Assembly (NCBI GenBank): GCA_031082125.1
Contig: JAVHLM010000022.1
Coordinates: 1-64,000, forward strand
DNA length: 64,000 bases
Direction of reading: 5' to 3'
From: Candidatus Eremiobacterota bacterium
GTDB taxonomy: Bacteria; Vulcanimicrobiota; CADAWZ01; Ess09-12
In this document: positions 1 to 64,000 of the stretch, in pieces
How positions within the stretch are numbered: the first letter of the stretch is position 1
How the letters are laid out: each line of letters opens with the position of its first letter
Notes under the pieces: generated by a model
Told to the model about the DNA's origin: nothing
Seen by the model: only the letters and a program-made list of their open reading frames with translations
The model's database searches: none
Position numbers and translations under genes: made by a program

Positions 1-65
1 TTGTGTCCACAATCTCCCACAGGCATTTTCATTGCGAGTTATGCAGGGCTCTCCACCGCTCAGTG

Positions 66-94
66 TTGAAAAGCCCGCACGAATAATGTATAAT
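66..94 (+). promoter_or_regulatory. sigma-70-type promoter of mazEF
   Basis: TTGAAA at 66-71 and TATAAT at 89-94 are separated by exactly 17 bases, and mazE starts 31 bases further on. Between them, around 98-109, ATGT and ACAT half-sites face each other across four bases. That is a possible site for autoregulation by the antitoxin, as is usual for mazEF, but it is short and only suggestive. Confidence 0.7.
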
Positions 95-125
95 CAATGT
101 AGACACATAAAGGAGCACCTCGAAA

Positions 126-368
126 ATGAGATTGAAAGTAAGAAAATGGGGAAACAGCCTGGCGATAAGAATACCGCGGGAGCTCGCAGCTTTGTCCCGC
201 ATCACCAATGATTCAAGTGTGGAAGTGGAGGTCTCTGAAAAGATGCTCATTCTGAGGCCCGTGGAAGAAAAGAAGCCGGCACTCTCAGAGCTGCTTCAGA
301 TGATAACGCCACAGAACCTTCATACAGAGATGGATTCAGGCCGGCCCCGGGGGAATGAGGCATGGTAG
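126..368 (+). CDS. mazE: MazE-type antitoxin, AbrB/SpoVT swapped-hairpin fold
   Basis: This 80-residue protein has the MazE N-terminal DNA-binding signature (RKWGNSLAIRIPRELA, about residues 6-21). An acidic, hydrophobic C-terminal tail follows, the part that normally wraps and neutralises the toxin. An AAGGAG ribosome site lies about 10 bases before the ATG. It overlaps mazF by 7 bases, the usual translational coupling of such pairs. The antitoxin is expected to bind its own promoter with MazF and repress the operon. The assignment rests on the motif plus the adjacent MazF. Confidence 0.9.
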   Translation: MRLKVRKWGNSLAIRIPRELAALSRITNDSSVEVEVSEKMLILRPVEEKKPALSELLQMITPQNLHTEMDSGRPRGNEAW

Positions 369-709
369 AAAGAAGAGACTTCATCCCGGAGAAGGGAGAC
401 ATCGTTGCGCTGGTCTTTTCTCCCAAGCAGGGCCATGAACAGGCGGGAAAAAGGCCCGCCCTCGTGGTCTCGCCTTCAGAATACAACAGGAAAACTGGCC
501 TCTTCCTTGCCTGCCCTGTGACAAGCAAAGTGAAGGGATATCCCTTCGAAGTGACCCTGCCTGATTTCATGACTACTCAAGGGGTTGTTCTTGCCGATCA
601 GGTGAAAAGCCTTGACTGGAAACACCGGAAAGCAGCTTTCATCGAGAAGGCTCCCGAGGGCGTGCTCGGTGCCGTGACTGGCAGAATCAGGCTTCTTATC
701 GGTGAATAG
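362..709 (+). CDS. mazF: MazF/PemK-family endoribonuclease toxin
   Basis: At 115 residues it has normal MazF length. Family landmarks are visible: an early GDIVALVFSP strand, KRPALVVSP (the arginine region), CPVTSK, and a DQVKSLDW strand. MazF enzymes cleave single-stranded mRNA at short sequence-specific sites and are held inactive by MazE. The start lies inside the end of mazE (ATGGTAG overlap), so the two are made together. No truncation or missing core residue is evident. Cleavage specificity cannot be read from the sequence. Confidence 0.92.
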   Translation: MVERRDFIPEKGDIVALVFSPKQGHEQAGKRPALVVSPSEYNRKTGLFLACPVTSKVKGYPFEVTLPDFMTTQGVVLADQVKSLDWKHRKAAFIEKAPEGVLGAVTGRIRLLIGE

Positions 710-896
710 GGACTGAAGCTTCATCGCCTGCCCAGAATATCTTGAAATTCCTTACAATAAAAATTCCCAGGGCGCGTTTATCATACAGGAACTTTTATCA
801 GGACCACCTCCTCATAGTGGGAAACACGGCGGCTGCGCTTCACAGAACGCGGGAATGGCGGGACAGAATCTACGGAGGGGGAGGAGGAGATACGCC

Positions 897-2342
897 ATGA
901 AGAGGCTTTTTTCTTTCATTATTCTTTTCATGATGCTCTTAGCGGCGGCCGGCTGCGGAGGTGGCTCCTCCGGCGGGGGGGGAGGCGCCGTTTCATACGG
1001 GGGCTCAACGGTGAGCCTCACACCTGATCCCGCGACGACTCCTGTACAGGTTTCAGGCCTGCAGCCCCCGATTGCGGTCATCATGAACCTCCATATGGAT
1101 CCGGTAGGCACTATGGGAGCCACGGAAGCTCGCCTGAAAGAGTATGCCACGCACCGCCAGGCTTTTCTCTGGCTCAAGGAGCAGGCAGGGCGCCAGAAGT
1201 TTAAAATAAGCGCCGAATGCACCGGTCTCTATGCTGAATTCGCGGTGAAAAACGGCCACGAGGCCGATTTCTCCGAGTTCATGCCCGGGCGGTATCACAT
1301 ACTTGGCACCCATACGCACTCCCATTATAAAGGTGATGCTGACACAGGGCAGGATTACCACTGGACGGAGGATCCCGGCCACAGCGCCGCCACTGCCGAC
1401 AAAATCTTTACCGACCAGATCGGCATGGTAAATCAGATTTTCACCAGGCAGGGCTTCAAGGAGACTGACAACGCCCTCTTCCATGGAAGCCAGAGCCACA
1501 GCGCCGACATGGCATCCTCCATGGGCACACCTCCGAACAGCAATTCCTATCCCAACTTTTTCACCACCATCGAGGGTCAGCGCCGTCTCTACCATCCCTA
1601 CAGGTCGGGTGCAGAGACCGATGTCATCCAGGGGAAGGAGGATCTCTCCCAGCCTTTCATCGCGGTGCCCACCTCATCGGCGCTTTTCGGCTACAACGAG
1701 GTGCACGGGGCTGAAGGAATGCTTCAAGGCACCCTGCCTTATGTGCAGCGCGACTTTGTCCTTGAGTTCCTTGAGTGGAGATATTACCAGAATCACGGCC
1801 TCCCTGCACGTCCCTGGGTGTTCGGGATAGACGAGCACCCTTACCAGATAATGAGCCAGTGCATTGGAAGCGACGGGAAGCCCGTCCAGGAGACGCTCCC
1901 CCTTTTCTATGAGTGGCTCAACACGAATTTTATCGGCTCGGCCTCACAGTATGCAACTATCACCGATGTCAGCAATGCCTATAAAACCTGGGAGCAGCTT
2001 CATCCCGGAGAGCTCCTCTACCCTCCGGCCGGCACCGGGAAGATAGTGGCTGACCTGAAAATTATCGAGCTCTACCGGCGGCTTTTCGCAGGCGAAAAAA
2101 GCTGCTTCCTTGTCAGGCATTATGATACCGATTCCGTGAGAGTCTTTGAGTTTGCCAATGATCAGGGCGCAAGGCATGCAGTCTATTACACTGATGATCC
2201 GGCCCGCATCTCATCAACGCTCGATCTCTCCTCGAGCCTCTCCGGCGCCTATCACCTTATCTCTCTCTCAGGCTCCTCCGGGGAGGCGTCTCTCTCCTCC
2301 CTCCCTGTCACGCAGGATCCCCAGCTTCTGAGCCCGCGGTGA
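897..2342 (+). CDS. secreted lipoprotein, possible polysaccharide-deacetylase-like fold
   Basis: The start at 897 is chosen because a GGAGGAGGAGA ribosome site sits just upstream and it gives a proper lipoprotein signal peptide: MKR, a hydrophobic core, then LLAAAGC with the lipid-anchored Cys at residue 20, followed by a Gly/Ser linker. The mature part is about 460 residues. An early IAVIMNLHMDP strand and a later GTHTHSH cluster recall the metal-binding Asp and His motifs of NodB-type deacetylases, but I cannot confirm the family. Its last 35 bases overlap the convergent MATE gene. Function is unproven; export and lipid anchoring are well supported. Confidence 0.7.
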   Translation: MKRLFSFIILFMMLLAAAGCGGGSSGGGGGAVSYGGSTVSLTPDPATTPVQVSGLQPPIAVIMNLHMDPVGTMGATEARLKEYATHRQAFLWLKEQAGRQKFKISAECTGLYAEFAVKNGHEADFSEFMPGRYHILGTHTHSHYKGDADTGQDYHWTEDPGHSAATADKIFTDQIGMVNQIFTRQGFKETDNALFHGSQSHSADMASSMGTPPNSNSYPNFFTTIEGQRRLYHPYRSGAETDVIQGKEDLSQPFIAVPTSSALFGYNEVHGAEGMLQGTLPYVQRDFVLEFLEWRYYQNHGLPARPWVFGIDEHPYQIMSQCIGSDGKPVQETLPLFYEWLNTNFIGSASQYATITDVSNAYKTWEQLHPGELLYPPAGTGKIVADLKIIELYRRLFAGEKSCFLVRHYDTDSVRVFEFANDQGARHAVYYTDDPARISSTLDLSSSLSGAYHLISLSGSSGEASLSSLPVTQDPQLLSPR

Positions 2343-3693
2343 CGGTGTGAAGGGTGTTCTTCTTCAGTTTCCTGTAATAATAGAATAGTATGCCCGCCGT
2401 CAGAAGCGATGAGACCATGTCGGAGGCGGGAGAGGCAGCCCATACTCCATTCAGTCTCCAGTAGATTGGGAATATGAGCACGAAGGGGATCAGGCATATG
2501 ACCTGCCGGGACAGCGACAGGATTATTGCAATTTTTGCCTTTCCGATGGATTGAAAGAAGTTGGAAGTGACAATCTGAAAGCCCACGATGGGAAACGCCA
2601 TCATGAAAATCCTCATTCCCGAGGAGGTAAGATTTATCAAGTGCGGATCGTTGGTAAAAGCCCTGGCAATCTGAACCGGAAAGAGCACCGTTACCAGGAA
2701 GCCCGCCATGGAGATCACCGTTGCCCACAATACCGTCATTTTAAAAGCCTGCACCACCCTGTCCAGGAGCCCGGCCCCGTAATTATAGCCCACAATGGGC
2801 TGCATGCCCAGCGTAAAGCCAAAGACAATCATCACGATAAGCCCCACGATGCTGTTGATAATGCCGAATGCCCCGATTGCCATGTCACCGCCCTGCCTGC
2901 CCAGTTGAAGGTTCATTATGATGGAAACCAGGCAGGCACCGCTGTGAAGGAGAAAGGGGGACATCCCGATGGCAAAGATATCGGAAACGATGCTCGCGGA
3001 GAGCCTGAAGCCCTCGGGGCGAAAACGGATGTAAGGCTTTCTGCTGATAAAATGTGCCAGGACCCAGATCATCCCGACAGCCTGGGAGAGCACCGTTGCG
3101 GCGGCAGCGCCCCTGATTCCCCATTTGCAGACAAAGATGAACACCGGGGCGAGGACTACGTTGAAGGATACCGTAAGCAGAATGGAGATCATCGCTTTCT
3201 CAGGGTAGCCTGAGGCACGCATGATGCTGTTCAGGCCGAAAAAGATATAGGTAATGACATTTCCCCACAGGATAATCTCCATGAAATCCCGGGCAAAAGG
3301 GATTGTAGCGGTGCTAGCGCCGAAAAGAAAGAGAATTTCATCGAGAAAGATGAGGGAGAGAACCGAAAAGAGTGTCCCAATGATGAGGTTCAATACAAGT
3401 GCGTTGCCAAGAGTGCATATGGCATCTTCGCGGCGCTTTTCGCCCATCCGGATGGAGACAATCGCCGCAGCTCCGGCACCGACAAGGGTACCAAGGGCGA
3501 TGGCAAGGTTCATGAGCGGCAGAGTGAGGGCCAGCCCCGAAATTGCCAGTGCACCCACGCCCTGGCCGATGAAGATTCGGTCGATGACGTTGTAGAGTGA
3601 AATTGCCGTGGTAGCGACGATTGCCGGAATTGAATAGCTCCAGAACAATGTCCCGACACTCTTCTCCTCGAGTTCCCTGGGGTTTTCATTCAT
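2308..3693 (-). CDS. MATE-family multidrug/cation antiporter
   Basis: This 461-residue protein has about twelve hydrophobic segments and a typical MATE opening (GTLFWSYSIPAIVATTAISLYNVIDRIFIGQGVG is characteristic in its first part). A second related half begins near residue 230. MATE proteins export drugs or metabolites using a sodium or proton gradient at the inner membrane. The short hydrophilic N-terminus is followed directly by helix 1. The gene is transcribed alone, towards the lipoprotein gene, whose end it overlaps by 35 bases. The substrate cannot be inferred. Confidence 0.92.
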   Translation of the reverse strand: MNENPRELEEKSVGTLFWSYSIPAIVATTAISLYNVIDRIFIGQGVGALAISGLALTLPLMNLAIALGTLVGAGAAAIVSIRMGEKRREDAICTLGNALVLNLIIGTLFSVLSLIFLDEILFLFGASTATIPFARDFMEIILWGNVITYIFFGLNSIMRASGYPEKAMISILLTVSFNVVLAPVFIFVCKWGIRGAAAATVLSQAVGMIWVLAHFISRKPYIRFRPEGFRLSASIVSDIFAIGMSPFLLHSGACLVSIIMNLQLGRQGGDMAIGAFGIINSIVGLIVMIVFGFTLGMQPIVGYNYGAGLLDRVVQAFKMTVLWATVISMAGFLVTVLFPVQIARAFTNDPHLINLTSSGMRIFMMAFPIVGFQIVTSNFFQSIGKAKIAIILSLSRQVICLIPFVLIFPIYWRLNGVWAASPASDMVSSLLTAGILFYYYRKLKKNTLHTVTAGSEAGDPA

Positions 3694-4274
3694 TTTTTTT
3701 GATTCCTGATCACCGCTTCAGCAGTCCGGTTATTATTACCTTATTGATGGAGCGATATCCTCTTGATTACTTCCTGGGAGCACTTCTCTCTTCATGCATC
3801 AAAGGCAGCCCCGCAAGTAACAGCAGGATTGTAAGAATCAGGGGCGCACCCTCAATTCTTTGAAGGCCCGGCAGAAGTAAGAATCCGGCACAATAACTGA
3901 CCCTGCATGAGTGCCTGAGCCTGTATTAAGTATTGAACTGCTGACGGCTTTTCAAGCCCTGTCCATTGCTGCCATATGCAGAATTGATGCGTGCCGTCGT
4001 AAAAGGACTTTGAGAATCTCTGTTTTTCAACAGGTACCGGAGTTGTGGCATCGCCCCTTTAAAAAATCGATGGAGACGAAAGAATTATTTTCGGAAGTAT
4101 TCTTTTGCCAAAGGTGCGGTTTACCCTTGCGGAGAGGGCACTATATCTTTGCAGGAGAGCATTTTGGAGCTTTTTGCCGGCAAAAACACAAAACATGCCT
4201 TTCCCGCTCTCCTGATGCCATGCAGCGATGACTCTCAAAATCAATGTACACCTTATATTCTGCAGGCAGACCTT
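3694..4274. other. gene-poor, AT-richer gap
   Basis: About 580 bases between the MATE gene start and the promoter at 4275. Open frames here are short and lack ribosome sites and recognisable motifs. Base composition is visibly more AT-rich than the flanking genes. It must hold the MATE promoter on the minus strand, but I cannot point to a convincing -35/-10 pair. I see no RNA gene or repeat. Confidence 0.5.
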
Positions 4275-4303
4275 TTGACATGCCATCTCTTATGGAGTAT
4301 AAT
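4275..4303 (+). promoter_or_regulatory. perfect-consensus sigma-70 promoter
   Basis: TTGACA (4275-4280) and TATAAT (4298-4303) are both exact consensus and separated by exactly 17 bases. Transcription should start near 4310, giving a leader of roughly 50 bases ending in AGGAGG (4351-4356), six bases before the GTG start of the HNH protein. This is the strongest promoter sequence I found in the window, and no operator-like repeat overlaps it. Confidence 0.85.
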
Positions 4304-4362
4304 TAAATATGGGATACACATGTAACCCCTGACGGAGACAACACAACGAAAGGAGGATCATT

Positions 4363-6660
4363 GTGAATACCGGCGCGATCCGCGAGTATCCCGGCTACGA
4401 GGCCACCATGGAGGGCGGGCAGGTCTTCAAGGCCATCCCCGGCCTCCCGCTGGTCACGTACGGCGCCGACGAGGTGCTCTCGCGGTCGAACTGCCGCCAC
4501 ATTTTCAGGGATCTCACGGCGGAGGTCCTGGACTGGAACCTCTGGTGCCTCTCTTCCGCCGGGGTCAGGCTCGATCTCCTCATCGGGGAGGCACTTCTCT
4601 CCCTCAACGGGAGGCTCGAGAAGCTCGGCTACGTTCGTGTCGGCGACTTTGTGCGCGAGGAGCTGGGGATCTCGTCCAGGAGCGGCTATGAGCTGATGCG
4701 GAACGCCCAGGCGCTGCAGAAGCTTCCCCTCATCAGAGAGGCTCTAGAAAAGGGGCAGCTCCGTAAGAGCGCCCTGCGGTATCTTTTCCAGGTCGTGACG
4801 CCTGAGACCGAGGGGGAATGGCTCGCAAAGGCCATGGATTCAACCATAAGAGCACTGGAAGAGGAGGTGAAGCGTTTTAAAGCCGGGGAGGCCGGCACAG
4901 ATGCATCGGGGGATGCTGAAGGCGGCCCCGTGGAGTGCGGCATCAATGCCTTCGTCGCCGTGGATGACGACGAAGAGGGCATTGGGAGCCTTGCGGTGAG
5001 CGTGCGGGTTCCTTTTCCTGTTGCCGCGAAGTGGGACAGGGCGCTGGAGGTCTTCCGCAGGATCGAGGAGGCGGAGCTCCAGTCGGAGTCGTTCGTGGAG
5101 GCGCTCCTTGCCGAATTCGTTGCTTCGTCGCCGCTTGAGGGTATCGGGAGCCTGGGCCTGGAGGAACAGGGGCCTGAGGCTCAGGAAGCCGCGGGAGCTT
5201 CTCTCTGCCGCCTGCATGGGAATGGATCCCAGGGAGTCTGCGCCACCCACGGCGATGAGGCATACTCTCACGATGGCCCTGATGCTTCCGGCACCGGGGA
5301 AAGAGGCGCCGATCACGTCATCGGGGAGAAGGTGCTTCTCCTTGGCGCCATGGCGGGGGTAATCGGCTCTCTCAGTGACGAGGTCTCCTTCGGCGAACGG
5401 GAAAAGGAACTGGCCCGCCAGGTCCACAGGGACCTCGAAGAGGTGTCGCACCTCTGGGAGTTCCTCCCCTGGAAGCCCGTCACGGTGGAGCTTCCCAAGG
5501 AGCTCCAGGCTCCCGGTGGCTCTGCGCCTTCTCCCGCCGATCCTTTTGAAACGCTCGCACGGCTGAGGTCGATGGCAGCCCTTCGCCACTCCCTCTCTTT
5601 CTACCAGGGGCGCCTCCTTCGGACCCTCAACAATTTCGGCCTCTACAAGGACATGCTCTTCCTCTCCCTGGGACACTATACCAGGGAGCGCCTCGGGATT
5701 TCCCGGAGCACCGCGTATTCCTTAATCTCATTAGAAAGGAGCTATTTAGAGTATCCTGATATGCTCGACCTCGTCAAGGTGGGGAAGCTCACCCCCGAGC
5801 AGGCGCGCCTGCTCTCAAAAGTCTTCATTGAGGGAACCCGCGTCCAGGGTGCGTGGCTCTCCTACGCCCAGGAGGTCCCGGTGGCCACCCTCATCCAGGC
5901 TGTCGAGGGGTTCCTCCGCTTCGCGAAGAGGGCTGTCCACAAAAAATGGGATATCCATCCCGAGGCTTTCGAGGTGGCCGTCACGGGGAGGTCCGTCAAG
6001 AGGATTTCCCTTGCACTCTCTAATGTCACGGAACCCAGTGGGGACGAGGGTTTGGACGCTCCAGTCCAAAAATTCGCATACGAAGGTGGGGGCCCCTCCC
6101 GCCAGGATGGCCTCACCTCCGTCATCTGGCAGGTCACCGGGGGCCGGGAGCACCCCGAGCTCTCCGAGATCCTCTCCATCCTCTCGGGAGAGGCCCCACA
6201 AGAGGGGACCTTCGGATCAAACCCCTTAGAGAGGGGCGCCTTTCTCCGCTTCTTCCTGAAACGGGACCTCATCCCCCTCTGGAATCACGCGGTGAGGCTC
6301 TGGAAAGCCTGCAGGCCGGAAGCGGCCGCCGATGGCGGGCAGGACCTCGCCCTCTTTATCGAGGCTCTCCTTGACGCCTTCCTCTCCGCCTGGGACCTCC
6401 CTGAAAAAAGGGATATCCATCACCGCACCCTGGCCCGTGATAATTACCAGTGCCAGGCTCCCGGCTGCCGGTGCCGGCGCAATCTGAACGGCCATCATAT
6501 CAGGTTCCGCTCCCACGGCGGCCCCACCACCGAGGGCAATCTCATCACCCTCTGCAGGGCTCACCACCTGCGGTGCCTCCACGAGGGTAACCTCGTCATC
6601 AGGGGCACGGCACCGCATCACCTCACCTTCATATTTCCCCGCAGCGGGAGAAGCAGGTGA
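4363..6660 (+). CDS. long HNH nuclease-like protein with duplicated N-terminal domain
   Basis: The GTG start follows AGGAGG by six bases. The 765-residue protein ends in an HNH domain (about residues 685-745) with paired cysteines near 697 and 702, the NGHHIRFRSHGG core with the His-His pair at about 711-712, and CRAHH near 731. Upstream, two related helical blocks (about residues 65-175 and 410-530) share a pattern of a leucine-rich helix, EELGIS/ERLGISRS, then a TPEQARLL-type helix. The block looks duplicated and DNA-binding-like. HNH domains cut or nick nucleic acid; this layout resembles HNH proteins related to DUF222. I see no mobile-element ends nearby. Role unknown. Confidence 0.75.
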   Translation: MNTGAIREYPGYEATMEGGQVFKAIPGLPLVTYGADEVLSRSNCRHIFRDLTAEVLDWNLWCLSSAGVRLDLLIGEALLSLNGRLEKLGYVRVGDFVREELGISSRSGYELMRNAQALQKLPLIREALEKGQLRKSALRYLFQVVTPETEGEWLAKAMDSTIRALEEEVKRFKAGEAGTDASGDAEGGPVECGINAFVAVDDDEEGIGSLAVSVRVPFPVAAKWDRALEVFRRIEEAELQSESFVEALLAEFVASSPLEGIGSLGLEEQGPEAQEAAGASLCRLHGNGSQGVCATHGDEAYSHDGPDASGTGERGADHVIGEKVLLLGAMAGVIGSLSDEVSFGEREKELARQVHRDLEEVSHLWEFLPWKPVTVELPKELQAPGGSAPSPADPFETLARLRSMAALRHSLSFYQGRLLRTLNNFGLYKDMLFLSLGHYTRERLGISRSTAYSLISLERSYLEYPDMLDLVKVGKLTPEQARLLSKVFIEGTRVQGAWLSYAQEVPVATLIQAVEGFLRFAKRAVHKKWDIHPEAFEVAVTGRSVKRISLALSNVTEPSGDEGLDAPVQKFAYEGGGPSRQDGLTSVIWQVTGGREHPELSEILSILSGEAPQEGTFGSNPLERGAFLRFFLKRDLIPLWNHAVRLWKACRPEAAADGGQDLALFIEALLDAFLSAWDLPEKRDIHHRTLARDNYQCQAPGCRCRRNLNGHHIRFRSHGGPTTEGNLITLCRAHHLRCLHEGNLVIRGTAPHHLTFIFPRSGRSR

Positions 6661-6744
6661 AGGCTGACACCTGGAGACCGGAGCTCTTTTTCCTGACCAT
6701 TTTCGAAGGATATGGTATTTCAACCGGGGAATATCGTGAAGGCC

Positions 6745-7686
6745 ATGAAGTTTGTGACTGTCACTGCAGACCCTTTTCTGTCGTGGAGACTTGCGGCGCC
6801 TTCATTATCCCAGCCTGGAATAATCAGGGCCGGTGGCGGGGTAAAAACCCCGGGAGGCAGCGGCATCGGTATTTCCCGAGTCCTTCAGATGCTGGGGGAG
6901 AAGACCGTGGCCCTCGTCCCTTTTGGCGGCTCATCAGGTCTCGAGTTTATTGAGAGTGCAAAGGAAGAGCCCTTCGCTTTCCACCCCGTCCCCGTGTCAG
7001 GCACCACGAGATACAGGCTAGTCCTGGTCGATGAAAGCACAGAGGACACGATGGAAATTGATACTCCCGGCTCTCCCCTGAGCGAAAGCGACTGGCAGAG
7101 CCTCCTGCGCGAAGCCTCAGATATATGCAGCGAGGGAGACTGGGCAGTGGCGGCAGGCCCCCTGGCGCCGGGGATCCCTGACGATTTTTACCGTTTTCTT
7201 TCGGGCCGCCTCAGGGAAAGAGGCGCGATGATGGCTCTGGATGCTTCGGGAGCCCCCCTGGAAAGGGCTCTGCACTACAAGGGCATTCTCCGTCCCCATA
7301 TAGTGAAAATGACCATTGCAGGGCTCTCCGGGCTTTGGAGGGCAGCGCTCTCCTCGCTGGATGAGATATGGGCGCAGGGCTACCGCTTCCCCGAAGGCCC
7401 CGAGTTCCTTATCTCCCATGATAGTGAGGGCGCTCTTGTGCTGAGCCGCAATGGATGCTGGGAGGGGAGATCCCTTCATGCAGGGGCTCATTGCAGGGGG
7501 GGCGGAGAAGACGCGCTGCTTGCCGGTTACGTGTTGATGCGCCAGCGAGGCTCCCATGAGCCTGACGCGCTCAAACATGCCCTTGCCTGTGCCGATGCCT
7601 CAGATGCTCTCCCTCCAGGCCGATCCCTGGACTCAGGCCTCATAAAAAGCTCTCTCAGCGCCATTGAAATCCGGCGAAAAGGATGA
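6745..7686 (+). CDS. divergent PfkB-family (1-phosphofructokinase/LacC-like) sugar kinase
   Basis: The protein opens KFVTVTADPF, like the TVTLNP start of FruK/LacC kinases, which is why I prefer the ATG at 6745 over 6712. A GGGVKTPGGSGIGISRVLQMLG segment matches the substrate-binding region. Near the C-terminus the anion-hole/catalytic motif, normally GAGD, reads GGED, so the catalytic Asp is kept but the preceding Gly is Glu. The usual KPN loop is also altered (VKMTIAGL). Length (313 residues) is normal. It may be a weakened kinase or one with changed specificity. It stands alone between the HNH gene and the DUF364 operon. Confidence 0.65.
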   Translation: MKFVTVTADPFLSWRLAAPSLSQPGIIRAGGGVKTPGGSGIGISRVLQMLGEKTVALVPFGGSSGLEFIESAKEEPFAFHPVPVSGTTRYRLVLVDESTEDTMEIDTPGSPLSESDWQSLLREASDICSEGDWAVAAGPLAPGIPDDFYRFLSGRLRERGAMMALDASGAPLERALHYKGILRPHIVKMTIAGLSGLWRAALSSLDEIWAQGYRFPEGPEFLISHDSEGALVLSRNGCWEGRSLHAGAHCRGGGEDALLAGYVLMRQRGSHEPDALKHALACADASDALPPGRSLDSGLIKSSLSAIEIRRKG

Positions 7687-7718
7687 CATGCGCGGAGATA
7701 TGCCCTGAATTTGCGGTC

Positions 7719-7747
7719 TTGACAAAAAGCAGAGGATCGGGTACACT
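7719..7747 (+). promoter_or_regulatory. promoter of the DUF364-ferredoxin-radical SAM operon
   Basis: TTGACA (7719-7724) is followed after exactly 17 bases by TACACT (7742-7747). The predicted start of transcription falls inside the perfect palindrome at 7750-7768, so a protein bound there would block initiation. Confidence 0.75.
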
Positions 7748-7749
7748 AT

Positions 7750-7768
7750 TATATGTAAATTACATATA
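7750..7768 (+). promoter_or_regulatory. operator palindrome TATATGTAA-A-TTACATATA
   Basis: Nine-base arms are perfectly inverted around one base, directly downstream of the -10 box. A near-identical palindrome lies at the same place in the hydrolase promoter (12633-12653), and ATATGTA-type repeats lie at the same place in the padR promoter (27690-27719). Shared position and sequence imply a common repressor, with the PadR protein at 27265-27675 the best candidate. Confidence 0.7.
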
Positions 7769-7833
7769 TATTCCCCTGATACTTCAGAGAACTGCTGAAA
7801 AGCTCATAATTATTGATAAGGAGCATTACAGGC

Positions 7834-8565
7834 ATGCGCATAATCAAGGATCTTATTGATTCTGTCGCCGGGGACCACCGTGTCCGTGACGTGAGGGCCT
7901 GCTGCTACTGGACAGCCGTTTCAAGCAGAGGGTGCGGCCTGGCGTCAACCTTTATAACTCCCTGCCCTCATCACCAGAAGCCAATGGTGAAAAACTGCGG
8001 GAAGCTCACAGAGCTCAGCGCAAAGGCTCTTGCCGAGTATTCCCTGTCGGATCACCTCCTCGAGGCCACCCTGGGGATGGCCGCCCTCAACTCCCTCATC
8101 GAGGTGGATGTCTCTCAATGCTCGCAGGACAACGCCTTCAGAGCGATTGCGCATCACTCTGAAGGCAAAAAAGTTGTGGTAGTGGGTAATTTCCCCTTCA
8201 CTGCAAAGCTTGCCCCTCTTGCGGCAGACCTGGTGATACTCCAGAAGCCCAAGGGCGAGTGCCCGCTCCCGGGAGAAGATGAAAAGAGGGCTCTCAGGGA
8301 GGCGGAAGTGGCGGTTATCACGGGAACCTCGCTCATCAATCATTCTCTGGAGGTGCTCCTGGAGTGTATAAACCCAAAGGCGCTGAAAATCATGGTGGGT
8401 CCCACAACCCCCCTCTCGCCGGTGCTCTTTGACCATGGATTTGATTACCTCTCGGGGATAAAAGTGGCCGACGAGGCATTGATGATGCGGAGCATAAGCG
8501 AAGGCGCCACCTTCAAGGAAATACAGGGAGTGATGCTTCTCACCATGAAGAAAAACGGGAAATAG
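7834..8565 (+). CDS. DUF364 (putative heavy-metal chelation) protein
   Basis: The ATG at 7834 is preceded by AAGGAG ten bases upstream; a TTG further upstream lacks one. The 243-residue protein matches the DUF4213/DUF364 plan: an N-terminal domain rich in Gly and Cys (RACCYWTAVSSRGCGLAS), an SDHLLEATLGMAALNSL helix, then a Rossmann-like half with KKVVVVGNFPF and VAVITGTSLINHSLEVLLE. Family members are thought to bind metals or corrinoid/pterin-like ligands, but biochemistry is lacking. It is first in an operon with a ferredoxin and a radical SAM protein, which suggests a redox or metal-linked job in an anaerobe. Confidence 0.8.
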   Translation: MRIIKDLIDSVAGDHRVRDVRACCYWTAVSSRGCGLASTFITPCPHHQKPMVKNCGKLTELSAKALAEYSLSDHLLEATLGMAALNSLIEVDVSQCSQDNAFRAIAHHSEGKKVVVVGNFPFTAKLAPLAADLVILQKPKGECPLPGEDEKRALREAEVAVITGTSLINHSLEVLLECINPKALKIMVGPTTPLSPVLFDHGFDYLSGIKVADEALMMRSISEGATFKEIQGVMLLTMKKNGK

Positions 8566-8606
8566 GGATTTCATGGAACAATGAAAAATGAGAAAGGGGA
8601 GCTGAA

Positions 8607-8996
8607 ATGAGCGTTAAGATGCTTCAGGGTGGTGGAGAAAGAAGGGGCTGGTGCAGGCTCGGCTTCTGGGGGATAGTGGGGACCATTGCGGTGGAGGCGC
8701 TCCAGATGTATATGGGTTCCAGGAAGAAAAGCCAGGAGCAGGGGCGCCTGGAGGCGGATCCCGGGCACCGATGCAGGGAGATTGAAGCCCCGGAACCTCA
8801 GGATAGCTCCATTAAATTCCTTATTGACAGCGCCCTCTGCACCGGGTGCGGAACCTGCCTCACCTCATGCAGGAGCGGCGCAATAATCCTGGAAGGCGGC
8901 AGGGCGCTGCTTGACGCGGAGAAATGCACGGGATGCCAGGCTTGCTATGAAGCCTGCCCTGAAGGAGCAGTGATAAAGCAGGTGAGAAAGTGCTGA
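8607..8996 (+). CDS. 2[4Fe-4S] ferredoxin with N-terminal hydrophobic segment
   Basis: Two canonical clusters are visible: C78-x2-C81-x2-C84-x3-C88 and C107-x2-C110-x2-C113-x3-C117. Each is followed by small residues, as in bacterial-type ferredoxins. The first 40 residues contain a weak hydrophobic stretch (LGFWGIVGTIAVEAL) that might tether it to the membrane, then a charged linker. A GGGGAG-type ribosome site precedes the ATG. It lies between the DUF364 and radical SAM genes, 41 and 4 bases away, so it probably supplies electrons within this operon, possibly to the radical SAM enzyme. Confidence 0.88.
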   Translation: MSVKMLQGGGERRGWCRLGFWGIVGTIAVEALQMYMGSRKKSQEQGRLEADPGHRCREIEAPEPQDSSIKFLIDSALCTGCGTCLTSCRSGAIILEGGRALLDAEKCTGCQACYEACPEGAVIKQVRKC

Positions 8997-9000
8997 AACT

Positions 9001-9801
9001 ATGACCATGCGGAAAAAGAGCATTTCTGAAAGCAGGAAAACAGTGGTCTACGGGCCCGTTACTTCCTGGCGCCTCGGGAGGTCACTCGGGATCGACCTTA
9101 TTTCAACGCAGAAAAAGGGCTGCACCTTCGACTGCGTCTATTGCCAGCTCGGAAAGAGCACTCACCGTGTGACGGAAAGAAGGGTATTTGTCCCGGCCTG
9201 CGAGGTGCTGGCCCAGGTTGAAGCATTGAGAGACTGCATCGCCGATTATTATACTTTTTCCGGCATGGGAGAGCCGACTCTTGCAGCAAACATTGGCGAA
9301 GTGATTCAAAAAATCAAGAGTGTCTCCCCTGTGCCCGTCGCTGTGCTCACCAACAGCTCACTGATCTCAAAGGCGGAGGTGAGGGATGAACTGTCCTTTG
9401 CCGATTATGTCATTGCCAAGCTTGACGGGGCCTGTGAGGAAACTTTCGGGAAGGTGAACAGGCCGTCAAAAGGCTTCACGCTCCAGGGCATTATTGAAGG
9501 GCTCATTGAATTCAAGAAAATATTTAAGGGCCGGCTCGCCATACAGACCATGGTGACGGAAGAAAATGCAGGTGAGGTTAGGGCCATGGCAGCAGTGGTG
9601 AAGAAGATCGGCCCTCATGAGATTCAGATCAATACACCGTTTCGCCCCTGTAAAGTGAAGCCCCTTGAAAGGGATGAGATATATGCTCTGAAAAATGCCT
9701 TCCAGGGCATCAATGTGCTTACTGTATATGACCGGGAAAGAAGAACTCCGCACGAACCGCTCTCCCTGGAGGAGACCCTCAGGAGAAGGCCCGCGCTGTA
9801 A
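9001..9801 (+). CDS. radical SAM protein, COG0731-like
   Basis: This 266-residue enzyme carries the [4Fe-4S]-SAM motif C41-x3-C45-x2-C48 (KGCTFDCVYCQLG). The approach VVYGPVTSWRLGRSLGIDLI and the later FSGMGEPTLAANIGEVI are typical of the COG0731 group, which is annotated by similarity to wyosine-type tRNA synthetases but is widespread in bacteria with unknown substrates. There is no SPASM or second cluster. It directly follows the ferredoxin (4-base gap), so cluster reduction by that protein is plausible. The ATG at 9001 is used; a second ATG two codons on is possible. Confidence 0.85.
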   Translation: MTMRKKSISESRKTVVYGPVTSWRLGRSLGIDLISTQKKGCTFDCVYCQLGKSTHRVTERRVFVPACEVLAQVEALRDCIADYYTFSGMGEPTLAANIGEVIQKIKSVSPVPVAVLTNSSLISKAEVRDELSFADYVIAKLDGACEETFGKVNRPSKGFTLQGIIEGLIEFKKIFKGRLAIQTMVTEENAGEVRAMAAVVKKIGPHEIQINTPFRPCKVKPLERDEIYALKNAFQGINVLTVYDRERRTPHEPLSLEETLRRRPAL

Positions 9802-9811
9802 AATTCAGCTA

Positions 9812-10423
9812 TTACTCCGCGAGATGCTCCACAGAGTTATAAGCCTTTACATGCCAGCCTGAGCCGTCATGCTCGATTATGGTAAGGCACGCGTTCTTTA
9901 TTTTTGTCTCCCCCACGTCGATGGTTCCTGCCGAGACTGCCTTGAGAAGCGAGTTAATCACCGCGCCGTGGGTGACAAGCACTACTCTTTTCCCGCCGTA
10001 GCCTGCCATTATACCCCGCAGTCCTTCCAGTACCCTCTTTTCAAGGTCATCATCGCTTTCCTTCCCTGGAACGTTTCCCTCAGGGAAGGCAAGCTCCTGC
10101 TCCTGGTGAGTAAGGCCTGATGATTTCCCGAAATCCCGCTCGATGAAGGCCTCATCAGGGAGCAATGGAGTGATCTCCAGCGCGAGCCTTATGATATCGG
10201 CCGTTACGAAGGCTCTCTTCAATGGGCTTGCAATGATCACATCCCAGCTGAACCCTGCCAGGTGGGCGGCGATTTCCGATGCCTGCTTTTTGCCCGCTTC
10301 GTTGAGCTCTGTGTCTTCTCTGCCCTGGAATTTTCTCTCCCTGTTCCAGTCCGTCTCCCCATGCCTCACCATGCAGATGGTGGTCACCAGTGCCTTCTTC
10401 TGTACTTCCTTCATTGATGCCAC
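9812..10423 (-). CDS. histidine phosphatase family protein (phosphoglycerate mutase-like)
   Basis: The VRHGETDWNRERKFQGREDTELN opening is the RHG phosphohistidine motif plus the family's conserved follow-on. ERDFGKSSGLTHQE and VTHGAVINSLL supply the other catalytic residues. At 203 residues it fits the CobC/PhoE-like group, which dephosphorylates small phospho-compounds; the substrate is not predictable. The GTG start at 10423 has GAGAGG eight bases upstream. It follows the HAD gene by 4 bases and is the last gene of the minus-strand operon that begins at 12590. Confidence 0.9.
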   Translation of the reverse strand: MASMKEVQKKALVTTICMVRHGETDWNRERKFQGREDTELNEAGKKQASEIAAHLAGFSWDVIIASPLKRAFVTADIIRLALEITPLLPDEAFIERDFGKSSGLTHQEQELAFPEGNVPGKESDDDLEKRVLEGLRGIMAGYGGKRVVLVTHGAVINSLLKAVSAGTIDVGETKIKNACLTIIEHDGSGWHVKAYNSVEHLAE

Positions 10424-10427
10424 TCTT

Positions 10428-10898
10428 TCATCCTCTCAGGCCCGCGATGAGCCTTTCCGGCTTCAGTAAAAGATCGAGGCCATCCTGAGCTGAAGGAACC
10501 ACGATATGGGAAGCCGCCATAGAAGCGGGAGAAGCGCCTTCAGGCCCGAGCACGCAGATTCCGAGAGCTGCCTCCTTGAGCATGAAACTGTCGTTGAAAC
10601 CATTCCCCATGGCTGCCGTCCTGCCAGCACCATAATCCCTGAGAACCGCCGCCTTTCCCTCCCGCTCGCCAGAATGAGCGATGCGCCGGAGCTCTATTCC
10701 TAAATTCGCCGCAACGGCCGATGCGTTATTCCTCGTATCGACAGTAGCGATCACTATCTTCACCTTCTGCCTGAGAAGGACTATCCTCTCTGAGACCTCA
10801 GGGGAGACTATGCCGTCAACAGTCAGTGTCCCGTTCAGGTCCAGGAGCAGGGTCTCAATCACAAGAAGCCCTCTCCCGGGGATCTCAATGGTTATCAT
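10428..10898 (-). CDS. HAD-family protein, COG4087 soluble P-type-ATPase-like
   Basis: Starting at 10898, where AAGGAA lies six bases upstream, gives a 156-residue protein. It has only the core HAD fold: motif I is D20-L-N22-G-T, motif II sits in IVIATVDTRNN, and the last acidic motif is GNGFND. Having Asn instead of the second Asp, plus the GNGFND hinge, resembles P-type ATPase phosphorylation domains (DKTGT, GDGxND) more than ordinary phosphatases. There is no membrane part. It may be a phosphatase or a regulatory domain. It is tightly linked to the histidine phosphatase gene. Confidence 0.78.
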   Translation of the reverse strand: MITIEIPGRGLLVIETLLLDLNGTLTVDGIVSPEVSERIVLLRQKVKIVIATVDTRNNASAVAANLGIELRRIAHSGEREGKAAVLRDYGAGRTAAMGNGFNDSFMLKEAALGICVLGPEGASPASMAASHIVVPSAQDGLDLLLKPERLIAGLRG

Positions 10899-10985
10899 GG
10901 CTTTTCCTTTCTGCCCGGAGCTCACCCCATGACTTCGTTCCGCCTCTCCCGCTCCCCTCCTCATCATAGTGCCGGGATACATTGA

Positions 10986-11222
10986 TTATTGCCTCATTTC
11001 TGCCGTAAGCCATGCGATGAAGCATGATAAGCATTCCCTGTGCGCGTATGTGTCAGGCCTCATCATCTCCATTGTCTTCGCCTTTTTCAATGTGAGAAGA
11101 TGCTGCAGCTTCAGAAAGAAGACTTCAGATGAAGGGGAGGAAAAGAGGCGGGGGGGGCCTGGATCGTTTTTTTCACCGAGCAGAGCTCGGCAGATTTTAT
11201 CAGCGCCCTCGCGTATCTCCAT
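10986..11222 (-). CDS. small hypothetical protein in operon
   Basis: A 78-residue frame starts with ATG at 11222, with AAGGAG eight bases upstream. The N-terminus (MEIREGADKICRALLGEKND) looks like an amphipathic helix. The centre is low in complexity and the C-terminal part carries two cysteines (ECLSC). No family is recognised. Support comes from the ribosome site and the position between two operon genes; the opposite strand offers no better candidate. It may still be untranslated. Confidence 0.45.
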   Translation of the reverse strand: MEIREGADKICRALLGEKNDPGPPRLFSSPSSEVFFLKLQHLLTLKKAKTMEMMRPDTYAHRECLSCFIAWLTAEMRQ

Positions 11223-11246
11223 TTGACTCACTCCTTCACAGCGGAA

Positions 11247-11447
11247 TCAATGCTCCTCACTTTTTTGTTTCTCGAGGCCATACCTGGCGATAACCTCCAT
11301 TTTTTCCCCTTCGGGCAGGGACTTCATATAATATTTCCAGCCCGGGCAGAAATTAATATGCCAGCGCCAGACAAGTCCCAGGATTGACCGGGGATTGCGG
11401 TCATAGATCCCCCTGAAAAAGCAGCGGGCACACATGTGAAATGCCAT
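11247..11447 (-). CDS. small conserved Cys/Trp-rich protein
   Basis: About 66 residues. The pattern MCARCFFRGIYDRNP, then GLVWRWHINFCPGWKYYMKSL, with a charged C-terminal helix, looks like a genuine structured small protein. The spaced CxxC and the FCPGW motif could hold a metal. GGAGGT at 11452-11457 precedes two adjacent ATGs (11450, 11447); I take the second for better spacing. Its start overlaps the stop of the broken DUF4405 gene upstream (ATGA), so in the ancestor the two were co-translated. From memory, related small proteins occur in anaerobes beside DUF4405 membrane proteins; function unknown. Confidence 0.65.
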   Translation of the reverse strand: MAFHMCARCFFRGIYDRNPRSILGLVWRWHINFCPGWKYYMKSLPEGEKMEVIARYGLEKQKSEEH

Positions 11448-11718
11448 CATGACCTCCATTCATCACTGTCAGCAGTTTCAAAAAATTGTTCCTGCCAGAC
11501 GCTTTGATAATAGTAAAGACATTCCCCCTGCCCGGCCGGCATATCCTCCCGGATCACTATCCAGTCCCAGTGGCAGTGGATGTGATAGAATGCGGGGACT
11601 ATGAAATTACCTCATCGGCCAGGGACTTGAAAATCCACCTCAGGAACCCTGTCGCGGTGACCGTGAGAAACGATAAGAGCTGGGCCATATTGATATAATA
11701 GCGTTTTTTCACTTTCAC
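11447..11718 (-). pseudogene. broken DUF4405 membrane-protein gene
   Basis: A GTG start at 11718 with AAGGAGG upstream opens a frame that matches the intact DUF4405 protein at 16364-16663 almost residue for residue (YYINMAQLLSFLTVTATGFLRW here, YYIDMAMLFSFLVVTATGFLRW there) up to the LADE motif. About 67 bases, covering the loop and most of the second helix, are then missing. The frame stops at a TAG, and the rest (FYHIHCHWDWIVI) continues in another frame to 11447. Both halves are well conserved, so the deletion looks recent. The intact relatives are small membrane proteins with His residues that could bind haem. Confidence 0.8.
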
Positions 11719-11765
11719 TCTGCCTCCTTAAAATAAATAGGCACACTTCCCATGACACTCCCTCC

Positions 11766-12590
11766 TCAAAACCCGATGTGATTCCTGATAAACTCAAGGG
11801 TAACCATATTGAATTGCCTCGCCATTTCAATATGAAGCAGGTGACTTGCCTTCTCCCCCCTGAAAAAGTGAAAACGGGAACCCCTGATGGCCTCTGCTAC
11901 TTTCACTGCATAGGCGGGATGAATGAGCGCATCACCCTCTCCGGCAATGACATGCGTCGGGATATCAATATCCCCGAGGCGGTCCAGGGCATTGTGGGAA
12001 CATGCTGCATGCCACTGCCCGATGAGACCCTGCCGGGTGGGACGGCCAGTGCCATTCTCTTTATTCCCATCACTGAGCTGTTCTATGAGTCCTGGAACAG
12101 TTTCGAGGAGCAGGGGGCTGAATGCCAGCGAATAGACATATGCAGTGTATTCTTCCACCAGTCCCTGATCGAGGAGTGTGCACATCACGCGGCTCAGATT
12201 CCTTATCCGCTCATCACTGCGGCCCCATGTGACAGAAAGCTGCAGGGTCAGGAGCCTTTCAGGGTGCCGCAGTACCAGCTCCTGGGCTATGACTGAGCCC
12301 AGTGACTGGCCTACCACATGAGCCTTTTCTATACCAAGAGCTTCCATCAGGGCCGCCGTATCATCCGCCATGGCATGAACAGAATAGGTATCTTTATGGA
12401 GGGGGACATCACTTCTGCCGATACCCCTGTTATCAAAGGTGATTGCCCTGAAATACCTGCTGAATTCAGCGACCTGGGGAATCCAGGCGGCATGGTCCGC
12501 CCCGACTCCTGCAATGAAAATGAGGGGAACACCGGCGCCGGCCTCCTCATAGTAACAGGAAATGCCGGTTTCAAGCCGAACAGTGGGCAT
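11766..12590 (-). CDS. alpha/beta hydrolase
   Basis: This 274-residue protein has the classical fold signature: an oxyanion-side HG-like AGVGADHAAW region, FDNRGIGRSD, and the nucleophile elbow GQSLGS with Ser96. A late Asp sits in VIAGEGDALIHP, and the catalytic His lies in ASHLLHIE near residue 250. AGGAG lies seven bases before the ATG. It is closest in style to BioH/3-oxoadipate-lactonase-like hydrolases; the substrate is unknown. It is the first gene of the minus-strand operon ending at 9812, driven by the palindrome-controlled promoter at 12652-12681. Confidence 0.88.
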   Translation of the reverse strand: MPTVRLETGISCYYEEAGAGVPLIFIAGVGADHAAWIPQVAEFSRYFRAITFDNRGIGRSDVPLHKDTYSVHAMADDTAALMEALGIEKAHVVGQSLGSVIAQELVLRHPERLLTLQLSVTWGRSDERIRNLSRVMCTLLDQGLVEEYTAYVYSLAFSPLLLETVPGLIEQLSDGNKENGTGRPTRQGLIGQWHAACSHNALDRLGDIDIPTHVIAGEGDALIHPAYAVKVAEAIRGSRFHFFRGEKASHLLHIEMARQFNMVTLEFIRNHIGF

Positions 12591-12632
12591 GAAGAACTCC
12601 TGAACTTTCCCGTAGCTCCAAGGGTGTCTTTA

Positions 12633-12653
12633 ATATATGTAACATACATATAT
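12633..12653 (-). promoter_or_regulatory. operator palindrome in the hydrolase promoter
   Basis: The arms ATATATGTA and TACATATAT (nine bases each) are perfect inverted repeats around three bases, immediately downstream of and touching the minus-strand -10 box. The core ATGT-N5-ACAT spacing is identical to that in the palindrome at 7750-7768. Binding here would block transcription of the hydrolase operon. Confidence 0.7.
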
Positions 12654-12681
12654 AATACCTCATATATCACTTCTTTGTCAA
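12652..12681 (-). promoter_or_regulatory. promoter of the hydrolase operon
   Basis: Read on the minus strand, TTGACA (12681-12676) and TATTAT (12657-12652) are separated by 18 bases. The leader to the ATG at 12590 is about 55 bases. Confidence 0.7.
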
Positions 12682-12843
12682 GGGATGAGCGGATTCACCA
12701 GGCTGGAGCGGCATGGGTGGGATGACAGCCATCTCCCGCCTCTCAAAAAGCCCGGAAAGCGCTTCCTATGAGTAGAACAGGGAACGAGGGTTCATGAGAA
12801 CTTATGCCGCCTCCAGCCAACATGCCCGGCGGCGAGATAATTA

Positions 12844-12873
12844 TTGTCTTGAGAGTGCACTTTATGATATTAT
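12844..12873 (+). promoter_or_regulatory. possible promoter for the DUF4405 gene at 12946
   Basis: TTGTCT (12844-12849) and TATTAT (12868-12873) are separated by 18 bases and lie about 70 bases before the start codon. The -35 is weak. The remaining bases between 12682 and 12843 show no gene or clear signal. Confidence 0.35.
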
Positions 12874-12945
12874 GAGAGCATCGGGGGAAACCCAAAATCA
12901 ACATTGGGCTCTTCATATACTGCAAGCTACGAAAGAAGTGAAACC

Positions 12946-13293
12946 ATGAGAAGAACGGCGCTGAATTTCCTGATTGACTGCCTGAGCCTGGTTATCCTCT
13001 TTGGTCTGGTAGGAACCGGGGCGATAATTAAATGGATCCTGCCGCCGGGAAGCGGGGGGCAGGGACGGGCCCTCCACGGTGGTCAAGGAGGGGAGCATAT
13101 AAGGCAATTCATCGGGATGGGCCGCCACAGCTGGGGTGATATCCATTTCGTGCTTGCCCTGCTCTTTGTGGTACTGGTATTCGTCCACATAATGCTGCAC
13201 TGGCAATGGATAAAATGCTTTGTCAGCCCGCAGACAGGTGCGGCCTCCCCCAAAGCCGGGCCAGCCGGTGAAGATGACAGATGCCTTCCTTAA
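12946..13293 (+). CDS. DUF4405-type small membrane protein
   Basis: Starting at MRRTALNF (12946) gives 115 residues with two transmembrane helices (about residues 6-27 and 62-80). They are joined by a Gly/His-rich loop and end in FVHIMLHWQWIKCF. The His residues at the start and end of helix 2, with HWQW after it, match the DUF4405 pattern seen in the two other copies in this window (the gene at 16364 and the broken gene at 11447). Such proteins look like minimal membrane haem-binding units, but function is unproven. The C-terminal 30 residues are hydrophilic and variable. Confidence 0.75.
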   Translation: MRRTALNFLIDCLSLVILFGLVGTGAIIKWILPPGSGGQGRALHGGQGGEHIRQFIGMGRHSWGDIHFVLALLFVVLVFVHIMLHWQWIKCFVSPQTGAASPKAGPAGEDDRCLP

Positions 13294-13327
13294 GAGAGCG
13301 CTTGTGGTGGCTTTGCCTGGCATGAGA

Positions 13328-13357
13328 TTGATCCCAAATGCACCTTTTTGGTATAAT
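13328..13357 (+). promoter_or_regulatory. promoter of the ankyrin lipoprotein gene
   Basis: TTGATC (13328-13333) and an exact TATAAT (13352-13357) are 18 bases apart. The start of transcription would be near 13364, leaving a leader of nearly 230 bases before the gene at 13593. Confidence 0.65.
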
Positions 13358-13363
13358 CACCTC

Positions 13364-13592
13364 AGGGGGCCGGATTAAAGTTCCTATCCTTAACAGGGGC
13401 TGCAGTCCCGCCGGAAAGCGGGGCTGCCTTAAAAATGCTGACGACAAGCGATTTTCAGCCTCGCATCTCTGAGCGTGGGGTAACCCCGTGAAGGGAGTGC
13501 TCCCTCGAGGGATCTTCAAGGTGGCAGGGGGGCGCAAGGAGAAGATCGGTCGGAGTCGCACCACAGAGCATGTATGAAAGGAGTTCGAGAAA
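13364..13592 (+). ncRNA. long, strongly folded 5' leader of unknown class
   Basis: There is no convincing open frame, but several strong stems. A ten-pair stem joins GCAGTCCCGC (13402-13411) and GCGGGGCTGC (13418-13427) across a CGGAAA loop. GGGG/CCCC closes on TAA at 13477-13487. A seven-pair stem joins GATCTTC (13511-13517) and GAAGATC (13541-13547), enclosing a GC-rich loop. I compared it by eye with the common riboswitch cores (cobalamin, SAM, TPP, FMN, glycine, Moco, c-di-GMP) and found none. It ends in a GGAG ribosome site before the ankyrin gene, so it may be a cis-regulatory RNA or simply a stable leader. Confidence 0.4.
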
Positions 13593-14387
13593 ATGAGGAA
13601 TCTCTGGGTGCTCATCATTTCCTTGGTGGCGCTGCTGGTTGCGGGGTGCGCCAGCGAGAGCGCCCGGGCCCGCAAGGAGCTGGAAAGGAAAAATGTCGCC
13701 TATGCTGATGAAGCCTTTTTCCAGGCAGTCAATGACGGGAGAACCGCTGATGTCGTACTGTTCCTGAAAGCCGGCAAGGAAGTCACCGCGAAGAACAGTG
13801 ACGGCAGGACAGCCCTCCACGTGGCAGGCGCCGCAGGCCGGAGGGAGATAGCGGAGCTCCTCATCATGAAGGGTGCCGCGGTGAATGAGAAGGATGTGAA
13901 ATATGGATTCACCCCGCTGCATATGGCATGCACAATGGGCCACAAGGAGACTGCCGCGCTTCTCATCGCCAAGGGTGCCGCAGTCAATGAAAAAGGCAGC
14001 CAGAACGGATTCACGCCCCTCATCCTTGCCTGCAAGGGAGACTTCAGCGATATCGCGGAGCTCCTCATCGAGAACGGCGCCGATGTGAAGATGAAAGACG
14101 GCAATGACTGGACGGCCCTCCACTGGGCGGCCCTGGAAGACAGAAAAGAAGCGGCGGAGCTGCTCATTGAAAAGGGCGCCGACTGCAATGCGAAAAACAA
14201 TAACGGCTATACGCCACTTCACGAGGCAGCAAAAAAGGGGAGCCTCAAAGCGGCGGAGCTGCTTGTCAACAAGGGAGCCGACATCAACGTGAGAAACAGC
14301 CAGAGCGAGACGCCTCTCGGCGTGGCCCGCAGTAAAGGCAGAAGGGAGGTATATGACCTTATAAGGTCAAGGGGCGGGATTCAATGA
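13593..14387 (+). CDS. ankyrin-repeat lipoprotein
   Basis: A lipoprotein signal (MRNLWVLIISLVALLVAGC, lipid Cys at 19) precedes a charged linker and about six to seven ankyrin repeats, each near 33-34 residues. Consensus elements are clear: GRTALHVAGAAGRREIAELLI, GFTPLHMACTMGHKETAALLI, GADVKMKDGNDWTALHWAALE. Ankyrin stacks bind other proteins. Being lipid-anchored, this one should act in the periplasm or at the cell surface, perhaps stabilising another envelope protein as the AnkB type does for catalase. It is monocistronic, with the folded leader upstream. Confidence 0.9.
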   Translation: MRNLWVLIISLVALLVAGCASESARARKELERKNVAYADEAFFQAVNDGRTADVVLFLKAGKEVTAKNSDGRTALHVAGAAGRREIAELLIMKGAAVNEKDVKYGFTPLHMACTMGHKETAALLIAKGAAVNEKGSQNGFTPLILACKGDFSDIAELLIENGADVKMKDGNDWTALHWAALEDRKEAAELLIEKGADCNAKNNNGYTPLHEAAKKGSLKAAELLVNKGADINVRNSQSETPLGVARSKGRREVYDLIRSRGGIQ

Positions 14388-14904
14388 CCCTGCCCAGAGA
14401 GAGCTCAAAACAGGTTTTACAGGACTTTCCCTGTCCTGAAAAAAGATCGGAGATTCATACATCTGAACCTGCAGCACATCCCTCACAATGAGCGTTTACC
14501 CCCGATCCTTACATGAGAAGGCTAACTTTGTCAAGACCACGTGGTGGTCATTGCCAGCCGATATCCTTAAGCCTATAGCCATCCATCCCTGTTTCAAGCT
14601 TTTTGGGGAGTTTTTCCGGACGTTTAAGCTTACTCAGGCGTCTGGAAAAACCAGCACGAAGTGAATCCGTATTTTGCCCATTCCTTTGAAGTCCACCTCC
14701 CACGCTTACATTCGCACTCTTGATGGATCATATCTTAGTGATCCAGTGCACATTGCAGGGAGTTACCCTGACTCCATTCCCTGGGCTCATGAACTTATGC
14801 TCAAGAGCATCACACCAATGGCAGCCTTTAATTTTTCCCGGCGCGGGCATTCGTGGCACAGGCAACATGCTGTCTCATGTAAATCCTGCCGGCCGGGAGC
14901 AATG
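14388..14904. other. long gap with hairpins but no recognised gene
   Basis: Just after the ankyrin gene, CAGGAC (14420-14425) and GTCCTG (14433-14438) form a hairpin followed by A residues rather than T, so it is not a standard terminator. ACCACGTGGT near 14537 is a ten-base palindrome. An interrupted inverted repeat, GCACT..GGATCA / TGATCC..AGTGC, spans 14714-14749. An open frame runs through the last 230 bases into the next gene but lacks an upstream ribosome site and looks non-protein-like. It may be remnant DNA. Confidence 0.4.
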
Positions 14905-15453
14905 ATGCCGGGAAGGCGGATTTCTTTCGATAAGGTATACAGACGCTACGGAGAAGGCGACAAGACGGTCCTCGGGGGGATCACCGCAAAGAGAGGAGAT
15001 CAGGCGGTCGAGCTCCCCTGGAGCGGGGAAGACATCCAGCTTCTCTCATACTATTACTGCGGCAGCGAGCCCGGGTCCCTGAAAAATCCTGATACGGCAG
15101 AAGCCATTCGGAAGGTATATGACTCGGGGAATACTTTCTATGACCGCTATCTTGCGCAGTGTTTCCAGTACAAGGAAGGAAATCCTTTGTACGCCTATTC
15201 CAATGCAGTGAGGCTCACCAGAGACCGCGATCCTCAGTCGGACCTGCACTTCAAGGATGGGGAAAAGTTCTTTCAGATTGAGTCCCTGGGCGATTTCAAG
15301 AGAGCCTGCGTGCTCTCAGGGGCGATGAAAGCCACTGAGCTCTCTCCTGATGAGCAGAAAGCCCTTCCCATTATCTCCGGCATGCTGAAAGAAGGAGCGA
15401 CCTTCGTGGAGAGATATGGCGATTCGAAAGTGGGCCCTCTCGCTCCTGCCTAA
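14905..15453 (+). CDS. N-terminal part of a repeat protein interrupted by a frame break
   Basis: From the ATG at 14905 (GGGAG five bases upstream) the frame encodes about 182 residues with no known domain. Its last part (ACVLSGAMKATELSPDEQKALP then MLKEGATF) is a partial copy of a unit that recurs downstream in another frame: AIYFTGDLQALPKGEKDIV..MKDQGYG and AIHCNQGLESYSKKELKLI..LMGKGYTF. The frame ends at 15453, about ten residues after the unit breaks off. I infer that one longer gene lost roughly one half-unit plus a non-triplet number of bases here. Upstream ATGs (14674) lack ribosome sites. Confidence 0.5.
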   Translation: MPGRRISFDKVYRRYGEGDKTVLGGITAKRGDQAVELPWSGEDIQLLSYYYCGSEPGSLKNPDTAEAIRKVYDSGNTFYDRYLAQCFQYKEGNPLYAYSNAVRLTRDRDPQSDLHFKDGEKFFQIESLGDFKRACVLSGAMKATELSPDEQKALPIISGMLKEGATFVERYGDSKVGPLAPA

Positions 15454-16276
15454 AGATGAGCAGCGCCTCATCTCCCAGATGAGGGAGCTGGGACAGAAGG
15501 GGATGAGCTTCAAGGGCTACTATGACGGCTCAGAACTGACCGTACTCAAGGGAATGAAAGGAGAGCTGGGGAAGGCTTTCGTAAGACATAAGGGCGGGAA
15601 TGAGAGCGTGCTGGACGATCCCAGGGATTTCCAGAGGCTCAAAGCAATCTACTTTACCGGTGACCTGCAGGCGCTCCCGAAGGGGGAAAAGGACATTGTT
15701 GAGTCCATAAATTTCATGAAGGATCAGGGATATGGCTGCGCAGTGCTCTACCAGGGAAAAACAGAATATGCCGAGCCTTTTGACGTGCTGAAAGCCGCCG
15801 TGAAGGGGCACAAGAGCATTGGGTTTGTAGACAGAGAACAGGCCTTTACCGAAATCTCGGTCTCCGATGACCTTGCCGATCTCAAGGCGATCCATTGCAA
15901 CCAGGGCCTGGAGTCCTACTCAAAGAAGGAGCTCAAGCTTATCAGCCTCATCCAGGATCTCATGGGAAAAGGGTACACGTTCCAGGCAGATACGAATTTT
16001 GCCAATGTGGACTCACTGGGGAACAAAGTCTCCGTTACGCGGTACTATCCAGTGGGGGTACTTGCAGTGCTGAAAGGCCTGCGGTGCGGAAACACCAATC
16101 TCTGGCTTTACAAGGACAACACGAGAATTCCCATATCGCAGTTCCTCGACACGGTAAGCATGTTTGACAAGATAGAGGAGCTGCGCAACGAGGAGCCTCC
16201 TCCCCCGGAAAGCAGCATCAGGGAGGATGATGGCTTTGTCATCATCGGGGGAGTGAGGCTGCCGGTGAAAGGCTGA
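15416..16276 (+). CDS. C-terminal part of the same repeat protein, possibly expressed on its own
   Basis: This frame (286 residues from ATG 15416, with GGAGA five bases upstream) overlaps the previous one by 38 bases in a different register. It holds about three units of a 75-90-residue repeat, each with a DEQ/GEK/KKE helix, a G-Y-x-F segment, then VLKGMKG or VLKGLRCG. The extreme C-terminus (EDDGFVIIGGVRLPVKG) closely resembles the tail of the PQQ-propeller protein at 38237 (EEDDFIIIDGLRLDKG). There is no signal peptide. Function unknown. It could be a surviving independent gene rather than a fragment. Confidence 0.55.
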   Translation: MAIRKWALSLLPKDEQRLISQMRELGQKGMSFKGYYDGSELTVLKGMKGELGKAFVRHKGGNESVLDDPRDFQRLKAIYFTGDLQALPKGEKDIVESINFMKDQGYGCAVLYQGKTEYAEPFDVLKAAVKGHKSIGFVDREQAFTEISVSDDLADLKAIHCNQGLESYSKKELKLISLIQDLMGKGYTFQADTNFANVDSLGNKVSVTRYYPVGVLAVLKGLRCGNTNLWLYKDNTRIPISQFLDTVSMFDKIEELRNEEPPPPESSIREDDGFVIIGGVRLPVKG

Positions 16277-16363
16277 GAACCTGCCGCACTTCCCATAAAA
16301 AGCTCCCGGCCTTCCCGACGAAGCGGGCTAAATGGACCTGCAGGAATCCCCTCCCGTGATTGC

Positions 16364-16663
16364 TCACTTCTCCTCTTCTCCCCCGGAAGCAGCCCCCTCA
16401 CGGGAATCCTTCCTCAGTTTTTCAGTCATGATCACTATCCACTCCCAGTGGCAGTTGATGTGATAAAATGCGAGGACTACGAAGAGAAGACCGGACCAGC
16501 GGTGAAGGATGCCGAAAAGCCTGCATCCGGGCGCAAGCATGGCCGCCCATATTCCCTCATCGGCCAGGGGCTTGAAAATCCACCTCAGGAACCCTGTCGC
16601 GGTGACAACCAGGAAGGAAAAGAGCATCGCCATGTCGATATAGTAGTTCTGTTTTGCCTTCAT
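16364..16663 (-). CDS. DUF4405-type small membrane protein (intact copy)
   Basis: Ninety-nine residues behind a strong AGGAGGTGTG ribosome site. Helix 1 (about residues 10-30, ending TGFLRWIF) and helix 2 (about 55-75) flank a loop. RLFGILHRWSGLLF and AFYHINCHWEWIVIM supply the paired His residues that characterise the family and suggest haem or quinone contact. The C-terminus is charged and cytoplasmic-looking. It lies alone between the split repeat gene and the molybdenum hydroxylase, on the latter's strand. The broken gene at 11447-11718 is a close paralogue. Confidence 0.78.
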   Translation of the reverse strand: MKAKQNYYIDMAMLFSFLVVTATGFLRWIFKPLADEGIWAAMLAPGCRLFGILHRWSGLLFVVLAFYHINCHWEWIVIMTEKLRKDSREGAASGGEEEK

Positions 16664-16807
16664 CTTTCACACACCTCCTGTTATATAAGTGTCATTGAAG
16701 CCTTGCACGCTCTTTTCCCCTGTCATGAAAGATACACTCTATATCCCTGTGGGGCCTTGGTATTAGAGGGTCACCTCACATGCCTCTTTTAATGAAGCTC
16801 AAATATC

Positions 16808-19678
16808 TCATATTTTCCCCAGGGCGGCGAGGATCTTCTCCGGAGTGAACGGCCATGTCCTCATCCATACACCCACCGCATCATAAATGGCCTCCGCTAT
16901 GGCCGGAGCCGCGCCGTTGCAGGCGATTTCCGAGATGGACTTCGCCCCGTAAGGCCCATAGGGGTCATCGGTATAGATAAGCTCCGCCTTGAATTCGCCG
17001 GGAATATCCTGGATCATGGGGACCTTGTAGTCAACAAAGTTCGCGTTGATGCAGCGCCCCGTGCCGTCATAAAGCATCTGCTCATAGAGCGAGTGACCGA
17101 TGGTCTTCAGCACTCCTCCGTACATCTGGCCGAGGGCCAGCTCGGGGTTGACGGGCGTTCCGCAATCCTGCAGGGCGAAATACTTCTCTACCTTTACCTC
17201 GCCTGTGCATACGTTCACTGCCACCTGGCAGAAATGGGCGCCGTAGGGGAATGAGGCCCTGTCCGAGGTAAAATGCCCCGTGGCGATAAGCTGGCCGCAG
17301 CCGGTCCCCGTTTCGGCATAATGGGCTATTTCTCCATATGCCAGGGATTTTATTGTACCTTCAACTCTCCCGGGATACACAAGCCTGAGATCCTCCGGTT
17401 TTTCCCCTGTGATTTCCGCCGTTACCTGTATGAGGCGGTCACGCATCGCCTTGGCGGCGTTGTGAGCGGCACCGCCGGAAAAATAGGTGCCGCTTGAGGC
17501 ATAGGCGCCCACATCAAAAGGCGTGATATCGGTATCAGCAGCTATGATGGCAATCTTTTCCATATCTACGCAGAGTGTCTCGGCGGCGAACTTGACCGAG
17601 ACGGTGTCAAGCCCGGTGCCGAGGTCGGTCCCGCCGGAAAGAAGCAGGAAGGTGCCGTCAGAGAGCATCTTTATCTCGGCGTTTGCCGAGTCAAGCCCGG
17701 GAAGTCCCGACCCCTGCTGAATGATGGCGAAGCCCTTTCCAATCTTCCAGTCCGGATCGCTGCTTTCCACAGGCTCTCCCCATTGAATAAGCTCCCTGCC
17801 CCTCGCGAGTGCCGGCCCGAGGCCGCAGCTCATCACCTTTTCGGGCTTCCCCTCCCTTCCCTCGCCGAGGCACCGGAGGATCTCCAGCATTTCGCCCTCA
17901 CGGACACGGTTCTTCTCAATGATTTCCATGTGATCCACCCCGAGCTCTCTTGCAAGCTCGGCGACGGCAAGCTGGAGGGCGAATGCGCCCTTTGGAGCGC
18001 CATAGCCCTGATATGCGCCCGTGGGAGCAATGTTTGAATAGTACGTCGTGACATTGAAGCCCATGTTGTCGCAGAGAAACAGAGGGAGGGACTTGGAGCA
18101 GGCGTTCATCGGCACCGTGAGGCAATGGGCGCCGTATGGGCCGGTATTCGCTTTCAGGTCCATGAACACCGCGGTGAGCCTGCCGTCCTTTTTTGCGCCA
18201 AGCCTCACCTTCACCCTCATGACATGCCTTGTCCGGGAGGCGATGAACTCCTCCTCGCGGGTGAAGCGCTGGAAAATGGGGCGGCCCGTCACCCATGTGA
18301 GGTACGCCGCGACCTCTTCAAGCACAATGTCTTGCTTTGAGCCGAACCCGCCTCCGACCCTCTCCTTGATGACACGGATGTTGTTCTCGTCGGTCTCTAT
18401 CACGCGGGCAACAATGCGGCGCAGATGCCAGGGCACCTGCGTTGAGGCGTGTATCACCAGCCTGTCGCCGTCCATATGGGTATATACCACGTGAGGCTCA
18501 ACAGGGGTGCACTGCACCTGGGCGCTTTCATACTCGCGCTCAAGGATCACGTCGGCCTCCCGGTAGCCCTTTTCAAGATCGCCGATACCTCCCTTCACGC
18601 TTGCCGCAATATTGCGGCGCGGGTCACCATGGATGGGAAACTGGTAGATTATGCGGCCGTCTCTGGGATCGGCCCCCTTGTTATACTCTTCCAGGTTATC
18701 GGGCCCCCCCGCGATATATTCAACGGCGCTGTCATGCACGAGAGGTGCGCCGGGGGCCGCAGCCTCATCAATGGTAAGCACGGGTGCGAGGATCTCATAT
18801 TCCACGGCGATCTTCTGTTCCGCCTCCAGCGCGGCTTCCCAGGTCTCCGCCACAATCGCGGCGACACGGTCGCCGACATGGCGCACCTTTTCGCTGATGA
18901 GTTTGCGGTCATAGGGCGAGGGCTCGGGGAAACCCTGGCCGGCCTGGTTGTAGTAGATGTCAGGGCTGTTGAGGTGAGTGAGGATGTGGACCACTCCCGG
19001 CACCTTTTCCGCCTCGCAGGTATCAATGGATTTTATATAGGCATGGGCATGGGGCGAGCGCATCATTTTCAGAATGCAGGCCCCCGGGGCGACCATGTCC
19101 TCGACAAAGGCTCTCTCCCCCCGCGCAAGCTTTGCGCCGTCCACTTTCCGCTTTGCCTTGCCCACCACCCTCGTGTCATCCCGGAACGACGGGGCGATAG
19201 GGCCGACAAAGCCTGGATCGGCAAGCCTTTTCACTGCAAGCTCGACTGCCTGGTAAAACTGCTGATAGCCGGTGCAGCGGCAGAAAATGCCGGAAAGAGC
19301 GTCGGTAATCTCACTGCGGCCGGGATTCGGGGAGCGCCTGAGGAGGCTTTCTATGGCCAGCACCATCGCGGGAGTGCAATACCCGCACTGGACGACGCCC
19401 GTGTCAACAAGGGCCGACTGAATCGCCGTGAGGGTGCGGTGCTTCGAAAAATGCTCTACAGTGACAATATCCCCGCCGTCTATCTGGGCGGAAATGAGCA
19501 GGCACGAGTTGACGAGGCGGCCGTTCAGGATAACGGCGCATGCGCCGCAGGTCCCTTCGCCGTTGCAGCCGTCGCGGACAGAGATAATCCCTTCCCGCCT
19601 CAGAAGGGCATCGGCAGGCTCTCCCGGCTCCGTATAAAACTGGCGCCTCAAGCCGTTGAGGGTGACGGTGATTTTCAT
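16808..19678 (-). CDS. xdhD: XdhD/YgfN-type molybdenum hydroxylase, fused 2Fe-2S and Mo-binding subunit
   Basis: At 956 residues it has the same length as E. coli XdhD as I recall it, and the same plan. The N-terminal 2Fe-2S ferredoxin domain has C38, C44, C47 and C59. The second 2Fe-2S helical domain has VVQCGYCTPAM and CRCTGYQQFYQ. Then come the two molybdopterin domains (GGGFGSKQD, GAYQGYGAPKG, and near the end GAKSISEIACNGAAPAIAEAI). Unlike E. coli XdhD, which to my memory has lost the cluster cysteines, all eight are present here, so electron transfer should work. The substrate is probably a purine or other N-heterocycle. It overlaps the FAD-subunit gene by 4 bases. Confidence 0.88.
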   Translation of the reverse strand: MKITVTLNGLRRQFYTEPGEPADALLRREGIISVRDGCNGEGTCGACAVILNGRLVNSCLLISAQIDGGDIVTVEHFSKHRTLTAIQSALVDTGVVQCGYCTPAMVLAIESLLRRSPNPGRSEITDALSGIFCRCTGYQQFYQAVELAVKRLADPGFVGPIAPSFRDDTRVVGKAKRKVDGAKLARGERAFVEDMVAPGACILKMMRSPHAHAYIKSIDTCEAEKVPGVVHILTHLNSPDIYYNQAGQGFPEPSPYDRKLISEKVRHVGDRVAAIVAETWEAALEAEQKIAVEYEILAPVLTIDEAAAPGAPLVHDSAVEYIAGGPDNLEEYNKGADPRDGRIIYQFPIHGDPRRNIAASVKGGIGDLEKGYREADVILEREYESAQVQCTPVEPHVVYTHMDGDRLVIHASTQVPWHLRRIVARVIETDENNIRVIKERVGGGFGSKQDIVLEEVAAYLTWVTGRPIFQRFTREEEFIASRTRHVMRVKVRLGAKKDGRLTAVFMDLKANTGPYGAHCLTVPMNACSKSLPLFLCDNMGFNVTTYYSNIAPTGAYQGYGAPKGAFALQLAVAELARELGVDHMEIIEKNRVREGEMLEILRCLGEGREGKPEKVMSCGLGPALARGRELIQWGEPVESSDPDWKIGKGFAIIQQGSGLPGLDSANAEIKMLSDGTFLLLSGGTDLGTGLDTVSVKFAAETLCVDMEKIAIIAADTDITPFDVGAYASSGTYFSGGAAHNAAKAMRDRLIQVTAEITGEKPEDLRLVYPGRVEGTIKSLAYGEIAHYAETGTGCGQLIATGHFTSDRASFPYGAHFCQVAVNVCTGEVKVEKYFALQDCGTPVNPELALGQMYGGVLKTIGHSLYEQMLYDGTGRCINANFVDYKVPMIQDIPGEFKAELIYTDDPYGPYGAKSISEIACNGAAPAIAEAIYDAVGVWMRTWPFTPEKILAALGKI

Positions 19679-20520
19679 GATCTCCCTCCCTTCCTGTCGA
19701 GAGCCTGATGAAGGGCCCAGCCCACCATCACCCCTGCAATGTGGCGCTTGAATCGCGCGCTGCCGCGCAGGTCATCAATCGGCGTTACCATGCGCTTCAC
19801 CTCCGCCTCAATTTCGTCGCGTGAGGGAAGGCTCTGGCCGTCAAGCTGCTTTTCAAGCTCGAGGAGCCGTACGACTGTTGCCGCCACTCCTCCCATCGCC
19901 ACACGGGGGCTTTCGATTTTAGAAGAATCGCCAAAGAGCGTCACCGAGACAGAGAGTATTGAAATATCGTTGGCGGTCCGGCTGTGCCTGCGGGTAGCCC
20001 ACTTTGCATTGATTCTTGCTCTGGAGACTGATACTTTCAGGATAAGGGCGCAGGGATCGGGCCGGGCTATATGCTCCAGAAGGGGAAGGTCGGTATCTCC
20101 GGACTCAGCGGCGAGGTGCACCCGGGCGTCAAGCGCCAGAAGAGACGGAATCAGGTTGGAGCAGGACTTGTTGGTGCCTATGTTTCCGCCGAGCGTGGCC
20201 ATATTCCTGATGGTGCGGTTTGCAAAGTGCCGTGCCGCTTCCGCCAGCAGGGGGGGCGTTGCGGGGTTATCAAGAAGGTCCTGGATGACCATATTCGCTC
20301 CGATAATCACTCCAGATTCAGTCTCTTCGATGGCCGCCAGAGGCAGGTGAGCGACTCCGATGGCCCGGTCCGGCACCTGCGCTCCAGGGCGCCGCATGCA
20401 CCACCCCCTGGAGTTTACTTCCGTGCCGCCGGCAATATATGCCGATGCAGGAGAGCTATTTTTCAGCATTACCGCCTCTTTGACACTCGCAGGACGCAAA
20501 AATTCATTAAACATCCTCAA
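19675..20520 (-). CDS. ygfM: YgfM-type FAD-binding subunit of molybdenum hydroxylase
   Basis: This 281-residue protein has the CO-dehydrogenase flavoprotein fold: an early FLRPASVKEAVMLK helix, the FAD pyrophosphate loop YIAGGTEVNSRG, then TLGGNIGTNKSCSNLIPSLLALDA for the second FAD contact. The ending DLRGSARFKRHIAGVMVGW is shared with E. coli YgfM. It passes electrons from the 2Fe-2S clusters of the XdhD subunit to NAD or another acceptor. It overlaps the start of xdhD (ATGA type) and is the first gene of the pair, 27 bases after the MinD-like gene, so it may be read through from the ORP cluster. Confidence 0.87.
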   Translation of the reverse strand: MRMFNEFLRPASVKEAVMLKNSSPASAYIAGGTEVNSRGWCMRRPGAQVPDRAIGVAHLPLAAIEETESGVIIGANMVIQDLLDNPATPPLLAEAARHFANRTIRNMATLGGNIGTNKSCSNLIPSLLALDARVHLAAESGDTDLPLLEHIARPDPCALILKVSVSRARINAKWATRRHSRTANDISILSVSVTLFGDSSKIESPRVAMGGVAATVVRLLELEKQLDGQSLPSRDEIEAEVKRMVTPIDDLRGSARFKRHIAGVMVGWALHQALDRKGGRS

Positions 20521-20547
20521 AACCTCCGGCTGGCTTGATTAATCGGT

Positions 20548-21444
20548 TTATAGATTACTGGCTCCATGGGGTGGCCTTTCTGTAAAAGACCTGACAGCGC
20601 TCCAGAGCATCAAAAGCCTCTCGTTGAAGGTGCTGCGGTATTCCGTTATTGCTTTCCCCTCTGCGAGGGCTTCCCTGAAAGCCTCGTCATAGGGCAGCTC
20701 GCCGGCGATGACCAGGCCTCTTGCCGTGCAGAGCTGCTCCATCATGGTTTTGATCTCCGGGTTTAAGGTGCTCTTATTGATCAGCAGACACGTGGGAATG
20801 ACAAAATGCCCCGATAGCTCCAGGATTCTCTCGAGGTCGTGGAGCCCCGCAACGGTCGGCTCAGTGACGGCCACTACCGCATCACAGCCTGTCATTGCGG
20901 AAATAGCAGGGCACCCCATTCCCGCGGGACCATCGATGAGAATCGCGGGGTACTCCCCTTCCCGGGCAAGGCTCTCGGCCATCATCCTGAGCACGCGCAC
21001 GAGCTTTCCTGAAGCCTCCTCAGCAGGAAGAAGGGAGGCGTGGACAAGAGGGCCCCACCCGCTTTTTGAGACATGCCATTCACCGCTCAGCGACTCTCTC
21101 ATGGAAATGGCAGACGAGGGGCAGACTCTCTCGCAGAGGGTGCAGCCTTCACAGAGAGAGGGAGTGACCGCGAATTCTCCCTGAGGGCTTTCCATGACGG
21201 CGCCATAGGCACATGCTTCCAGGCACTGCCTGCACCTGTTGCAGACATTCATGGCGATAACGGCCTCTTTCCGCCCGTAAAAAGGCTCAGTATGGAGGAC
21301 CTCGTGGGGAATTACAAGGGGAAGGTTTGAGGATTCCACATCGGCATCAAGAAGCACCGCACCTCCCGCAAGGGAGGCGAAGGCCGCGCAGATCGAGGTT
21401 TTCCCCGTTCCGCCTTTCCCGGAGAGGAAGCATATCTGCTTCAT
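20548..21444 (-). CDS. MinD-superfamily ATPase with inserted 2[4Fe-4S] ferredoxin domain, subtype A (second pair)
   Basis: The P-loop SGKGGTGKTS opens a deviant-Walker ATPase of 298 residues. Near residues 65-110 a ferredoxin is inserted between the first strands: CNRCRQCLEAC and CEGCTLCERVC. The later WGPLVHASLLPAEEASGKLV is the mark of one of the two subtypes that occur together in pairs; the partner is the gene at 21919. In Desulfovibrio such pairs sit with MrpORP and the orange protein. Nucleotide-driven electron or metal-cluster handling is inferred, not shown. It is the last gene of the cluster before ygfM-xdhD. Confidence 0.88.
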   Translation of the reverse strand: MKQICFLSGKGGTGKTSICAAFASLAGGAVLLDADVESSNLPLVIPHEVLHTEPFYGRKEAVIAMNVCNRCRQCLEACAYGAVMESPQGEFAVTPSLCEGCTLCERVCPSSAISMRESLSGEWHVSKSGWGPLVHASLLPAEEASGKLVRVLRMMAESLAREGEYPAILIDGPAGMGCPAISAMTGCDAVVAVTEPTVAGLHDLERILELSGHFVIPTCLLINKSTLNPEIKTMMEQLCTARGLVIAGELPYDEAFREALAEGKAITEYRSTFNERLLMLWSAVRSFTERPPHGASNL

Positions 21445-21472
21445 TCTTTTCCCTTTCAGCGCCCTGTAAGGC

Positions 21473-21928
21473 TCATGCCCGTCCGCCTTCCGCCATCCTG
21501 ATAAACACAGCCTGGGCTTCGGCGCAGAGACGCTCTCCCTGGAAAAACCGTGCGATGAGGAGATAGGCGTTCTTCAGCTTTCTCTTCAGAAAGGTGACTA
21601 CCCTTGCCCTCTCATTGGTATGGACTGGCGCATAATACCGGATATTCAGCCGGGCTGTCCGTGCCTTTACACAGTTGATAAAAAGGCAGTTTGTCATCGC
21701 CGAGTCAAGCACCGTGGCAATTATCCCGCCGTGGAGGGTGCCGTCATAGCTCTGAAAAGTCTCGTCACAGAAAAATTCTGACGCCACCGAGCCGTCGGCC
21801 TCAATCGCAAAATGAAGCTTGAGGCCGTGGCTGTTCTTCTGGCCGCAGGCGAAGCAGCGCTTGTGGTCACCATCAGCAATTGCAACAGGCATCATTTTTT
21901 CCCCGGATTTCACCAATTTCAGGAGCAT
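21473..21928 (-). CDS. PaaI-like hotdog-fold thioesterase
   Basis: CFACGQKNSHGLKLHF at the start and SYDGTLHGGIIATVLDSAMTNCLF (with the HGG turn and the acidic helix residue) identify a hotdog acyl-CoA thioesterase of about 150 residues. It hydrolyses acyl- or aroyl-CoA thioesters in the cytoplasm. The ATG at 21928 lies inside the end of the upstream MinD-like gene (10-base overlap); an alternative ATG at 21895 has GGGGA close by. Its presence between the two halves of a MinD-ferredoxin pair is unusual and unexplained. Confidence 0.85.
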   Translation of the reverse strand: MLLKLVKSGEKMMPVAIADGDHKRCFACGQKNSHGLKLHFAIEADGSVASEFFCDETFQSYDGTLHGGIIATVLDSAMTNCLFINCVKARTARLNIRYYAPVHTNERARVVTFLKRKLKNAYLLIARFFQGERLCAEAQAVFIRMAEGGRA

Positions 21929-22770
21929 AGGACCGTCACCCTCTCAAGAATCGATTTGAAAAGCGAACAGTACCGGTCATGTTCACCGGAGATTGCAGAG
22001 CCTTTCGAGGCGCTCCTCGCGATCTGCAGGTCATAAGGCACCCTGCCCAGCAGCTCAACACCCCGGGCGGCGCAGAACTCTTCGATCATTTGGTCATGAG
22101 CCCCCGACTTGTTGATTACCACAAGAACCCGCAAAGCCATCGCCCTTGAAAGCTCAAGAATCCTGGCCATGTCAGAGAGGCCGAAGACGGTGGGCTCAGC
22201 CACTATAAGGACTGCGCCCGAGCCTCTCATGGCCTCGGCGGCGAGAACCGTTCCGGGAGGGCAGTCGATAAGGGCATCCATATTCCTGTCTATATGGTCT
22301 TTTAAGGCCCTTATGAGAAATTTTCCGCGGTGCTCGGTGACAAGGGCCTCTCCTCTGATGAAGTGAAGGGCGGGCTTGCCGCCCCCGCGGGGGATCTCGC
22401 CTTTTTCTATTTTCCCTATTGGCCTCTCCCTGAATGAGATGGCCTTTTCGGGGCACACAGAGGCGCACCCCAGGCAGCTGTGGCAGAGATCCTGAAAGAG
22501 CAGGACCTTCTCCTCAAGCACCGCCAGAGCGTTATAGGCGCAAAATGCCGAGCACTCGCCGCACAAGGTGCAGCGCTGCCTGTTGATGACAGGCACCTTC
22601 ATGGAAAAAGATCTGCTTGCGGCGTAGCATACGGGGAAAAAAAGATGAGCATTGGGCGCCTCGACATCACAGTCGGCAAGAGTGAGCACCCTTTCTGCCG
22701 AGAGGGCGAGATTCACCGCGACGGTGGTCTTTCCCGTCCCCCCCTTACCGCTTGCAATCGAGATAATCAT
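21919..22770 (-). CDS. MinD-superfamily ATPase with inserted ferredoxin domain, subtype B (second pair)
   Basis: It starts MIISIASGKGGTGKTTVAVNLALS, then has RCTLCGECSAFC and CHSCLGCASVC, the two cluster motifs inserted near residues 60-105. The segment IGKIEKGEIPRGGGKPALHFIRGEA distinguishes this subtype from the A type at 20548 and matches the gene at 26001. At 283 residues it has normal size. The CPPGT and EPTVFGLSDM stretches are the usual switch regions of deviant-Walker ATPases. It likely forms a heterodimer with the A-type protein. Confidence 0.88.
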   Translation of the reverse strand: MIISIASGKGGTGKTTVAVNLALSAERVLTLADCDVEAPNAHLFFPVCYAASRSFSMKVPVINRQRCTLCGECSAFCAYNALAVLEEKVLLFQDLCHSCLGCASVCPEKAISFRERPIGKIEKGEIPRGGGKPALHFIRGEALVTEHRGKFLIRALKDHIDRNMDALIDCPPGTVLAAEAMRGSGAVLIVAEPTVFGLSDMARILELSRAMALRVLVVINKSGAHDQMIEEFCAARGVELLGRVPYDLQIARSASKGSAISGEHDRYCSLFKSILERVTVLCS

Positions 22771-22881
22771 GGCTTCGGGCTGCCTTCCATGTCAGAACCT
22801 CCTGCTCACTAATAAAAAATGCAGAGGCAGGCGCAGACGCTTTCAAATCCGCGAAAAGCCCGGGTTGCGCTGAAGAGCTTT

Positions 22882-23034
22882 TCACAGGCCCAGTTGGAAC
22901 CCTGCGCCGCCGGCCATTGCCTTGTCACCAAGGGTGCTGAATAGCAATTCTTTATACTTCGTGCAATGACAGGGCACCTCGTTGTCATAGACAATCTTCA
23001 TCTCAAGAGGCGCAGCAGGCTCGCGGGAGAGCAT
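22882..23034 (-). CDS. possible 50-residue protein coupled to the NifX/ORP gene
   Basis: The stop of the NifX-like gene and an ATG overlap as TGATG at 23034, and the frame that follows runs 50 codons. It contains MKIVYDNEVPCHCTKYKELL, a small HC pair and a Gly-rich end (AMAGGAGFQLGL). VYDNE resembles the first strand of some metallo-beta-lactamase-fold proteins, but nothing of the rest of that fold is present. It may be a real small protein, a fragment, or chance; the overlap and the operon position are the main support. Confidence 0.35.
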   Translation of the reverse strand: MLSREPAAPLEMKIVYDNEVPCHCTKYKELLFSTLGDKAMAGGAGFQLGL

Positions 23035-23396
23035 CACAGGCCCGAGTGCTCCGCCGCCGTAGGCGAAGAGACAGAGGGAAGCGTTCCCTTGCGGTAATCT
23101 TCCAGGGCCTCACGGACAGTCCTGGTATGGGCTGAGTACATTTTCACCCCTGCGGCCACAAGCGTCTGGTGGGCCTTGGGGCCGAAATTTCCCGAGATGA
23201 CGGCATCGACTCCCTTATGGGCTACGAACTGGGCGGCCTGGATTCCCGCGCCTCCCGAGGCGGTAATGGCGGGATTCTCAAAGGCCTCGTACTCGAGCGT
23301 TGCCGGATCCGCGATGATGAAGAACTGGCATCTTCCGAAGCGGGCGTCGACCTGCCCGTTGATATCTTGTGCCTGTGAGGTGACTGCAACTTTCAT
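23034..23396 (-). CDS. NifX/orange-protein (ORP)-like metal-cluster-binding protein
   Basis: This 120-residue protein begins MKVAVTSQAQDINGQVDARFGRCQFFII and continues with GAGIQAAQFVAHKGVDAVISGNFGPKA, the dinitrogenase Fe-Mo-cofactor (NifX/NafY C-terminal) fold. It has the same length range as Desulfovibrio orange protein, which binds a Mo-Cu-sulfide cluster. The cluster context (MrpORP, paired MinD ATPases) supports an ORP-like role, probably as acceptor of a metal cluster. Whether it binds Mo, Cu or Fe cannot be read from the sequence. Confidence 0.85.
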   Translation of the reverse strand: MKVAVTSQAQDINGQVDARFGRCQFFIIADPATLEYEAFENPAITASGGAGIQAAQFVAHKGVDAVISGNFGPKAHQTLVAAGVKMYSAHTRTVREALEDYRKGTLPSVSSPTAAEHSGL

Positions 23397-23411
23397 GACA
23401 TTCTCTCCCTT

Positions 23412-23606
23412 CTATTGACTCCGCACCATCAAGGTGCCGCATTTCGGGCACTGAAGCGACAGGCAGGGCACGCCGCGCTGATGGGGCACCTCGGTGCCGC
23501 ACTGAGGACAGCGGCAGGTTCCCGGAGGGCCCAGGCCGCTTCCTCCCGGCCCTCTTCCCCTGCCTCCTCTTCCCCTGGGTTTATTCTGCTGATTATCTCC
23601 GTTCAT
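23412..23606 (-). CDS. small Gly/Arg-rich zinc-ribbon protein
   Basis: Starting at MNGDNQQN (23606), with AAGGAG upstream, gives 64 residues. A basic Gly/Arg-rich stretch (RGRGGRGRGPGGSG) is followed by a two-knuckle ribbon, CRCPQCGTEVPHQRGVPC and LQCPKCGTLMVRS. Such short proteins commonly accompany NifX and MinD-type ATPases. They probably bind Zn or Fe and may chaperone a cluster or contact nucleic acid. It is part of the cluster, 15 bases from each neighbour. Confidence 0.7.
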   Translation of the reverse strand: MNGDNQQNKPRGRGGRGRGPGGSGLGPPGTCRCPQCGTEVPHQRGVPCLSLQCPKCGTLMVRSQ

Positions 23607-23620
23607 GATTCTGCTCCTTT

Positions 23621-23851
23621 CTATTTCCCGCAGCAATGCTTCGGGCTCGCGCAGGGTGTTGACGACCCGCAGCAGGTTCCGGAGCTTGCTGCGGCCTCCC
23701 TTGTTGAAGATGCGACGCTGAAAGATGAGGTATAGACTCTCTCAAGAGCCCCGGCGCCGCATTTGCCGCAGGCCGGCTGCGGGTCTCCCGTTTTCATGAT
23801 CTGCTCAGTGATGAAGCCGCATTGAAGGCATTTATACTCATATATCGGCAT
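23621..23851 (-). CDS. FmdB-type zinc-ribbon protein with Cys-rich tail
   Basis: MPIYEYKCLQCGFITEQIM is the standard opening of FmdB-family regulatory ribbons, with the second pair in CGKCGAGALERVYTS. After a Ser/Ala linker the protein ends in GTCCGSSTPCASPKHCCGK, an unusual run of six cysteines in 18 residues that might bind a soft metal such as copper. It has 76 residues. It sits between the MrpORP gene and the small ribbon protein; role in the cluster unknown. Confidence 0.8.
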   Translation of the reverse strand: MPIYEYKCLQCGFITEQIMKTGDPQPACGKCGAGALERVYTSSFSVASSTREAAASSGTCCGSSTPCASPKHCCGK

Positions 23852-23881
23852 GGTGCTCTCCTTGAAGATAGTTGCATGATT

Positions 23882-25126
23882 TCAATGATCGCAGACATTC
23901 TCCCCTGTTCTCAGGGTTCCCGAGAGATAACTGCGAAGAAGGTCCTCCGGCGTGCCTCCCGGAGCGCCGGTGAGCACCTCTATGCCCTTTGCCCTGAAAA
24001 GCTCCTGGGCCCTCGAGCCCATTCCTCCCGCTATCACTAACGAGACTCCGAGGCCCGCAAGCCATTCAGGCAGAACTCCCGGCTCATGGGGCGGGGGCTT
24101 GAGAAGCTCCCTGGAGCCAATCTGTCCCTTTTCAAAGGCCACGATGGCAAATTCCTCGCAGTGGCCGAAGTGGGCGCAAAGCTTCCCTCCTTGTACTGGA
24201 ATAGCGCATTTCATCGTTTTCACCTCCTTTTTCATGCTCTTCTTATCTTTACCCCGGGCTTCCTTTTCGCTTTCGGCAGAAGCCCCTGCAGATTTCTGTC
24301 TTTCTCCCCCTATAATGATTTTTTCCACGATCTTCTGAAAGGCCGCCGCTGAAGGCCCTTCACCGGCGGAAAGGGAAGGCTTTCCGTCATCGCTTGAGAG
24401 CATCACGGCAGGATCAAGAGGAATGGCTCCCAGGAAAGGAACTTTCATTAGCCTTGCTCCTTCCTCTCCGCCACCCTTCTTGAAGATGGCGGTCTCCTTC
24501 CCGCAGTGGGGGCATGAAAAGCCGCTCATGTTCTCGATGATGCCGCGCACAGGCATCGATACCTGCCTGCAGAAGTTGACACACCTTCGCACGTCGGCAA
24601 GGGACAGTTCCTGGGGAGTCGTCACGATAACTGCTTCACCGCCGGGAATGGTCTGGGCTATGGTGAGGGGCTCGTCACCGGTACCGGGAGGGGAGTCAAT
24701 CACCAGGAAATCAAGAAGCCCCCACTCCACGTCGGAGATAAACTGCCTGATGGCCCCTATTTTCATGGGCCCTCTCCATATCACCGCATCGTCGCCTCCT
24801 CCCACAAGGTTCGCAATGGAGAGGACCTTGAGATTATCGGTGTATTGTATGGGGATAAGCCGGTCAAGCTCAGAGAATACCCTCTGGCCCCGGATCCCGA
24901 GAAGAGTCGGCACGCTCGGGCCATGGAGATCAACGTCCATAAGGCCCACGCTGTTTCCTCTCCTGGCGAGGGCCACGGCGAGATTTACGGCCACAGTGCT
25001 CTTTCCTACTCCTCCCTTGCCGCTCATCACTACCAGCTTTCTTCCTATCTGAGAAAGTGATCCGGTGATCAGCCTGTCCTGCTGTTTCATATACTGCTCT
25101 TTTTCTGTGTCCTTGCAAGAATGCAT
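23882..25126 (-). CDS. mrp: Mrp/NBP35 ATPase fused to a NifX/ORP domain (MrpORP type)
   Basis: The start at 25126 has GGAGG just upstream. Residues 20-270 form an Mrp/ApbC P-loop ATPase (MSGKGGVGKSTVAVNLAVAL, LIDSPPGTGDE) with the CPHC pair that bridges a [4Fe-4S] cluster between two subunits. After a Lys/Glu-rich linker, residues 305-414 form a second domain of the NifX/ORP fold (AIPVQGGKLCAHFGHCEEFAIV). The same fusion is known in Desulfovibrio as MrpORP, thought to load or deliver metal clusters to ORP. Here it lies between two MinD pairs and beside a separate ORP-like gene. Confidence 0.9.
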   Translation of the reverse strand: MHSCKDTEKEQYMKQQDRLITGSLSQIGRKLVVMSGKGGVGKSTVAVNLAVALARRGNSVGLMDVDLHGPSVPTLLGIRGQRVFSELDRLIPIQYTDNLKVLSIANLVGGGDDAVIWRGPMKIGAIRQFISDVEWGLLDFLVIDSPPGTGDEPLTIAQTIPGGEAVIVTTPQELSLADVRRCVNFCRQVSMPVRGIIENMSGFSCPHCGKETAIFKKGGGEEGARLMKVPFLGAIPLDPAVMLSSDDGKPSLSAGEGPSAAAFQKIVEKIIIGGERQKSAGASAESEKEARGKDKKSMKKEVKTMKCAIPVQGGKLCAHFGHCEEFAIVAFEKGQIGSRELLKPPPHEPGVLPEWLAGLGVSLVIAGGMGSRAQELFRAKGIEVLTGAPGGTPEDLLRSYLSGTLRTGENVCDH

Positions 25127-25137
25127 TACTTCCTCCT

Positions 25138-26004
25138 TCAGTTTTCTCCCATCATTTCCCGCGCGCTCTCCCAGATTCCCCCGATAGCTCCTGAAGTGCC
25201 GCCATCACAGTATTCAATAAGAGTCTTCCTGTTGACCAGGGCCTCCGTGAAAGAATGGTCAAAAGGGATCTCGCCAAGGCACGGGACACTGCTCACACTG
25301 CACAGGAACCTTATCTCCCTGGACATTGCGGCGTTCAGGTCGCACTTGTTTATCACCACCGCCGCCGGCACATTGAAATGCCGCAGAAGCCCGAGCACCC
25401 TCGAGGTGTCATGAAGCCCTGAAACCGTGGGCTCGCTCACTATAAGGGCCAGCCTGGCTCCCGTTATAGAAGCGATGACAGGGCACCCTATACCGGGGCT
25501 CCCGTCGGCGATAATCAGGGATGCCCCTTCAGCCTCGGCGTGCTCCCTGGCGAGCTTTCTCACGCGTGTCACAAGACGGCCCGTGTTCTCCTCGGCTATT
25601 CCAAGGCGGGCATGAACCATTGTCCCGAAGCGGGTTTTCGAGACAAAGACTTCACCGCACTCATTTTCTTCCATTCGAATGGCTCCCGCGGGGCAGTGGT
25701 CGGCGCATACGCCGCACCCCTCGCAGTCAAAATGGTCAATCTGGAAGCGTTCGTCTATCGCATCAAAACGGCAGAGCTCCCTGCACCTGCCGCATTCTGT
25801 GCAGAGATCGCTCTCTATGACAGGCTTGAAGCCGCTTCTGAAGACCTCGCGCTCCCTTATCTCGGGAGCGAGCAGAAGATGGAGGTCAGCGGCATCAACA
25901 TCGCAATCGGCAAAAACACTGCCACGGGAGAGGGCCGCAAAAGAGGCGGTAATGCTTGTCTTCCCTGTGCCGCCCTTGCCGCTGATCACCACAAGCTCTC
26001 TCAT
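25138..26004 (-). CDS. MinD-superfamily ATPase with inserted ferredoxin domain, subtype A (first pair)
   Basis: A 288-residue deviant-Walker ATPase: VISGKGGTGKTSITASFAAL, then the inserted clusters CTECGRCRELC and CEGCGVCADHC. The subtype-A segment FGTMVHARLGIAEENTGRLVT follows, then PGIGCPVIASITGA and EPTVSGLHDTSRVLGLL. It overlaps the partner gene at 26001 by four bases, which supports a one-to-one complex. The MrpORP gene follows 11 bases later. Its partner arrangement is repeated at 20548/21919. Confidence 0.89.
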   Translation of the reverse strand: MRELVVISGKGGTGKTSITASFAALSRGSVFADCDVDAADLHLLLAPEIREREVFRSGFKPVIESDLCTECGRCRELCRFDAIDERFQIDHFDCEGCGVCADHCPAGAIRMEENECGEVFVSKTRFGTMVHARLGIAEENTGRLVTRVRKLAREHAEAEGASLIIADGSPGIGCPVIASITGARLALIVSEPTVSGLHDTSRVLGLLRHFNVPAAVVINKCDLNAAMSREIRFLCSVSSVPCLGEIPFDHSFTEALVNRKTLIEYCDGGTSGAIGGIWESAREMMGEN

Positions 26005-26873
26005 CTCTCACCCCGCATCTGCCCTTGAAGGGCCGCCTTCCCGCAACGCTCTGCGACTTTCCTGAGAAGGCCGCTGAAACAGGCCTTTAACTCGGGATGA
26101 GCCTTTGCGAGCACTGCTCCGGTGGAATAGGACTCTGCGTATTTCCTTTCAAAGGGTATTTCACAGAGTACTTCGATATGCTCTTTGTCAAGATACTCAT
26201 TGAGCTCACGGTACGGCCGGCCGGCCCTGTTGATCACGACTCCTGCAGGGACCGCGATCTTTCTCACTGTCTCGAGAGCTATGGAAAGATCATGGAGCCC
26301 GAAAGGCGTAGGCTCAGTGACAAGGATACAGAAATCAGTGCCTTTCACTGTGGCCACCATGGGGCACGATGTGCCGGGAGGAGCGTCGAATATGACGATA
26401 GCATCCTGGAGGGCTTCTCTTTTCACAGCCTTCACGAGAGGAGGCGAGAGGGCCACGCCTACTTCGAGCCTGCCGTGAACGAAGTGTATATGCCCCGCCA
26501 TGCCCTTCTCCACCATGCCGATAGCACGTTTTCTCAATGTTATTGCCGATTCCGGGCAGGCGAGAAGACAGCCGCCGCATCCATGGCAGAGCTCCGGGAA
26601 GACCATGGCATTTTTAAGAAGCACCGCGATTGCATTAAACCGGCACACCTTTGCACACCTGCCGCAATAGGTGCATTTTTCCAGGGCGATCTCCGGCACC
26701 TCAAGGGTGACCGGCACCCTTTCCTTTATCGAAGGTGCGAGAAAAAGATGGCAGTTCGGCTCTTCCACATCGCAGTCAAGAAGCTGCACCTTTTCTTCTG
26801 CGCAGTAAGCCAGGTTGACCGCCACAGTGGTCTTGCCCGTGCCTCCCTTGCCGCTTGCAACGGAAATCTTCAC
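26001..26873 (-). CDS. MinD-superfamily ATPase with inserted ferredoxin domain, subtype B (first pair)
   Basis: The GTG start at 26873 is chosen because AAGGAG lies nine bases upstream and it puts KISVASGKGGTGKTTVAVNLAY at the N-terminus as in its relatives. The inserted ferredoxin has CTYCGRCAKVC and CHGCGGCLLAC. The B-subtype segment IGMVEKGMAGHIHFVHGRLEVG matches that at 21919. It is about 290 residues. As the first ATPase of the operon it follows the DUF5320 gene and overlaps its A-type partner. Confidence 0.88.
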   Translation of the reverse strand: MKISVASGKGGTGKTTVAVNLAYCAEEKVQLLDCDVEEPNCHLFLAPSIKERVPVTLEVPEIALEKCTYCGRCAKVCRFNAIAVLLKNAMVFPELCHGCGGCLLACPESAITLRKRAIGMVEKGMAGHIHFVHGRLEVGVALSPPLVKAVKREALQDAIVIFDAPPGTSCPMVATVKGTDFCILVTEPTPFGLHDLSIALETVRKIAVPAGVVINRAGRPYRELNEYLDKEHIEVLCEIPFERKYAESYSTGAVLAKAHPELKACFSGLLRKVAERCGKAALQGQMRGER

Positions 26874-26923
26874 TTTCAATGCTCCTTTAAGAGGGGGGAA
26901 GCCTGGATGCCTCCCCCGGTCAC

Positions 26924-27172
26924 TCACTGATTGACGTTTTTCAGCTCCCCGAGCCTTGCCTGTATCGCTTCCATCTCGGTCTTCAAAAAGGCGAGCTCAT
27001 TCTCAAGAAGGGTGGGGTCGCCGTACTGCATCCTCCAGCGCCCGCAGTGCATCCCCCCTCTCCTGCCATAGCCCCGGCCCCGCCCAAAGCCCGCGCCGGG
27101 ATAGCAGAAGCCAAAGCCGCCCCCGCTGCGGGGGCCCTGCCCGAGAGGCCCTGTTCCATCGCCACCTGGCAT
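26924..27172 (-). CDS. DUF5320-like Gly/Arg-rich small protein
   Basis: Starting at MPGGDGTGPLGQGP (27172), with AAGGAGGT upstream, gives 82 residues. A Gly/Arg-rich half holds FCYPGAGFGRGRGYGRRGGMHCG. A predicted coiled coil (LENELAFLKTEMEAIQARLGELKNVNQ region) closes the protein. This MPGGDGTGP start plus coiled coil is the DUF5320 pattern, common beside NifX/MinD genes in anaerobes. Function unknown; the coiled coil may mediate oligomerisation. It lies between padR and the first ATPase gene. Confidence 0.75.
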   Translation of the reverse strand: MPGGDGTGPLGQGPRSGGGFGFCYPGAGFGRGRGYGRRGGMHCGRWRMQYGDPTLLENELAFLKTEMEAIQARLGELKNVNQ

Positions 27173-27264
27173 AGATTTCACCTCCTTTCCTTGCTTATCC
27201 TGAGCATCTGCACTCTCATTGCGGGAATTTCTGTTTCCCTCCACGCTGAAAAAAATGGTGTTGC

Positions 27265-27675
27265 TTAATGGCGTTTTCCTTCTTCTGTAACAATGACCTG
27301 GCGGCAGGCGGCGCTCACCGCTGAGAGAGCTCCAATCGTGCGGTCTATCACCTCGGCCCACTCAATTATATGACGCTCTCCCCGGGGGGTAAGCCTGTAT
27401 ATCCTCCGCGCCGCTCCTCCTCCTGCGGTGCTCCATGCAGAAACGACCATGGAAGACAGCTCAAGGCGGTGCAGCGTCCTGTAAACCGCGCCCATATCGA
27501 GCCCGGCATGGGTCACCGCGAGCTCATTCGCCTTCTGCGCTATGGAATAGCCATGAGCCTCGCCGCACCTGGCAATCGATGTGAGCACGATTGGCTCCAC
27601 AAAGCGGTAGAGATTGCCCATCTCGCAGGAGCATACACCTGTACCCTCTCTTCTGCAGCGTCGGCTACCTTTCAT
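27265..27675 (-). CDS. PadR-family transcriptional regulator with N-terminal cysteines
   Basis: The ATG at 27675 has GGAGG five bases upstream. Of 136 residues, the winged-helix core reads AHGYSIAQKANELAV, GAVYRTLHRLELSSMVVS, then RRIYRLTPRGERHIIEW, the PadR signature. Before it, CRREGTGVCSC places three or four cysteines near the N-terminus, which could sense metal or redox state. It heads the ORP-type cluster and is divergent from the RND efflux operon, a classic PadR target. Its own promoter carries a tandem 15-base repeat containing ATATG; related sites occur at three other promoters. Confidence 0.85.
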   Translation of the reverse strand: MKGSRRCRREGTGVCSCEMGNLYRFVEPIVLTSIARCGEAHGYSIAQKANELAVTHAGLDMGAVYRTLHRLELSSMVVSAWSTAGGGAARRIYRLTPRGERHIIEWAEVIDRTIGALSAVSAACRQVIVTEEGKRH

Positions 27676-27689
27676 GGGTCCTCCAGTAT

Positions 27690-27719
27690 TAGCAACTTGC
27701 ATATAAGCAACCTACATAT
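27690..27719 (-). promoter_or_regulatory. tandem 15-bp direct repeat in the padR leader
   Basis: Read on the minus strand, ATATGTAGGTTGCTT is followed immediately by ATATGCAAGTTGCTA; 12 of 15 positions agree. The first copy abuts the -10 box. The ATATGTA half also forms the arms of the palindromes at 7750 and 12633. This is a good candidate autoregulatory operator. Confidence 0.6.
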
Positions 27720-27748
27720 ATAATATATGGTCACGATGCATTTGTCAA
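27720..27748 (-). promoter_or_regulatory. promoter of padR and probably of the ORP-type cluster
   Basis: On the minus strand TTGACA (27748-27743) and TATTAT (27725-27720) are separated by exactly 17 bases. No equally good promoter was seen before the DUF5320 gene, so the ATPase genes may be read from here. Confidence 0.7.
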
Positions 27749-27889
27749 GGCAGGTGCTTCAGGGGAGATTTCTTTCCGCCGTAACCTTCAGGCCGCTTTG
27801 GAGGTGAAAATGCTCGAGGCCCCGGGCCTCCTTGGTTTCTTTAGCGACGCGCGCCTGACAACATTTTTCTTAATCAGCCGCCACCCCTC

Positions 27890-27918
27890 TTGACATATTT
27901 ATCGTAATATTGTAATAT
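27890..27918 (+). promoter_or_regulatory. promoter of the tolC-adaptor-RND operon
   Basis: TTGACA (27890-27895) and TAATAT (27913-27918) are 17 bases apart. AATATAT (27914-27920) and ATATATT (27929-27935) form a seven-base inverted repeat over the -10 and start region. It is similar in placement to the other ATATGTA-type operators but lacks the GTA/TAC core, so it is only a weak match. Confidence 0.6.
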
Positions 27919-28005
27919 ATGAATTATGATATATTTTGATGCCGCTCCAATATTCCGTCTCATGGGACTGCTGCACATATCAGATTGGAGGCGCAGGTGC
28001 ACCTT

Positions 28006-29436
28006 ATGAGGAAAACACTCAACGCAGCCCTTCTCGTTCTCTTCGTGGCACTGCTTACCACACTTTCCCACGGCCAGTCCGTTGAGGAAAGGGCAGGCGG
28101 AGAATTGAGCCTGGCACCCCGGCATTTTGAGGAATACCTGAAAAGCTCATTACCGCTTCCGCTCACCGATGCCCTGAAGAAGGTAATTGAAGGCAACTAT
28201 GCAATCAAGGCGCAGCAGGAAGAGGAAGGCGCGGCGCGGGCGGGCTTTGATTACGCAAAGAGCTTCGGCCTTCCCCGTGTTGACCTGCAGCTTGGCTATA
28301 CCGTCTCCGACAACCCCGTGAACGTATTCGCCTTCAAGCTCAACCAGGCGCGCTTCACCATGCAGGATTTCGATATCCAGTCCCTCAACGACCCCGCCTC
28401 GACGACAAACTTCAACGCAGGCCTCCAGGTGAAATATCCTCTCTATACGGGAGGCAGAGTGGAGCTTGCCATGGACGCGGCGAAAGAGAACATCAAGGCG
28501 AGCAGGCAGGCGACAAGCGAGACCTCGAGAGGCATGCTTTCAAATATGCTCCAGTCATATCTCGCAGGCGCCCTTCTCATTGAAACCATCAAGGTGCTTG
28601 ATGAAAGCCTCCAGGTGGCGGAAAAGCAGGTAAAGCTCGCCAGGAGCTTTTATGATCACGGGCTCGTGGTGAAAAGCGACGTGCTGGGCGCTGAAGTGTA
28701 TTTTGCCATGACGCTCCAGGAGAGAAACCGTGTCTTCGGGAAACTGCAAAACCTCAACGAAGTGCTCAACAGGCTCATGGGGATAGAGGAGAAGCGCTCC
28801 TACTCCCTGGACTACGATTTCGGCATGCTCCCCGAGGTGAGAGAAGATTACGCCGCCCTGGAAAAAATGGCCCTGGAAAAGCGCCCCGACTATATCCAGG
28901 TCCTCCACCAGAGGACAGCTTTTGCAAAAATGAAGTCCGCCGAGGAGCGCTCATCGCAGCCCGAGGTAGGCTTTTACGGCCTTGCGCAGCACAATGACAG
29001 GGGCTTCTTCGTGCAGGGCTCCGGCGACATGACGGCAGGGATCTACGCCTCAATGCCGCTCTTTGACGGCGGCCAGAGAAAGGCCAGGGTGGACGAATAC
29101 CGGGCGAAGCTCAAGGCCCTGGACCACAGGATTGAAATGCTCCGGCTCACCATAAGGGGGGAAGTGAGGGAAAGCCTCACCGACTACAATACCGCCCTTG
29201 CCAATATCAGGGCCTCGGAGCAGCAGGTCAGCCAGGCGAAGGAAAACTTCAGGATTGTCAGCAACCGTTACAGGGCAGGGCTTTCCACCTCCCTGGACGT
29301 GCAGCAGTCAGAGACTGTTGAAAGGCAGGCAAAGCTCTCCCGTCTTTCAGCTTCCCACGACATCCAGGCTGCTTTTTACCGAATACAGGTGGCCACGGGC
29401 GCAATAATCGACGGGATGGGCCTCAGTGCAAAATAA
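28006..29436 (+). CDS. TolC-family outer-membrane efflux channel
   Basis: ATG 28006 gives a signal peptide (MRKTLNAALLVLFVALLTTLSHG) and a mature protein of about 450 residues with long heptad-rich helices in two repeats. The second contains DYNTALANIRASEQQVSQAKENFRIVSNRYRAGLSTSLDVQQ, the conserved TolC-family turn. LGYTVSDNPVNVFAFKLNQARF resembles the region after the first helix in OEP proteins. It forms the trimeric exit duct for the RND pump encoded next, 24 bases from the adaptor gene. Expression starts at the 27890 promoter, divergent from padR. Confidence 0.9.
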   Translation: MRKTLNAALLVLFVALLTTLSHGQSVEERAGGELSLAPRHFEEYLKSSLPLPLTDALKKVIEGNYAIKAQQEEEGAARAGFDYAKSFGLPRVDLQLGYTVSDNPVNVFAFKLNQARFTMQDFDIQSLNDPASTTNFNAGLQVKYPLYTGGRVELAMDAAKENIKASRQATSETSRGMLSNMLQSYLAGALLIETIKVLDESLQVAEKQVKLARSFYDHGLVVKSDVLGAEVYFAMTLQERNRVFGKLQNLNEVLNRLMGIEEKRSYSLDYDFGMLPEVREDYAALEKMALEKRPDYIQVLHQRTAFAKMKSAEERSSQPEVGFYGLAQHNDRGFFVQGSGDMTAGIYASMPLFDGGQRKARVDEYRAKLKALDHRIEMLRLTIRGEVRESLTDYNTALANIRASEQQVSQAKENFRIVSNRYRAGLSTSLDVQQSETVERQAKLSRLSASHDIQAAFYRIQVATGAIIDGMGLSAK

Positions 29437-29460
29437 CGAGACCGCGCAGAGGAGGATACC

Positions 29461-30783
29461 ATGATAAAGAGAGCCTTGCTGAATAAGGGACTGAAGCTCA
29501 TTGCAGTGATGCTCATGGTCATCCCTTTCACTGCCTCCTGCGGCCACAGGGAAAAAGCCGTGGAGGAAAAATCGGCGAGGGCTGAAATCACCGTTGACAC
29601 GGCCACGGTAACAGAGAAAAAAGTGCCCCGGGGCGCGGAATTTCCGGGAACCGTCACGTCTGAGAAAACTGCTCTCATCGCCCCCAAGGTGATGGCCCTG
29701 ATAGAAGAGCTCACCGTCAATGAAGGCGACCTCGTGGAAGGGGGGCAGCTGCTGGTGAAGCTTGACGGGCGGGACATCGAGGCGAAAGTCATGCAGGCGG
29801 AAGCGGCAGTGAGCCAGGCTGAGGCTTCAAGCAGGCGGGCAGATGCGGCAGTGAGCCAGGCGGATGCCTCTATGAACAGGGCCCAGGCGGGCATTGATGA
29901 GGGCAATGCGGCAATGATCCAGGCAAAAGCAAACCTGGAGCTTGCCTCAAAGAACCTCACGCGCTTCAAGGATCTCTACCGCGAGGAATCAATTCCCTTA
30001 GCCCGGCTTGAAGAGGTACAGGCGCAATACTCTTTTGCCCAGAGCTCCCTTGAGCAGGTGAAAGGCAAGATCGCCCAGGCAAAGGCGGGAAAGAAAGAGG
30101 CCATGGCAGGAAAAGCCCAGGCCATTGCCGCTTCCGGCGAGGCTCAGGCAGGGAAACGGCAGGCTCTCACCGGCGTCGAATCGGCACAGATCATGCTCTC
30201 TTACACGTCCCTCAGCGCGCCCTTCAGCGGGGTGGTCACAAAGAAATTCAGCGAAGCCGGCACCATGGCCTCGCCGGGCCAGCCTCTGCTGAGAATTGAA
30301 TCGCTCTCGTATCTGGAGCTCGATGTGCCGGTCCCCGAGGGCAGGATCAAGGATATCCCCCTTCACAGGCCAATCAATGTATTCATCGATGCCCTGAACA
30401 AGAAAGTGCCGGGCGTGGTGAAAACCTATATTCCCTCCGGCGACGCGGCAACCCATACCTTCAAGGTGAAAATCGGCCTGCCCGGGGATAAGGGAATTCT
30501 TCCCGGCATGTACGGCCGTATCATGCTCGCAGACAGGAACAGAGCGGCTCTCCTTATCCCGCGGAGCGCCCTTGTTGAAAAAGGAAAGACAACAGGTGTC
30601 TTCAAAGTGGCCGTTGACCAGAGCGGCGAGAAGGCCTTTTTTGTGCCTGTTGAGGCCGGGAAGACTGTCCAGGGTGAGGTGGAAGTGCTCCGCGGCCTCG
30701 CCCAGGGGGACCCGGTAGTGGTGAATCCGCCGGAGGACCTGAAAGATGGGCAGGCTCTGAAAACAAGGAAAAGAGGGAGCTGA
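29461..30783 (+). CDS. RND periplasmic adaptor (membrane-fusion) lipoprotein
   Basis: A lipoprotein signal with lipid Cys27 (VIPFTASC) is followed by a beta-barrel/lipoyl half (GTVTSEKTALIAPKVMALIEELTVNEGDLVEGGQLLVKLDGRD). A very long Ala/Gln-rich coiled-coil hairpin (about residues 105-235) has repeated AVSQAEAS-type units. Then come the second lipoyl half (SYTSLSAPFSGVVTKKFSEAGTMASPGQPLLRI) and a C-terminal barrel. It links the inner-membrane pump to TolC. The hairpin is longer and more repetitive than in typical AcrA proteins. The next gene starts 4 bases later. Confidence 0.92.
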   Translation: MIKRALLNKGLKLIAVMLMVIPFTASCGHREKAVEEKSARAEITVDTATVTEKKVPRGAEFPGTVTSEKTALIAPKVMALIEELTVNEGDLVEGGQLLVKLDGRDIEAKVMQAEAAVSQAEASSRRADAAVSQADASMNRAQAGIDEGNAAMIQAKANLELASKNLTRFKDLYREESIPLARLEEVQAQYSFAQSSLEQVKGKIAQAKAGKKEAMAGKAQAIAASGEAQAGKRQALTGVESAQIMLSYTSLSAPFSGVVTKKFSEAGTMASPGQPLLRIESLSYLELDVPVPEGRIKDIPLHRPINVFIDALNKKVPGVVKTYIPSGDAATHTFKVKIGLPGDKGILPGMYGRIMLADRNRAALLIPRSALVEKGKTTGVFKVAVDQSGEKAFFVPVEAGKTVQGEVEVLRGLAQGDPVVVNPPEDLKDGQALKTRKRGS

Positions 30784-30787
30784 TCCG

Positions 30788-33700
30788 ATGGCTGAACATG
30801 ATGATTCATCTTCCCCGCAGCCCGAAGCAGAGCCAAAAGCTGAAGCAGAGCCGCAGCCCCAGGGGCAGCGCTCCTCCACCTATGATATGAAGAACCTGAA
30901 TATCGGAGGCAGGCTCACTGAGTTCTTCATCGACTCCAAGCTTACCATTCTTCTCATCATGGTCACCATGGTCTTCGGGATACTTGCTCTCTTTATCACG
31001 CCCCGCGAGGAAAATCCACAGATCAGCGTCCCCTCCGCCAACGTCATCATCATATACCCCGGCGCCTCAGCAGGCGAGGTGGAAAAGGTTGTCTCCGATC
31101 CTCTCGAGAGGCTTCTCTGGAAAATCAACGGCGTGGAGCATGTGTATTCTGCCTCCATGCCCGGAATGGCTGTAGTGACCGTGCGCTTTCACGTGGGCCA
31201 GCCCCTTGAAGACAGCATGTTCAAGGTTTACAACCAGGTTTACAGCAACCTGGAGCAGAGCCCCAAGGGGGTCCTTCACCCCCTTATCAAGCCTGTGGAC
31301 ATCGACGAGGTGCCCATCGTTGCCTTCACTCTCTATTCTCAAAGCCTCTCGGACTATGAGCTTCGCCAGGAAGCCCAGAGAATCATAGGAAAGCTCCGCG
31401 AGGTCCGGGGAAGCAGCGACGCCGTCATCGTGGGAGGGCAGAAGCGGCAGATTACTGTCGAAATTGATCCCGTGAGAATTGCCGCCTCGGGCATAGATCT
31501 CCCCCAGGTGGTGCAGGCCCTCCAGGTGGCTAACCAGGAGCTTCCCGCAGGGGACGTGGAGAGAGAGGGGAGAAAGTATTTTGTCCAGGCAGGGCAGTTC
31601 TTTCAGGACGCGAAGGAGCTGGAAACCCTTATTGTGGGGGTAAACCAGGAGAGCCCCGTATATCTTCGTGACGTGGCGCAGGTCACTGACGGGCCGGGAG
31701 AGCGCACCACTCTCACCCGCATCTCCTTCGGCCCGGCCGCGGAGAGCCATGAGGCTCACTTCATGGGGGAAGGGCAGCAGCCCGGTACCTCCTTCCAGAT
31801 GGTGACCATCGCGCTGGCAAAGAAGAAAGGCCAGAATGCCGTCATTATTGCCAATGACCTCGTGAAGAAGATGCAAAGCATCGCCTCCACGGCCCTTTCT
31901 CCCGGGGTAAAATGGGTTGTCACGAGAAATGACGGGGAACGGGCCAATGATGCCGTAAACGAGCTTGTGCACCACCTCATGTGGGCCATTGTGATAATCA
32001 TCATTCTTTCGGTAGTGAGCCTGGGGCTGCGTGATGCCGCTGTCATCGCCGTGGCGCTGATCCTCACGCTTCTCGCCACGCTGGGAATAGGCCTCCTCTT
32101 CGGGCAGACCATCAACAGGATAACCCTCTTCGCCCTTATCCTGGCCCTGGGGCTCCTTGTGGACGACTCAATCGTGGTGGTGGAGAACATTCACCGCCAC
32201 CTCTCGATGACCTCCTGCCCGAGGAAAAATGCATGCGTAGGCGCGGTGAATGAGATCAGCGCGCCCACCATCTATGCCACCCTTGCCGTCATGGTCTCCA
32301 TGATCCCGATGGCCTTCGTGACAGGAATGATGGGGCCCTATATGGCGCCGATTCCTTTTAATGTGCCCGTGTCCATGTTCATCTCGCTGCTGGTGGCCTT
32401 CAAGATCACGCCCTACCTCGGGTCGCGGTGGCTCAAGGTCCATCCCCATGCGAGCAGTGACGATCTGAAAAAGGGCTGGTTTTACAGAATTTACCAGAAG
32501 CTCATCACTCCCTTCCTCTCCTCCCCGGCGCTGCGGCGGCTGCTCTACCTGGCCCTGGCTATAATCCTGCTCATCATGCTCTCCTTCCCGCTGCTGCAGT
32601 GGGTGAAATTCAGGATGCTTCCCAAGGCCAATACCAACACTTTCCTGGTGACCATTGACATGCCCGAGGGAACGGTCCTGGGCAGAACCGATGAGCTGGC
32701 CCGCAAGGCCGCGGAGCTGATCCTGGCGCAGCCGGAAGTGAAGGATGTGGAAACCTTTGTGGGGACCGGCTCCATCGTGGACTTCAACGGCCTGCTCAGA
32801 GGAACAAGCTTCAGAAACGCCACCCACTTTGCCGACCTGCGTGTCAACCTGATTCACAAGCATTACCGGAAAGCCAGAAGCGAGGACGTGGTGGCCAGGC
32901 TCCGCCCCATGCTCCATAACCTCAGGTGCCAGATGGATGCCAATATAAAGCTCGTTGAGGATCCACCGGGCCCTCCGGTACGGTCAACTCTGGTGGCAGA
33001 GCTCTTCGGATCCTATGGGCCTGAGCAGAGGCGCCTCGCAGGGACCATCGAAGATGAGTTCAGAAAAGTGAAGGAAGTAGTCGATGTTGATTCAACGGTA
33101 AAAGTAACCCCGGGGAAATACGTGGTCAGGGCTGATAAGGTAAAAGCCCATCTCGCAGGCATCCCCTTCCAGCAGATCGTGCAGACCCTTTCAGGAATGA
33201 TGCAGGGATACCCCGTCACCACGCTCCATCTCTGCAACGAGGAGGAGCAGGTTCCCGTGGTGCTCCGCTATCCCCTCCAGGACCGCCTTGCCATAGATGA
33301 CCTTAAAAAAGTGACGCTCACTTCGATGAAGGGGGGGAAAGTGCCTCTCTCGGAGCTGATCACCATCAGCAGGGAAAAAGTAGACGCCACTATCTATCAC
33401 AAGAACCTGCGCCCCGTGACCTACGTGTTCGGGGAGATGGGAAAGCGCAGCAGCGTCTATGCCATGATCGATCTTCTCATGTGGCAGTCCCGGCAGAAGC
33501 TGCCGCGGGGCTATGACCTGGAATGGGAGGGAGAATGGGATCTGACCCTCAAGGTGTTCCGCGACCTTGGCATCGCCATGGGAATCGCGGTGCTCCTTAT
33601 CTATTTCATCATGGTAAGCCGCTTCAAAAGCTTCAAGGAGCCCCTCGTCATCATGGGAGCCGTGCCGCTCACCATGCTGGGCATCCTTCCGGGTTTTGCC

Positions 33701-34054
33701 ATTCTCGGCGCTTCCGGCATCTATTTTTCCGCCACGGGGATGATTGGCGTCATTGCCCTCTCAGGGATCGTGGTGCGGAACTCCATAATACTCATTGAGT
33801 TTATCGCCGATCAGAAGGAAGCGGGCCTTACCATGGAGGAGGCAATCGTGGAGGCAGGCTCAGTGAGGGCGCGGCCTATCGTGCTCACTGCCGCCGCGGC
33901 AATGAGCGGCATGTTTGTCATCGCTGCCGACCCGGTGTGGAGCGGCCTCGCGTGGGCAATCATCTTCGGCGTGGTGGCCAGCACGTCGCTCTCGCTGGGC
34001 GTCATTCCGCTTCTCTATTACTCAGTCAAGGCCGGCGACTGGAAAAAGGCTTAA
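30788..34054 (+). CDS. RND-family efflux permease
   Basis: The 1088-residue protein has the AcrB plan: one helix after a 35-residue Pro/Glu-rich cytoplasmic tail, a large periplasmic domain, helices 2-6, and the same again. The proton-relay Asp pair is in LGLLVDDSIVVVENIHRH, and the second half carries SGIVVRNSIILIEFIADQKE. Periplasmic porter motifs such as YPGASAGEVEKVVSDPLER are present. It exports hydrophobic or toxic compounds with the adaptor and TolC protein encoded just upstream. No deletion is evident. The substrate is unknown. Confidence 0.93.
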   Translation: MAEHDDSSSPQPEAEPKAEAEPQPQGQRSSTYDMKNLNIGGRLTEFFIDSKLTILLIMVTMVFGILALFITPREENPQISVPSANVIIIYPGASAGEVEKVVSDPLERLLWKINGVEHVYSASMPGMAVVTVRFHVGQPLEDSMFKVYNQVYSNLEQSPKGVLHPLIKPVDIDEVPIVAFTLYSQSLSDYELRQEAQRIIGKLREVRGSSDAVIVGGQKRQITVEIDPVRIAASGIDLPQVVQALQVANQELPAGDVEREGRKYFVQAGQFFQDAKELETLIVGVNQESPVYLRDVAQVTDGPGERTTLTRISFGPAAESHEAHFMGEGQQPGTSFQMVTIALAKKKGQNAVIIANDLVKKMQSIASTALSPGVKWVVTRNDGERANDAVNELVHHLMWAIVIIIILSVVSLGLRDAAVIAVALILTLLATLGIGLLFGQTINRITLFALILALGLLVDDSIVVVENIHRHLSMTSCPRKNACVGAVNEISAPTIYATLAVMVSMIPMAFVTGMMGPYMAPIPFNVPVSMFISLLVAFKITPYLGSRWLKVHPHASSDDLKKGWFYRIYQKLITPFLSSPALRRLLYLALAIILLIMLSFPLLQWVKFRMLPKANTNTFLVTIDMPEGTVLGRTDELARKAAELILAQPEVKDVETFVGTGSIVDFNGLLRGTSFRNATHFADLRVNLIHKHYRKARSEDVVARLRPMLHNLRCQMDANIKLVEDPPGPPVRSTLVAELFGSYGPEQRRLAGTIEDEFRKVKEVVDVDSTVKVTPGKYVVRADKVKAHLAGIPFQQIVQTLSGMMQGYPVTTLHLCNEEEQVPVVLRYPLQDRLAIDDLKKVTLTSMKGGKVPLSELITISREKVDATIYHKNLRPVTYVFGEMGKRSSVYAMIDLLMWQSRQKLPRGYDLEWEGEWDLTLKVFRDLGIAMGIAVLLIYFIMVSRFKSFKEPLVIMGAVPLTMLGILPGFAILGASGIYFSATGMIGVIALSGIVVRNSIILIEFIADQKEAGLTMEEAIVEAGSVRARPIVLTAAAAMSGMFVIAADPVWSGLAWAIIFGVVASTSLSLGVIPLLYYSVKAGDWKKA

Positions 34055-34057
34055 AAC

Positions 34058-34684
34058 TCAAATAACATTGATGCTGAACATCGCGCCGATCCCATGGCCT
34101 ATCATCTCTACGGCTATAGCAGAGATGATGAGCCCCATCACGCGCGTTGCAATGCTTATCCCTGTTTCCTTCAGATATTTCACGAGAGGCACGGCTGCCC
34201 GGATTGACCCATAGGTGGCCAGGCCGACCGCTCCAATTATCACCGAGAGAATGCCCAGCTCAACCAGTGAATGGGTCCGCGTCCCGTAGAGCACGGCGCC
34301 ATTAATGGCCCCGGGTCCCGCGAGGAGGGGAATGGCCAGAGGGACAATCGCGAAGTCCATGCCGACTTCGCCGCCGGGCCCCTTGACAAATGACTTGTCA
34401 GAAGAGCCAAGGGTCATCTTGACGGCTATCAGGAAGAGTATGATGCCCCCGCCCACCTGGAAGGCGCCGATGCTTATCCCGAAGACATTCAGCATCGCCT
34501 TGCCGAGGAAAAGCGAGACAAGCATGATGATCGTCACCGCCACCGATGCGCGCAGCGCAATTGCCCGGCGGAGAGCCGGGCTTATTTTCTGAGTCGCGTC
34601 GAGAAAGATCGGAATTCCCTCGAGCGGGTTCACAAGCACGAAAAAGGTGATAAAGGCTTTCACATAAAATGCCATATCTTCCAT
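34058..34684 (-). CDS. MarC-family integral membrane protein
   Basis: The start at MEDMAFYVKAF (34684), with GGAGGGAG upstream, gives 208 residues and six predicted helices. FITFFVLVNPLEGIPIFLDATQ and PLAIPLLAGPGAINGAVLYG are the two conserved MarC/UPF0056 repeats, each with an Asn/Pro or Pro-Gly-Ala turn. The family's role is unclear despite the multiple-antibiotic-resistance name. It is convergent with the RND permease gene, three bases apart, and follows the secreted protein gene at 34717. Confidence 0.88.
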   Translation of the reverse strand: MEDMAFYVKAFITFFVLVNPLEGIPIFLDATQKISPALRRAIALRASVAVTIIMLVSLFLGKAMLNVFGISIGAFQVGGGIILFLIAVKMTLGSSDKSFVKGPGGEVGMDFAIVPLAIPLLAGPGAINGAVLYGTRTHSLVELGILSVIIGAVGLATYGSIRAAVPLVKYLKETGISIATRVMGLIISAIAVEMIGHGIGAMFSINVI

Positions 34685-34716
34685 AGAGAGCCACTCCCTC
34701 CGGGATTGACAGCGCT

Positions 34717-36321
34717 TCACATGGGCGAGTCGAAGTTCTCCTTCTGATACTGCTTGTAGATTTTCCTCTGCCATGAGTTGGTCAGAATCTTGGAGTTCTC
34801 TTTCGAGCGCCACTCAGCATAGACGGTATAGGTCTTGCCCATCCGGGCACCGGGGCACTTGAGCTCGTAATAAGTATCTCCCGCGTCGTTGTACCAGGTG
34901 TTATGCCAGTAATAATTGCCATTCCCCCATTCTTTCACGTAAACCCGGTAGACCCACCACCGCGTGTTGCCGTAATAGTAAGCGCTCACTACCACATCAA
35001 GATTGGCTTTCTCGCTCACGATCTTCTCCTCGCTGCTGGTCCTGCCCGCCGCGGCACCCGAAGACTCCGATGCCTGGGGAACTACTTCTCCATATGCAGT
35101 AAGGGTGATGAGAAACGCTTTCGAGGCGTTCTCGCCGAGGCTCACCTTTCCATGGGCCGCCCGGTGGCCTGTGAGGCTCGCGTCGAGAGTCCACTCACCG
35201 GCGGGAATATGCCCGATAAGAAAAGTCCCGTCATCCTTCGAATAGGCCGAAAGGCCGTTCGAGAGCATCACGAGGGCTCCCTTCAAGGGCCTCTTGTTTC
35301 CGTCCTGTATTTTACCCGAGAGCGTGCCGCCCGCTCCCGGCCCCTGATCTTCGCTCACGGTAAGGGAGAGCTTGTTGCTGGGCGTCCTGTTCATGCAGAC
35401 CAGCAGGCTTCCCGACATTGCATAGGAAGGCACGCGGAACATAATTCTTGTGGGGCTCCATGAGAGGATATAGTCACCCTTTATCGGGACGCCCGCGAGA
35501 AAAAGCCCCGCCACGTCACTGCCTAAGCCGCTCCCCTCGAGGGTAACGGTCTGGCCCGGAGAGACCGAAGAGGGCGTCACGCGGTCCAGGCGGGCGCCGC
35601 TCTGTTTACCCGGCATCACCGTGAGGTTGAGAGGGTGCCACACAAAAACCCACGTGCCCTGCCCCGGTATAAGGGCGGTGCCGGCAGTCCTGATATCCTC
35701 GGAGAGGAGACCCTTGTTGAAGCGGTAGACTCTCGCCGAGAGCCAGTAATTCCCCTCGTCACCGGGTAGAGCCGCCACGTCGCCCGCCAGATGCATCGAA
35801 GTGCCTATGACGGCACCGAGCATATTCCAGGGAATGTTTTTTTCCTTGGGGCACCCGCAGAGATTCCACCCGCATTCGAAGGAGACGGCACGGATATTCG
35901 CATTGTTTGGAATTCCCCTCGCGGTGGCGACTCCCGGGGCATCAGCATAGACCAGGTAGCCCAGTCTCGGGTTCACCTCGGAGGGATTATTCTGGCCGTC
36001 CAGCAGATAATAGGAGCCTCCCCCGTAAGACAGCAGCATCCTCTTGAACCCCTTGAGCTCGAGCACCCGGGAAAAAGGGAAAGATACGATATTCCATCCT
36101 TTTACCAGCTGGTAGGTCCTGGTGAAGGGCTCGCCTTCCGAAGCCTTCCTTGGAGGCGCCGGGACATGCCCCGACGGGGCCCCGCATGCGGGAGGAGGAT
36201 CCTTCGGAAAGGAAGGGGGCCTCGTGGGGTCACAGTTTGCGCCTCCCCCCCCGGCCAGTGCTACCCCTGCGACCAGGGTGATCCATGCGAGCAGAATCAG
36301 AACCAGTGCCCCTTTTCTCAT
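34717..36321 (-). CDS. secreted protein with TIG/IPT and carboxypeptidase-regulatory-like domains
   Basis: A signal peptide (about 23 residues, ending VALAGGG) precedes a Pro/Cys-rich linker and a GWNIVSFPFSRV segment; two such WN-I/L strands (near residues 75 and 150) look like an internal repeat. Residues about 240-320 form an IPT/TIG immunoglobulin-like domain (VTPSSVSPGQTVTLEGSGLG). Residues about 330-405 form a carboxypeptidase-regulatory beta-sandwich (GGTLSGKIQDGNKRPLKGALVML). The C-terminal 110 residues are Trp/Tyr-rich and novel to me. It is probably a surface or adhesion protein. Confidence 0.75.
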   Translation of the reverse strand: MRKGALVLILLAWITLVAGVALAGGGGANCDPTRPPSFPKDPPPACGAPSGHVPAPPRKASEGEPFTRTYQLVKGWNIVSFPFSRVLELKGFKRMLLSYGGGSYYLLDGQNNPSEVNPRLGYLVYADAPGVATARGIPNNANIRAVSFECGWNLCGCPKEKNIPWNMLGAVIGTSMHLAGDVAALPGDEGNYWLSARVYRFNKGLLSEDIRTAGTALIPGQGTWVFVWHPLNLTVMPGKQSGARLDRVTPSSVSPGQTVTLEGSGLGSDVAGLFLAGVPIKGDYILSWSPTRIMFRVPSYAMSGSLLVCMNRTPSNKLSLTVSEDQGPGAGGTLSGKIQDGNKRPLKGALVMLSNGLSAYSKDDGTFLIGHIPAGEWTLDASLTGHRAAHGKVSLGENASKAFLITLTAYGEVVPQASESSGAAAGRTSSEEKIVSEKANLDVVVSAYYYGNTRWWVYRVYVKEWGNGNYYWHNTWYNDAGDTYYELKCPGARMGKTYTVYAEWRSKENSKILTNSWQRKIYKQYQKENFDSPM

Positions 36322-36335
36322 AACCGATCCTCCCT

Positions 36336-37958
36336 TTATTCAAGCATGCTCTGCAGCTTGTCATAGTACTTCTCAAAAAACTCATAGGTTTCCTGGAAGA
36401 AACCTGAGCTTACCTTTACCTCATTGCCGAATTCCATGTATTCATCATTTTTTGCCCTGTAGGGAGGCCACTCAGGAAAGCCATTCCCGCCGGGCACACC
36501 TCCCCCGGCAAAGGCTGCCCACGCGGTGTTCATTGCTCCCGAGAGCTTTTCATCAAAATCGTCAATGCCGAGGCGCCTGTCAAGATTTCCGAAAACGTAG
36601 AATATCTCTAGGCCATGAAAGGCGCCGCGGTCAGCCTTATGGGCGGCAGGCGGCACCCGGGTGAAGTAATAAAGATACGATTTCCCCGGCAGGCGCTCCA
36701 CGTCGGCTGCCATAGCTTTTGCAGGGACAGCCATGGCCCACACGGTAATGAAACGGTTGACCGTCGCCGGGATATTTTTCCTGTCGGGCGGGAAAAGCTT
36801 CAGAGCCACGTCGGCATCATTACCGAAGCACTTTTTCATCCAGAGCCGGTAAGCCATTTCGGTCCTGAGGGGGAGCTGGGGGAGAAAAATCGTGCCCTCA
36901 TCGGCATTGACACCTGTCATGAAAGGCACATTATGCACTCTGCCCTTACGGAACATCCTGCCGGGGTCATCGGGAATGACCCACCCGTCAACAATCCACC
37001 CATATTTTACCCCGTCGCCCGCGAAGCCCCCGAAGAGCCCCTGGGCAGGCCGGGAGGCCGCAAGGATCTCATCGGAAGTCTTTGCCCGCATGGCATGGAG
37101 GGGGTCCTTCGCCCTGTCGCATTTGAGAGCCTTCGCCACATCAATCCCTATCTCTTCCATAGGTTTCATGTCATACCATTTCTTCCGAAGGTGCCTGTTG
37201 CGGCCGTATACCCCGCCGCTCTCGGCGATGGCACGGTGAAAAAGCCCCTTCGCAAGCGGTGATACCATGAGCCTCGAGACGCTCCCCGAGCCCGCCGATT
37301 CCCCGAAAATGGTCACACAGCCGGGATCCCCCCCGAGATTCCCGATATTTTTCCTCACCCACTGGAGGGCGGCTATCTGGTCCAGAAGGCCATAGTTCCC
37401 CGAGACTCCATGCTCTGACTCCTTTGAGAGGAGCGGGTGGGCCAGGAAGCCGAAGGGGCCCAGACGGTAGTTGATGGTGACAAGGACGATGCCCTGGCGG
37501 GCAAAGCGCTTCCCGTCGTAAAGTCTTGCCGCGCCTCCACCCGTGGTGCAGCCTCCCCCATGAATCCATACCATCACGGGGAGCTTCTTCTCCCCCCCCT
37601 TTGCGGGAGCCCAAACGTTAAGATAAAGACAGTCCTCGCTCATTCTGCCCTGTTCTGCATGAATAAGCTCCTGCTTTGGCTGAGGGCACCAGGGACCGAA
37701 TGCGCTGCAGTCCTTTAAGCCATCCCAGGGTTTGACAGGCTGCGGAGGCCTCCACCGCAGGGCACCCACGGGTGGCGCGGCAAAGGGAATGCCCTTCCAC
37801 ACAAGGATGCCATCCTCAAGAGTCCCTTTTACCATCCCTGCCCCGGTCCTGGCAGCAAGGCCGTCACTTCCACTTGCGCCGGAGAAAGCCCCTGTTGAAA
37901 AGACTCCCAGGCAGATGAGCACAAGAGCAATCAAAGGTGCAAGACGTTCTATTTTCAC
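36336..37958 (-). CDS. secreted type-B carboxylesterase
   Basis: A signal peptide (MKIERLAPLIALVLICLGVFSTGAFSG) leads into a 540-residue esterase-lipase fold. Motifs: WKGIPFAAPPVGALRWRPPQP near the start, SEDCLYLNVWAP, the oxyanion-hole WIHGGG, and the nucleophile elbow FGESAGSGSVS. The acid Glu is in NADEGTIF and the catalytic His in GAFHGLEIFYVFG. All triad residues are present. It hydrolyses carboxylic esters in the periplasm or outside. Its C-terminus is 14 bases before the start of the TIG-domain gene, so the two are probably co-transcribed. Confidence 0.93.
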   Translation of the reverse strand: MKIERLAPLIALVLICLGVFSTGAFSGASGSDGLAARTGAGMVKGTLEDGILVWKGIPFAAPPVGALRWRPPQPVKPWDGLKDCSAFGPWCPQPKQELIHAEQGRMSEDCLYLNVWAPAKGGEKKLPVMVWIHGGGCTTGGGAARLYDGKRFARQGIVLVTINYRLGPFGFLAHPLLSKESEHGVSGNYGLLDQIAALQWVRKNIGNLGGDPGCVTIFGESAGSGSVSRLMVSPLAKGLFHRAIAESGGVYGRNRHLRKKWYDMKPMEEIGIDVAKALKCDRAKDPLHAMRAKTSDEILAASRPAQGLFGGFAGDGVKYGWIVDGWVIPDDPGRMFRKGRVHNVPFMTGVNADEGTIFLPQLPLRTEMAYRLWMKKCFGNDADVALKLFPPDRKNIPATVNRFITVWAMAVPAKAMAADVERLPGKSYLYYFTRVPPAAHKADRGAFHGLEIFYVFGNLDRRLGIDDFDEKLSGAMNTAWAAFAGGGVPGGNGFPEWPPYRAKNDEYMEFGNEVKVSSGFFQETYEFFEKYYDKLQSMLE

Positions 37959-38036
37959 TTTTCTCTCTCCATGCGGGGACGTGTTGATTCAATAGTTCTC
38001 CCCGCGGCTTTACATTCCTACCGCCAATTCCCCTTC

Positions 38037-38090
38037 TTCACGGAGCCTTCACTGAGTTTTCATACTCCCTTCACAGAACTGCCCTATAAT
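38037..38090 (+). promoter_or_regulatory. four 11-bp TTCAC repeats plus -10, before the 36-residue peptide gene
   Basis: TTCACGGAGCC (38037), TTCACTGAGTT (38048), TTCATACTCCC (38059) and TTCACAGAACT (38070) are four tandem units at exact 11-base spacing. TATAAT begins at 38085, 15 bases after the start of the last unit, and there is no separate -35. This is the layout of activators of the PhoB/PhoP branch of OmpR-type regulators. Identical geometry occurs at 41144-41197 and 49474-49527. Confidence 0.75.
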
Positions 38091-38123
38091 GATATTCAGA
38101 ACAGGGCAAGGAAGGTGAATAAA

Positions 38124-38234
38124 ATGATTACCAGAGTGTTTGAAGGCAATGGAATTCCTCTGATCACAGGCTGCTCGCCCAACTGCATCTTCTCGCTTGT
38201 GGGCCTGACGATGGGGGCATATGGCGGCCGATAG
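38124..38234 (+). CDS. 36-residue peptide, candidate modified-peptide precursor
   Basis: ATG 38124 is preceded by AAGGAAGGTG (38108-38117) and by the four-repeat promoter whose -10 is at 38085, so it has both transcription and translation signals. The peptide starts MITRVFEGNGIPLITG and continues with a CSPNC pair, a hydrophobic stretch and a GAYGGR end. It is too small for an enzyme. A Cys pair plus a regulatory box shared with the ABC exporter and SPASM radical SAM genes suggests a substrate of that pair. It ends two bases from the convergent PQQ-propeller gene. It resembles no family I recognise. Confidence 0.5.
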   Translation: MITRVFEGNGIPLITGCSPNCIFSLVGLTMGAYGGR

Positions 38235-38236
38235 GC

Positions 38237-39805
38237 CTATGAAGGCTTCCGGGAGCCGGGCCCCTTGTCAAGGCGGAGGCCGTCGATAATGATGAAGTCA
38301 TCTTCTTCGGATATCTTCGCTTTTTCACCGGCATCTGCCTGCTCGGCCTGGACATCCTTCACGGCCTCCTGGACCTTTCCTTCTAAGGAGCGGCCGTCAA
38401 GGGCCATCATCTTCAGGGTGCCGTATTCCTGGGTGAAGACGGTGGTGCCGTCGGGCGCCACCTGCAGATCGCCAGCCCAGCCAAAGCCGTCGTTTCTTGA
38501 AAAAGGCTTTCCCGTTGCGGCATCAAGCCCATAGACTGTTTTTCCCACCTGCACGAAGAGCGCCCCTTTCGGCGAGAGCGCCTGGGGGCCGAGCTTCGCT
38601 CCTGCGGGGATATCGAGAGTCCAGAGAGGCGTTCCCTTTTCCATATCGAGAGCCTGGAGCTTGTCGCCGTCTTTCACGGTGAGCATGCCCTCCTCAGGGA
38701 ACATCCGGACATAGCGCTCATCACCCTGGGCCTTGCTCTCCCAGAGGGTTTTTCCCGTGACGGTGTCAAGGCAGAGGAGCGTTGAGGACTTCTGGCCGTC
38801 ACCCACGATGAGCTTCCCGCCGTGGGCGCCATGAAGCGTGACGCTTGAGATCCCCAGGTCGGCCGGTGTGCGCTCCCACTCCACGCCGCCCTTTTCCCTG
38901 TTCCTGACTTCCAGTTTTTCATTCTTCGGGATATAGACATGATCGCGGTCCTGGGGAAAAAAGCAGCTGTTGCGGCCGTCGGCCCTCCAGAGCTCCTTCC
39001 CCTTCGGTGACAGCGCCATGACATCATTACCGCTTGTCACGATGGCGGTGCCGGAGCTGTCTATGCCCACGATGGAAGGCGAGTACTTCCCTACTTTTCG
39101 CGAATACTTCTCGTCGCCGTCGGGGGTGAGGGCCACAAGCCGCTCTCCCCGGAAGGTGAAGATGGTCCCGTCAGGGCCTACCTGTGGTGCAGGGTCCCAC
39201 AGGCCGGTCTTGTTGCATTTATAGCTCCATTTTTCCTTGCCCGTCGAGGGATCAAGGCCATAAAGCCTGTCAAAGCCCAGCATTACAAGGAGGGTACTGT
39301 CCTTCCCCGTGGTGAGATAGCTTGCCGAGGGCTCAGAGTCGAACTCCTTCTGCCATGCCACCTGGCCCCTGGCCGTGTCATATTTCGCCAGAGTCTTGTA
39401 TCCTACCCCGTAAAGAGAGCCGTCTTCCATAAGCTTCATGCCCCCCGAGCTGCCGTGGACGCCAGGGAAGGCTACTTCCCAGAGGGGGCCGCTTTTCTGC
39501 TCAAAGAGCGCCGAGAGGGCGTCGAGGCTCACCGGTCCGCCCGATGCGGCATTCCTGAAGGAGGCTGCCATGAAACCTCTTGACGGCAGCTCCGATGAGA
39601 GGGAGGGTGATCCCACCGTGACAGAATCCGAGGGAGGAAGGTCCTCCTTCTGATTCCCCTCCCTGTGAAGCTTCATTGAAGGGGGGGTACTTCCCGTGTA
39701 TCCCGCTTTCTTGATCTCCATTGCCATCACCCTGCTTTCAGAGGTATCGCCTGCTGCCTGCACAAGTAGCGGCCTGCCGCGGCTCTCATAAATGCCGGAA
39801 GCCAT
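38237..39805 (-). CDS. PQQ-like beta-propeller protein
   Basis: The middle and C-terminal part (residues about 105-460) contains seven or so propeller blades with the PQQ/YVTN pattern: YGLDPSTGKEKWSYKC, ALSPKGKELWRADGR, LCLDTVTGKTLWESKA, QALDMEKGTPLWTLD, YGLDAATGKPFS. The first 100 residues are Ser/Pro-rich and there is no signal peptide. The tail EEDDFIIIDGLRLDKG recurs in the repeat protein at 15416. TATAAT on the minus strand (39819-39814) lies only eight bases before this ATG. The mRNA may therefore be leaderless, or translation may begin at 39727. Confidence 0.75.
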   Translation of the reverse strand: MASGIYESRGRPLLVQAAGDTSESRVMAMEIKKAGYTGSTPPSMKLHREGNQKEDLPPSDSVTVGSPSLSSELPSRGFMAASFRNAASGGPVSLDALSALFEQKSGPLWEVAFPGVHGSSGGMKLMEDGSLYGVGYKTLAKYDTARGQVAWQKEFDSEPSASYLTTGKDSTLLVMLGFDRLYGLDPSTGKEKWSYKCNKTGLWDPAPQVGPDGTIFTFRGERLVALTPDGDEKYSRKVGKYSPSIVGIDSSGTAIVTSGNDVMALSPKGKELWRADGRNSCFFPQDRDHVYIPKNEKLEVRNREKGGVEWERTPADLGISSVTLHGAHGGKLIVGDGQKSSTLLCLDTVTGKTLWESKAQGDERYVRMFPEEGMLTVKDGDKLQALDMEKGTPLWTLDIPAGAKLGPQALSPKGALFVQVGKTVYGLDAATGKPFSRNDGFGWAGDLQVAPDGTTVFTQEYGTLKMMALDGRSLEGKVQEAVKDVQAEQADAGEKAKISEEDDFIIIDGLRLDKGPGSRKPS

Positions 39806-39893
39806 GCGATTGTATTATATCATGCCTTTGCAGAAAAGTAATGAAACGAAATGTTAATATTCCGGCAGACCGCCCGGTATGGCGAGTGCGGCT

Positions 39894-40226
39894 CTACCTG
39901 AAGAAGGGGAGACCCAGGGTTTTTCTCAGCTTGATGAGGACTCCGGGGTCGCTGGTCTCTATGTAGGTGGAGAGGAGATCGCGCTCATACTCGCCCAGGC
40001 GGGCCAGGAAAGTCTCAGGCTCCAATTGCACCTCGCTGGCGAGAGCTATTACCGCAGGGTGATCAGGTCCCCCCTTGGACACCTCTTCCTTCGGCGATTC
40101 CGACGATGCCCCCTCTTCATTTTTCTCAAGAAGCGATTCTACGAAGCTCTTTACCGAGGGAAGGTCCTCCTCGGGAAGCTGATCAAGCATTGCTTCGATT
40201 TCCTGCCGGACTTCAGGGAGTTCCAT
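39894..40226 (-). CDS. small acidic helical protein of unknown function
   Basis: The ATG at 40226 has GGAGG four bases upstream. The 110-residue product opens with an amphipathic helix (VRQEIEAMLDQLPEEDLPSVKSFVESLL), similar to the helices found at the start of DUF2281-like antitoxin-type proteins. A Ser/Glu linker follows, then a C-terminal helical part with a basic end. No partner toxin is adjacent. It is transcribed towards the PQQ-propeller gene and away from the response regulator. Confidence 0.6.
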   Translation of the reverse strand: MELPEVRQEIEAMLDQLPEEDLPSVKSFVESLLEKNEEGASSESPKEEVSKGGPDHPAVIALASEVQLEPETFLARLGEYERDLLSTYIETSDPGVLIKLRKTLGLPFFR

Positions 40227-40415
40227 GGCGCCTCCTGGAAATTATAAATGGCCTGGTAAACAATCATATTCAAGCCGGGCTTTCATATCCCCTGCTGAAC
40301 CCGCCGGGAATGACAATCATGCCAGAGGAACTTTTCCTGGTATATCGCCTCGAAAATAAAGGAATAAGCAGCACCCTCTCTCTAATATTATTCAGGGAAG
40401 GAAAGGAGATTCACC

Positions 40416-41126
40416 TTGTCAGGATTGCTGATCCTCATTGCCGAAGACGACAGGACCCACAACACCGTCCTCAAGGATTACCTGGAAAAGATAGGTTACA
40501 GGACGGCCTCTGCCTTTGACGGGAAAGAGGCGCTGGAGCTCTTTTCAAGGCTGAAGCCCGATTTCGTCCTTCTGGATGTCATGATGCCCCATATGGACGG
40601 TATCGAGGTGTGCCGGACCTTGAGGAAAACCTCAGATACGCCCATCCTGATGCTCACTGCGCTCTCCGAAGAGACCGACAAGCTCATAGGTCTTGAAATC
40701 GGCGCCGACGACTACCTCACCAAGCCTTTCAGCCTCAAGGAAGTGGCGGCACGCATAAAGGCAATCATGCGCAGGTTCCGCTCCGGAGGAGAGGCTGGCA
40801 GCAACAAGGCAAAGATTGTCTCGGGCGACATGCTCATTGACACGGAAGCCTGCTCGGTGATACTCAGGGGCCTGGAATTGAAGCTTACGGCTACGGAGTT
40901 CAAGATACTTGAAGTCTTTGCGAGGCACCCCGGGAAGGTGCTGAGCCGCTCGCATATCGCCGAGCTCGCCTATGGCGACACTTTCGAAGGCTTTGACCGG
41001 ACAATTGACGCCCATATCAAAAATATAAGGCATAAATGCTCCTCCGTGGTGCCCGAGCACGACTTTATCGAGACCTCAAGAGGACTGGGGTACAAGTTCA
41101 TCGCCCAGGGCGAGCAGGGCAGATAA
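40416..41126 (+). CDS. orphan OmpR/PhoB-family response regulator
   Basis: A TTG start at 40416 with AAAGGAGAT seven bases upstream gives 236 residues. The receiver domain has the acidic pocket EDD (10-12), phospho-acceptor D54 in VLLDVMMPHMDG, the LTAL threonine and the KPF lysine. The C-terminal winged helix contains LTATEFKILEVFARHPGKVLSRSHIAELAYG and RTIDAHIKNIRHK..GLGYKF, the PhoB/PhoP subtype that binds tandem 11-base repeats. No histidine kinase gene is in the window. Three promoters with such repeats lie within 10 kb, one directly downstream, so these are its likely targets. Confidence 0.92.
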   Translation: MSGLLILIAEDDRTHNTVLKDYLEKIGYRTASAFDGKEALELFSRLKPDFVLLDVMMPHMDGIEVCRTLRKTSDTPILMLTALSEETDKLIGLEIGADDYLTKPFSLKEVAARIKAIMRRFRSGGEAGSNKAKIVSGDMLIDTEACSVILRGLELKLTATEFKILEVFARHPGKVLSRSHIAELAYGDTFEGFDRTIDAHIKNIRHKCSSVVPEHDFIETSRGLGYKFIAQGEQGR

Positions 41127-41143
41127 CTTCTTCCCGGCAGCCT

Positions 41144-41197
41144 TTCGCCGTTTTTTCACTGTATATTCATTATCCCTTCACATAAAGCCGATATACT
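41144..41197 (+). promoter_or_regulatory. four 11-bp TTC-type repeats plus -10, before the ABC exporter gene
   Basis: TTCGCCGTTTT (41144, degenerate), TTCACTGTATA (41155), TTCATTATCCC (41166) and TTCACATAAAG (41177) repeat at exact 11-base intervals, and TATACT begins at 41192, again 15 bases after the last unit begins. Transcription would start near 41204, ahead of the ABC-radical SAM operon and just behind the response regulator gene. Confidence 0.75.
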
Positions 41198-41249
41198 ATA
41201 TCCAGTCGGGAAAGCTCCCTGCAGAGGGCCCCCGGCTTCCTGAAGAGGA

Positions 41250-43025
41250 ATGGAAAGATGGGAAGAGGCAATGAAGTCAGTTAAAGAGTTCCTGAAACAG
41301 TTCTACGAGTTCTCTCCGAAAAAGATTTTCCTCTACATGGCCTGCACTCTCTCGAGCGCCATCCTGGAAGGTATCTCGCTCCTTCTGCTCGTGCCCTTCC
41401 TCAGCGCCGCAGGGATGGGTCCCTCCGCCGCGGCGGGAAAGCCCGCCTTTGACGAAAAGCTTCTCGTGGTGATACTGCTTCTCTTTCTCCTTATCACCAT
41501 AATAGAGGAATTTATCAAGCGGAGCACCTCCATCCTGATGATCGCCCTCAAGGCGGGATTTTACAGGGCGCTGAGCGACCGCTTCTACGAGGCCTTTGCC
41601 TGCTCGCGGTGGCAGGTAATCCTGAAACAGAGGAGATCCGACATCGCCAATGCCCTCACCAACGAGCTCAAGACCATCGACATAGGGACCCAGATATCGC
41701 TCCAGACTTTCAGCACCATTCCCTCGGTGCTCATCCAGATAGTGGTCGCTTTTGTCTTATCCTGGCAGGTGACTCTCGCAGCCATCGCCTGCGGCATTCT
41801 TTTCTTCCATGTCATGAAGCCGGTGAACAGAAAGCTCGGTGACATAGCTGAATCTCTTAACAACGTGCTCAGGGACAGCCTTTCCGACGTGAATGAGCAC
41901 CTGGGCGGCATCAAGGAGATAAAAGGGTACAGCGCGGAAAAGGTCCACTCAGAGCGCTATCAGAAAAAGACCCGCAGGACGGAAGAGCAATACGTGCAGT
42001 TCATCAGGACCTTCTCCACTTCCAATTTCATCTACAATACCGCAACAATCATCATGCTGGCCATCTTCATATATGGCGCCGTGGCCCTCTTTCACGAGAG
42101 CGTCGTGAAGCTCATCGTCCTCTCAATAGTATTCTTCAGGATATGGCCCCTCTTTGCCACCTACCAGACATCCCTCCAGTTTTTCATCATGATGATCCCG
42201 GCATGGGAGAGCTTCTCGAACAGGATGAGGGAGCTTGAGGAAGCCCGGGAGGAATCCATGGAAAAGCCCGGCACAGAGCCGATGGTATTACAGCAGGGCA
42301 TAGAAGTGAAGGATGTCACCTTCTCCTATAATCAGGAAGAAATACCTACCCTCCGGCACGTGAGCCTCTCCATCCCCGCCCACTCCTTTGTGGCCGTCAC
42401 GGGGCTCTCCGGCTCGGGAAAGAGCACCTTTGTCGATATACTGCTGGGCCTGCTTGAGCCCTCGTCAGGCGAGGTCACCATTGACGGGGAGACGCTGAAT
42501 CCCGCGATGGCTCACCTCTGGCGAAGCGCCATAGGCTTCGTGCCGCAGGACACCTTTCTTTTCAACGGCACCGTGAGGGAGAACCTGCTGTGGTCCCGGC
42601 CTTCCGCCACTGACGAAGAGATCATGGAGGCACTGAAGCTTGCCGCCGCCGATGATTTCGTCAAGGCCCTTCCCCAGAGCCTTGACACCGAATGCGGCGA
42701 CAGGGGCACGCGCTTTTCGGGAGGCGAGCGCCAGAGGATCGCCCTGGCGAGGGCCCTCCTCAGGAGCCCGTCGCTTCTCGTGCTGGATGAGGCCACGAGC
42801 TCCCTGGACACGGAAAATGAAAAGAGGATCATTGACGCCATAAAAAGCCTTCACGGGAAGATGACCATCCTGATAGTGGCCCACCGCCTCTCAACCATAA
42901 GGGAGGCTGACGAGATCGTGCTTTTCGAGAACGGCTCGGCGATAGAAAAAGGAACCTTCGGGATGCTGATGGAGCGGGAAAACGGGAGATTCCATGATCT
43001 GGCCCGTGAATATGCGATGAAATAA
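41250..43025 (+). CDS. ABC transporter, fused membrane and ATPase domains (exporter type)
   Basis: This 591-residue half-transporter has six helices in residues about 20-310 and a nucleotide-binding domain with Walker A (GLSGSGKSTF), signature FSGGERQRIALARALL, Walker B LLVLDEATSSLD and the switch His in VAHRLSTIREAD. There is no N-terminal C39 peptidase, so any leader must be cut elsewhere. It is the first gene after the 41144 repeat promoter and lies 14 bases before the SPASM radical SAM gene. Export of a modified peptide is the best inference; lipid or drug export is possible. Start codon uncertain: ATG 41250 or 41271. Confidence 0.88.
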   Translation: MERWEEAMKSVKEFLKQFYEFSPKKIFLYMACTLSSAILEGISLLLLVPFLSAAGMGPSAAAGKPAFDEKLLVVILLLFLLITIIEEFIKRSTSILMIALKAGFYRALSDRFYEAFACSRWQVILKQRRSDIANALTNELKTIDIGTQISLQTFSTIPSVLIQIVVAFVLSWQVTLAAIACGILFFHVMKPVNRKLGDIAESLNNVLRDSLSDVNEHLGGIKEIKGYSAEKVHSERYQKKTRRTEEQYVQFIRTFSTSNFIYNTATIIMLAIFIYGAVALFHESVVKLIVLSIVFFRIWPLFATYQTSLQFFIMMIPAWESFSNRMRELEEAREESMEKPGTEPMVLQQGIEVKDVTFSYNQEEIPTLRHVSLSIPAHSFVAVTGLSGSGKSTFVDILLGLLEPSSGEVTIDGETLNPAMAHLWRSAIGFVPQDTFLFNGTVRENLLWSRPSATDEEIMEALKLAAADDFVKALPQSLDTECGDRGTRFSGGERQRIALARALLRSPSLLVLDEATSSLDTENEKRIIDAIKSLHGKMTILIVAHRLSTIREADEIVLFENGSAIEKGTFGMLMERENGRFHDLAREYAMK

Positions 43026-43039
43026 AAGGAGGCGAGAGC

Positions 43040-44455
43040 ATGCTTCTGACATTCCAGTCATTCACCAACAATCCCTATGTCTATGATCCCCGGTCCAACG
43101 AGATCTTCAGGGTTGACGAGCATGTCTTCGAAGAGCTCACCACAGCCGGCGGGAACATCTCGGAAATCCGTGATGAAAAAGTGAGACAGGGCTTCCGGGA
43201 CGCCGGTGTGAGCGACGAGGTGCTGCCGCTCGAGGACCATGATCTGTTCAAGAAAGAGATAGATGCCATGCAGATCGGCATGCGGAAGCTCATTATCGGC
43301 CTTGCCCACACCTGCAACCTCCGCTGCAAGTACTGCATATACTCGGGAAACTATGCCGACGAGCGATCCCACGAGGGAAAACAGATGACAGAAGAGACAG
43401 CAGACAGGCTCATCGACGTCTTCTATGTCAAAAGAGGCGATGATTACCCGAAAATGTGCATCTTTTACGGCGGTGAGCCCTTCACCAACTTCCCCATCCT
43501 GAAGAGGATAGTGGAAAAAATCACGGCCCTCAGGGATGACGTGGGCTTCAGCGCCACGACAAACGGCCTGATGCTGAAAAACGAGGAGATCCTGGATTTC
43601 ATCAAAAGCTATGACTTTGTCATCAACATAAGCTTTGACGGCCCCTCGCAGGAAGCCATGCGCATCGACCAGAACGGCCGGGGAACCTTTAATGACCTCA
43701 TGGGCCTCATAGAGCACATAGCCGAAAAATACCCTGATTTTTACAGGGAAAAAGTGGGCTTCAACGTGACGGTGACGCCGGCATCGGACCTCCACGAGAC
43801 CGTGGAGTTCTTCAACACGAATCCCCTCTTCAGTGGCAAGACGCTGAACGTCATCAGGCACTATGACCCCGACAACGTCTTCTGCAGGAAGTACGATCTG
43901 ATGGACCATGAAAAGACGCTCCGCGATGAATTCGACAAGCTCAGGAGAGAGTACCCCGCGGTCTTCAAGGAGCACAGGCCCTTCCACGACGGCTGCTACC
44001 TCTCTCCCCTCGCGCGCCTCGACCAGAGGCCCATGGGCGACGTGACAAGACTCCCCCTCAACTCATGCTGCTACCCCGGCCTCAATGCCGTATTCGTGGA
44101 TATAGACGGCACCTGCTCGCCCTGCGAGCGCACAGAGCACATCAAGCTCGGGAGCATCTATGACGACGAGCCCGTTAACCTGAAAACCGCCGAGGAGCTC
44201 GTGAAGAAATACCAGGAAATTGCAGGCAGGCACTGCCCCCGGTGCTGGGCCGCACGCCTCTGCGCCAAGTGCTTCTCCCACGTGAGGAGAGGCACTGTCA
44301 CCGAGGAGAACTTTGTAGCCAACTGTGACGACTTCAGGGAATCCTTCCGAAAGTCGATGGAGCTCTTCACGACCATCAAGGAAATTGACGAGAATGCCTT
44401 TGCCGACGTGAAGGTGATCACGGAGCTCCCGGTGAAGGAGAAGCAGAAGGCATAG
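43040..44455 (+). CDS. radical SAM/SPASM protein, probable peptide maturase
   Basis: AGGAGG precedes the ATG. Residues 1-80 (YVYDPRSNEIFRVDEHVFEEL) look like the precursor-recognition start seen in peptide maturases. The radical SAM core has C92-x3-C96-x2-C99 (HTCNLRCKYC), FYGGEPFTN and TNGLML. The C-terminal third holds SPASM cysteines: NSCCYPG, GTCSPCERTEHIKLGS, then HCPRCWAARLCAKCF and ANCDDF, enough for two auxiliary [4Fe-4S] clusters. Such enzymes install thioether, C-C or other crosslinks in ribosomal peptides. It is co-transcribed with the ABC exporter. The substrate may be the peptide at 38124. Confidence 0.85.
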   Translation: MLLTFQSFTNNPYVYDPRSNEIFRVDEHVFEELTTAGGNISEIRDEKVRQGFRDAGVSDEVLPLEDHDLFKKEIDAMQIGMRKLIIGLAHTCNLRCKYCIYSGNYADERSHEGKQMTEETADRLIDVFYVKRGDDYPKMCIFYGGEPFTNFPILKRIVEKITALRDDVGFSATTNGLMLKNEEILDFIKSYDFVINISFDGPSQEAMRIDQNGRGTFNDLMGLIEHIAEKYPDFYREKVGFNVTVTPASDLHETVEFFNTNPLFSGKTLNVIRHYDPDNVFCRKYDLMDHEKTLRDEFDKLRREYPAVFKEHRPFHDGCYLSPLARLDQRPMGDVTRLPLNSCCYPGLNAVFVDIDGTCSPCERTEHIKLGSIYDDEPVNLKTAEELVKKYQEIAGRHCPRCWAARLCAKCFSHVRRGTVTEENFVANCDDFRESFRKSMELFTTIKEIDENAFADVKVITELPVKEKQKA

Positions 44456-44464
44456 GGAGCAAAT

Positions 44465-44956
44465 ATGCTGCTTGACTATAAAAGCATTTTCACGGAATTG
44501 AACCGGCTCGCCATCGACTACGTGGTAGTCGGAGGAATGGCCGTCAACTTTCACGGCATTCCAAGGATGACCTACGACATAGATCTCATGATCCTGCTGG
44601 AAAAGGACAATATTGAAAAGACCGTGAGGCTGCTCATACAATGGGGCTACAGGGTAAGGATTCCCGTTGATCCCATGGAGCTGGCGGATGAGGAGAAGAG
44701 GAATTCCTGGAGATCGGAAAAGAATATGAAAGCGATGAATTTTTATTCTGATACGCTGGCAATCGGAGAAATAGACATACTCTTTGATTCACCGGTTTCC
44801 TATGAGGTTATGAAAGCCCATGCCGCGATCATGGAAATCGGAAAAGAGAAGATACCCTTTGCCTCCATCCAGGATCTTATCGCAATGAAAGAGCATGCGG
44901 GGCGAAGGCAGGACCTCAGTGATATTGAGCATCTGCGCCTGATTATGGAGAGATGA
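44465..44956 (+). CDS. nucleotidyltransferase-fold protein (DUF6036/AbiEii-like)
   Basis: At 163 residues, it has the minimal nucleotidyltransferase core: YVVVGGMAVNFHGIPRMTYDIDLMI supplies the GG..A/H.. loop and the D-x-D pair, and IGEIDILFD the third carboxylate. Similar stand-alone proteins pair with a small partner and behave like toxin-antitoxin or phage-defence modules. Here a 59-residue frame overlaps its stop. It begins ten bases after the radical SAM gene and may be in its operon, but a functional link is not obvious. Confidence 0.75.
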   Translation: MLLDYKSIFTELNRLAIDYVVVGGMAVNFHGIPRMTYDIDLMILLEKDNIEKTVRLLIQWGYRVRIPVDPMELADEEKRNSWRSEKNMKAMNFYSDTLAIGEIDILFDSPVSYEVMKAHAAIMEIGKEKIPFASIQDLIAMKEHAGRRQDLSDIEHLRLIMER

Positions 44957-45132
44957 TGGAAGAGCAGAAAAAGGGCTTCAGCTACACGGTGAGCCCCTCT
45001 CAGATTGACGAGTACAAGAGCTGGCCCGTTGAACGCCGGCTCGAATGGCTGCTCTACGGCAACATGCTGAGAAGAGAGCTCCCCGAGAAAACCAGGGAGC
45101 TCCACGATGCCTTCCGTGAAGGCCGGCAGTAA
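44953..45132 (+). CDS. small partner protein of the nucleotidyltransferase
   Basis: An ATG at 44953 overlaps the preceding stop codon (ATGATGG), with GGAGAG in front, and runs 59 codons. The product is helical and charged: FSYTVSPSQIDEYKSWPVERRLEWLLYGN, then MLRRELPEKTRELHDAF. WP.E.RLEWL is a motif I associate with short proteins encoded directly after such nucleotidyltransferases, so it is probably the cognate partner. Too small to be found by length alone; the overlap and composition support it. Confidence 0.65.
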   Translation: MMEEQKKGFSYTVSPSQIDEYKSWPVERRLEWLLYGNMLRRELPEKTRELHDAFREGRQ

Positions 45133-45198
45133 TAGCCCTCGGAAGTTGCCCTTTCCTGCTCCTCTGTGTATAACAGAAAAAAGAAAGGTGGGTGTTCC

Positions 45199-47847
45199 AT
45201 GGAAGAAAGACAGGTTCTTGATACCTCCATCGACACCGTGACGGTGTTCCACAAGGCGGCGCTGGTGCAGAGGCTCGGAAGGCTCCCTGATCTTACGGGA
45301 AAGATCACTGCGCAGTTCCTGGTGAAGGGGCTCCCCCTCGCCATGGACAGCGCCTCCCTGAGGGTCGGCGTCATCGACCGGAGCGGGTGGAAAGAGACTG
45401 ACGGGAAGGAAGAGCAGGCAGGGAAAAGGATCAAGTTCATCCACCGGTCGGGATGGACCGTGCGGAATATCATCGTGGAAGTGGACCGGATTGACGACGA
45501 GCAGAAGGCTGCTGAAGAGAGCCCCGCCACCCTTGAGCCCCTGGAAGATGAGATAATAAGGCTTGGCGGCGAGATGAAAGGTCTTCAGAGCCAGATAGAC
45601 GAGGTGAAAAAATGGATGGCGATGCCGCCATCACTTCCCGCCGGTGAAGAGAATGTGGCCATGAAGCCCTTTCCCTTCCATGCATGGGAAGGCTTCGTAA
45701 AAACCTGCGAAAAGCACCTTGAGAGGCTCAGCGTCAGGAAGCGGGAGATTCAACGGAAGCTCAGCGAAGCGGTCCAGAGAGAGCAGCAGGCAAGGGCGCT
45801 TCTTGAGAGAGGGCGCCTCGCACGGTGCGCCACCGCCCCCGTCCGCTACTGCAGAAACCTCGTCATCACGCTTGCAAGGATAAGCGAATCCGGTGAGGCC
45901 CCTGAGAGCCTCGAGCTGTCGTACATTGTGCCCGGCGCCTGCTGGAAGCCCGTCTACTCCCTTCATATAGACAAGGAGTATAAGAACGTGCGCCTGGTCA
46001 TGGGAGCCCAGGTGGCCCAGCGAAGCGGCGAGGACTGGCCCCAGGCGAAGCTCCGCTTCTCCGGTGCGTCACTTCAGAGGGTCCTTGCTCTTCCGGATCT
46101 CCCCTCGAAAAGGATAGGAAGAGCGCAGAAGCTCAAGCCTCCCTCTTACCGCGTCAAGGCACCGCCGCCCCAGGATCTGTTTGCTGCCTTTGACAGGTGG
46201 CTCCAGCAGGAAAAAGTTGCCGAGAAGCCTCTTTTCACCACTGTGGACTTTCTTTTTGACAGCTACGAGAAAACCGCGGGGCAGATCATTGCCGAATCCA
46301 CAGGGGCTTATCCCCCTTCCAGCGCTGCCTCAGTGGAAAGGACTCTCCAGAAGGCAGGGAAAGCCTCCGCCCCCCGCGCCAAGGAAAGCCCGTCCGCCCG
46401 CGGCACCTCTCCCCACGAGACGGTAAAGCAGCTTCTTAAAAGAGCTTTTCAGGCCCCGAGCGAAGAACAGGCCGTACAGCTCTATGAGGAAGTGCTGACC
46501 CTTGACCCGACAAATCCCACGGCATGCAGGGAGCTCACCAGGCTGGCGTCTTCTCTTTTCGATGATGAGCAGGTTTTCGGCTCGGCAGATCATGACGCTT
46601 CTTTATGGGAAGTCCCTCTCGGCGGGGCTTCTTCATTTGATCTTTCTCAGGGTGCAATACCGGAAATGGCGCCGATGCCGGAAGCATCTTATGCTGAACA
46701 ATCCGAGACCCTCTTCGAGGGCGCCCCCCCCGAGATGCCGTCGTTCTCAGGGCCGATGAGCCGCGATATCATGCCCACTCCGAAACAGGACTTGTTAATG
46801 GCCAGAAGGAGCAGCATCCCCGCAGCCCCGCCCCCTCCCTCTCCCGCGCCGCAGATACAGGCGAAAATCCTTCCCACCTCTGCGCCCGGCAAGAAAAGGA
46901 TGCAGAAGCAGGAAGCTTTCAGGGAAAAGGCGCTGACGGGCACCCTGATGCCTGACCTGGAGCTTGATAGTGAGGAGGTCCTCTGGTCCGGCGAGCCTCT
47001 CGCAGGTCCCGGTAACGCCCCTGACTTCAGCAACTTCGAGCTTGACGGCATAGAAGACCGCCAGCGGGGCCGCCTCAGGATGGTGAGATCCCTCTCACTT
47101 TCGGAGCGCGTAGAAGAGAGCGAAACTGCCGTGATGCAGAGAATCGCCCGGGCGGTAAAGGCAGCTCAGGTCACGCTCCCGGGCCTGGAAGACATGCCTT
47201 CATTCCAATGCGTCTACGAGGCTGAGACAAGAGCCCACATCCCCGGCGACGGCTATCCGTACCGCATCGATCTCTTTGAGGGAAAGAGCGGGGCAAAAGT
47301 TCATTTCCGCTCGGTGCCCATGACAGATCCCCAGGTCTTCAGGCGGCTCATCGCGCAGAATCCCTTTCCCCTCCCTCTGCTGGGCGGCGCCGTGCAGGTC
47401 TTTCTGGAAAAAGCCTATCTTTTCTCGACAACCCTCAGCGATGTGGGCAGGGAAGGCGCCCTCACCTTTTCCCTTGGCGTCGAGCCCAGGCTCCGCGTCG
47501 CGAGGAACACCTCCTTTTCCCAGGATGAGAAGGGCCTCGTGGCCGAGAGCTCCCTGGCGAACCACCGCGTCACCATCCAGGTGCGCTCGCGGCTCCCCGA
47601 GCCTGCAGAGGTGGAAGTGATAGAGAGAATCCCCGTCAAGGAGGAGAGCGAGAAAAAAATTGACATCAAGATCATCACCTGTGAGCCGAAAGCCGATCTG
47701 CCTGAGTTCATCGGTGAGACAAGGCTCAGGGGCGCGCACCGCTGGAACCTTGCCGTGGCGCCTGGAGAAGAGGCTTCCATAAGGCTTGAATACCGCATTG
47801 CCATCCCTTCAAAGATGGAGCTGGCAGGCGGGAACAGGAGGATATAG
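45199..47847 (+). CDS. DUF4140/DUF4139 (MuiA-like) protein, long form
   Basis: ATG 45199 (GGTGGG upstream) gives 882 residues. The N-terminal part (DTVTVFHKAALVQRLG..FLVKGLPLAMDSASLRVGV) is the DUF4140 strand pattern, followed by a coiled coil (about residues 150-210). GACWKPVYSLHIDKEYKNVRLVMGAQVAQRSGEDWPQAKLRFSGA is the DUF4139 hallmark. A Pro/Ala-rich insert of some 300 residues containing one TPR-like helix pair splits the DUF4139 region, which resumes with AHIPGDGYPYRIDLFEGK. No signal peptide. Function unknown; relatives are called mucoidy inhibitors. The gene at 47850 is a paralogue in tandem. Confidence 0.78.
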   Translation: MEERQVLDTSIDTVTVFHKAALVQRLGRLPDLTGKITAQFLVKGLPLAMDSASLRVGVIDRSGWKETDGKEEQAGKRIKFIHRSGWTVRNIIVEVDRIDDEQKAAEESPATLEPLEDEIIRLGGEMKGLQSQIDEVKKWMAMPPSLPAGEENVAMKPFPFHAWEGFVKTCEKHLERLSVRKREIQRKLSEAVQREQQARALLERGRLARCATAPVRYCRNLVITLARISESGEAPESLELSYIVPGACWKPVYSLHIDKEYKNVRLVMGAQVAQRSGEDWPQAKLRFSGASLQRVLALPDLPSKRIGRAQKLKPPSYRVKAPPPQDLFAAFDRWLQQEKVAEKPLFTTVDFLFDSYEKTAGQIIAESTGAYPPSSAASVERTLQKAGKASAPRAKESPSARGTSPHETVKQLLKRAFQAPSEEQAVQLYEEVLTLDPTNPTACRELTRLASSLFDDEQVFGSADHDASLWEVPLGGASSFDLSQGAIPEMAPMPEASYAEQSETLFEGAPPEMPSFSGPMSRDIMPTPKQDLLMARRSSIPAAPPPPSPAPQIQAKILPTSAPGKKRMQKQEAFREKALTGTLMPDLELDSEEVLWSGEPLAGPGNAPDFSNFELDGIEDRQRGRLRMVRSLSLSERVEESETAVMQRIARAVKAAQVTLPGLEDMPSFQCVYEAETRAHIPGDGYPYRIDLFEGKSGAKVHFRSVPMTDPQVFRRLIAQNPFPLPLLGGAVQVFLEKAYLFSTTLSDVGREGALTFSLGVEPRLRVARNTSFSQDEKGLVAESSLANHRVTIQVRSRLPEPAEVEVIERIPVKEESEKKIDIKIITCEPKADLPEFIGETRLRGAHRWNLAVAPGEEASIRLEYRIAIPSKMELAGGNRRI

Positions 47848-47849
47848 CC

Positions 47850-49457
47850 ATGACAATGGAACTCGCAAAGTTGCCCAGAGCCGGGCTCCCTGAAAACCGC
47901 ACTGCCGTCGATGCTCCTGTAACGGACGTCACCATCACGGAAGACCAGGCTGACGTGGCAAGGAAGATCCCCGTCACATGGGAAAAGGGAATGCATCACT
48001 TTTTCATCACGCCCGTCACTCCTTACCTCGTGGACTCTACGCTCTGGGCCGAGGTGCTCCCCTCTGCCGATATGCCCTCTCCCCACATAGGGAGCGCCCG
48101 TGTGGTGAGGTGGTCCCTGGCAGACATCCCCCTCACAGGGGAGGACGAAACGACATTCCGGGGGCTCCTGGCAACCCTGGGAGAAAAAATTAATGAGCTC
48201 TCCGAGAGAAAAGCCCGCCTTGCCCTCCTCAGGGGAAGCCTCGCCAGGGGGCTCCCGCCGGCGGCGCAGAGCGTCATAGAAGAGGTAGTGGCATCGGGCG
48301 CGGAGCCGGAAAGCTATCAGGAGCTCCTGGGCCGCGTCCTTGCAACCCTGGAATCTCTCTCCCGCGAGGAGCAGGCAATAGTAAGCCTGGGGATGGGCTA
48401 TGAAAAAGAGCTCATCAGCCTCAGGAGGGACTGGCTGGAAAAGACCTCACAGGAGCTCCACGTGACGTGGCTGGCGGGAATCCTTGTCACCATAGAGGCG
48501 AAAGAAGGCGGCCAGGGAACACTGCGCTGCGGTTACCAGGTGCCCTGCGCCCAGTGGAGGCCCCAGCATGAAGCCCATCTCATCAGCGAGAGCAGGGTCC
48601 TCCTGGTCACCAATGCAGTGGTATGGCAGAACACCGGCGAAGACTGGAACGGCGTCACCCTTACCCTCTCGACGGCAAAGCCCAGCGCGGGAATGGATGC
48701 CCTCCTCCCCCGGGAGGATATCGTGAAGCTCAGGGAAAAAACAAAAGAGGAGCGCTCCAGGATAAAGGTCGAGACCAGGGACCAGGCTATACAGACCACT
48801 GGCGTGGGCGCCGCAGAGGCCGAGGAGCCGCCCCTTCCCGCCGACGGCGGTGAAACGCAGCTTTACCGCATCGGGGAAAAAGTCACGGTCCCTGCCACGG
48901 GGCGCCCTTGTTATATAAGAATAAGCGGGCAGGAGATGGATGGCCAGGCAGCTCTCATGGCCACGCCGGAACTGGACAGCCATGTGTTTCTGGTCTCACA
49001 GGTCAAAAACGCCTCAGAGCGGCCTCTTCTCGCGGGGCCTGTGACGCTCCACAGGATGGGAGCTTACGTAGGGACAGGGCAGCTCGAGTTCACCGGCTCC
49101 AATGAAATGTTCCACCTCTGGTGGGGTTCAGAGGACCTCATCAGGATTGAGCGCTTCGCTGACAGGAAAGAGGAGGAGGCCACCCTCATCGCGCCCAGGA
49201 AAATCACCACGACAATCACGCTGCTCGTGAGAAATCTTTCGGGGGACCCGCAGGAGTTCACGATCAGGGAGCGGGTGCCGGTAAGCGAGCTGGAGCAGAT
49301 CAGGGTAAAAATCAGGGAAATGCCCCCGGAGGCCACGGCGCCCGACAGTAACGGCTTCCTGGCCATTCACGCGTCGGTGGGGCCGCGGGAAGAGAAAAAA
49401 TACCGTGTAAGCTTCTTGATGGAGGTAGACAAGGAAGTGGACTTTGCCGGCCTATGA
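47850..49457 (+). CDS. DUF4140/DUF4139 (MuiA-like) protein, short form
   Basis: It starts two bases after the long paralogue. The 535 residues have DUF4140 (APVTDVTITEDQADVARKIPVTWEKGMHHFFI), a central coiled coil, and an uninterrupted DUF4139 domain (QVPCAQWRPQHEAHLISESRVLLVTNAVVWQNTGEDWNGVTLTLSTA, then RISGQEMDGQAALMATPELDSHVFLVSQVKN). The tail is typical (EFTIRERVPVSELEQIRVKI). The tight linkage suggests the two proteins form a mixed complex. No export signal, so probably cytoplasmic. The stop codon lies within a GCCGG/CCGGC hairpin that may weaken downstream reading. Confidence 0.78.
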   Translation: MTMELAKLPRAGLPENRTAVDAPVTDVTITEDQADVARKIPVTWEKGMHHFFITPVTPYLVDSTLWAEVLPSADMPSPHIGSARVVRWSLADIPLTGEDETTFRGLLATLGEKINELSERKARLALLRGSLARGLPPAAQSVIEEVVASGAEPESYQELLGRVLATLESLSREEQAIVSLGMGYEKELISLRRDWLEKTSQELHVTWLAGILVTIEAKEGGQGTLRCGYQVPCAQWRPQHEAHLISESRVLLVTNAVVWQNTGEDWNGVTLTLSTAKPSAGMDALLPREDIVKLREKTKEERSRIKVETRDQAIQTTGVGAAEAEEPPLPADGGETQLYRIGEKVTVPATGRPCYIRISGQEMDGQAALMATPELDSHVFLVSQVKNASERPLLAGPVTLHRMGAYVGTGQLEFTGSNEMFHLWWGSEDLIRIERFADRKEEEATLIAPRKITTTITLLVRNLSGDPQEFTIRERVPVSELEQIRVKIREMPPEATAPDSNGFLAIHASVGPREEKKYRVSFLMEVDKEVDFAGL

Positions 49458-49473
49458 AAACCGGCAGGGAAAA

Positions 49474-49527
49474 TTCACGGCTCCTTCACGGAACCTTCAT
49501 CATTCCTTCACAAGGCCGTGGTATCAT
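49474..49527 (+). promoter_or_regulatory. four 11-bp TTCA repeats plus -10, driving a short transcript towards hxsC
   Basis: TTCACGGCTCC (49474), TTCACGGAACC (49485), TTCATCATTCC (49496) and TTCACAAGGCC (49507) are exact 11-base tandem units. TATCAT begins at 49522, 15 bases after the last unit, as in the two other copies. It points into the 3' end of the oppositely transcribed hxsC. Confidence 0.75.
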
Positions 49528-49533
49528 GAAGCT

Positions 49534-49616
49534 GTCGAGGAGAAGGGGGTGGTGAGAAGAGGAGCACTGAGAACGAAGAGCGGTCACAGGAAAATGGAGG
49601 TTCCCCCCTCCTTTTT
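49534..49616 (+). ncRNA. candidate short regulatory RNA antisense to the hxsC 3' end
   Basis: The predicted start near 49534 and the terminator ending at 49616 bound about 83 bases. A GTG frame with AGGAG upstream exists near 49550 but would be cut by the terminator, so a peptide is unlikely. The last 33 bases are complementary to the end of the hxsC coding sequence including its stop codon (49584). It might tune hxsC message stability, linking the response-regulator circuit to the hxs operon. Entirely predicted. Confidence 0.4.
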
Positions 49617-50759
49617 CTGCTTTTCGGGAATGGTATCTCCTCCTTTGAAAGGCTTTATCTGTGAAGGCTTCCTGACGGAGGTTCCGAAAAATCCTCCGCA
49701 TGAGGCCTTTTGCGAGCACTCCCCGCATTCAGGGAGGAACATCTTCTTCCAGTCCGAGATGCTGTCACGGGCGAAGGGACGGACCTTTTCGGAAATGAGG
49801 CAGAGGGGGAGATTGTAAAGGGAGACCCTCATCATGCGCTGATTCAAAAAGACTACGGCCTTTTCGAGCGCGCCGCGGTAGTCTGAAGGCTCAACCCATA
49901 CCTCATCGAGATTGGCACAGGCCACACCGGAAGTCTCCATTGCCATGAAAGCTATGTGGACGGCGAAAGGGAAGTTCCAGAAGATGAAATGGGCCAGGTC
50001 GGCGAGGCGCTCTGCATTCTGCCGCACGATAACCACCCGGATCTCGATGGGGCGGCCGTACCTCACCAGGTTGTGGATGCCGGCGACAGTCTCGCGAAAT
50101 GATCCCTTTGCACCGGTGATTGCATCGTGCTCGACATCATTGTCGGCAAAGACGGGGATACAGAAAACAAGTCCCCGCGGGGCGCTTTCAGCAACCCTCG
50201 TGGCCACCTGGAAGTCAGCAAGCCTCCTGCCGTTCGTGAGAAGCTGCACCGGTGACGAGGGAAAGCGCTCCCTCAAAAGGTCCAGAACCTCGACAAGGCC
50301 GTCGAGCACAAGGGTGGGCTCGCCGCCAGTGATGCCGAAGGAGGGAGGCTCCGGGACCGCGAGAAGCCGGAGCATTCTTTTTGCCGTTTCATCGTGATGG
50401 CAGGGATGGGCCTCGGGGGTCTGGGGGCACATGATGCAGCGGGAATTGCAGTAATCGGTGAGATAGAGAGGGTTCTGGCGGGAGCCGGTATCCCAGACAA
50501 GGCTGATACGCCCGTCGGGGTCCACCTTTACGATATCCCCTTCCCTCAGTCGGGTCAGAAAACCGCCGGGGACACTGCAAAGCCCCGTCATCTTTTCATC
50601 TCCCGGCGACGAAGTGATGCAGAAGTCCTCCCTTCCCTGGCTTTCGCCGCATACAAGCGCCGTATCGGCCCTCTCCTTCCGGTGAGCTTTCGGGGTGGTG
50701 GTGATCCGGCGCACCTGTGATGCATCGATGCGGCGGGGAATTCCTTTACTTTCCTTCAT
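49584..50759 (-). CDS. hxsC: His-Xaa-Ser system radical SAM maturase HxsC
   Basis: Starting at MKESKGIPRR (50759), inside the last 14 bases of hxsB, gives 391 residues. The SAM-cluster motif is C104-x3-C108-x2-C111 (TDYCNSRCIMCPQTP), followed by FGITGGEPTLVLDGLVEVL and LLTNGRRLADF. The C-terminal CGECSQKASCGGFF supplies further cysteines. HxsC is one of two paired radical SAM enzymes predicted to act on the His-Xaa-Ser repeat peptide HxsA. Its final codons (EGGTS) encode the stem of a terminator used on the other strand. The long upstream extension of this frame lies antisense-like within hxsB and is not used. Confidence 0.85.
   Translation of the reverse strand: MKESKGIPRRIDASQVRRITTTPKAHRKERADTALVCGESQGREDFCITSSPGDEKMTGLCSVPGGFLTRLREGDIVKVDPDGRISLVWDTGSRQNPLYLTDYCNSRCIMCPQTPEAHPCHHDETAKRMLRLLAVPEPPSFGITGGEPTLVLDGLVEVLDLLRERFPSSPVQLLTNGRRLADFQVATRVAESAPRGLVFCIPVFADNDVEHDAITGAKGSFRETVAGIHNLVRYGRPIEIRVVIVRQNAERLADLAHFIFWNFPFAVHIAFMAMETSGVACANLDEVWVEPSDYRGALEKAVVFLNQRMMRVSLYNLPLCLISEKVRPFARDSISDWKKMFLPECGECSQKASCGGFFGTSVRKPSQIKPFKGGDTIPEKQKKEGGTSIFL
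49596..49616 (+). terminator. intrinsic terminator, possibly bidirectional
   Basis: GGAGG (49596-49600) pairs with CCTCC (49607-49611) across a six-base loop, followed by five T residues (49612-49616). On the minus strand the same stem is followed by ATTTT, so it may also weakly stop hxs transcripts, although it lies just inside hxsC. Confidence 0.55.
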
Positions 50760-52215
50760 CGGGCACGCACCTGAAGCCTTCCCTCTGAATCCATGACCAG
50801 AACACCTCCATGACCCTCTCATCATTCTCGATGAGCTTTCCGAAGAGGTAATCCAGGATCCCCATATTCTTCGTGCAGAACTCGCTCCCCGGCCTTCTTC
50901 CCCTGATATCGCCGCGCTCCACGTAGTAGCGGACTGGATCGGCGCCGCAGTAAGGCTGATACACACACTGGGCGCACATGGGGAGCATCTCGACGCAGCT
51001 TTCACGGACAAGCTCGCGGAGCAGCGGTCCCCCGAAGATCTCGCCGTGGCTCTGGTGAAGCACATTCCCCATAAGGAAGCGCTTGTCGCCCATGCGGGCG
51101 AGCATCCGCCCCTCGTCGGCGGGATAGACCTCGCCGTTGTAGTCATAGACGGCGCCACTTATCCCTGCGCCCGCCGGCGACTGGAGGTCCACGAAGCCCG
51201 TCGAGAAGGGAGTGAGGATCCGCAGGAGCAGGAACTCCGCATAGAGCTCTGAAAAGTAGGTCCCCTTCATGTTCAGCTCGATGAGGTACTCCAGCGCATC
51301 CCTGTAAGCCTCGACGAACTCCCGGGCCGGATAGCCCAGGTGGTCCCGGTTTTTTACGGCAAACCCGTAAGGGTTGAGGCCTCTCAGGAATATGCTCCGG
51401 AATCCCATGCCAAGGTAATGATCTATGATCTCCCTGAGGCGGGTAATGTTATCTCTCGTGATGGTGAGAAGGGCGCTGCAGGACTGGGGATTAATGCTCC
51501 TGCGGTAAAAAGCGAGATTCCTGACGAAACGGTCATAGCTGCTGCCGTTGTCGCGGCTCCTGCGGTGGAGATCATGGAGCTCCTTCGGACCGTCGAGCGA
51601 CGTGGAAAACGCCATCCTGTGCTCCCGGCAGAACTTCGCCCACTTCTCTTCGGCATGGAGCAGGTTCGAGCACACCACGAAATCCAGATACTTCTTCTTT
51701 TTCCTGTTGAGCTTCTCAGCCTTTTTCACGATAAGCTCAATAATGGGCCAGTTGAGCGTGGGCTCGCCGCCCTGGAACTCTATTTTCACTCCCGGAGAGG
51801 GTGAATCAAAAATGACCTCGACCACTTTCTCTGCCACCTCAGGGGTCATATCAAAGCCCTTCGAGGCGGGATCGGTGCTTGATGCCTGGCAATAATCGCA
51901 CATGCAGCTGCAGCGCGCAGTGATTACTACCATGTGAAGAGCGGTGAAATCGCGCATGTAAGCTCTTTTTGAGCGCATCTTCACCGCCATGAGCTCAATG
52001 GCGAGATCGAGATCGTCATCGGCGATAAAATGCCTGCCCTTGAGGGGAAAATAGAGGCTCCCGAGGTCTCCGGGCCTGCGGGCTTCCAGAAGCTGCGAGA
52101 ACTGCCCCTCATCAATGAGGGTGAACTCTCCGTTCAGGTTCACAAGAAGGACCCGGTCGCCGCCGAGCTTCTTGAAATGAAAGGGAAGAAGAGTGAGGGT
52201 GCCGGCTGCGCTCAT
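50746..52215 (-). CDS. hxsB: His-Xaa-Ser system radical SAM maturase HxsB
   Basis: A 489-residue radical SAM protein. An N-terminal segment (LLPFHFKKLGGDRVLLVNLNGEFTLIDEGQF) is the HxsB-type precursor-binding-like start. The cluster motif is C102-x3-C106-x2-C109 (ARCSCMCDYCQASS), then EFQGGEPTLNWPI and the SPASM-like end CVEMLPMCAQCVYQPYCGADPVRYY with EFCTKNMG. It overlaps hxsD by 4 bases and hxsC by 14, so all are co-translated. The chemistry on HxsA is not established; peptide crosslinking or oxidation is expected by analogy. Confidence 0.88.
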   Translation of the reverse strand: MSAAGTLTLLPFHFKKLGGDRVLLVNLNGEFTLIDEGQFSQLLEARRPGDLGSLYFPLKGRHFIADDDLDLAIELMAVKMRSKRAYMRDFTALHMVVITARCSCMCDYCQASSTDPASKGFDMTPEVAEKVVEVIFDSPSPGVKIEFQGGEPTLNWPIIELIVKKAEKLNRKKKKYLDFVVCSNLLHAEEKWAKFCREHRMAFSTSLDGPKELHDLHRRSRDNGSSYDRFVRNLAFYRRSINPQSCSALLTITRDNITRLREIIDHYLGMGFRSIFLRGLNPYGFAVKNRDHLGYPAREFVEAYRDALEYLIELNMKGTYFSELYAEFLLLRILTPFSTGFVDLQSPAGAGISGAVYDYNGEVYPADEGRMLARMGDKRFLMGNVLHQSHGEIFGGPLLRELVRESCVEMLPMCAQCVYQPYCGADPVRYYVERGDIRGRRPGSEFCTKNMGILDYLFGKLIENDERVMEVFWSWIQREGFRCVPDEGK

Positions 52216-52547
52216 TGCTTCTTCTCTTCAACTTCGATGGGGAGAAATGCGTGGCGGTAAAGTATCTCCCGCAGCGCCCCCGTGCGCTTCATCAGGTCAA
52301 GGCGCACCTGCTCTTCAATGATGTCGTTGAGAAGCTCACCGGCGGCTTTCTCGCCCTCTCTGCCATTATTGCCGCCCTTGCATTGAAGGAGCACCGCGTA
52401 AGACTGTTCTCCACAGGGCTCCACTTTCACATAGAAGAGCTCATTAAGCTTCTGTGCGGCCGTAAAAACTGCTTCGCGCTCATAGAGCAGAGATGAGACT
52501 TCAACGCGGTAAAGATCGGGAGAGAGCTTTTCCACTATGTGTTCCAT
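52212..52547 (-). CDS. hxsD: His-Xaa-Ser system protein HxsD
   Basis: A 111-residue protein. It opens VEVSSLLYEREAVFTAAQKLNELFYVKVEP, then CGEQSYAVLLQCK, and ends with ELLNDIIEEQVRLDLMKRTGALREILYRHAF. That last part corresponds to the LLNDYxLRE hallmark from which HxsD was named. HxsD is small, has no catalytic motif, and may bridge precursor and maturases. The ATG has GGAGG upstream. It lies between hxsA (51 bases) and hxsB (4-base overlap), the standard order. Confidence 0.82.
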   Translation of the reverse strand: MEHIVEKLSPDLYRVEVSSLLYEREAVFTAAQKLNELFYVKVEPCGEQSYAVLLQCKGGNNGREGEKAAGELLNDIIEEQVRLDLMKRTGALREILYRHAFLPIEVEEKKQ

Positions 52548-52598
52548 AGGTCCTCCAAAGGCCCCTGCCCCCCGGAGAGGGGCAGGGGCTCTGTGCCG

Positions 52599-52916
52599 TT
52601 ACCAGCCGCTCCAGTGAGAGCCATGAGAGCCATGGCCTCCGCCGGACCAGTGATCGCCGGAGTAATGATTCCCATGGGAAAAGTGGTTCCAATGAAGGGG
52701 AGAGATTTTGCCATTGGAAGCCTTTTCTCCATCGACAGTGAGGGTATAGTCACTGACGCTGTGCTGCAGGTACACAGGGCTCGAGGGATCTACCTTCTGC
52801 TTGACTGGCTCTTTCTTCTCATCGGGCATGGCCTTGGCCTGGCTTGTGCCGACGAGGGAGGCGAGCCACCCGAGAAGCATCAGGGAGCCTCCCAGGTACT
52901 TCAGAAACTTGGACAT
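52599..52916 (-). CDS. hxsA: His-Xaa-Ser repeat peptide HxsA (modified-peptide precursor)
   Basis: This 105-residue precursor has an export signal (MSKFLKYLGGSLMLLGWLASLVGTSQAKA) and a Lys/Glu/Pro linker. From residue 75 it has a His/Gly/Ser/Trp tail with six His-x-Ser units: HFS (78), HYS (84), HWS (89), HGS (95), HGS (98), HWS (101), ending SGW. This matches the repeat that defines HxsA. The tail is the probable site of modification by HxsB/HxsC, and the mature product should lie outside the inner membrane. It follows the MORN gene by 39 bases; a strong ribosome site (AAGGAGG) supports high expression. Confidence 0.88.
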   Translation of the reverse strand: MSKFLKYLGGSLMLLGWLASLVGTSQAKAMPDEKKEPVKQKVDPSSPVYLQHSVSDYTLTVDGEKASNGKISPLHWNHFSHGNHYSGDHWSGGGHGSHGSHWSGW

Positions 52917-52955
52917 CGTGTATTCCTCCTTTTCACAAGGATATCTGCCGGATGC

Positions 52956-53588
52956 TTACTTGCCTGTCAGTTTGCCGTTTTCAAAGGTTCCCGTTTCTTT
53001 CTTCCCCCCGGGGAGCGTTTTTGTTCCCTTGCCGTTGGGAAGCCCATGCTTGAACTCGCCTTCATATTTCTTGCCATCTTTCGAGGTGATGACGCCTTTC
53101 CCCGTGATGACTCCGAAGACAAAGTCGCCTTCATAGCGGGTTCCGTCTTTCCACGTGAAGACCCCCTTGCCATGCTCCTTGCCATCCTTGAGCGCGCCTT
53201 CATATTTCCGGCCGTCGCTCCATTTCATGACGCCTTTCCCGTTGGGAGCGCCACCCTTGAACTCGGCTTCCCCTGAGAGGATCACCTTGCCTTTCGAGTC
53301 ATAGACCTCGTAGGTGCACTTCCCCTCGGCCTTGCCCTTTACATAGGTCCCCTCGAATTTCTCGTTGAGCACGCCGTTTTCGAACCATTTCATGACGCCT
53401 TTCCCGTCGGCATACCCATCCTTTTTTCCTCCGGCCCACTCTGCAGTGATGGTAGGACTTGCATTCCACACCTTCACCTTTGCCTTGCTGTCAGTGATAT
53501 AATCGCCTGCGAAGACAACCCCGGCCAGCGCGATAATGAGACAGCAGCAAAGAAGTCCGGGCCACAGAGCTCTTTTTCCCAGAACCAT
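52956..53588 (-). CDS. secreted MORN-repeat protein heading the hxs operon
   Basis: ATG 53588 (GGAGG eight bases upstream) gives a signal peptide (LLCCCLIIALAGVVFA) and about six MORN repeats of 23 residues, for example YEGALKDGKEHGKGVFTWKDG, YEGDFVFGVITGKGVITSKDG and YEGEFKHGLPNGKG. MORN repeats form beta-hairpin rods, often near membranes. It is on the same strand and 39 bases from hxsA, so it may be the first gene of the operon and a periplasmic partner or carrier of the HxsA product; this link is inferred only from position. I see no clear promoter in 53589-53810. Confidence 0.82.
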   Translation of the reverse strand: MVLGKRALWPGLLCCCLIIALAGVVFAGDYITDSKAKVKVWNASPTITAEWAGGKKDGYADGKGVMKWFENGVLNEKFEGTYVKGKAEGKCTYEVYDSKGKVILSGEAEFKGGAPNGKGVMKWSDGRKYEGALKDGKEHGKGVFTWKDGTRYEGDFVFGVITGKGVITSKDGKKYEGEFKHGLPNGKGTKTLPGGKKETGTFENGKLTGK

Positions 53589-53810
53589 AAGCATATCCTC
53601 CTTTCATTTTTTTTATTTTCACGGGAGCACCAGAGCCTTCACCGTAAAAACCATCGTGAAAAAAACTGCATAATCAATGCCTGTGAGACTTTGAGAGAGA
53701 TTTTGAAATCAGGGAGCACGTCGTAATCTTTTCTCTACATGGCACTTACATATAACACTTCTCGTTCATAGAGAGAAATCCTATGGTAAAAGAGTCCAAT
53801 TTCTCCCCGG

Positions 53811-56800
53811 TCATTCCCCTGATGGCTTCTCCTTATTTTCAAGCCGCATCAGGCTCTCGCGGGCCTCCCGGTAATCCGGCCTGAGCTCCAGGGCCTTCCT
53901 GTAGTCAGAAATGGCGCCCTGCAGGTCTCCCAGTTTCTCTCTCGTCACAGCCCTGTTAAACCAGCCCAGGGTATAGTCTCCCCGAAGGGAGAGAAAACGG
54001 GTAAAATCCTCTTCCGAAGCCTTGTACTCGCCGAGCCTGAACCTGTCAAGAGCCCTGTTGTAAAAAGCCTCTGCAAAATCTTCGATGTGCTTCAGCGCTC
54101 CGGTATAATCGGCGGCGGCAGCGACATAGTCACCCAGGGCGTCTCTTGCAACGCCGCGGTTATAATATGCTTTTCCGTTGGAGGGCTGAAGGCCCAGCAC
54201 CACGGAGTAATCTTCTACGGCCTTCCCGTACTCCTTCAGATCCACCCGTGCCAGGGCGCGCCGGTAGTAAGCATCGGCATAGTCAGCACGCATCGCTATA
54301 GCCTTGGAAAACTCCGCTTCGGCTCCCTGGTGATCGCCTGCCTGGCTCTTCTCAATGCCTTTTTGGAAGAAAGCCCCGGCATTGCCGCGGTCCGCTCCGG
54401 TGGAAGGCACCTGGGAAGTCGGGACGGCGCCCTGGGGGAGCTTCCACCAGGGAGTGCCGGTATATGACGAACGCTCCGGCCTGGGAAGGGGACTGCCCGG
54501 GACAAGAGTGAGCGCCTCGCCGCACGAAGCCTTCACTTCCTCGCCTGTGGCAGTTTTCTTGACGGTGACCGTGCCTTCAACAACCCTCACTGAAGTCTCC
54601 TTCCCCTTCCCCGCATCGATGACAAAACTGGTGCCCGAAGGGGTGACGGTAGCCTCTCCATCGGCTGAAACGGCGCCGGCATTCACGAACTGAGCTTTCC
54701 CGAACTCCACCTGCACGTAGTTATAATTTTCAGAGATCTTGATGCGGTGAGCCCCCGGTCCCAGGGATACCCATTTCTTCTCGCCGTTCTTGAAATAGCC
54801 GTCCTTGAATCCCTGGAAAGCCACGGTGACTCCTTCAGGGACCTCGATGATGTCATCTTTTTTAAGCTCCATCGAGGAATTGAAACTCACAGGCCTTCCA
54901 TTTCTTGTGACTTTTACTGACTTCATGGCATCAGGGCTCGCTGCCAGGCCTTCCCATACGTTGGATGCCTTTATTCTATACTGTGAGGCAAGCTCGGAAA
55001 GGTCGCCGTCATACCTGATGCCCGGCTTTTTGCTGTTCAGCTTCACGTCAAGGAACTCCTCGATGCTTCTCGCCGGGGTGATGGAAGTCCAGAAGGCCTC
55101 ATGCTCCCTGATGGTCTTTGCAAAGTCCCTGTACACCTTCTGGGGGTCATCGAGATCCTCCCTGTAATAAGCCGAAAGGAAGCTCGCAATGTTCCCCTCG
55201 ATGACATTGCCGTCTGCCACGTATTTCGATGCCGCCTCGCCCGACATCTTTGCATTGTCAAAGTTTATATCATATTCCCCTTTCTGGGATTTATAGAAGA
55301 GCTGGGCAAAAAACTCGGCCGAACCCTCCTCGAAGGCGAGCTCCTTTGACTCGTCCTGGGCAGGAACCCACGTGTTATGCCCCCCCCCTACATATTTCCC
55401 CATGAGGGGGTAGCCTTTCACATAATAACCTGAGGGATCCACAAGGGTGTCCATAATGAGATGGCCTGTCTCGTGGGCCATGACCCTCCTTATGCTCTCC
55501 AGCTCCTTTACATACTTCACTGAAGAGCCGTTTATCTGGATCTCCTTGTTCATCGGGTCATAGGCCGGTGTCGATACCGCCGCGTTGAAATTGATCTTCG
55601 CCTTGAGCACCGCCTCCGCTTCTTGTGAGGAGAAGCCTCCCTTTTTCAGGAAATCGGCCATATCCTTCTTGAGCTTCTGCACATAACTCTCCAGGGAAGT
55701 GCAGAGGACCTTCACCTCGGCGGGCACCGTGGCCTGCCGGGTAAAGATGAGGAAGTCGGGATCCCTGAATATCACGTTCACCTTCCGCCCTGCCGGGAAT
55801 GGCACAAAGGCCGTGCCGTCCTCGCCGCTTGTGACGGTTTTGTCGGCGTCTTTTCCATTCATTGCATAGGTGAGCTTTATCTTCTTCCCCGCCATGGGAG
55901 CTTCATTTTCATCGCATACGAGAAGCTTCAGCCCCACAGTGGTCGTGAGCCTGAGGGTCGCCGAGCCTTCGGCCGTTTTCCCGCTCGAAGCATCACTGGC
56001 CTTGCAGGTAAACACCAGGGGCACCTCGGGTTTTGAGGCGAATTCCTCCACCTCTTCTGCCTTTGGCGCCGTCACGGAAAAAGAAAGGCTCCCGGAGCCG
56101 TCGGTTTTCCCGCTTAACGGCAAAAGACCGGGAGCCTTCAGGGAGGGGCTCACCGTTACAGGGATCGATGCCGCGGCCTTTCCTTGAGGATCGGTCACTT
56201 TGATTGTGAGCGTCGCCTTCGAGCGGCCATCGGCGGGGACGGTATCGGGAGCGACAGCGGCCTTGAGAGTGAGGGCCCGCGGTGCCTCCCCGCCCGGCAG
56301 GCCCAGCAGGTACCGGTAGAGCCCGTCAACGTAGGCTTTTGTAGGAGTCTGGACAGAGGTGAAGCTTCCCTGGTCCTGGGCAAAGACATGGACCACCAGG
56401 GTGCCCTTGAGCAGCATCGCGTAGTGTGCCTGGATATGGGGCGAGCGGGAGGGCTGGGGCGCCAGGAATATCTGCACCGTACCCTTCGCATCCCTGCCAA
56501 GCTCCACAGGCTCTGTCCTCACGTTGTCTCGCGGGTCTTCCCAGCCGTGGAGGTAATCGGTGACATATTTATACTTGTCCTGATATTCGCTGAGAGCCTT
56601 TTCCTTGGACTTGTTCACCGTTATCTGCACGATGACCTCGCTGAACCCGTCATTGAGTTCCTGGCTTTTCGGATGAGTCATGAGATGGTATTTTATGCCG
56701 AACTCTCCTGGCTCATAGTCATACTCCCAGCACTCAATCTCCTTCACCGTGTTGAAATTTCCCATTCTGAAGAAATAGGGCGCGAAGCGCTTCGGTATCT

Positions 56801-56900
56801 TTGATATCTCTGTTCCCCTGTATTCCTCTCCGCAGGCGATGGCCTGGAGCAGGATAGAGAAAAGGGCGCCAAACAGCAGAGCTTTACCGTGCTTTTTCAT
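53811..56900 (-). CDS. large secreted protein: Ig-like domains, zincin motif, FecR-like domain and TPRs
   Basis: The 1029-residue protein has a signal peptide (LLFGALFSILLQAIACG). Residues about 205-320 look like a Big-1/Ig-like sandwich (VPADGRSKATLTIKVTDPQGKAAASIPVTV). Near 475-490, RVMAHETGHLIMDTL is an HExxH zinc-protease helix, followed by EEGSAEFFAQL as a possible third ligand region. Residues about 740-800 (GTSFVIDAGKGKETSVRVVEGTVTVKK) are a FecR-like beta domain. The C-terminal 170 residues are about five TPRs. The combination is unusual. It may be an envelope peptidase or scaffold; proteolysis is unproven. Confidence 0.75.
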   Translation of the reverse strand: MKKHGKALLFGALFSILLQAIACGEEYRGTEISKIPKRFAPYFFRMGNFNTVKEIECWEYDYEPGEFGIKYHLMTHPKSQELNDGFSEVIVQITVNKSKEKALSEYQDKYKYVTDYLHGWEDPRDNVRTEPVELGRDAKGTVQIFLAPQPSRSPHIQAHYAMLLKGTLVVHVFAQDQGSFTSVQTPTKAYVDGLYRYLLGLPGGEAPRALTLKAAVAPDTVPADGRSKATLTIKVTDPQGKAAASIPVTVSPSLKAPGLLPLSGKTDGSGSLSFSVTAPKAEEVEEFASKPEVPLVFTCKASDASSGKTAEGSATLRLTTTVGLKLLVCDENEAPMAGKKIKLTYAMNGKDADKTVTSGEDGTAFVPFPAGRKVNVIFRDPDFLIFTRQATVPAEVKVLCTSLESYVQKLKKDMADFLKKGGFSSQEAEAVLKAKINFNAAVSTPAYDPMNKEIQINGSSVKYVKELESIRRVMAHETGHLIMDTLVDPSGYYVKGYPLMGKYVGGGHNTWVPAQDESKELAFEEGSAEFFAQLFYKSQKGEYDINFDNAKMSGEAASKYVADGNVIEGNIASFLSAYYREDLDDPQKVYRDFAKTIREHEAFWTSITPARSIEEFLDVKLNSKKPGIRYDGDLSELASQYRIKASNVWEGLAASPDAMKSVKVTRNGRPVSFNSSMELKKDDIIEVPEGVTVAFQGFKDGYFKNGEKKWVSLGPGAHRIKISENYNYVQVEFGKAQFVNAGAVSADGEATVTPSGTSFVIDAGKGKETSVRVVEGTVTVKKTATGEEVKASCGEALTLVPGSPLPRPERSSYTGTPWWKLPQGAVPTSQVPSTGADRGNAGAFFQKGIEKSQAGDHQGAEAEFSKAIAMRADYADAYYRRALARVDLKEYGKAVEDYSVVLGLQPSNGKAYYNRGVARDALGDYVAAAADYTGALKHIEDFAEAFYNRALDRFRLGEYKASEEDFTRFLSLRGDYTLGWFNRAVTREKLGDLQGAISDYRKALELRPDYREARESLMRLENKEKPSGE

Positions 56901-57062
56901 AGGGATTGACCTCCCGGGAAGATTATTGCCTCAAGGGGAATTCTCCCCCGCGGTGCAGCGCCCCTCTTCTCCTGCCTCCTGACTCCTTCTTGAAAAAGGA
57001 AAGCATCACGATGAGAGAGAATTCTTTGACCACATCCCCTTATTACCACACGGGAGGCGCCC

Positions 57063-59033
57063 ATGCTCACCCTCTCGGCGGAGCTGAGCCGCAGGCTCAT
57101 TGCCCGCGGCTCTCCAGGCAGGATATTTGTCCTTTTCAGGATAACGGCACCCTCCGTGGAAGTCTCCCGGAAGCCCCTCAACATCGCCGTGGCTCTAGAC
57201 CGGAGCGGTTCCATGAAGGGAGGAAAGCTCGACTATGTCAAGCATGCGACGGCGTTCCTCTTCTCGCAGCTTCTCAACACCGATATCTTCTCCCTTGTGA
57301 CCTTTAACCACCTGGTGCAGGTACCTTTCCCTGCAGGGGAGGCCAGGGAGAGGGATGCCATAAGGAGAGCCATCAGCTCCATAGAGCCCCAGGGGATGAC
57401 CAACCTTTCCGGGGGGTGGCTCGCGGCACTCCAGGAGGTCCTCAAGCATTCAGGCCCCGAGAGGCTCAACAGGATCATACTTCTCACCGACGGCATCGCC
57501 AACGAGGGCATCACCGATCCCAGTCGCCTTTTCAATATAGGAGCGCACACGGCAGAAAAGGGCGCCGTCACGACAGCCATGGGAGTCGGCTCCGACTTCG
57601 CCGAGGACCTCCTGAAAGGGATCGCCGAAGCCGGGCACGGGAACTATTATTTCATAGACAACCCGGAGAAGGCACCGCGCACCTTCTCTGAAGAACTCAT
57701 GGGCCTCCTCGCCCTCTATGCCCAGAACCTCACCATTGAGTTCACCCCGTCGGAGAACGTGCAATTCGTCGACCTCCATCATGACTTTCCCCTCACCATG
57801 AGAGGAAAGGGCTGCGAGATCAGCCTCGGAGACCTATACGGAGGCGATGAGCGCACCGTGCTTATTGAGTGCCTTGTGACGGAATCCCCGGCAGACGGCA
57901 TCATGGAGCTTGGTAAGGCGAAGCTCGCTTATCACCGGATACATGAGGAAATCTCGAGAGGAGAGGTCTCCCTTGCCCTGCAGGTCACCTGCACTGATGC
58001 ACGGGCTGCGGCAGCGGAAGCCATCAACCCTGCCGTGGAGAGGGAAATCGTGATCTGTGATGCCATCAATGCGAGGAGAAAAGCGGTCCGCGAGGCAGAT
58101 CAGGGCTCTTTTTCCGGTGCCAGGAAAAAGCTTTCTGACTCCATATCGGGCCTCCAGAGCAGCGTTTATTCCCATGACGAGACGGTAAGCCGCGAGATTG
58201 AGAAGCTTGAAGGGCTGCTGGGCAGCTTTTCTGACAGCGGCTCCTACCAGTCCATCGGGAGAAAGGAAGCTCTTTACCAGAGCTTCTACATCTCCAGGAA
58301 AAAGGGCCACTCGTCGGTGAACCGCACCAGAATCATCGGCTGGAATGCCGTGGAGGCCCTCAAGAATGCCCGTTCCGTCACCGTCATCACAGGAGCGGGC
58401 CTCCCGATGGAGTGCTCCATCCCCGGCGTCCGCGGCGTTACCGAGCTCATAGAGGGGGAAGAGCTGATGATCTTCAATGCAGAGACATTCAGCGCCCACC
58501 CTGATGCAGTATGGAAGCGGATCAGGACAGTGCAGGAGGAGGTCATCAGGCTCCCCGTGCCGGAATGCTACCGGATCATCGCCGAGATGGAAGAGTTCTG
58601 GAAAGACTTCCGCCTCATCACCGAAAATGTGGACGGGATGCATTCCATTGCCGGCAACACCGGAATAACGGAGCTCTTCGGCAATATCTTCAAAAGCTGG
58701 TGCCCCGCTGAAAAAAAGGCCCGGGAGGCAAGAGCTGACAGGAAATGCGCCTGCGGCGCCACCCTCAGGCCGGCAGTCCGCTGGCTCGGAGAAGAGCTGG
58801 AAGATCAGGTTCTTGAACAGATGAGAGGGGCTCTCACGGGGAGAGGCATCATATTCCTCATAGGCACGCACTTCCGGAGGAACACGGAGCTCATTGTAGA
58901 TGCAGCCCGCAGCGGCGCCACTCTCGTGGAGATCAATGCCGCGGAGACGGCTTTTTCCTCCCTTGCGGCGGAGCATATAAGGAGAGATATAAGGAGCGCC
59001 CTCCCGGAGCTCTGGACTGAGGTGAAGCGCTGA
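57063..59033 (+). CDS. von Willebrand factor A domain fused to a degenerate sirtuin (SIR2) domain
   Basis: GGGAGG precedes the ATG. Residues about 38-220 are a vWA domain with an intact MIDAS (D46-R-S48-G-S50, MTNLSG, ILLTDG). A beta-sandwich and helical linker follow. From about 438 the protein becomes a sirtuin: TVITGAGLPMECSIPGVRG (NAD loop), LITENVDGMHSIAG, a Cys cluster (SWC, KCACG), LRPAVRWLGEEL and IGTHFRRNTELI. The catalytic His of the usual E-L-H-G is Phe (ELFG, about residue 539). NAD binding may persist while deacetylation is probably lost. No signal peptide, so cytoplasmic. I know of no described protein with this fusion. Confidence 0.8.
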   Translation: MLTLSAELSRRLIARGSPGRIFVLFRITAPSVEVSRKPLNIAVALDRSGSMKGGKLDYVKHATAFLFSQLLNTDIFSLVTFNHLVQVPFPAGEARERDAIRRAISSIEPQGMTNLSGGWLAALQEVLKHSGPERLNRIILLTDGIANEGITDPSRLFNIGAHTAEKGAVTTAMGVGSDFAEDLLKGIAEAGHGNYYFIDNPEKAPRTFSEELMGLLALYAQNLTIEFTPSENVQFVDLHHDFPLTMRGKGCEISLGDLYGGDERTVLIECLVTESPADGIMELGKAKLAYHRIHEEISRGEVSLALQVTCTDARAAAAEAINPAVEREIVICDAINARRKAVREADQGSFSGARKKLSDSISGLQSSVYSHDETVSREIEKLEGLLGSFSDSGSYQSIGRKEALYQSFYISRKKGHSSVNRTRIIGWNAVEALKNARSVTVITGAGLPMECSIPGVRGVTELIEGEELMIFNAETFSAHPDAVWKRIRTVQEEVIRLPVPECYRIIAEMEEFWKDFRLITENVDGMHSIAGNTGITELFGNIFKSWCPAEKKAREARADRKCACGATLRPAVRWLGEELEDQVLEQMRGALTGRGIIFLIGTHFRRNTELIVDAARSGATLVEINAAETAFSSLAAEHIRRDIRSALPELWTEVKR

Positions 59034-59121
59034 GGGAGCGGGACCTGCCATGGAGGAAACAAGACCCCGGGAAAGAAGCATGGAGAGAGTATGTGAAGAG
59101 ATCACGAAAGGATGTGAATCC

Positions 59122-59898
59122 ATGCAGAGAGTGACCTGGAGTATTTTCACCGCCCTGGTGTTCTGTTTTCTTCCGGCCGGGTGGTGCCTTGCCGCAGACT
59201 ATGACATCTATATCAAGAATCACCAGTATACAGGAAAAGTGATAAGGCAGAACAAGGAGATCTTCATAGAGCTGGAGAGCCTTGCGAAATTCGCCGCCCT
59301 CACCCTTGAGCAGAAAGGGAAGGCCTGGCAGCTCTCAGTCTCCTCGCCGGGAGCTCCGAAGGAGGCCCTGCCTGAAGCCAGTGAGGGGTTCTGGATCAAT
59401 GGCGCGAAATCTGACATCACTGTCATATCTGACAGCGGAAAGCCTTATGTGCCCCTGAAGAGAACTGCCGACGCACTGGGCGCCCTCTATTCAGAAAACA
59501 GCCAGACCGGCATCATTGATGTCACTTTCCCCAAAAAGGGTATGACCGCAAAGGATTACCAGAAAGCTTCCGAAAAAAAACCTTTCAGCTTCGTCTTTTT
59601 CTACATGGGATCAAACGAGAATCCCACAATGAAATCTTCACTGGCGGCGGTGCAGCACCTGCAGGCAAAATTCAGCGACCAGTTCACTTTCAATCTTGTA
59701 AACATGGAAGACCGCGACAAACCGGAATATTCTCACTTCTTCAAGTCGGGGCCCCTGGGAATCCCCCCTTTGATAAGGATCTATGACAAGAACAACAAAG
59801 TAGTATACACAAAAAACGGCGCTTTCACCGCCGATGAAATCGGAAGGATCCTTACCTCCTTCACCACGCTTGAAAAGCCCAAGGAAAAAGAGCGCTGA
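59122..59898 (+). CDS. secreted protein with copper-amine-oxidase-N-like and thioredoxin-like domains
   Basis: ATG 59122 (AAAGGATGTG upstream) gives a signal peptide (WSIFTALVFCFLPAGWCLA). Residues about 25-145 follow the copper-amine-oxidase N-terminal pattern (FIELESLAKFAALTLEQKG, PYVPLKRTADALGALYSEN), a beta-rich cell-envelope module. Residues about 160-255 resemble a thioredoxin fold (FSFVFFYMGSNENPTMKSSLAAVQHLQAKF, GPLGIPPLIRIYDKN) with the cis-Pro region but without a CxxC, so not a disulphide enzyme. It follows the vWA-sirtuin gene by 88 bases, convergent with the glycosidase-like gene. Confidence 0.65.
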   Translation: MQRVTWSIFTALVFCFLPAGWCLAADYDIYIKNHQYTGKVIRQNKEIFIELESLAKFAALTLEQKGKAWQLSVSSPGAPKEALPEASEGFWINGAKSDITVISDSGKPYVPLKRTADALGALYSENSQTGIIDVTFPKKGMTAKDYQKASEKKPFSFVFFYMGSNENPTMKSSLAAVQHLQAKFSDQFTFNLVNMEDRDKPEYSHFFKSGPLGIPPLIRIYDKNNKVVYTKNGAFTADEIGRILTSFTTLEKPKEKER

Positions 59899-59901
59899 GC
59901 A

Positions 59902-61365
59902 TTACCGCTCACATTCAAGAATGAGCGGCGTCTCATCAAGGGGGACTGACGAAGAGGTGATGGATTCAACAAGCGCGTCCTTGTCAGTCTCACCTCTCCT
60001 GGTGATGATATGGGTGGCTTTGAGCTTTCCCGCCTTGGTGACTGACGAGAAATCAAAAGTCCTGGCCCGCCCGGTGCTCCAGGCCACCCAGAGAGGCTCC
60101 CTCCCGGCAAAGCTGAAACAGACGGCCCTGGCCCCCGCGGGGGGATTGATTTCCTTTACTGAGCTGAAGCCCTTCAGCTCCCTTATCATCTGCCGGTACG
60201 CGTAATAGTGAGGCTTCTTCCTGCCGTCGGTATCTATCAGGCTCATCATTCCGAAGTACCAGTCCATGGGCTTTTCCTGGTCCTTCATCCACGCGGCGTA
60301 AAACTGTGAAACGCCATGGGCCAGGGAGAGGACAAGGCGCTTCACCAGTCCCTGGGCCTGGTACTTCTCAAGCATGGGCCCGGCATTCGGGTCTCTCTTC
60401 AGGAAAATACCGAAATTCGAGTATTCCGAGGGGGAAACCCCTCCCTTCATGATACGCGAAAGCTCGCTCTTCACCGAAGGAATGGCGAGGAGGCCGGCCA
60501 CCACGGGGACAGGCTTCTCGGGGCGTGACATGTGGACCCTGAAGAGGCGCAGGTCTATATCGCCCGCCTCGGTGGTGATGAGCTCTTTGTGGCAACCGAA
60601 TCTTTCCATGGTGCTCTTGAGGAGGGCAAGCTCCTTCACCACCGACTCGGGCTCATAATACTGGTGAAAATCAAGGGCATCACAAAAGGGGCCGCCCCTC
60701 TCAATGAGATATTCAAAGAACTCCTTGACCTTCCCCTTGTCAGCCTTGATGAAAAATGGGTAATCTTCATTCTGCAGCACGAACAGCTCATGGGCGAATC
60801 CCGCCTGCACCACCTTCGCCGACGGATCGGCGGCATGAATCACCTTGTGGGCATGGCGCAGAAGGTTCACATATTCCTCCTTTGAGCCGTCCCAGAAGAT
60901 CGAGGGGCCGTAACGCTTGTCAAAGACCTCGTTTTCTATCTGCCAGTATTTCACGCTTTCCTTATAACGCGCCACCATGGTCCTTACAAAGTTCTCGTAG
61001 TCAGCCATATCCTTCGGGGGGCTCGCGAGAAAAGTCAGATGATTCCCTGCCTTCCTGGTGGCCCATGGGGAAACCGAGTGGAGGGTGATGAGCATTTCAA
61101 TCCCCGCCTCCCGGTGCATGGCAATCATGCGATCGGCAATCGCGAAATTCCACTTTCCTTTGCGCGGCTCCACGAGGGCCCAGTGGATCACCAGGCGCGT
61201 CCTCTCCACGCCCAGCTCCTCGGCAGATTTCAGAGTGACGACACCTTTTCTCTCAAGCTCCATATCGTTGAAAACGCCGAAAGGGCGCTCCTGCCGATTC
61301 GGGACCGCCGCCCCGGTGCCGCCAAGCGCCAAGAACAGACAAAAAAGAATCAGGGTATTTCTCAT
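59902..61365 (-). CDS. secreted glycoside-hydrolase-like TIM-barrel protein
   Basis: Starting at MRNTLILF (61365), with GGGGAGAG upstream, gives a signal peptide and 487 residues. The barrel fits GH clan A: RLVIHWALVEPRKGKWNFAIADRMIAM (strand 2 and W), YWQIENEVFDKRYGP with the acid/base Glu after Asn on strand 4, DALDFHQYYEP, and HKELITTEAGD with the nucleophile Glu on strand 7. Strand/motif order resembles GH39/GH5-like families. The substrate is unknown, probably an extracellular glycan. A C-terminal beta-domain closes the protein. Confidence 0.75.
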   Translation of the reverse strand: MRNTLILFCLFLALGGTGAAVPNRQERPFGVFNDMELERKGVVTLKSAEELGVERTRLVIHWALVEPRKGKWNFAIADRMIAMHREAGIEMLITLHSVSPWATRKAGNHLTFLASPPKDMADYENFVRTMVARYKESVKYWQIENEVFDKRYGPSIFWDGSKEEYVNLLRHAHKVIHAADPSAKVVQAGFAHELFVLQNEDYPFFIKADKGKVKEFFEYLIERGGPFCDALDFHQYYEPESVVKELALLKSTMERFGCHKELITTEAGDIDLRLFRVHMSRPEKPVPVVAGLLAIPSVKSELSRIMKGGVSPSEYSNFGIFLKRDPNAGPMLEKYQAQGLVKRLVLSLAHGVSQFYAAWMKDQEKPMDWYFGMMSLIDTDGRKKPHYYAYRQMIRELKGFSSVKEINPPAGARAVCFSFAGREPLWVAWSTGRARTFDFSSVTKAGKLKATHIITRRGETDKDALVESITSSSVPLDETPLILECER

Positions 61366-61508
61366 AGCTCTCCCCCCTTTCCTGAAAATCATTCCCCGGA
61401 GCCTCTCAATGATCCTCTTGCATGCGGCAAGGAAGGATTTCAAGGCCCGGGGAGATAATAGACAATGGCAGCGCAAAGCCCTGGGGCGCGCGGAAAGGGG
61501 TGGGTCAG

Positions 61509-62951
61509 ATGAAGGTTGTCCTTGCAATCGAAGAAGGTCCGGGCGGTACTGAGCGCTTCGAGTTTGACGGCCATGACACTTTCATCGTGGGGCGCTCCAG
61601 GAAAAACACCCATTCACAGCTTCGCGGCGATCCTTACATCTCACGCCATCACTTCATCCTGGAGCTCTCCCCTCCCCGGTGCTTCCTGAAAGACCTGGGG
61701 AGCACCAACGGCACCAAGGTGAACGGCAGGCTCATCGAGAAGGGGGAGCTTAGGGAGCTCTCCCCCGGCGACACCATCAACGTGGGGAGGACAATGCTCA
61801 GGCTCACCCTTGAAGGCGATGCCCCCGGTGGAATGAGCCTCCAGGGGGAGAGGGCTGCAGAAGCTCATCTTCCCGAAGCACCGGACGATGATCGGGAGGA
61901 ATCTGCCACCTTGCTCCAGGCCGAGCCTGCCGCCTTCACCGGAGCTGAAGCCCCCGCTCCTTCGGCGCTTCACTGCAGCCGCTGCGGCAGGGAGATTGAG
62001 CCCCCGGTGAAACCGGAAAACCTCCCCGATTCCATTTTTCTCTGCGAGCACTGCATCCCGCCCGGCGAGCCTGCGAAAAGCGGCAGAAGCGAGGGAGACT
62101 ATGAGCTCTACTCACTCCTCGGGAGAGGAGGCATGGGAGAAGTCTTCAAGGCCCGCAACAGCAGGACCGGCATGCTTGTGGCGTTCAAGAGGCTCACCTC
62201 GTTTTCCAGCATCAATGATGAGACTCTGCGGCGCTTCACCAGGGAGATGCATGTCATGAGGGAGCTTGTCCATCCTAATATTGTGAGGTTTATCGGCCAT
62301 GGCCAGGGAAAAGAGGGCCACTACCTGGTGATGGAGTATGCGAGCAGGGGGAATATCTCCGATCTCATCGAGAAAGAGCTTCTCGGCCCCCTCCCCTACC
62401 CCCGGGCATGCAGGCTCATCTGCCAGGCCCTGGAAGGACTTCAGTTCGCCCACTGCAAAGGATTCATCCACAGGGACATAAAGCCCCAGAATCTCCTTCT
62501 CCACGGGAGCGGCAGCGACACCGCAGCCAAGATAAGCGATTTCGGGCTTGCCAAGAATTTCCAGGAGGCCGGCGGCTCCATGATGACCAAAGAAGGGGAA
62601 GTGGCAGGAACCATCCTCTTCATGGCACCGGAACAGCTCACTAATTACCGCTTTGTGAAGCCCCCCGCCGATGTGTACTCAATGGGGATGAGCCTCTACT
62701 ATCTCCTCTCGGGCAAATATCCCTTCGCTTTCCCCTCACCGCTGGACCTCATCAGGAACACGCCTCCTGAGGGGCCCCGGACCGATCCCATCCTGCTGGT
62801 GCTGAGTGAAGAGCCTGCACCCATAGAAAAACACTGCCCCGCCCTTCCCCCGGCCCTTGCAGCCGTCGTGAACAAGTCCATCTGCAAGGACGAGATGAAG
62901 CGCTTCGCTTCGGCGGAAGAGCTTCGGACAGCTCTCCTGATGGTGTTTTAG
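61509..62951 (+). CDS. FHA-domain Ser/Thr protein kinase
   Basis: ATG 61509 (AGGGGTG upstream). Residues about 20-95 are an FHA domain (FIVGRSRKNTHSQLRGDPYISRHHF, LGSTNGTKVNG), which binds phosphothreonine. A linker holds a two-Cys-pair ribbon (HCSRCGREIE, LCEHC). From about 200 the kinase domain runs: LLGRGGMGEVFKA, VAFKRL, HRDIKPQN, DFGLAKN, APEQL. All catalytic residues are present. There is no transmembrane helix, so it is a soluble kinase with its FHA in cis, an arrangement suited to autophosphorylation control. It is convergent with the WD40 gene and divergent from the glycosidase gene. Confidence 0.93.
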   Translation: MKVVLAIEEGPGGTERFEFDGHDTFIVGRSRKNTHSQLRGDPYISRHHFILELSPPRCFLKDLGSTNGTKVNGRLIEKGELRELSPGDTINVGRTMLRLTLEGDAPGGMSLQGERAAEAHLPEAPDDDREESATLLQAEPAAFTGAEAPAPSALHCSRCGREIEPPVKPENLPDSIFLCEHCIPPGEPAKSGRSEGDYELYSLLGRGGMGEVFKARNSRTGMLVAFKRLTSFSSINDETLRRFTREMHVMRELVHPNIVRFIGHGQGKEGHYLVMEYASRGNISDLIEKELLGPLPYPRACRLICQALEGLQFAHCKGFIHRDIKPQNLLLHGSGSDTAAKISDFGLAKNFQEAGGSMMTKEGEVAGTILFMAPEQLTNYRFVKPPADVYSMGMSLYYLLSGKYPFAFPSPLDLIRNTPPEGPRTDPILLVLSEEPAPIEKHCPALPPALAAVVNKSICKDEMKRFASAEELRTALLMVF

Positions 62952-62957
62952 GAGACC

Positions 62958-64000
62958 TCACTTCAGCTTATCCCGGGCGGCCTTTATCTCTCCCCTCACG
63001 AACTCTCCCGGCTTTCTGATCCTCCAGCCGCAGTAAGGCTTCATCTGCGGCAGGGGCTTGCTGTGGCAGGCAAGGCAGTCGATATTTCTCTGGGGGCCCT
63101 GAGGCTCGGCATCTGCCGGCTCAGCAGCCTCGGCCTTTGCAAGATCCGGGGCGGCATCCTTTATACCGATGCTGCCGAGAAGTGTCGCCGCCTTGCCCCG
63201 CACCGCGGTGTCCGGCGCGGCGAGAAGGCTCACGAGGGCTTTCTTTGACTTCTTCCTTGCATACTCCTTGAAGGTGGGCCTGTTGTCAAGCATCATCTCG
63301 AGGGTCCGAAGGCTCATCAGCTTCCGCGTCCCTTCACCGGCTGTCAGGGCATCATCGAGGAGGGCATCAACAGCAGCCTCGTTCATGGAGAAGAGGATGT
63401 CGGTCCCCTTTTCATAACTCTTTATGCCATAAGGATCCAGGTAATATGCATACATCCTGTCAATGCATTGCCGGGCTTTGCCGTGGCGGTACTCATTGTA
63501 GCAGGAGGGTATCCTGATAAGAGTGAAAAGCAGCAGCAGCAAGGCGCCGATTGCAGCTCCCTGAAGCCACTTCCCCGTGGCGCTCCTCTGCTCCCGCTCG
63601 TCCTGGAAGGCTTCCGTATCTGGAATATACTCCTCCCTTTTCTCGATGACCACTCCAGTGCCTGCCGACACGGGTGCGGAACCCTGCGGGGGCGCGGGAA
63701 CGGAAAAATCCCACTCCCAGTCTATCTCCCACAGGAAAAGGGTCCCCTGGGAATCACCGGTGAGAAGCAGCCTGCCGCCGGGAGAGAATGATATCCACGT
63801 CACAGGAGCTCCATGCTTTTCCAGGACCCTGAGGATCTCTCCATTCCTGCGGTCCCATAGCCTTATCGTATGATCGGCACTCCCCGATGCCAGAAAACGC
63901 CCGCAGGGGGAGAAGGAAAGTGACGTGACATCCTTGCGGTGCCCCTCAAGGGTGGCAAGACAGCTGAAACTGCCAAGGTCCCAGAGCCTGACCGTGCCGT
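62958..64000 (-). CDS. WD40-membrane-CxxCH protein (partial, 5' end outside the window)
   Basis: The frame continues past the window edge without a stop. Its visible N-terminal part is WD40 repeats (TVRLWDLGSFSCLATLEGHR, FSPCGRFLASGSADHTIRLWD, FSPGGRLLLTGD). A variable linker, one transmembrane helix (AAIGALLLLLFTLIRI) and a helical HEAT-like part (KALVSLLAAPDTAVRGKAATLLGSIG) follow. The C-terminal tail carries CLACHSKP, a CxxCH motif that could attach haem c if that side is periplasmic. Cytoplasmic WD40 repeats with an external haem would suggest signalling across the membrane. It is seven bases from the convergent kinase gene. Confidence 0.8.
   Translation of the reverse strand, partial: GTVRLWDLGSFSCLATLEGHRKDVTSLSFSPCGRFLASGSADHTIRLWDRRNGEILRVLEKHGAPVTWISFSPGGRLLLTGDSQGTLFLWEIDWEWDFSVPAPPQGSAPVSAGTGVVIEKREEYIPDTEAFQDEREQRSATGKWLQGAAIGALLLLLFTLIRIPSCYNEYRHGKARQCIDRMYAYYLDPYGIKSYEKGTDILFSMNEAAVDALLDDALTAGEGTRKLMSLRTLEMMLDNRPTFKEYARKKSKKALVSLLAAPDTAVRGKAATLLGSIGIKDAAPDLAKAEAAEPADAEPQGPQRNIDCLACHSKPLPQMKPYCGWRIRKPGEFVRGEIKAARDKLK

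Follow-up and report, generated by a model that had tools for sequence, protein, structure and literature searches.

Response regulators of the OmpR/PhoB type occupy tandem direct repeats of 11 nt in a head-to-tail manner (PMC4415409; PMC4832192), and activation by PhoB depends on a strictly kept distance from the core promoter (PMC10294691). The repeated unit of the PHO box bound by PhoP of Streptomyces coelicolor is GTTCACC, which recurs every 11 nt (PMC4415409). Among modified peptides, the prochlorosins derive from scattered precursors and one promiscuous enzyme (PMC10783134).

The window analyzed here, the whole stretch of 64 kb, has features in common with both kinds of system. As for the PHO boxes of PhoB (E. 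coli) and PhoP (S. coelicolor, B. subtilis) and the repeats of M. tuberculosis PhoP, 11-bp head-to-tail repeats are found together with an OmpR/PhoB-type regulator, the repeats have a fixed position just 5´ of the -10 element, and the TTCAC core is that of GTTCACC. Unlike in those systems, four or more units are normal here, no kinase is linked, there are no Pst/PhoU genes, and the targets comprise small peptides along with secreted proteins and a radical SAM/ABC cassette. As for the prochlorosins and synechococsins, made by ProcM and SyncM (PMC10783134), precursor genes are scattered and presumably share one maturation cassette, but the enzyme is of the radical SAM/SPASM type rather than LanM, the precursors are much shorter and without a Nif11 leader, and the scattered genes are linked by one dedicated operator. 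Our main reading, to which we give roughly two chances in three, is a class II PhoB-type regulon of about 16 promoters that likely is controlled by the orphan regulator encoded at 40416–41126 and that unites the peptides, the cassette and the secreted proteins.

Four-unit operators across the genome

An earlier note, made on reading the sequence, had described tandem repeats with an 11-base period at three positions and proposed a three-promoter regulon. The pattern of four TTCAC units with an 11-bp period indeed matched in the window only at these positions, all on the forward strand: 38037–38075 (units TTCACGGAGCC, TTCACTGAGTT, TTCATACTCCC and TTCACA), 41144–41182 (units TTCGCCGTTTT, TTCACTGTATA, TTCATTATCCC and TTCACA), which starts 18 nt past the stop codon of the regulator gene, and 49474–49512 (units TTCACGGCTCC, TTCACGGAACC, TTCATCATTCC and TTCACA). 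The number expected in the window, judged from 100 shuffles, was zero. In all three cases a -10 element on the same strand, TATAAT (38085–38090, with no -35), TATACT (41192–41197) or TATCAT (49522–49527), starts 15 nt past the start of unit 4, as the note had stated. A small slip in its description concerns site 2, where unit 1 reads TTCGC, and the rule that unit 3 is always TTCAT and unit 4 always TTCACA applies to the three window sites but not genome-wide, where TTCAT was found at 5 and TTCACA at 7 of 16 sites.

Rather than three promoters, the genome contains one regulon of about 16. A box pattern free of any -10 requirement gave 18 matches in the 7.43-Mb genome, representing 17 distinct sites, with none for the reversed-pattern control. 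Upon alignment, 16 of these 17 had a -10 at exactly +15, the sole exception being C1:148648; the sites on C13 and C16 have five repeats, of which the last four are in register with the -10, so that the register is moved by one repeat. The -10 is TATAAT at half of these 16 promoters, which we term class A, and a close variant at the others. Leave-one-out matrix scores of the sites ranged from 24 to 57 bits, compared to a maximum of 7.6 bits in about 470 kb of shuffled sequence. When the -10 was included and a second operator class (class B, described below) was covered as well, the pattern gave 34 matches, again with none for the reversed control. When 57 further genomes of the phylum were scanned for the box together with its -10, each gave 0–4 background-like matches, versus 23 here. 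The note had named random appearance of the motif across the genome as a refuting outcome; the result instead favors the finding, since the motif recurs, though as promoters and not at random.

All 16 promoters have the arrangement of a PHO-type operator, as the note had recognized for the window, with tandem 11-bp direct repeats near a -10 at +15 in place of a -35 element; the best match to a -35 at any of them was 3/6 or less (16–18 bp spacer). Given the lack of a -35 and the location of the last repeat in its position, the promoters look activator-dependent. By analogy with known OmpR/PhoB regulators, head-to-tail molecules of the orphan regulator would fill the four 11-bp units, the last unit, over the missing -35 position, would place the regulator in contact with RNA polymerase (class II activation), and transcription would begin from the -10 at fixed spacing. 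We infer activation rather than repression.

Class A promoters precede small peptide genes at 7 of the 16 sites. Further targets are a C10 peptidase-like lipoprotein, a second lipoprotein, a sulfatase, a PilZ protein and two small secreted proteins that share a DYGF motif, such that the same activation is predicted to yield secreted or surface proteins, the sulfatase and the PilZ protein. At two sites, 49474 in the window and C51:5821, a clear target gene is lacking, which counts against our reading. For the former, the note had proposed a short RNA that overlaps hxsC. There is a terminator-like hairpin with a T-run (49596–49611, forward strand) that would end a transcript of about 85 nt, antisense to hxsC (49584–51158, reverse strand; TIGR03977, 322 bits, over the cut-off), but this is weak evidence: the predicted fold was no better than that of shuffled sequences (z +0.87), no Rfam family was found at the site, and an 89-codon ORF with a GTG start offers an alternative to a short RNA.

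We considered whether the boxes might be something other than a dedicated operator. That they are chance matches or dispersed copies of a mobile repeat is next to inconceivable, since, although C2:43202 and C20:85749 lie within one duplicated segment comprising box, peptide gene and tRNA-Tyr, the other sites are alike in the motif only, with unrelated spacers and flanks and an exact distance to the -10. That the boxes are TTCAC-type PHO boxes of a phosphate (Pho) regulon is very unlikely: the core and period of the units do equal those of the Streptomyces PhoP PHO box (GTTCACC per 11 nt; PMC4415409), but in this genome, which is 97.6% complete, PhoU was not found and no PstB exceeded the curated cut-off (best match 177 versus 343 bits), ruling out a classical Pho regulon. 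In addition, there is no phosphate transporter among the identified targets, and the only hydrolase of this kind is the sulfatase-family enzyme.

Scattered small peptides and the exporter/radical SAM cassette

The 36-aa peptide encoded downstream of box 1 (MITRVFEGNGIPLITGCSPNCIFSLVGLTMGAYGGR; 38124–38234, forward strand), which the note had named as a target, belongs to a scattered family that numbers at least eight genes, including seven with a box. At these seven sites a Shine-Dalgarno sequence and an ORF of 32–36 codons are found 84–98 nt past the start of the first repeat; the products other than the window peptide are MITRVFEGRGIHLPTCKTGGCLFDPRLYVSVLPFSS, MITKVFAGKGNDITQCPSMCVIELALVTMMAVAR, MITRVFSGNGGIQKGCPICYLSPAAFLGSYPG, MITRMYGGNGGCGKGSCWWCLANVVLLATNMP, MIQSVFRGGTKDIIICVRCIQGQVAYLVTMPL and MIQRVFRGGTARISVCFRCISGQVAFIVNMPL, the last with a GTG start codon. 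The eighth paralog, MINRIYAGDCNGVGSNTCFWHCLANVFVAAITKTT on C26, is without a box, in disagreement with our reading. The N-terminus is conserved as MI(T/Q)(R/K/S)(V/M)(F/Y)xG and the tail is variable, with a Cys pair (at least two Cys in each of the eight paralogs), and thus the family has the features looked for in RiPP precursors, which are short length, a conserved N-terminus and a modifiable core. The differences between the two closest peptide genes are biased toward third codon positions, with 12 changes there versus 7 and 6 at the other positions, in support of the family. Apart from the C26 gene, other matches to the peptide pattern with two mismatches were ordinary genes or noise, and a search of 149 genomes for the peptide start pattern gave one chance-like match outside the source genome. 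Tiny genes of this kind likely are overlooked by gene callers and RiPP miners because they stand alone and match no model.

Box 2 lies upstream of a tight six-gene operon, all on the forward strand, in which the two targets named in the note, the ABC exporter (41250–43025; membrane domain and ATPase) and the radical SAM peptide maturase (43040–44455), are followed by genes for an AbiEii-like nucleotidyltransferase (44465–44956), a small protein of 58–59 aa (44953–45132) and two MuiA/DUF4139 proteins (45166–47847, with a start possibly at 45199, and 47850–49457). The maturase has a CxxxCxxC motif at residues 92–99 (C92/C96/C99) and a SPASM-like C-terminal Cys cluster (C359–C429). Its best NCBIfam match is CcpM (TIGR04068), which is full-length but, at 224 bits, far below the equivalog cut-off of 500. 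The enzyme resembles CcpM in its radical SAM and SPASM-like Cys pattern and in having a putative substrate with paired Cys; unlike for CcpM, the putative substrates match no NCBIfam precursor model. Two observations do not favor our reading: a C39 (leader) peptidase domain was not found in the exporter, and no ortholog of the cassette was detected in the other genomes searched, the radical SAM enzyme having none in 148 other genomes of the phylum (1e-30) or in a collection of genome contigs.

Given the radical SAM domain with SPASM-like Cys, the shared operator and the Cys pairs of the peptides, the most economical reading probably is that the cassette modifies the peptides (thioether-type) and exports them. 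Activation would then co-produce the 32–36-residue Cys-pair peptides and the exporter/radical SAM cassette that acts on them.

Orphan regulators, their operators and rival assignments

The regulator encoded between boxes 1 and 2 (40416–41126, forward strand) has the domains of an OmpR/PhoB-type response regulator, a receiver (PF00072, 105 bits) and a winged helix (Trans_reg_C, PF00486, 77 bits). Its phosphorylation residues are intact, namely the acidic pair in AEDD, the aspartate in LLDVMMP, the threonine in MLTA and the lysine in TKPF. The match to the PhoB model (TIGR02154) is, at 192 bits, below the equivalog cut-off of 296. The closest solved structures by sequence are those of BaeR (170 bits) and RegX3 (158 bits), a relatedness in sequence only that implies no functional equivalence. 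BaeR and RegX3 each have a cognate sensor kinase. The absence of a kinase gene beside the regulator, remarked on in the note, extends to the entire 138-kb contig C22, on which no HATPase_c domain was found (126 in the genome), suggesting an unlinked kinase. Of the nine OmpR-type regulators in the genome, the only other orphan is that encoded at C28:20914–21633, and the remaining seven have an adjacent kinase.

Three of the 16 boxes are located 9 kb or less from the regulator gene, and most likely the class A boxes are bound by this orphan. No box was found upstream of its own gene, and one class A site, C2:306397, is about 9 kb from a kinase-paired OmpR-type regulator (C2:315592); both findings argue against the assignment. 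Searches for orthologs elsewhere returned only unspecific regulators, 34–46% identical.

The second orphan provided a parallel. At 52 nt past the C28 gene lies a class B operator, again of four units with an 11-bp period, with TTCAG/TTTCA units and a -10 reminiscent of GCCGATAA. Since the matrix that found this operator was derived from six further class B sites, with C28 excluded, the operator represents an independent prediction. By a rough estimate (16 class A or 14 class B sites x 9 genes x 200 bp / 7.43 Mb), the chance of a class A site 200 bp or less downstream of any of the nine regulators is about 0.004 and that for class B is similar. That both orphans are directly trailed by one operator class each supports pairing each class with the neighboring orphan; this parallel is the best support for the assignment, though not proof.

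Two alternatives bear on how the parts of the regulon are connected. The operators could belong to another OmpR-type regulator, for example the kinase-paired PhoB-like protein on C32 or that on C2, with the window regulator being a mere neighbor or having other targets. There are nine OmpR-type regulators in the genome, a PAS kinase is encoded next to the C32 protein, which has a typical PhoB-type recognition helix, and the C2 regulator has the class A site mentioned above at about 9 kb. We nevertheless judge this unlikely, as no class A site was found in the stretches of several kb examined at the regulators on C32, C6, C20, C3, C16, C25 and C2, and the direct succession of each orphan by its own operator class is not readily attributed to chance. 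The other alternative accepts the regulon but not the substrates: the peptides would act unmodified, for example as small membrane or signaling peptides, and the enzyme would have a different substrate. In line with this possibility, the peptide tails are hydrophobic, no NCBIfam model for a known precursor family matched the peptides, which also weighs against our own reading, and residues 1–85 of the maturase gave no significant Pfam match and no recognizable leader-binding (RRE) domain. However, the peptides and the maturase/exporter cassette have the same operator, the short N-terminus is conserved next to a hypervariable Cys-pair tail, and the window peptide gene is 5 kb from the enzyme gene, and we regard unmodified peptides as a serious but rather improbable alternative.

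Returning to the regulon under the orphan regulator, we suggest tentatively, and with somewhat less than even confidence, that a dedicated orphan regulator has evolved together with a four-unit operator of its own, through which it coordinates minimal radical-SAM-modified peptides, a single cassette and secreted proteins, and that a paralogous orphan with the second operator class controls other, putatively exported, proteins. The repeats define a complete regulon from sequence for a lineage whose relatives have hardly been sampled. If the peptides are substrates of the maturase, this would be a scattered-precursor system in which the promoter by itself suffices to list the members, which, if true, opens the general problem of how to find orphan RiPP precursors to direct testing. 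In addition, the pattern of two orphans with two operators points to a simple rule by which operators could be matched to regulators.

A second operator class and candidate export substrates

The second operator class in this genome, class B, consists of four 11-bp TTCAG/TTTCA units, often with GGTTAC or GGTAAC 5´ of them, and a -10 resembling GCCGNTGAAA. Sites of this class were found at C25:99762, C37:42913, C5:113988, C25:32880 and C28:21685 and, on the minus strand, at C4:140942, C8:34479 and C8:33034; C11:76185, C18:44942, C50:24413 (-) and C65:2843 (-) probably also belong here. One class B operator lies directly 3´ of the gene for the other orphan regulator, of OmpR type (C28:20914-21633). 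Downstream of class B operators, the genome encodes Ser/Gln/Met-rich proteins without signal peptides, some carrying glucosaminidase or transglutaminase domains. FHIPEP, the flagellar/type III export gate, gave 15 matches at about ten places in the genome, several of them partial (C6:232205, C1:233200, C38:10127, C31:75182, C6:58989, C1:155409, C56:11984, C41:27749 and others). Proteins encoded behind class B operators are possible substrates for an FHIPEP-type export machine.

His-Xaa-Ser and phosphate genes

The His-Xaa-Ser cassette on the minus strand of the window (49584-52916) encodes HxsC and HxsB, which exceed their cut-offs, and HxsD-like and HxsA4-like proteins, which score below cut-off. 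Across the 7.4-Mb genome (97.6% complete), PhoU had no match and PstB nothing above cut-off.

Peptides and secreted proteins of class A

A segment comprising class A box, Cys-pair peptide gene and tRNA-Tyr gene is duplicated at L085 and L090. The tRNA-Tyr gene adjoins the boxed peptide genes at L085 ~6700 and L090 ~4750-5080. No class A box was detectable at the eighth peptide paralog (stretch L103, C26:4977, minus strand).

Class A boxes also precede genes for two small secreted proteins (L091:6690-7127, minus strand; L092:4712-5224, plus strand), which share the mature N-terminus ADYGF(E/G)PS..SG(Y/H)GF but diverge completely beyond it, a pair that looks like a second precursor-type family.

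Follow-up and report, generated by a model that had tools for sequence, protein, structure and literature searches.

Seven dispersed small-peptide genes share a four-repeat promoter with an ABC exporter–SPASM operon in a Candidatus Eremiobacterota genome

Does a lone 36-codon frame encode a genuine peptide, and does it belong with the ABC exporter and radical SAM/SPASM genes that lie 3–5 kb away? This question is raised by a 64,000-nucleotide stretch of a Candidatus Eremiobacterota genome (contig JAVHLM010000022.1, positions 1 to 64,000; hereafter the window). The frame encodes MITRVFEGNGIPLITGCSPNCIFSLVGLTMGAYGGR followed by a TAG stop and stands single, between a carboxylesterase gene that diverges from it and a PQQ-repeat protein gene that converges on it. 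The initial annotation had proposed it as the precursor of a RiPP system. The frame is a real peptide gene, one of seven dispersed relatives, and its leader pattern, its promoter box and the silent bias of its leader codons all exceed chance. The features discussed are collected in Table 1.

Table 1. Features of the window around the peptide gene, the exporter–maturase operon and the Hxs cassette
Feature	Position	Strand	Basis
Four TTCAY direct repeats, 11-bp period, predicted OmpR-family-type operator of peptide gene	38037..38074	+	pattern search
-10 hexamer TATAAT, exactly 10 nt past last repeat	38085..38090	+	sequence
Ribosome binding site (aaggaaggt)	38109..38117	+	sequence
Candidate precursor peptide gene, 36 residues, one of seven in genome	38124..38234	+	translation, family searches, codon pattern
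Conserved leader, residues 1-10 (MITRVFEGNG)	38124..38153	+	family comparison
Variable core, residues 11-36, with Cys17 and Cys21	38154..38231	+	family comparison
OmpR/PhoB-type response regulator, candidate box reader	40416..41126	+	domain models
Four-repeat box, 1 mismatch, before exporter–maturase operon	41144..41181	+	pattern search
-10 hexamer TATACT, same 10-nt spacing, exporter–maturase operon	41192..41197	+	sequence
ABC exporter (ABC_membrane + ABC_tran)	41250..43025	+	domain models
Radical SAM/SPASM enzyme, proposed maturase	43040..44455	+	domain models, conserved Cys
AbiEii-like nucleotidyltransferase-fold protein, 9 bp behind maturase gene, same apparent operon	44465..44956	+	domain model
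HxsB/HxsC	49584-52215	-	both above NCBIfam cut-offs
Short protein, HxsD by position	52212-52547	-	position
Repeat peptide with HXS-like tail	52599-52916	-	sequence

A peptide family with a constrained leader and a variable core

Relatives were sought in the whole source genome (7,431,043 bases, or 7.43 Mb, in 69 contigs). With the window peptide as query, three more short frames that begin with MIT[RK]VF were retrieved, and a profile of these four added a fifth member (MITRMYGGNG...); the promoter pattern described below then led to a sixth and a seventh member, whose leaders are of the MIQ/VIQ kind (group B, the other five being group A). Five members were found by peptide sequence alone and two by promoter pattern, and all seven have both features; since two were found via the box, the independent count of leader-found genes carrying it is five of five. 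A seven-peptide profile recovered just these seven from the genome (E 5.5e-12 to 1.7e-16; next match E 1.57), and the leader DNA pattern occurred at four genome sites, against none for its reversed version. One weak match to the peptide (L004) was rejected, as it is embedded in a long coding frame and is absent from the box sites.

At 32–36 residues, the peptides have in common a leader of the MI[TQ]xVFxG type at the N-terminus, two Cys within residues 16–21 and a hydrophobic tail that varies. In every member one Cys stands at position 16 or 17 and another at 19–21, followed by a tail of 12–15 residues; a third Cys, at position 12, occurs in the C41 member. The C-terminal half of the window peptide had been described as Gly-rich, and some Gly is present, but the enrichment is mild: of the 15 residues that follow the second Cys, 4 are Gly. 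None of the seven matched an NCBIfam model even at E 10 or a Pfam model below E 0.05, and no Nif11-type precursor leader was found in them at these thresholds.

Comparison within group A separates the leader from the remainder of the peptide. Over leader codons 2–10, pS is 0.58 and pN 0.18 in the peptide frame, against pS/pN values of 0.23/0.29 and 0.43/0.27 for the same region in the shifted frames, so that the silent bias is confined to the peptide frame. Identity by codon position is 0.91/0.78/0.49 in the leader and 0.28/0.32/0.32 beyond residue 10 in an ungapped comparison, where nothing except the cysteines is conserved. In group A, then, the leader is constrained and the core varies. The group B pair is alike over its entire length (pS 0.45, pN 0.20). 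A short gene, a conserved leader and a variable core, with translation indicated by the codon pattern, are what is looked for in a RiPP precursor. The proposal of a candidate precursor is thereby retained on its leader/core layout and shared box, while the notion of a single precursor gives way to seven dispersed ones.

Several peptide genes lie close to tRNA genes. Both group B genes are convergent to a tRNA-Tyr gene within about 60 bp (L140:4001-4082, L141:3403-3487), and one group A gene is near tRNA-Trp (L144:3916-3988); this proximity perhaps reflects joint duplication or placement by integration. Additionally, a peroxiredoxin gene about 200 bp from one group B gene (L141:3815-4609) carries an in-frame TGA at the expected catalytic Cys, FTFV-C-PTE being the peroxiredoxin motif around that residue, and it likely encodes a selenoprotein.

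Beyond this genome, the seven-peptide profile gave no credible match in any other of 149 phylum genomes; the best (E 0.009) covered model positions 12–34, not the leader. The leader pattern occurred in 36 stretches of genome_contigs, two of which (L114, L123) are small two-Cys frames, by eye lacking a ribosome site; the other 34 were rejected because the frame reaches at least 56 residues, is very short or has fewer than two Cys. None of its four stretches in viral_contigs fitted. For the 43040 protein, genome_contigs and viral_contigs gave no confirmed relatives in scans with six short patterns, which can miss diverged orthologues. Its only other match in the 149 phylum genomes (G009, 28% identity) was not taken as an orthologue, since the adjoining peptide differs, being of the six-Cys SCIFF type. 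With no confirmed relative of peptide or enzyme from these scans, the finding rests on one genome. A literature search found no description of the leader or the system, which is weak evidence of absence.

A shared four-repeat promoter and one SPASM operon

The peptide gene had been credited with a repeat-type promoter and a strong ribosome site, and both are present: TTCAY repeats, a TATAAT hexamer and AAGGAAGGT. A three-repeat pattern (TTCAY x3, 11-bp period, up to 1 mismatch) has 52 matches in the genome against 4 for the reversed pattern. With four repeats there are 19 matches at 18 sites, none for the reversed control and two in 27 other genomes searched. In 14 of these 18 cases the last repeat is followed by a TANNNT that begins at a distance of exactly 10 nt (binomial with p=1/64, P about 1.5e-22). 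These sites precede the seven peptide genes, the ABC/SPASM operon, four genes with secreted or lipoprotein-like products (C1:60k, a lipoprotein with a C10 peptidase domain; C30; C33; C34) and two places with no clear peptide behind the promoter (C17 and window 49474). No -10 stands at the fixed spacing behind the boxes at C1:148k, C5, C16 and C24, which were left out of the regulon. The claim that the peptide gene and the exporter/SPASM operon 3–5 kb off have a box in common is borne out by the second copy listed in Table 1. A sigma-70 consensus scan missed the peptide promoter, as expected if the repeats replace the -35 element. Judged from its sequence, the box has the geometry of an OmpR/PhoB-type activator site, and the 40416 response regulator is the obvious candidate for binding it.

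The two box promoters without a clear peptide have their own surroundings. In the window, a perfect four-repeat box, followed by TATCAT at the expected distance (49474-49527, forward strand), points antisense toward the 3' end of hxsC, and its transcript might be an antisense RNA linking the peptide and Hxs systems. At C17:49918 (L136:2919-3000), a perfect box promoter lies directly behind a tRNA-Met/Glu/Val cluster; its ribosome site, GGGAGGCGATTACAATG, is similar to the one before the C13 peptide gene and opens a two-codon frame only. This site is possibly a decayed member of the family.

The 43040 protein scores 30.1 bits against TIGR04085 (cut-off 27). In 11 sequences, C92, C96 and C99 (CxxxCxxC) are invariant, as are C344, C362, C399, C402, C408 and C429 in the SPASM region. 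The closest PDB chain by sequence is 5wgg_A (E 2.3e-20), which we take to be CteB, a SCIFF maturase. The best NCBIfam match is the CcpM-type model TIGR04068, near full length (residues 9–450) at 224.5 bits, below its curated cut-off of 500 bits; the protein is nearest to RiPP maturases, yet under every curated cut-off among the 25 models listed. Its AlphaFold model has a mean pLDDT of 58.8 and begins with two strands and three helices, mostly at pLDDT <50, a fold only suggested to fit an RRE. The genome is rich in radical SAM enzymes, with 31 SPASM-domain matches (28 above the curated cut-off). None of these but the 43040 gene is found within 10 kb of a four-repeat box; the chance expectation for a SPASM match within 3 kb downstream of a box is about 0.11. 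The window peptide is linked to this enzyme by the shared box and a distance of 5 kb.

A domain search found no C39 peptidase domain in the 41250 exporter, so leader removal would need another protease; speculatively, the box-driven C10-family peptidase is a candidate. Around the other six peptides, a chosen part of the frames, 20 neighbouring proteins, was scanned with Pfam, and neither a RiPP-type enzyme nor a LanM-type synthetase was found among them. Their domains were ankyrin, carboxypeptidase, peroxiredoxin, HigB, kinase, cyclophilin, NUDIX, MetK, HD, HNH and similar, and some had none. Any maturation would thus likely take place in trans.

A proposed trans-acting system and its rivals

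Joining the observed gene family, leader/core pattern, promoter and operon, we lean toward a reading in which at least seven dispersed RiPP precursors are activated through a regulator-bound box, modified in trans by a SPASM enzyme and exported by an ABC protein. The precursors share a short MI[TQ]xVFxG... leader, and their variable cores keep a Cys pair. An OmpR/PhoB-type response regulator, probably 40416, would activate the seven genes and the exporter–maturase operon via the four TTCAY repeats. The SPASM enzyme 43040 would bind the leader in trans and modify the core, the Cys pair most likely being turned into thioethers. Export of the product, which may be active, would then fall to the ABC protein 41250. 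Several observations count against this reading. Another of the many SPASM matches in the genome could be the acting enzyme; secreted and lipoprotein genes likewise stand behind the box, which makes co-regulation no special property of the peptides; and the exporter has no C39 domain, nor do the group A leaders have a classical double-Gly site.

One rival that we consider unlikely but deserving of attention is that the peptides are co-regulated secreted signals or toxins not matured by 43040, either unmodified with the Cys pair as a disulfide or processed by another SPASM enzyme, the box marking a mere common regulon. The regulon does hold the C10-family peptidase lipoprotein and other secreted proteins, and the 31 SPASM matches offer other enzymes. 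However, 43040 is the sole SPASM gene near a box, 5 kb from one precursor, and a conserved leader joined to an unconserved core is typical of enzyme-recognised precursors. It is improbable that the genes are scattered duplicates of small, membrane-active, RNA-silenced type I toxin-like peptides. They are short, mildly hydrophobic and dispersed, and three lie near tRNA genes, but the conserved part is the N-terminus rather than a transmembrane helix, the best 15-residue hydropathy across the seven is just 0.95–2.27, and each gene has an elaborate activator-type promoter.

The shared segment could also be read as a promoter and 5' RNA of a regulatory RNA family, with the peptide incidental; the promoter and ribosome-site region common to all seven and the two box promoters without a clear peptide speak for this. 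We regard it as very improbable, because the silent bias occurs in one frame, in the group A leader and along the full length of the group B pair, and because the upstream regions have, by eye, only the box, the -10 and the ribosome site in common. Finally, an apparently complete His-Xaa-Ser cassette lies on the reverse strand of the window (49584-52916), with HxsB and HxsC above curated cut-offs, and the peptides might be its substrates. This is the least credible reading: the cassette has its own His-Xaa-Ser repeat peptide, on the strand opposite to the 38124 gene, and the 38124 peptide has no HXS repeats.

Relation to known systems and implications

The favoured reading, trans modification of dispersed precursors, most resembles the prochlorosins, for which the cited source describes one ProcM lanthipeptide synthetase and precursors scattered over the genome (PMC10783134). 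Both arrangements have many singly scattered precursors, a conserved leader, a variable core and presumably one trans-acting enzyme. In contrast to the prochlorosins, the proposed enzyme here is a radical SAM/SPASM protein and not a LanM, all genes share one activator-type promoter, and the leaders, of about 10 residues, are not of the Nif11 type. Nif11 leaders are much longer than this. Compared with CcpM-type Cys-rich peptide maturases, the 43040 enzyme is alike over nearly its full length, yet its score is far below the cut-off and the seven peptides match no model of the collection. Among SCIFF maturases and other sactipeptide and ranthipeptide SPASM enzymes, 5wgg is the solved structure nearest in sequence. 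In SCIFF systems the precursors carry six Cys and are encoded adjacent to their enzyme, whereas those found here have two or three and are dispersed.

The box recalls PHO boxes, which are 11-nt direct repeats with a GTTCACC core in Streptomyces (PMC4415409). Both are 11-bp TTCAC-core repeats of the kind read by OmpR/PhoB-type regulators; here, unlike in PHO boxes, four repeats stand at a fixed 10-nt distance from the -10. Despite this likeness, a Pho regulon identity was not supported: the PstC model found nothing in this genome, while the control search was positive in 14 of 14 genomes. The box is therefore not called a phosphate regulon.

Taken together, it is quite possible, at somewhat under an even chance, that this is a radical SAM counterpart of the prochlorosins, with one SPASM enzyme acting on at least seven Cys-pair cores and a lineage-specific four-repeat promoter under one regulator for all precursors, maturase and exporter. 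RiPP mining usually seeks precursors beside enzymes. Cluster-based tools would miss these peptides, because six of the seven are without a RiPP-type enzyme among the scanned neighbours and are tied to the system by leader and promoter only. If the pairing holds, one radical SAM enzyme would come with a natural library of seven cores, and the promoter would provide a signature with which further precursors may be found.

Follow-up and report, generated by a model that had tools for sequence, protein, structure and literature searches.

The gene at 57063-59033 of the window, the 64,000-nucleotide stretch of DNA analysed here, joins a von Willebrand factor A (vWA) module to a sirtuin-fold domain with replaced catalytic residues. 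From sequence comparison and predicted structure we favour, with moderate confidence, the reading that its product acts inside the cell as a scaffold of phospho-signalling and uses a non-catalytic pseudo-sirtuin as a binding domain. The gene and its domains are located as follows.

57052-57057, forward strand: Shine-Dalgarno-like GGGAGG, 5 nt upstream of the ATG (from the sequence)
57063-59033, forward strand: vWA-pseudosirtuin fusion gene, 656 aa, a single open reading frame without internal stop
57168-57677, forward strand: vWA domain, residues 36-205 (Pfam; invariant MIDAS columns)
57717-57995, forward strand: beta-sandwich, about residues 219-311, together with the N-terminal strands 7-28 (AF2 model; ArnB/ArnE architecture)
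58002-58310, forward strand: helical bundle, about residues 314-416 (AF2 model)
58332-59030, forward strand: sirtuin-fold domain, residues 424-656, catalytic residues replaced (Pfam, alignment, AF2 and PDB comparison)

The vWA-SIR2 fusion is a real architecture. Pfam assigned VWA to residues 40-203 (E 6e-18) and SIR2 to residues 444-602 (E 9.9e-14), both well over the curated cut-off. NCBIfam sirtuin models matched residues 429-655 (1.7e-37), a score under the strict cut-offs of these models. The MIDAS is intact, its residues D46, S48, S50, T113 and D143 showing no variation across the module alignment. The initial annotation was therefore right in describing an intact MIDAS-type vWA domain joined to a sirtuin domain. 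It had also considered a frame error joining two genes. A sequencing or frame artefact is excluded, because a second full-length copy with both domains (C25:101288-103258) is encoded elsewhere in this genome of 7.43 Mb and 69 contigs; the two copies share 44% identical amino acids over residues 1-654. Codon-position GC is equal on either side of the vWA/SIR2 junction, which also speaks against a gene chimera. A promoter scan found sites no more numerous than in shuffled sequences.

Residues 1-420 are more than a bare vWA domain. The full-length AF2 model contains a vWA domain, a beta-sandwich and a helical bundle in this order; its pTM is 0.42, so the packing of the domains against each other is unreliable. 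A profile of the module, compared with the PDB, matched ArnE/vWA2 of Sulfolobus first (5a8j, 1.8e-23) and ArnB third (8s05, 2.7e-22), both matches spanning the vWA and reaching into the sandwich. Foldseek matches included 4fx5 and 8s05; the VIA matches listed were occupied by the sirtuin half. ArnB consists of vWA, beta-sandwich and helical bundle, and the eukaryotic Sec23/24 have the same core (PMC6509490, PMC12852372). The fusion protein shares the MIDAS vWA, the sandwich and the C-terminal helical bundle, in the same order, with ArnB, ArnE and the Sec23/24 core. In ArnB, Ser/Thr kinases (ArnC) phosphorylate the helical bundle and the zinc-finger/FHA protein ArnA binds (PMC6509490, PMC12852372). 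Whereas ArnB stops after the helical bundle, the fusion protein continues with the pseudo-sirtuin. An RK..YQS motif lies near the end of the bundle, and other partner domains of relatives attach after this motif. The vWA part had been proposed as a binding switch. This is plausible and can be narrowed to an ArnB/Sec23-24-core-like module of kinase/FHA systems.

Two genes follow the fusion gene on the same strand.

59050-59898, forward strand: gene of an exported protein, weakly matched as thioredoxin-like, 16 nt downstream of the fusion gene
61422-62951, forward strand: FHA and Ser/Thr protein kinase gene, further downstream, with a minus-strand gene between

No kinase gene directly adjoins the window copy, and the link of the fusion to the downstream FHA-kinase gene is weak. 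The paralogue closes a same-strand row of a kinase (492 aa), a second kinase (1321 aa) and the fusion gene, separated by 18 and 20 nt; the row is operon-like. A peroxiredoxin gene comes after it. A third module gene of the source genome is unfused (contig C7) and lies in a row of kinase, kinase-PP2C with zinc ribbon, vWA and zinc-ribbon-FHA. The resemblance to the gene set of ArnB and ArnE concerns this related module gene: Ser/Thr kinase genes and that of a candidate FHA/zinc-finger partner surround the C7 gene, whereas the paralogue has kinases only. The row on contig C7 recurs in genome G006, and the conserved order of kinase, kinase-PP2C, vWA and zinc-ribbon-FHA is located at:

L041:4347-9674, forward strand
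L092:6324-11551, reverse strand

In its encoded domains, this bacterial row corresponds to the archaeal ArnA/B/C set. On the upstream side of the window copy, a TPR protein of 1029 aa with a Big_1 domain is encoded at 53811-56900 on the reverse strand, divergent from the fusion gene. The stretch 49584-52547, also on the reverse strand, holds two adjoining radical SAM genes together with a gene for a small protein that has no Pfam match (52212-52547); it may be a peptide-modification locus.

Structure prediction of the C-terminal part, proposed in the initial annotation, returned a sirtuin fold. The AlphaFold2 model of residues 405-656 had a pLDDT of 85.5 and a pTM of 0.84, from an input alignment of 18 viral-contig sirtuins that are ordinary sirtuins and so bias the model towards this fold. 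Its best PDB match was Sir2Af1 with ADP-ribose (1m2g; Z 26.2, rmsd 2.3 Å over 230 residues), and SIRT5, PfSir2A and other solved structures matched as well. By sequence alone, phmmer arrived at the same sirtuin structures (7.5e-20). The domain has the SIR2 Rossmann fold with a zinc ribbon and is, in the sequence search against solved structures, nearest to the CobB/SIRT5/Sir2Af1 deacylase branch. Structures of class M sirtuins, ThsA and pAgo were absent from the PDB sequence and fold matches listed, an absence that carries no weight as evidence.

To compare the active site, the SIR2 parts of the two fusion proteins were aligned to 32 stand-alone sirtuins from their phylum. The relevant positions in the window are:

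58392-58400, forward strand: GAG loop, residues 444-446, present in the window copy and absent from the paralogue
58623-58634, forward strand: E521-N522-V523-D524, the TQN-D motif with Gln replaced by Glu (Glu in the paralogue too)
58677-58679, forward strand: F539, where 32/32 stand-alone sirtuins have the catalytic His and the paralogue has Asn540
58701-58754, forward strand: zinc-ribbon segment C547xxE...C562xC564, the form of the nearest active-looking sirtuins

Several residues that are invariant in all 32 stand-alone sirtuins are replaced. The catalytic His of xLHG, expected in an active sirtuin deacylase, has given way to Phe (window copy) or Asn (paralogue). In place of the TQN Gln, both copies have Glu. 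The Phe of the FR motif is Val and Ile, the Ser of GTS is His and Ala (window copy and paralogue, respectively), and the His of PNxxH is Tyr in both. The acyl-pocket Tyr, present in 31/32, is Ile in both copies. In these residues the fusion differs from the CobB/SIRT5/Sir2Af1 deacylases, with which it shares the fold, the GAG loop, the Asn and Asp of TQNxDG and the type of zinc ribbon found in their nearest bacterial members. Both copies retain R457, T520, N522, D524, G525, H527, E537, T602 and N625 (window numbering); among 55 columns conserved to at least 85%, the window copy keeps 32 and the paralogue 30. The replacements E521, M526, I487, Y503 and N532 are common to both copies and are therefore probably older than the duplication of the fusion gene. 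The initial annotation had noted the Phe, the GAG loop and the NVDG motif; the alignment agrees, the motif reading TENVDG at residues 520-525.

The zinc ribbon, which it called incomplete, is no sign of decay. The segment reads CPAE...KCACG. CxxE in place of CxxC occurs in four stand-alone sirtuins, the closest ones included, and three of these four also have CxC, alongside an intact His (for example, CTRE...CECG and CVRE...CACG). Because the closest His-keeping relatives have the same form, decay of the ribbon was ruled out.

With the catalytic His, the ribose-contacting Gln, the FR-loop Phe, the GTS Ser and the acyl-pocket Tyr all replaced, deacylation and NAD cleavage by the sirtuin part are both very improbable. 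Loss of the His alone is no proof of inactivity, as class M sirtuins with Gln in its place are active (PMC4518038). Ligand binding is another matter. Solved Sir2 His mutants carry ligands according to their entry titles, NAD in H116Y (2h4h) and ADP-ribose in H80N (1m2j), so an aromatic residue or Asn at this position is compatible with ligand binding. The sirtuin part may accordingly still bind NAD or ADP-ribose; the candidate ligand could also be a modified protein or merely a protein surface.

The same module carries other partner domains. Fusions to an ADP-ribosylglycohydrolase domain were found in 13 proteins from 6/97 related genomes (L012, L020, L128-L140). All 13 fused domains lack the metal-binding motifs GD, TDD and GNG-Asn, whereas among the stand-alone ADP-ribosylglycohydrolases of the phylum (n=27) the key residues are conserved to ≥96%. 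DxDT has disappeared or can no longer be recognised, in columns that align poorly. By these motifs the fused domains look clearly dead. A Synechocystis protein encoded on plasmid pSYSA (WP_011153729; L076:7929-9695, forward strand) has the same module with a partner at the same junction; unlike in the window copy, a Macro domain (1.8e-38) replaces SIR2 and a MerR gene precedes. CRISPR-associated csx2 and RAMP genes are located nearby on the same plasmid. In a module protein encoded on Deinococcus ficus pDFI2, the C-terminal domain, about 70 residues long and without a Pfam name, is duplicated (L077:5986-7845, forward strand).

In the module tree, the SIR2 pair (100/99) and the glycohydrolase clade (98/97) are separate from the Macro protein, which groups with an unfused cyanobacterial protein (98/94). 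The three fusion types stand apart with unfused proteins between them, and the partners were apparently acquired by separate fusions. Of the four partner types found, three have NAD/ADP-ribose folds, the fourth being the duplicated domain of D. ficus; this tally is based on a limited sample, without a formal null model. As the partner domains are dead in the commonest case, these NAD/ADP-ribose-type tails probably bind something and perform no chemistry. A second pseudo-sirtuin line of the phylum, by its residues, is an unrelated SIR2-GGDEF-like fusion in five genomes of family f12 (L080:6354-7760, reverse strand; orthologues in L081-L084), with the catalytic His replaced by Ala, Ala, Tyr, Asn and Asn in the five orthologues.

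The sequence itself shows the domain architecture, the residue losses, the duplication of the gene, the separate fusions and the kinase row of the paralogue; the lack of catalysis, the role in signalling and the ligand are inferred from it. In the favoured scaffold reading, residues 1-420 would form a bacterial ArnB-like module with the vWA as a metal-dependent protein-binding domain. Ser/Thr kinases and FHA proteins would act on this scaffold, as in Sulfolobus ArnB. The pseudo-sirtuin (residues 424-656), most likely non-catalytic, would bind NAD/ADP-ribose or a protein, either a modified one or a partner, and would steer or gate the scaffold. Its slot holds a dead ADP-ribosylglycohydrolase in some relatives and a Macro domain in Synechocystis.

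Alternatively, the C-terminal part could be a leftover sirtuin whose fold alone is kept, for structural purposes or protein interaction, and which has no small-molecule ligand. This seems unlikely, though the uneven divergence of the two copies speaks for it. The SIR2 parts share 33% identical residues, the vWA domains 56%. The SIR2 part has a dN of 0.79 and a dS of 1.34, against 0.36 and 2.85 for the rest, values that are saturated. As the faster-evolving part, it may be drifting or purely structural. The GAG loop is lost in the paralogue, which makes NAD binding doubtful there, and fused domains have repeatedly lost catalytic residues, as in the ADP-ribosylglycohydrolase and SIR2-GGDEF-like fusions. 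Conservation of the pocket between the two copies gave no significant enrichment, the best-conserved block being residues 521-550 (p 0.09). The retention of N522, D524, R457, T602, N625 and the GAG loop in the window copy argues against a mere remnant, as does the repeated choice of NAD/ADP-ribose folds for the same position.

The sirtuin part could also be an enzyme still, with a changed mechanism, ADP-ribosylating or processing a partner that the vWA module brings to it. We consider this improbable. The precedent is given by class M sirtuins (SirTM), active ADP-ribosyltransferases with Gln for His that also need Asn118 (PMC4518038). The His is replaced in both SirTM and the fusion, and the window copy keeps N522, D524, R457 and the GAG loop. 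However, the replacing residue is Phe or Asn rather than Gln; the pocket Gln, Phe and Ser are gone from both copies, and the paralogue has no GAG loop. A macrodomain, GcvH-L or lipoate ligase (LplA2) gene, as in the SirTM operon, was absent among the window ORFs and in the neighbourhood of the paralogue. The parallel ADP-ribosylglycohydrolase fusions, which look clearly dead, point in the same direction.

SIR2 NADases are common in defence and need the catalytic His. An antiphage role, in which the SIR2 part would deplete NAD on infection with the vWA part as trigger, is very improbable: PADLOC found nothing, defence genes are absent around both copies, the sirtuin is of the deacylase branch, and it retains Asn522 and has lost the His of the catalytic Asn-His pair of defence NADases (ThsA, pAgo-SIR2, DSR). 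The defence NADase reading of the initial annotation was abandoned on these grounds. What speaks for such a role comes from the relatives. ADP-ribosylglycohydrolase (ARG)-centred systems with vWA chaperones are predicted to be anti-viral (PMC9503650) and likewise tie vWA proteins to ADP-ribose enzymes. Among 14 plasmid relatives inspected (cyanobacteria, Deinococcus), a MerR gene precedes 13; a PARG gene adjoins one, that of D. ficus, and a dual-specificity-type phosphatase gene follows another.

L146:2291-5067, forward strand: MerR-vWA-PARG row of D. ficus
L145:2339-4960, forward strand: MerR-vWA-phosphatase row of D. deserti

These rows fit the ARG-centred systems predicted in PMC9503650. 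The sirtuin and ADP-ribosylglycohydrolase domains of the module fusions, by contrast, are dead and belong to the vWA protein itself, and no ADP-ribosylglycohydrolase, phosphatase or Nudix/WYL regulator gene of such systems lies beside the window copy or the paralogue.

The vWA-SIR2 fusion has so far been found in the source genome only, by searches that were shallow beyond the phylum. None was present in 97 relatives of the phylum, in which the source genus and family are represented by one genome. Beyond the phylum, the search covered plasmids, phages, viral contigs and one genome-contig scan. Plasmids and phages gave no match covering at least 80% of the query, and the scan, of low sensitivity with a few peptide patterns, found a vWA relative in Cytophagales only. 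Macro domains gave 0 matches at the listed vWA places of the phylum. The proposed search for the same fusion in other genomes yielded the other fusions of the module, and no second genome with vWA-SIR2 among the 97 relatives. The initial annotation knew of no protein of this architecture; in the open-access papers searched, the vWA-pseudosirtuin fusion is likewise not described.

The pattern over three partner domains is more interesting than the single vWA-SIR2 fusion. That one module was fused separately to a Macro domain and to dead versions of a sirtuin and an ADP-ribosylglycohydrolase suggests a link between Ser/Thr phospho-signalling and NAD/ADP-ribose recognition. We propose tentatively, as a possibility and not as the expected outcome, that the C-terminal slot of a family of bacterial ArnB/Sec23-24-core-like phospho-scaffolds is repeatedly filled by non-catalytic NAD/ADP-ribose readers that gate kinase/FHA signalling. 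If so, the gating signal would be the NAD level or ADP-ribosylated or acylated partner proteins. Fused bacterial pseudo-sirtuins as binding domains have no description in the open-access literature searched. The archaeal ArnA-ArnB pair is tied by these findings to the bacterial set of kinase, kinase-PP2C, vWA and zinc-ribbon-FHA, which would make an ArnB-like role testable outside archaea.
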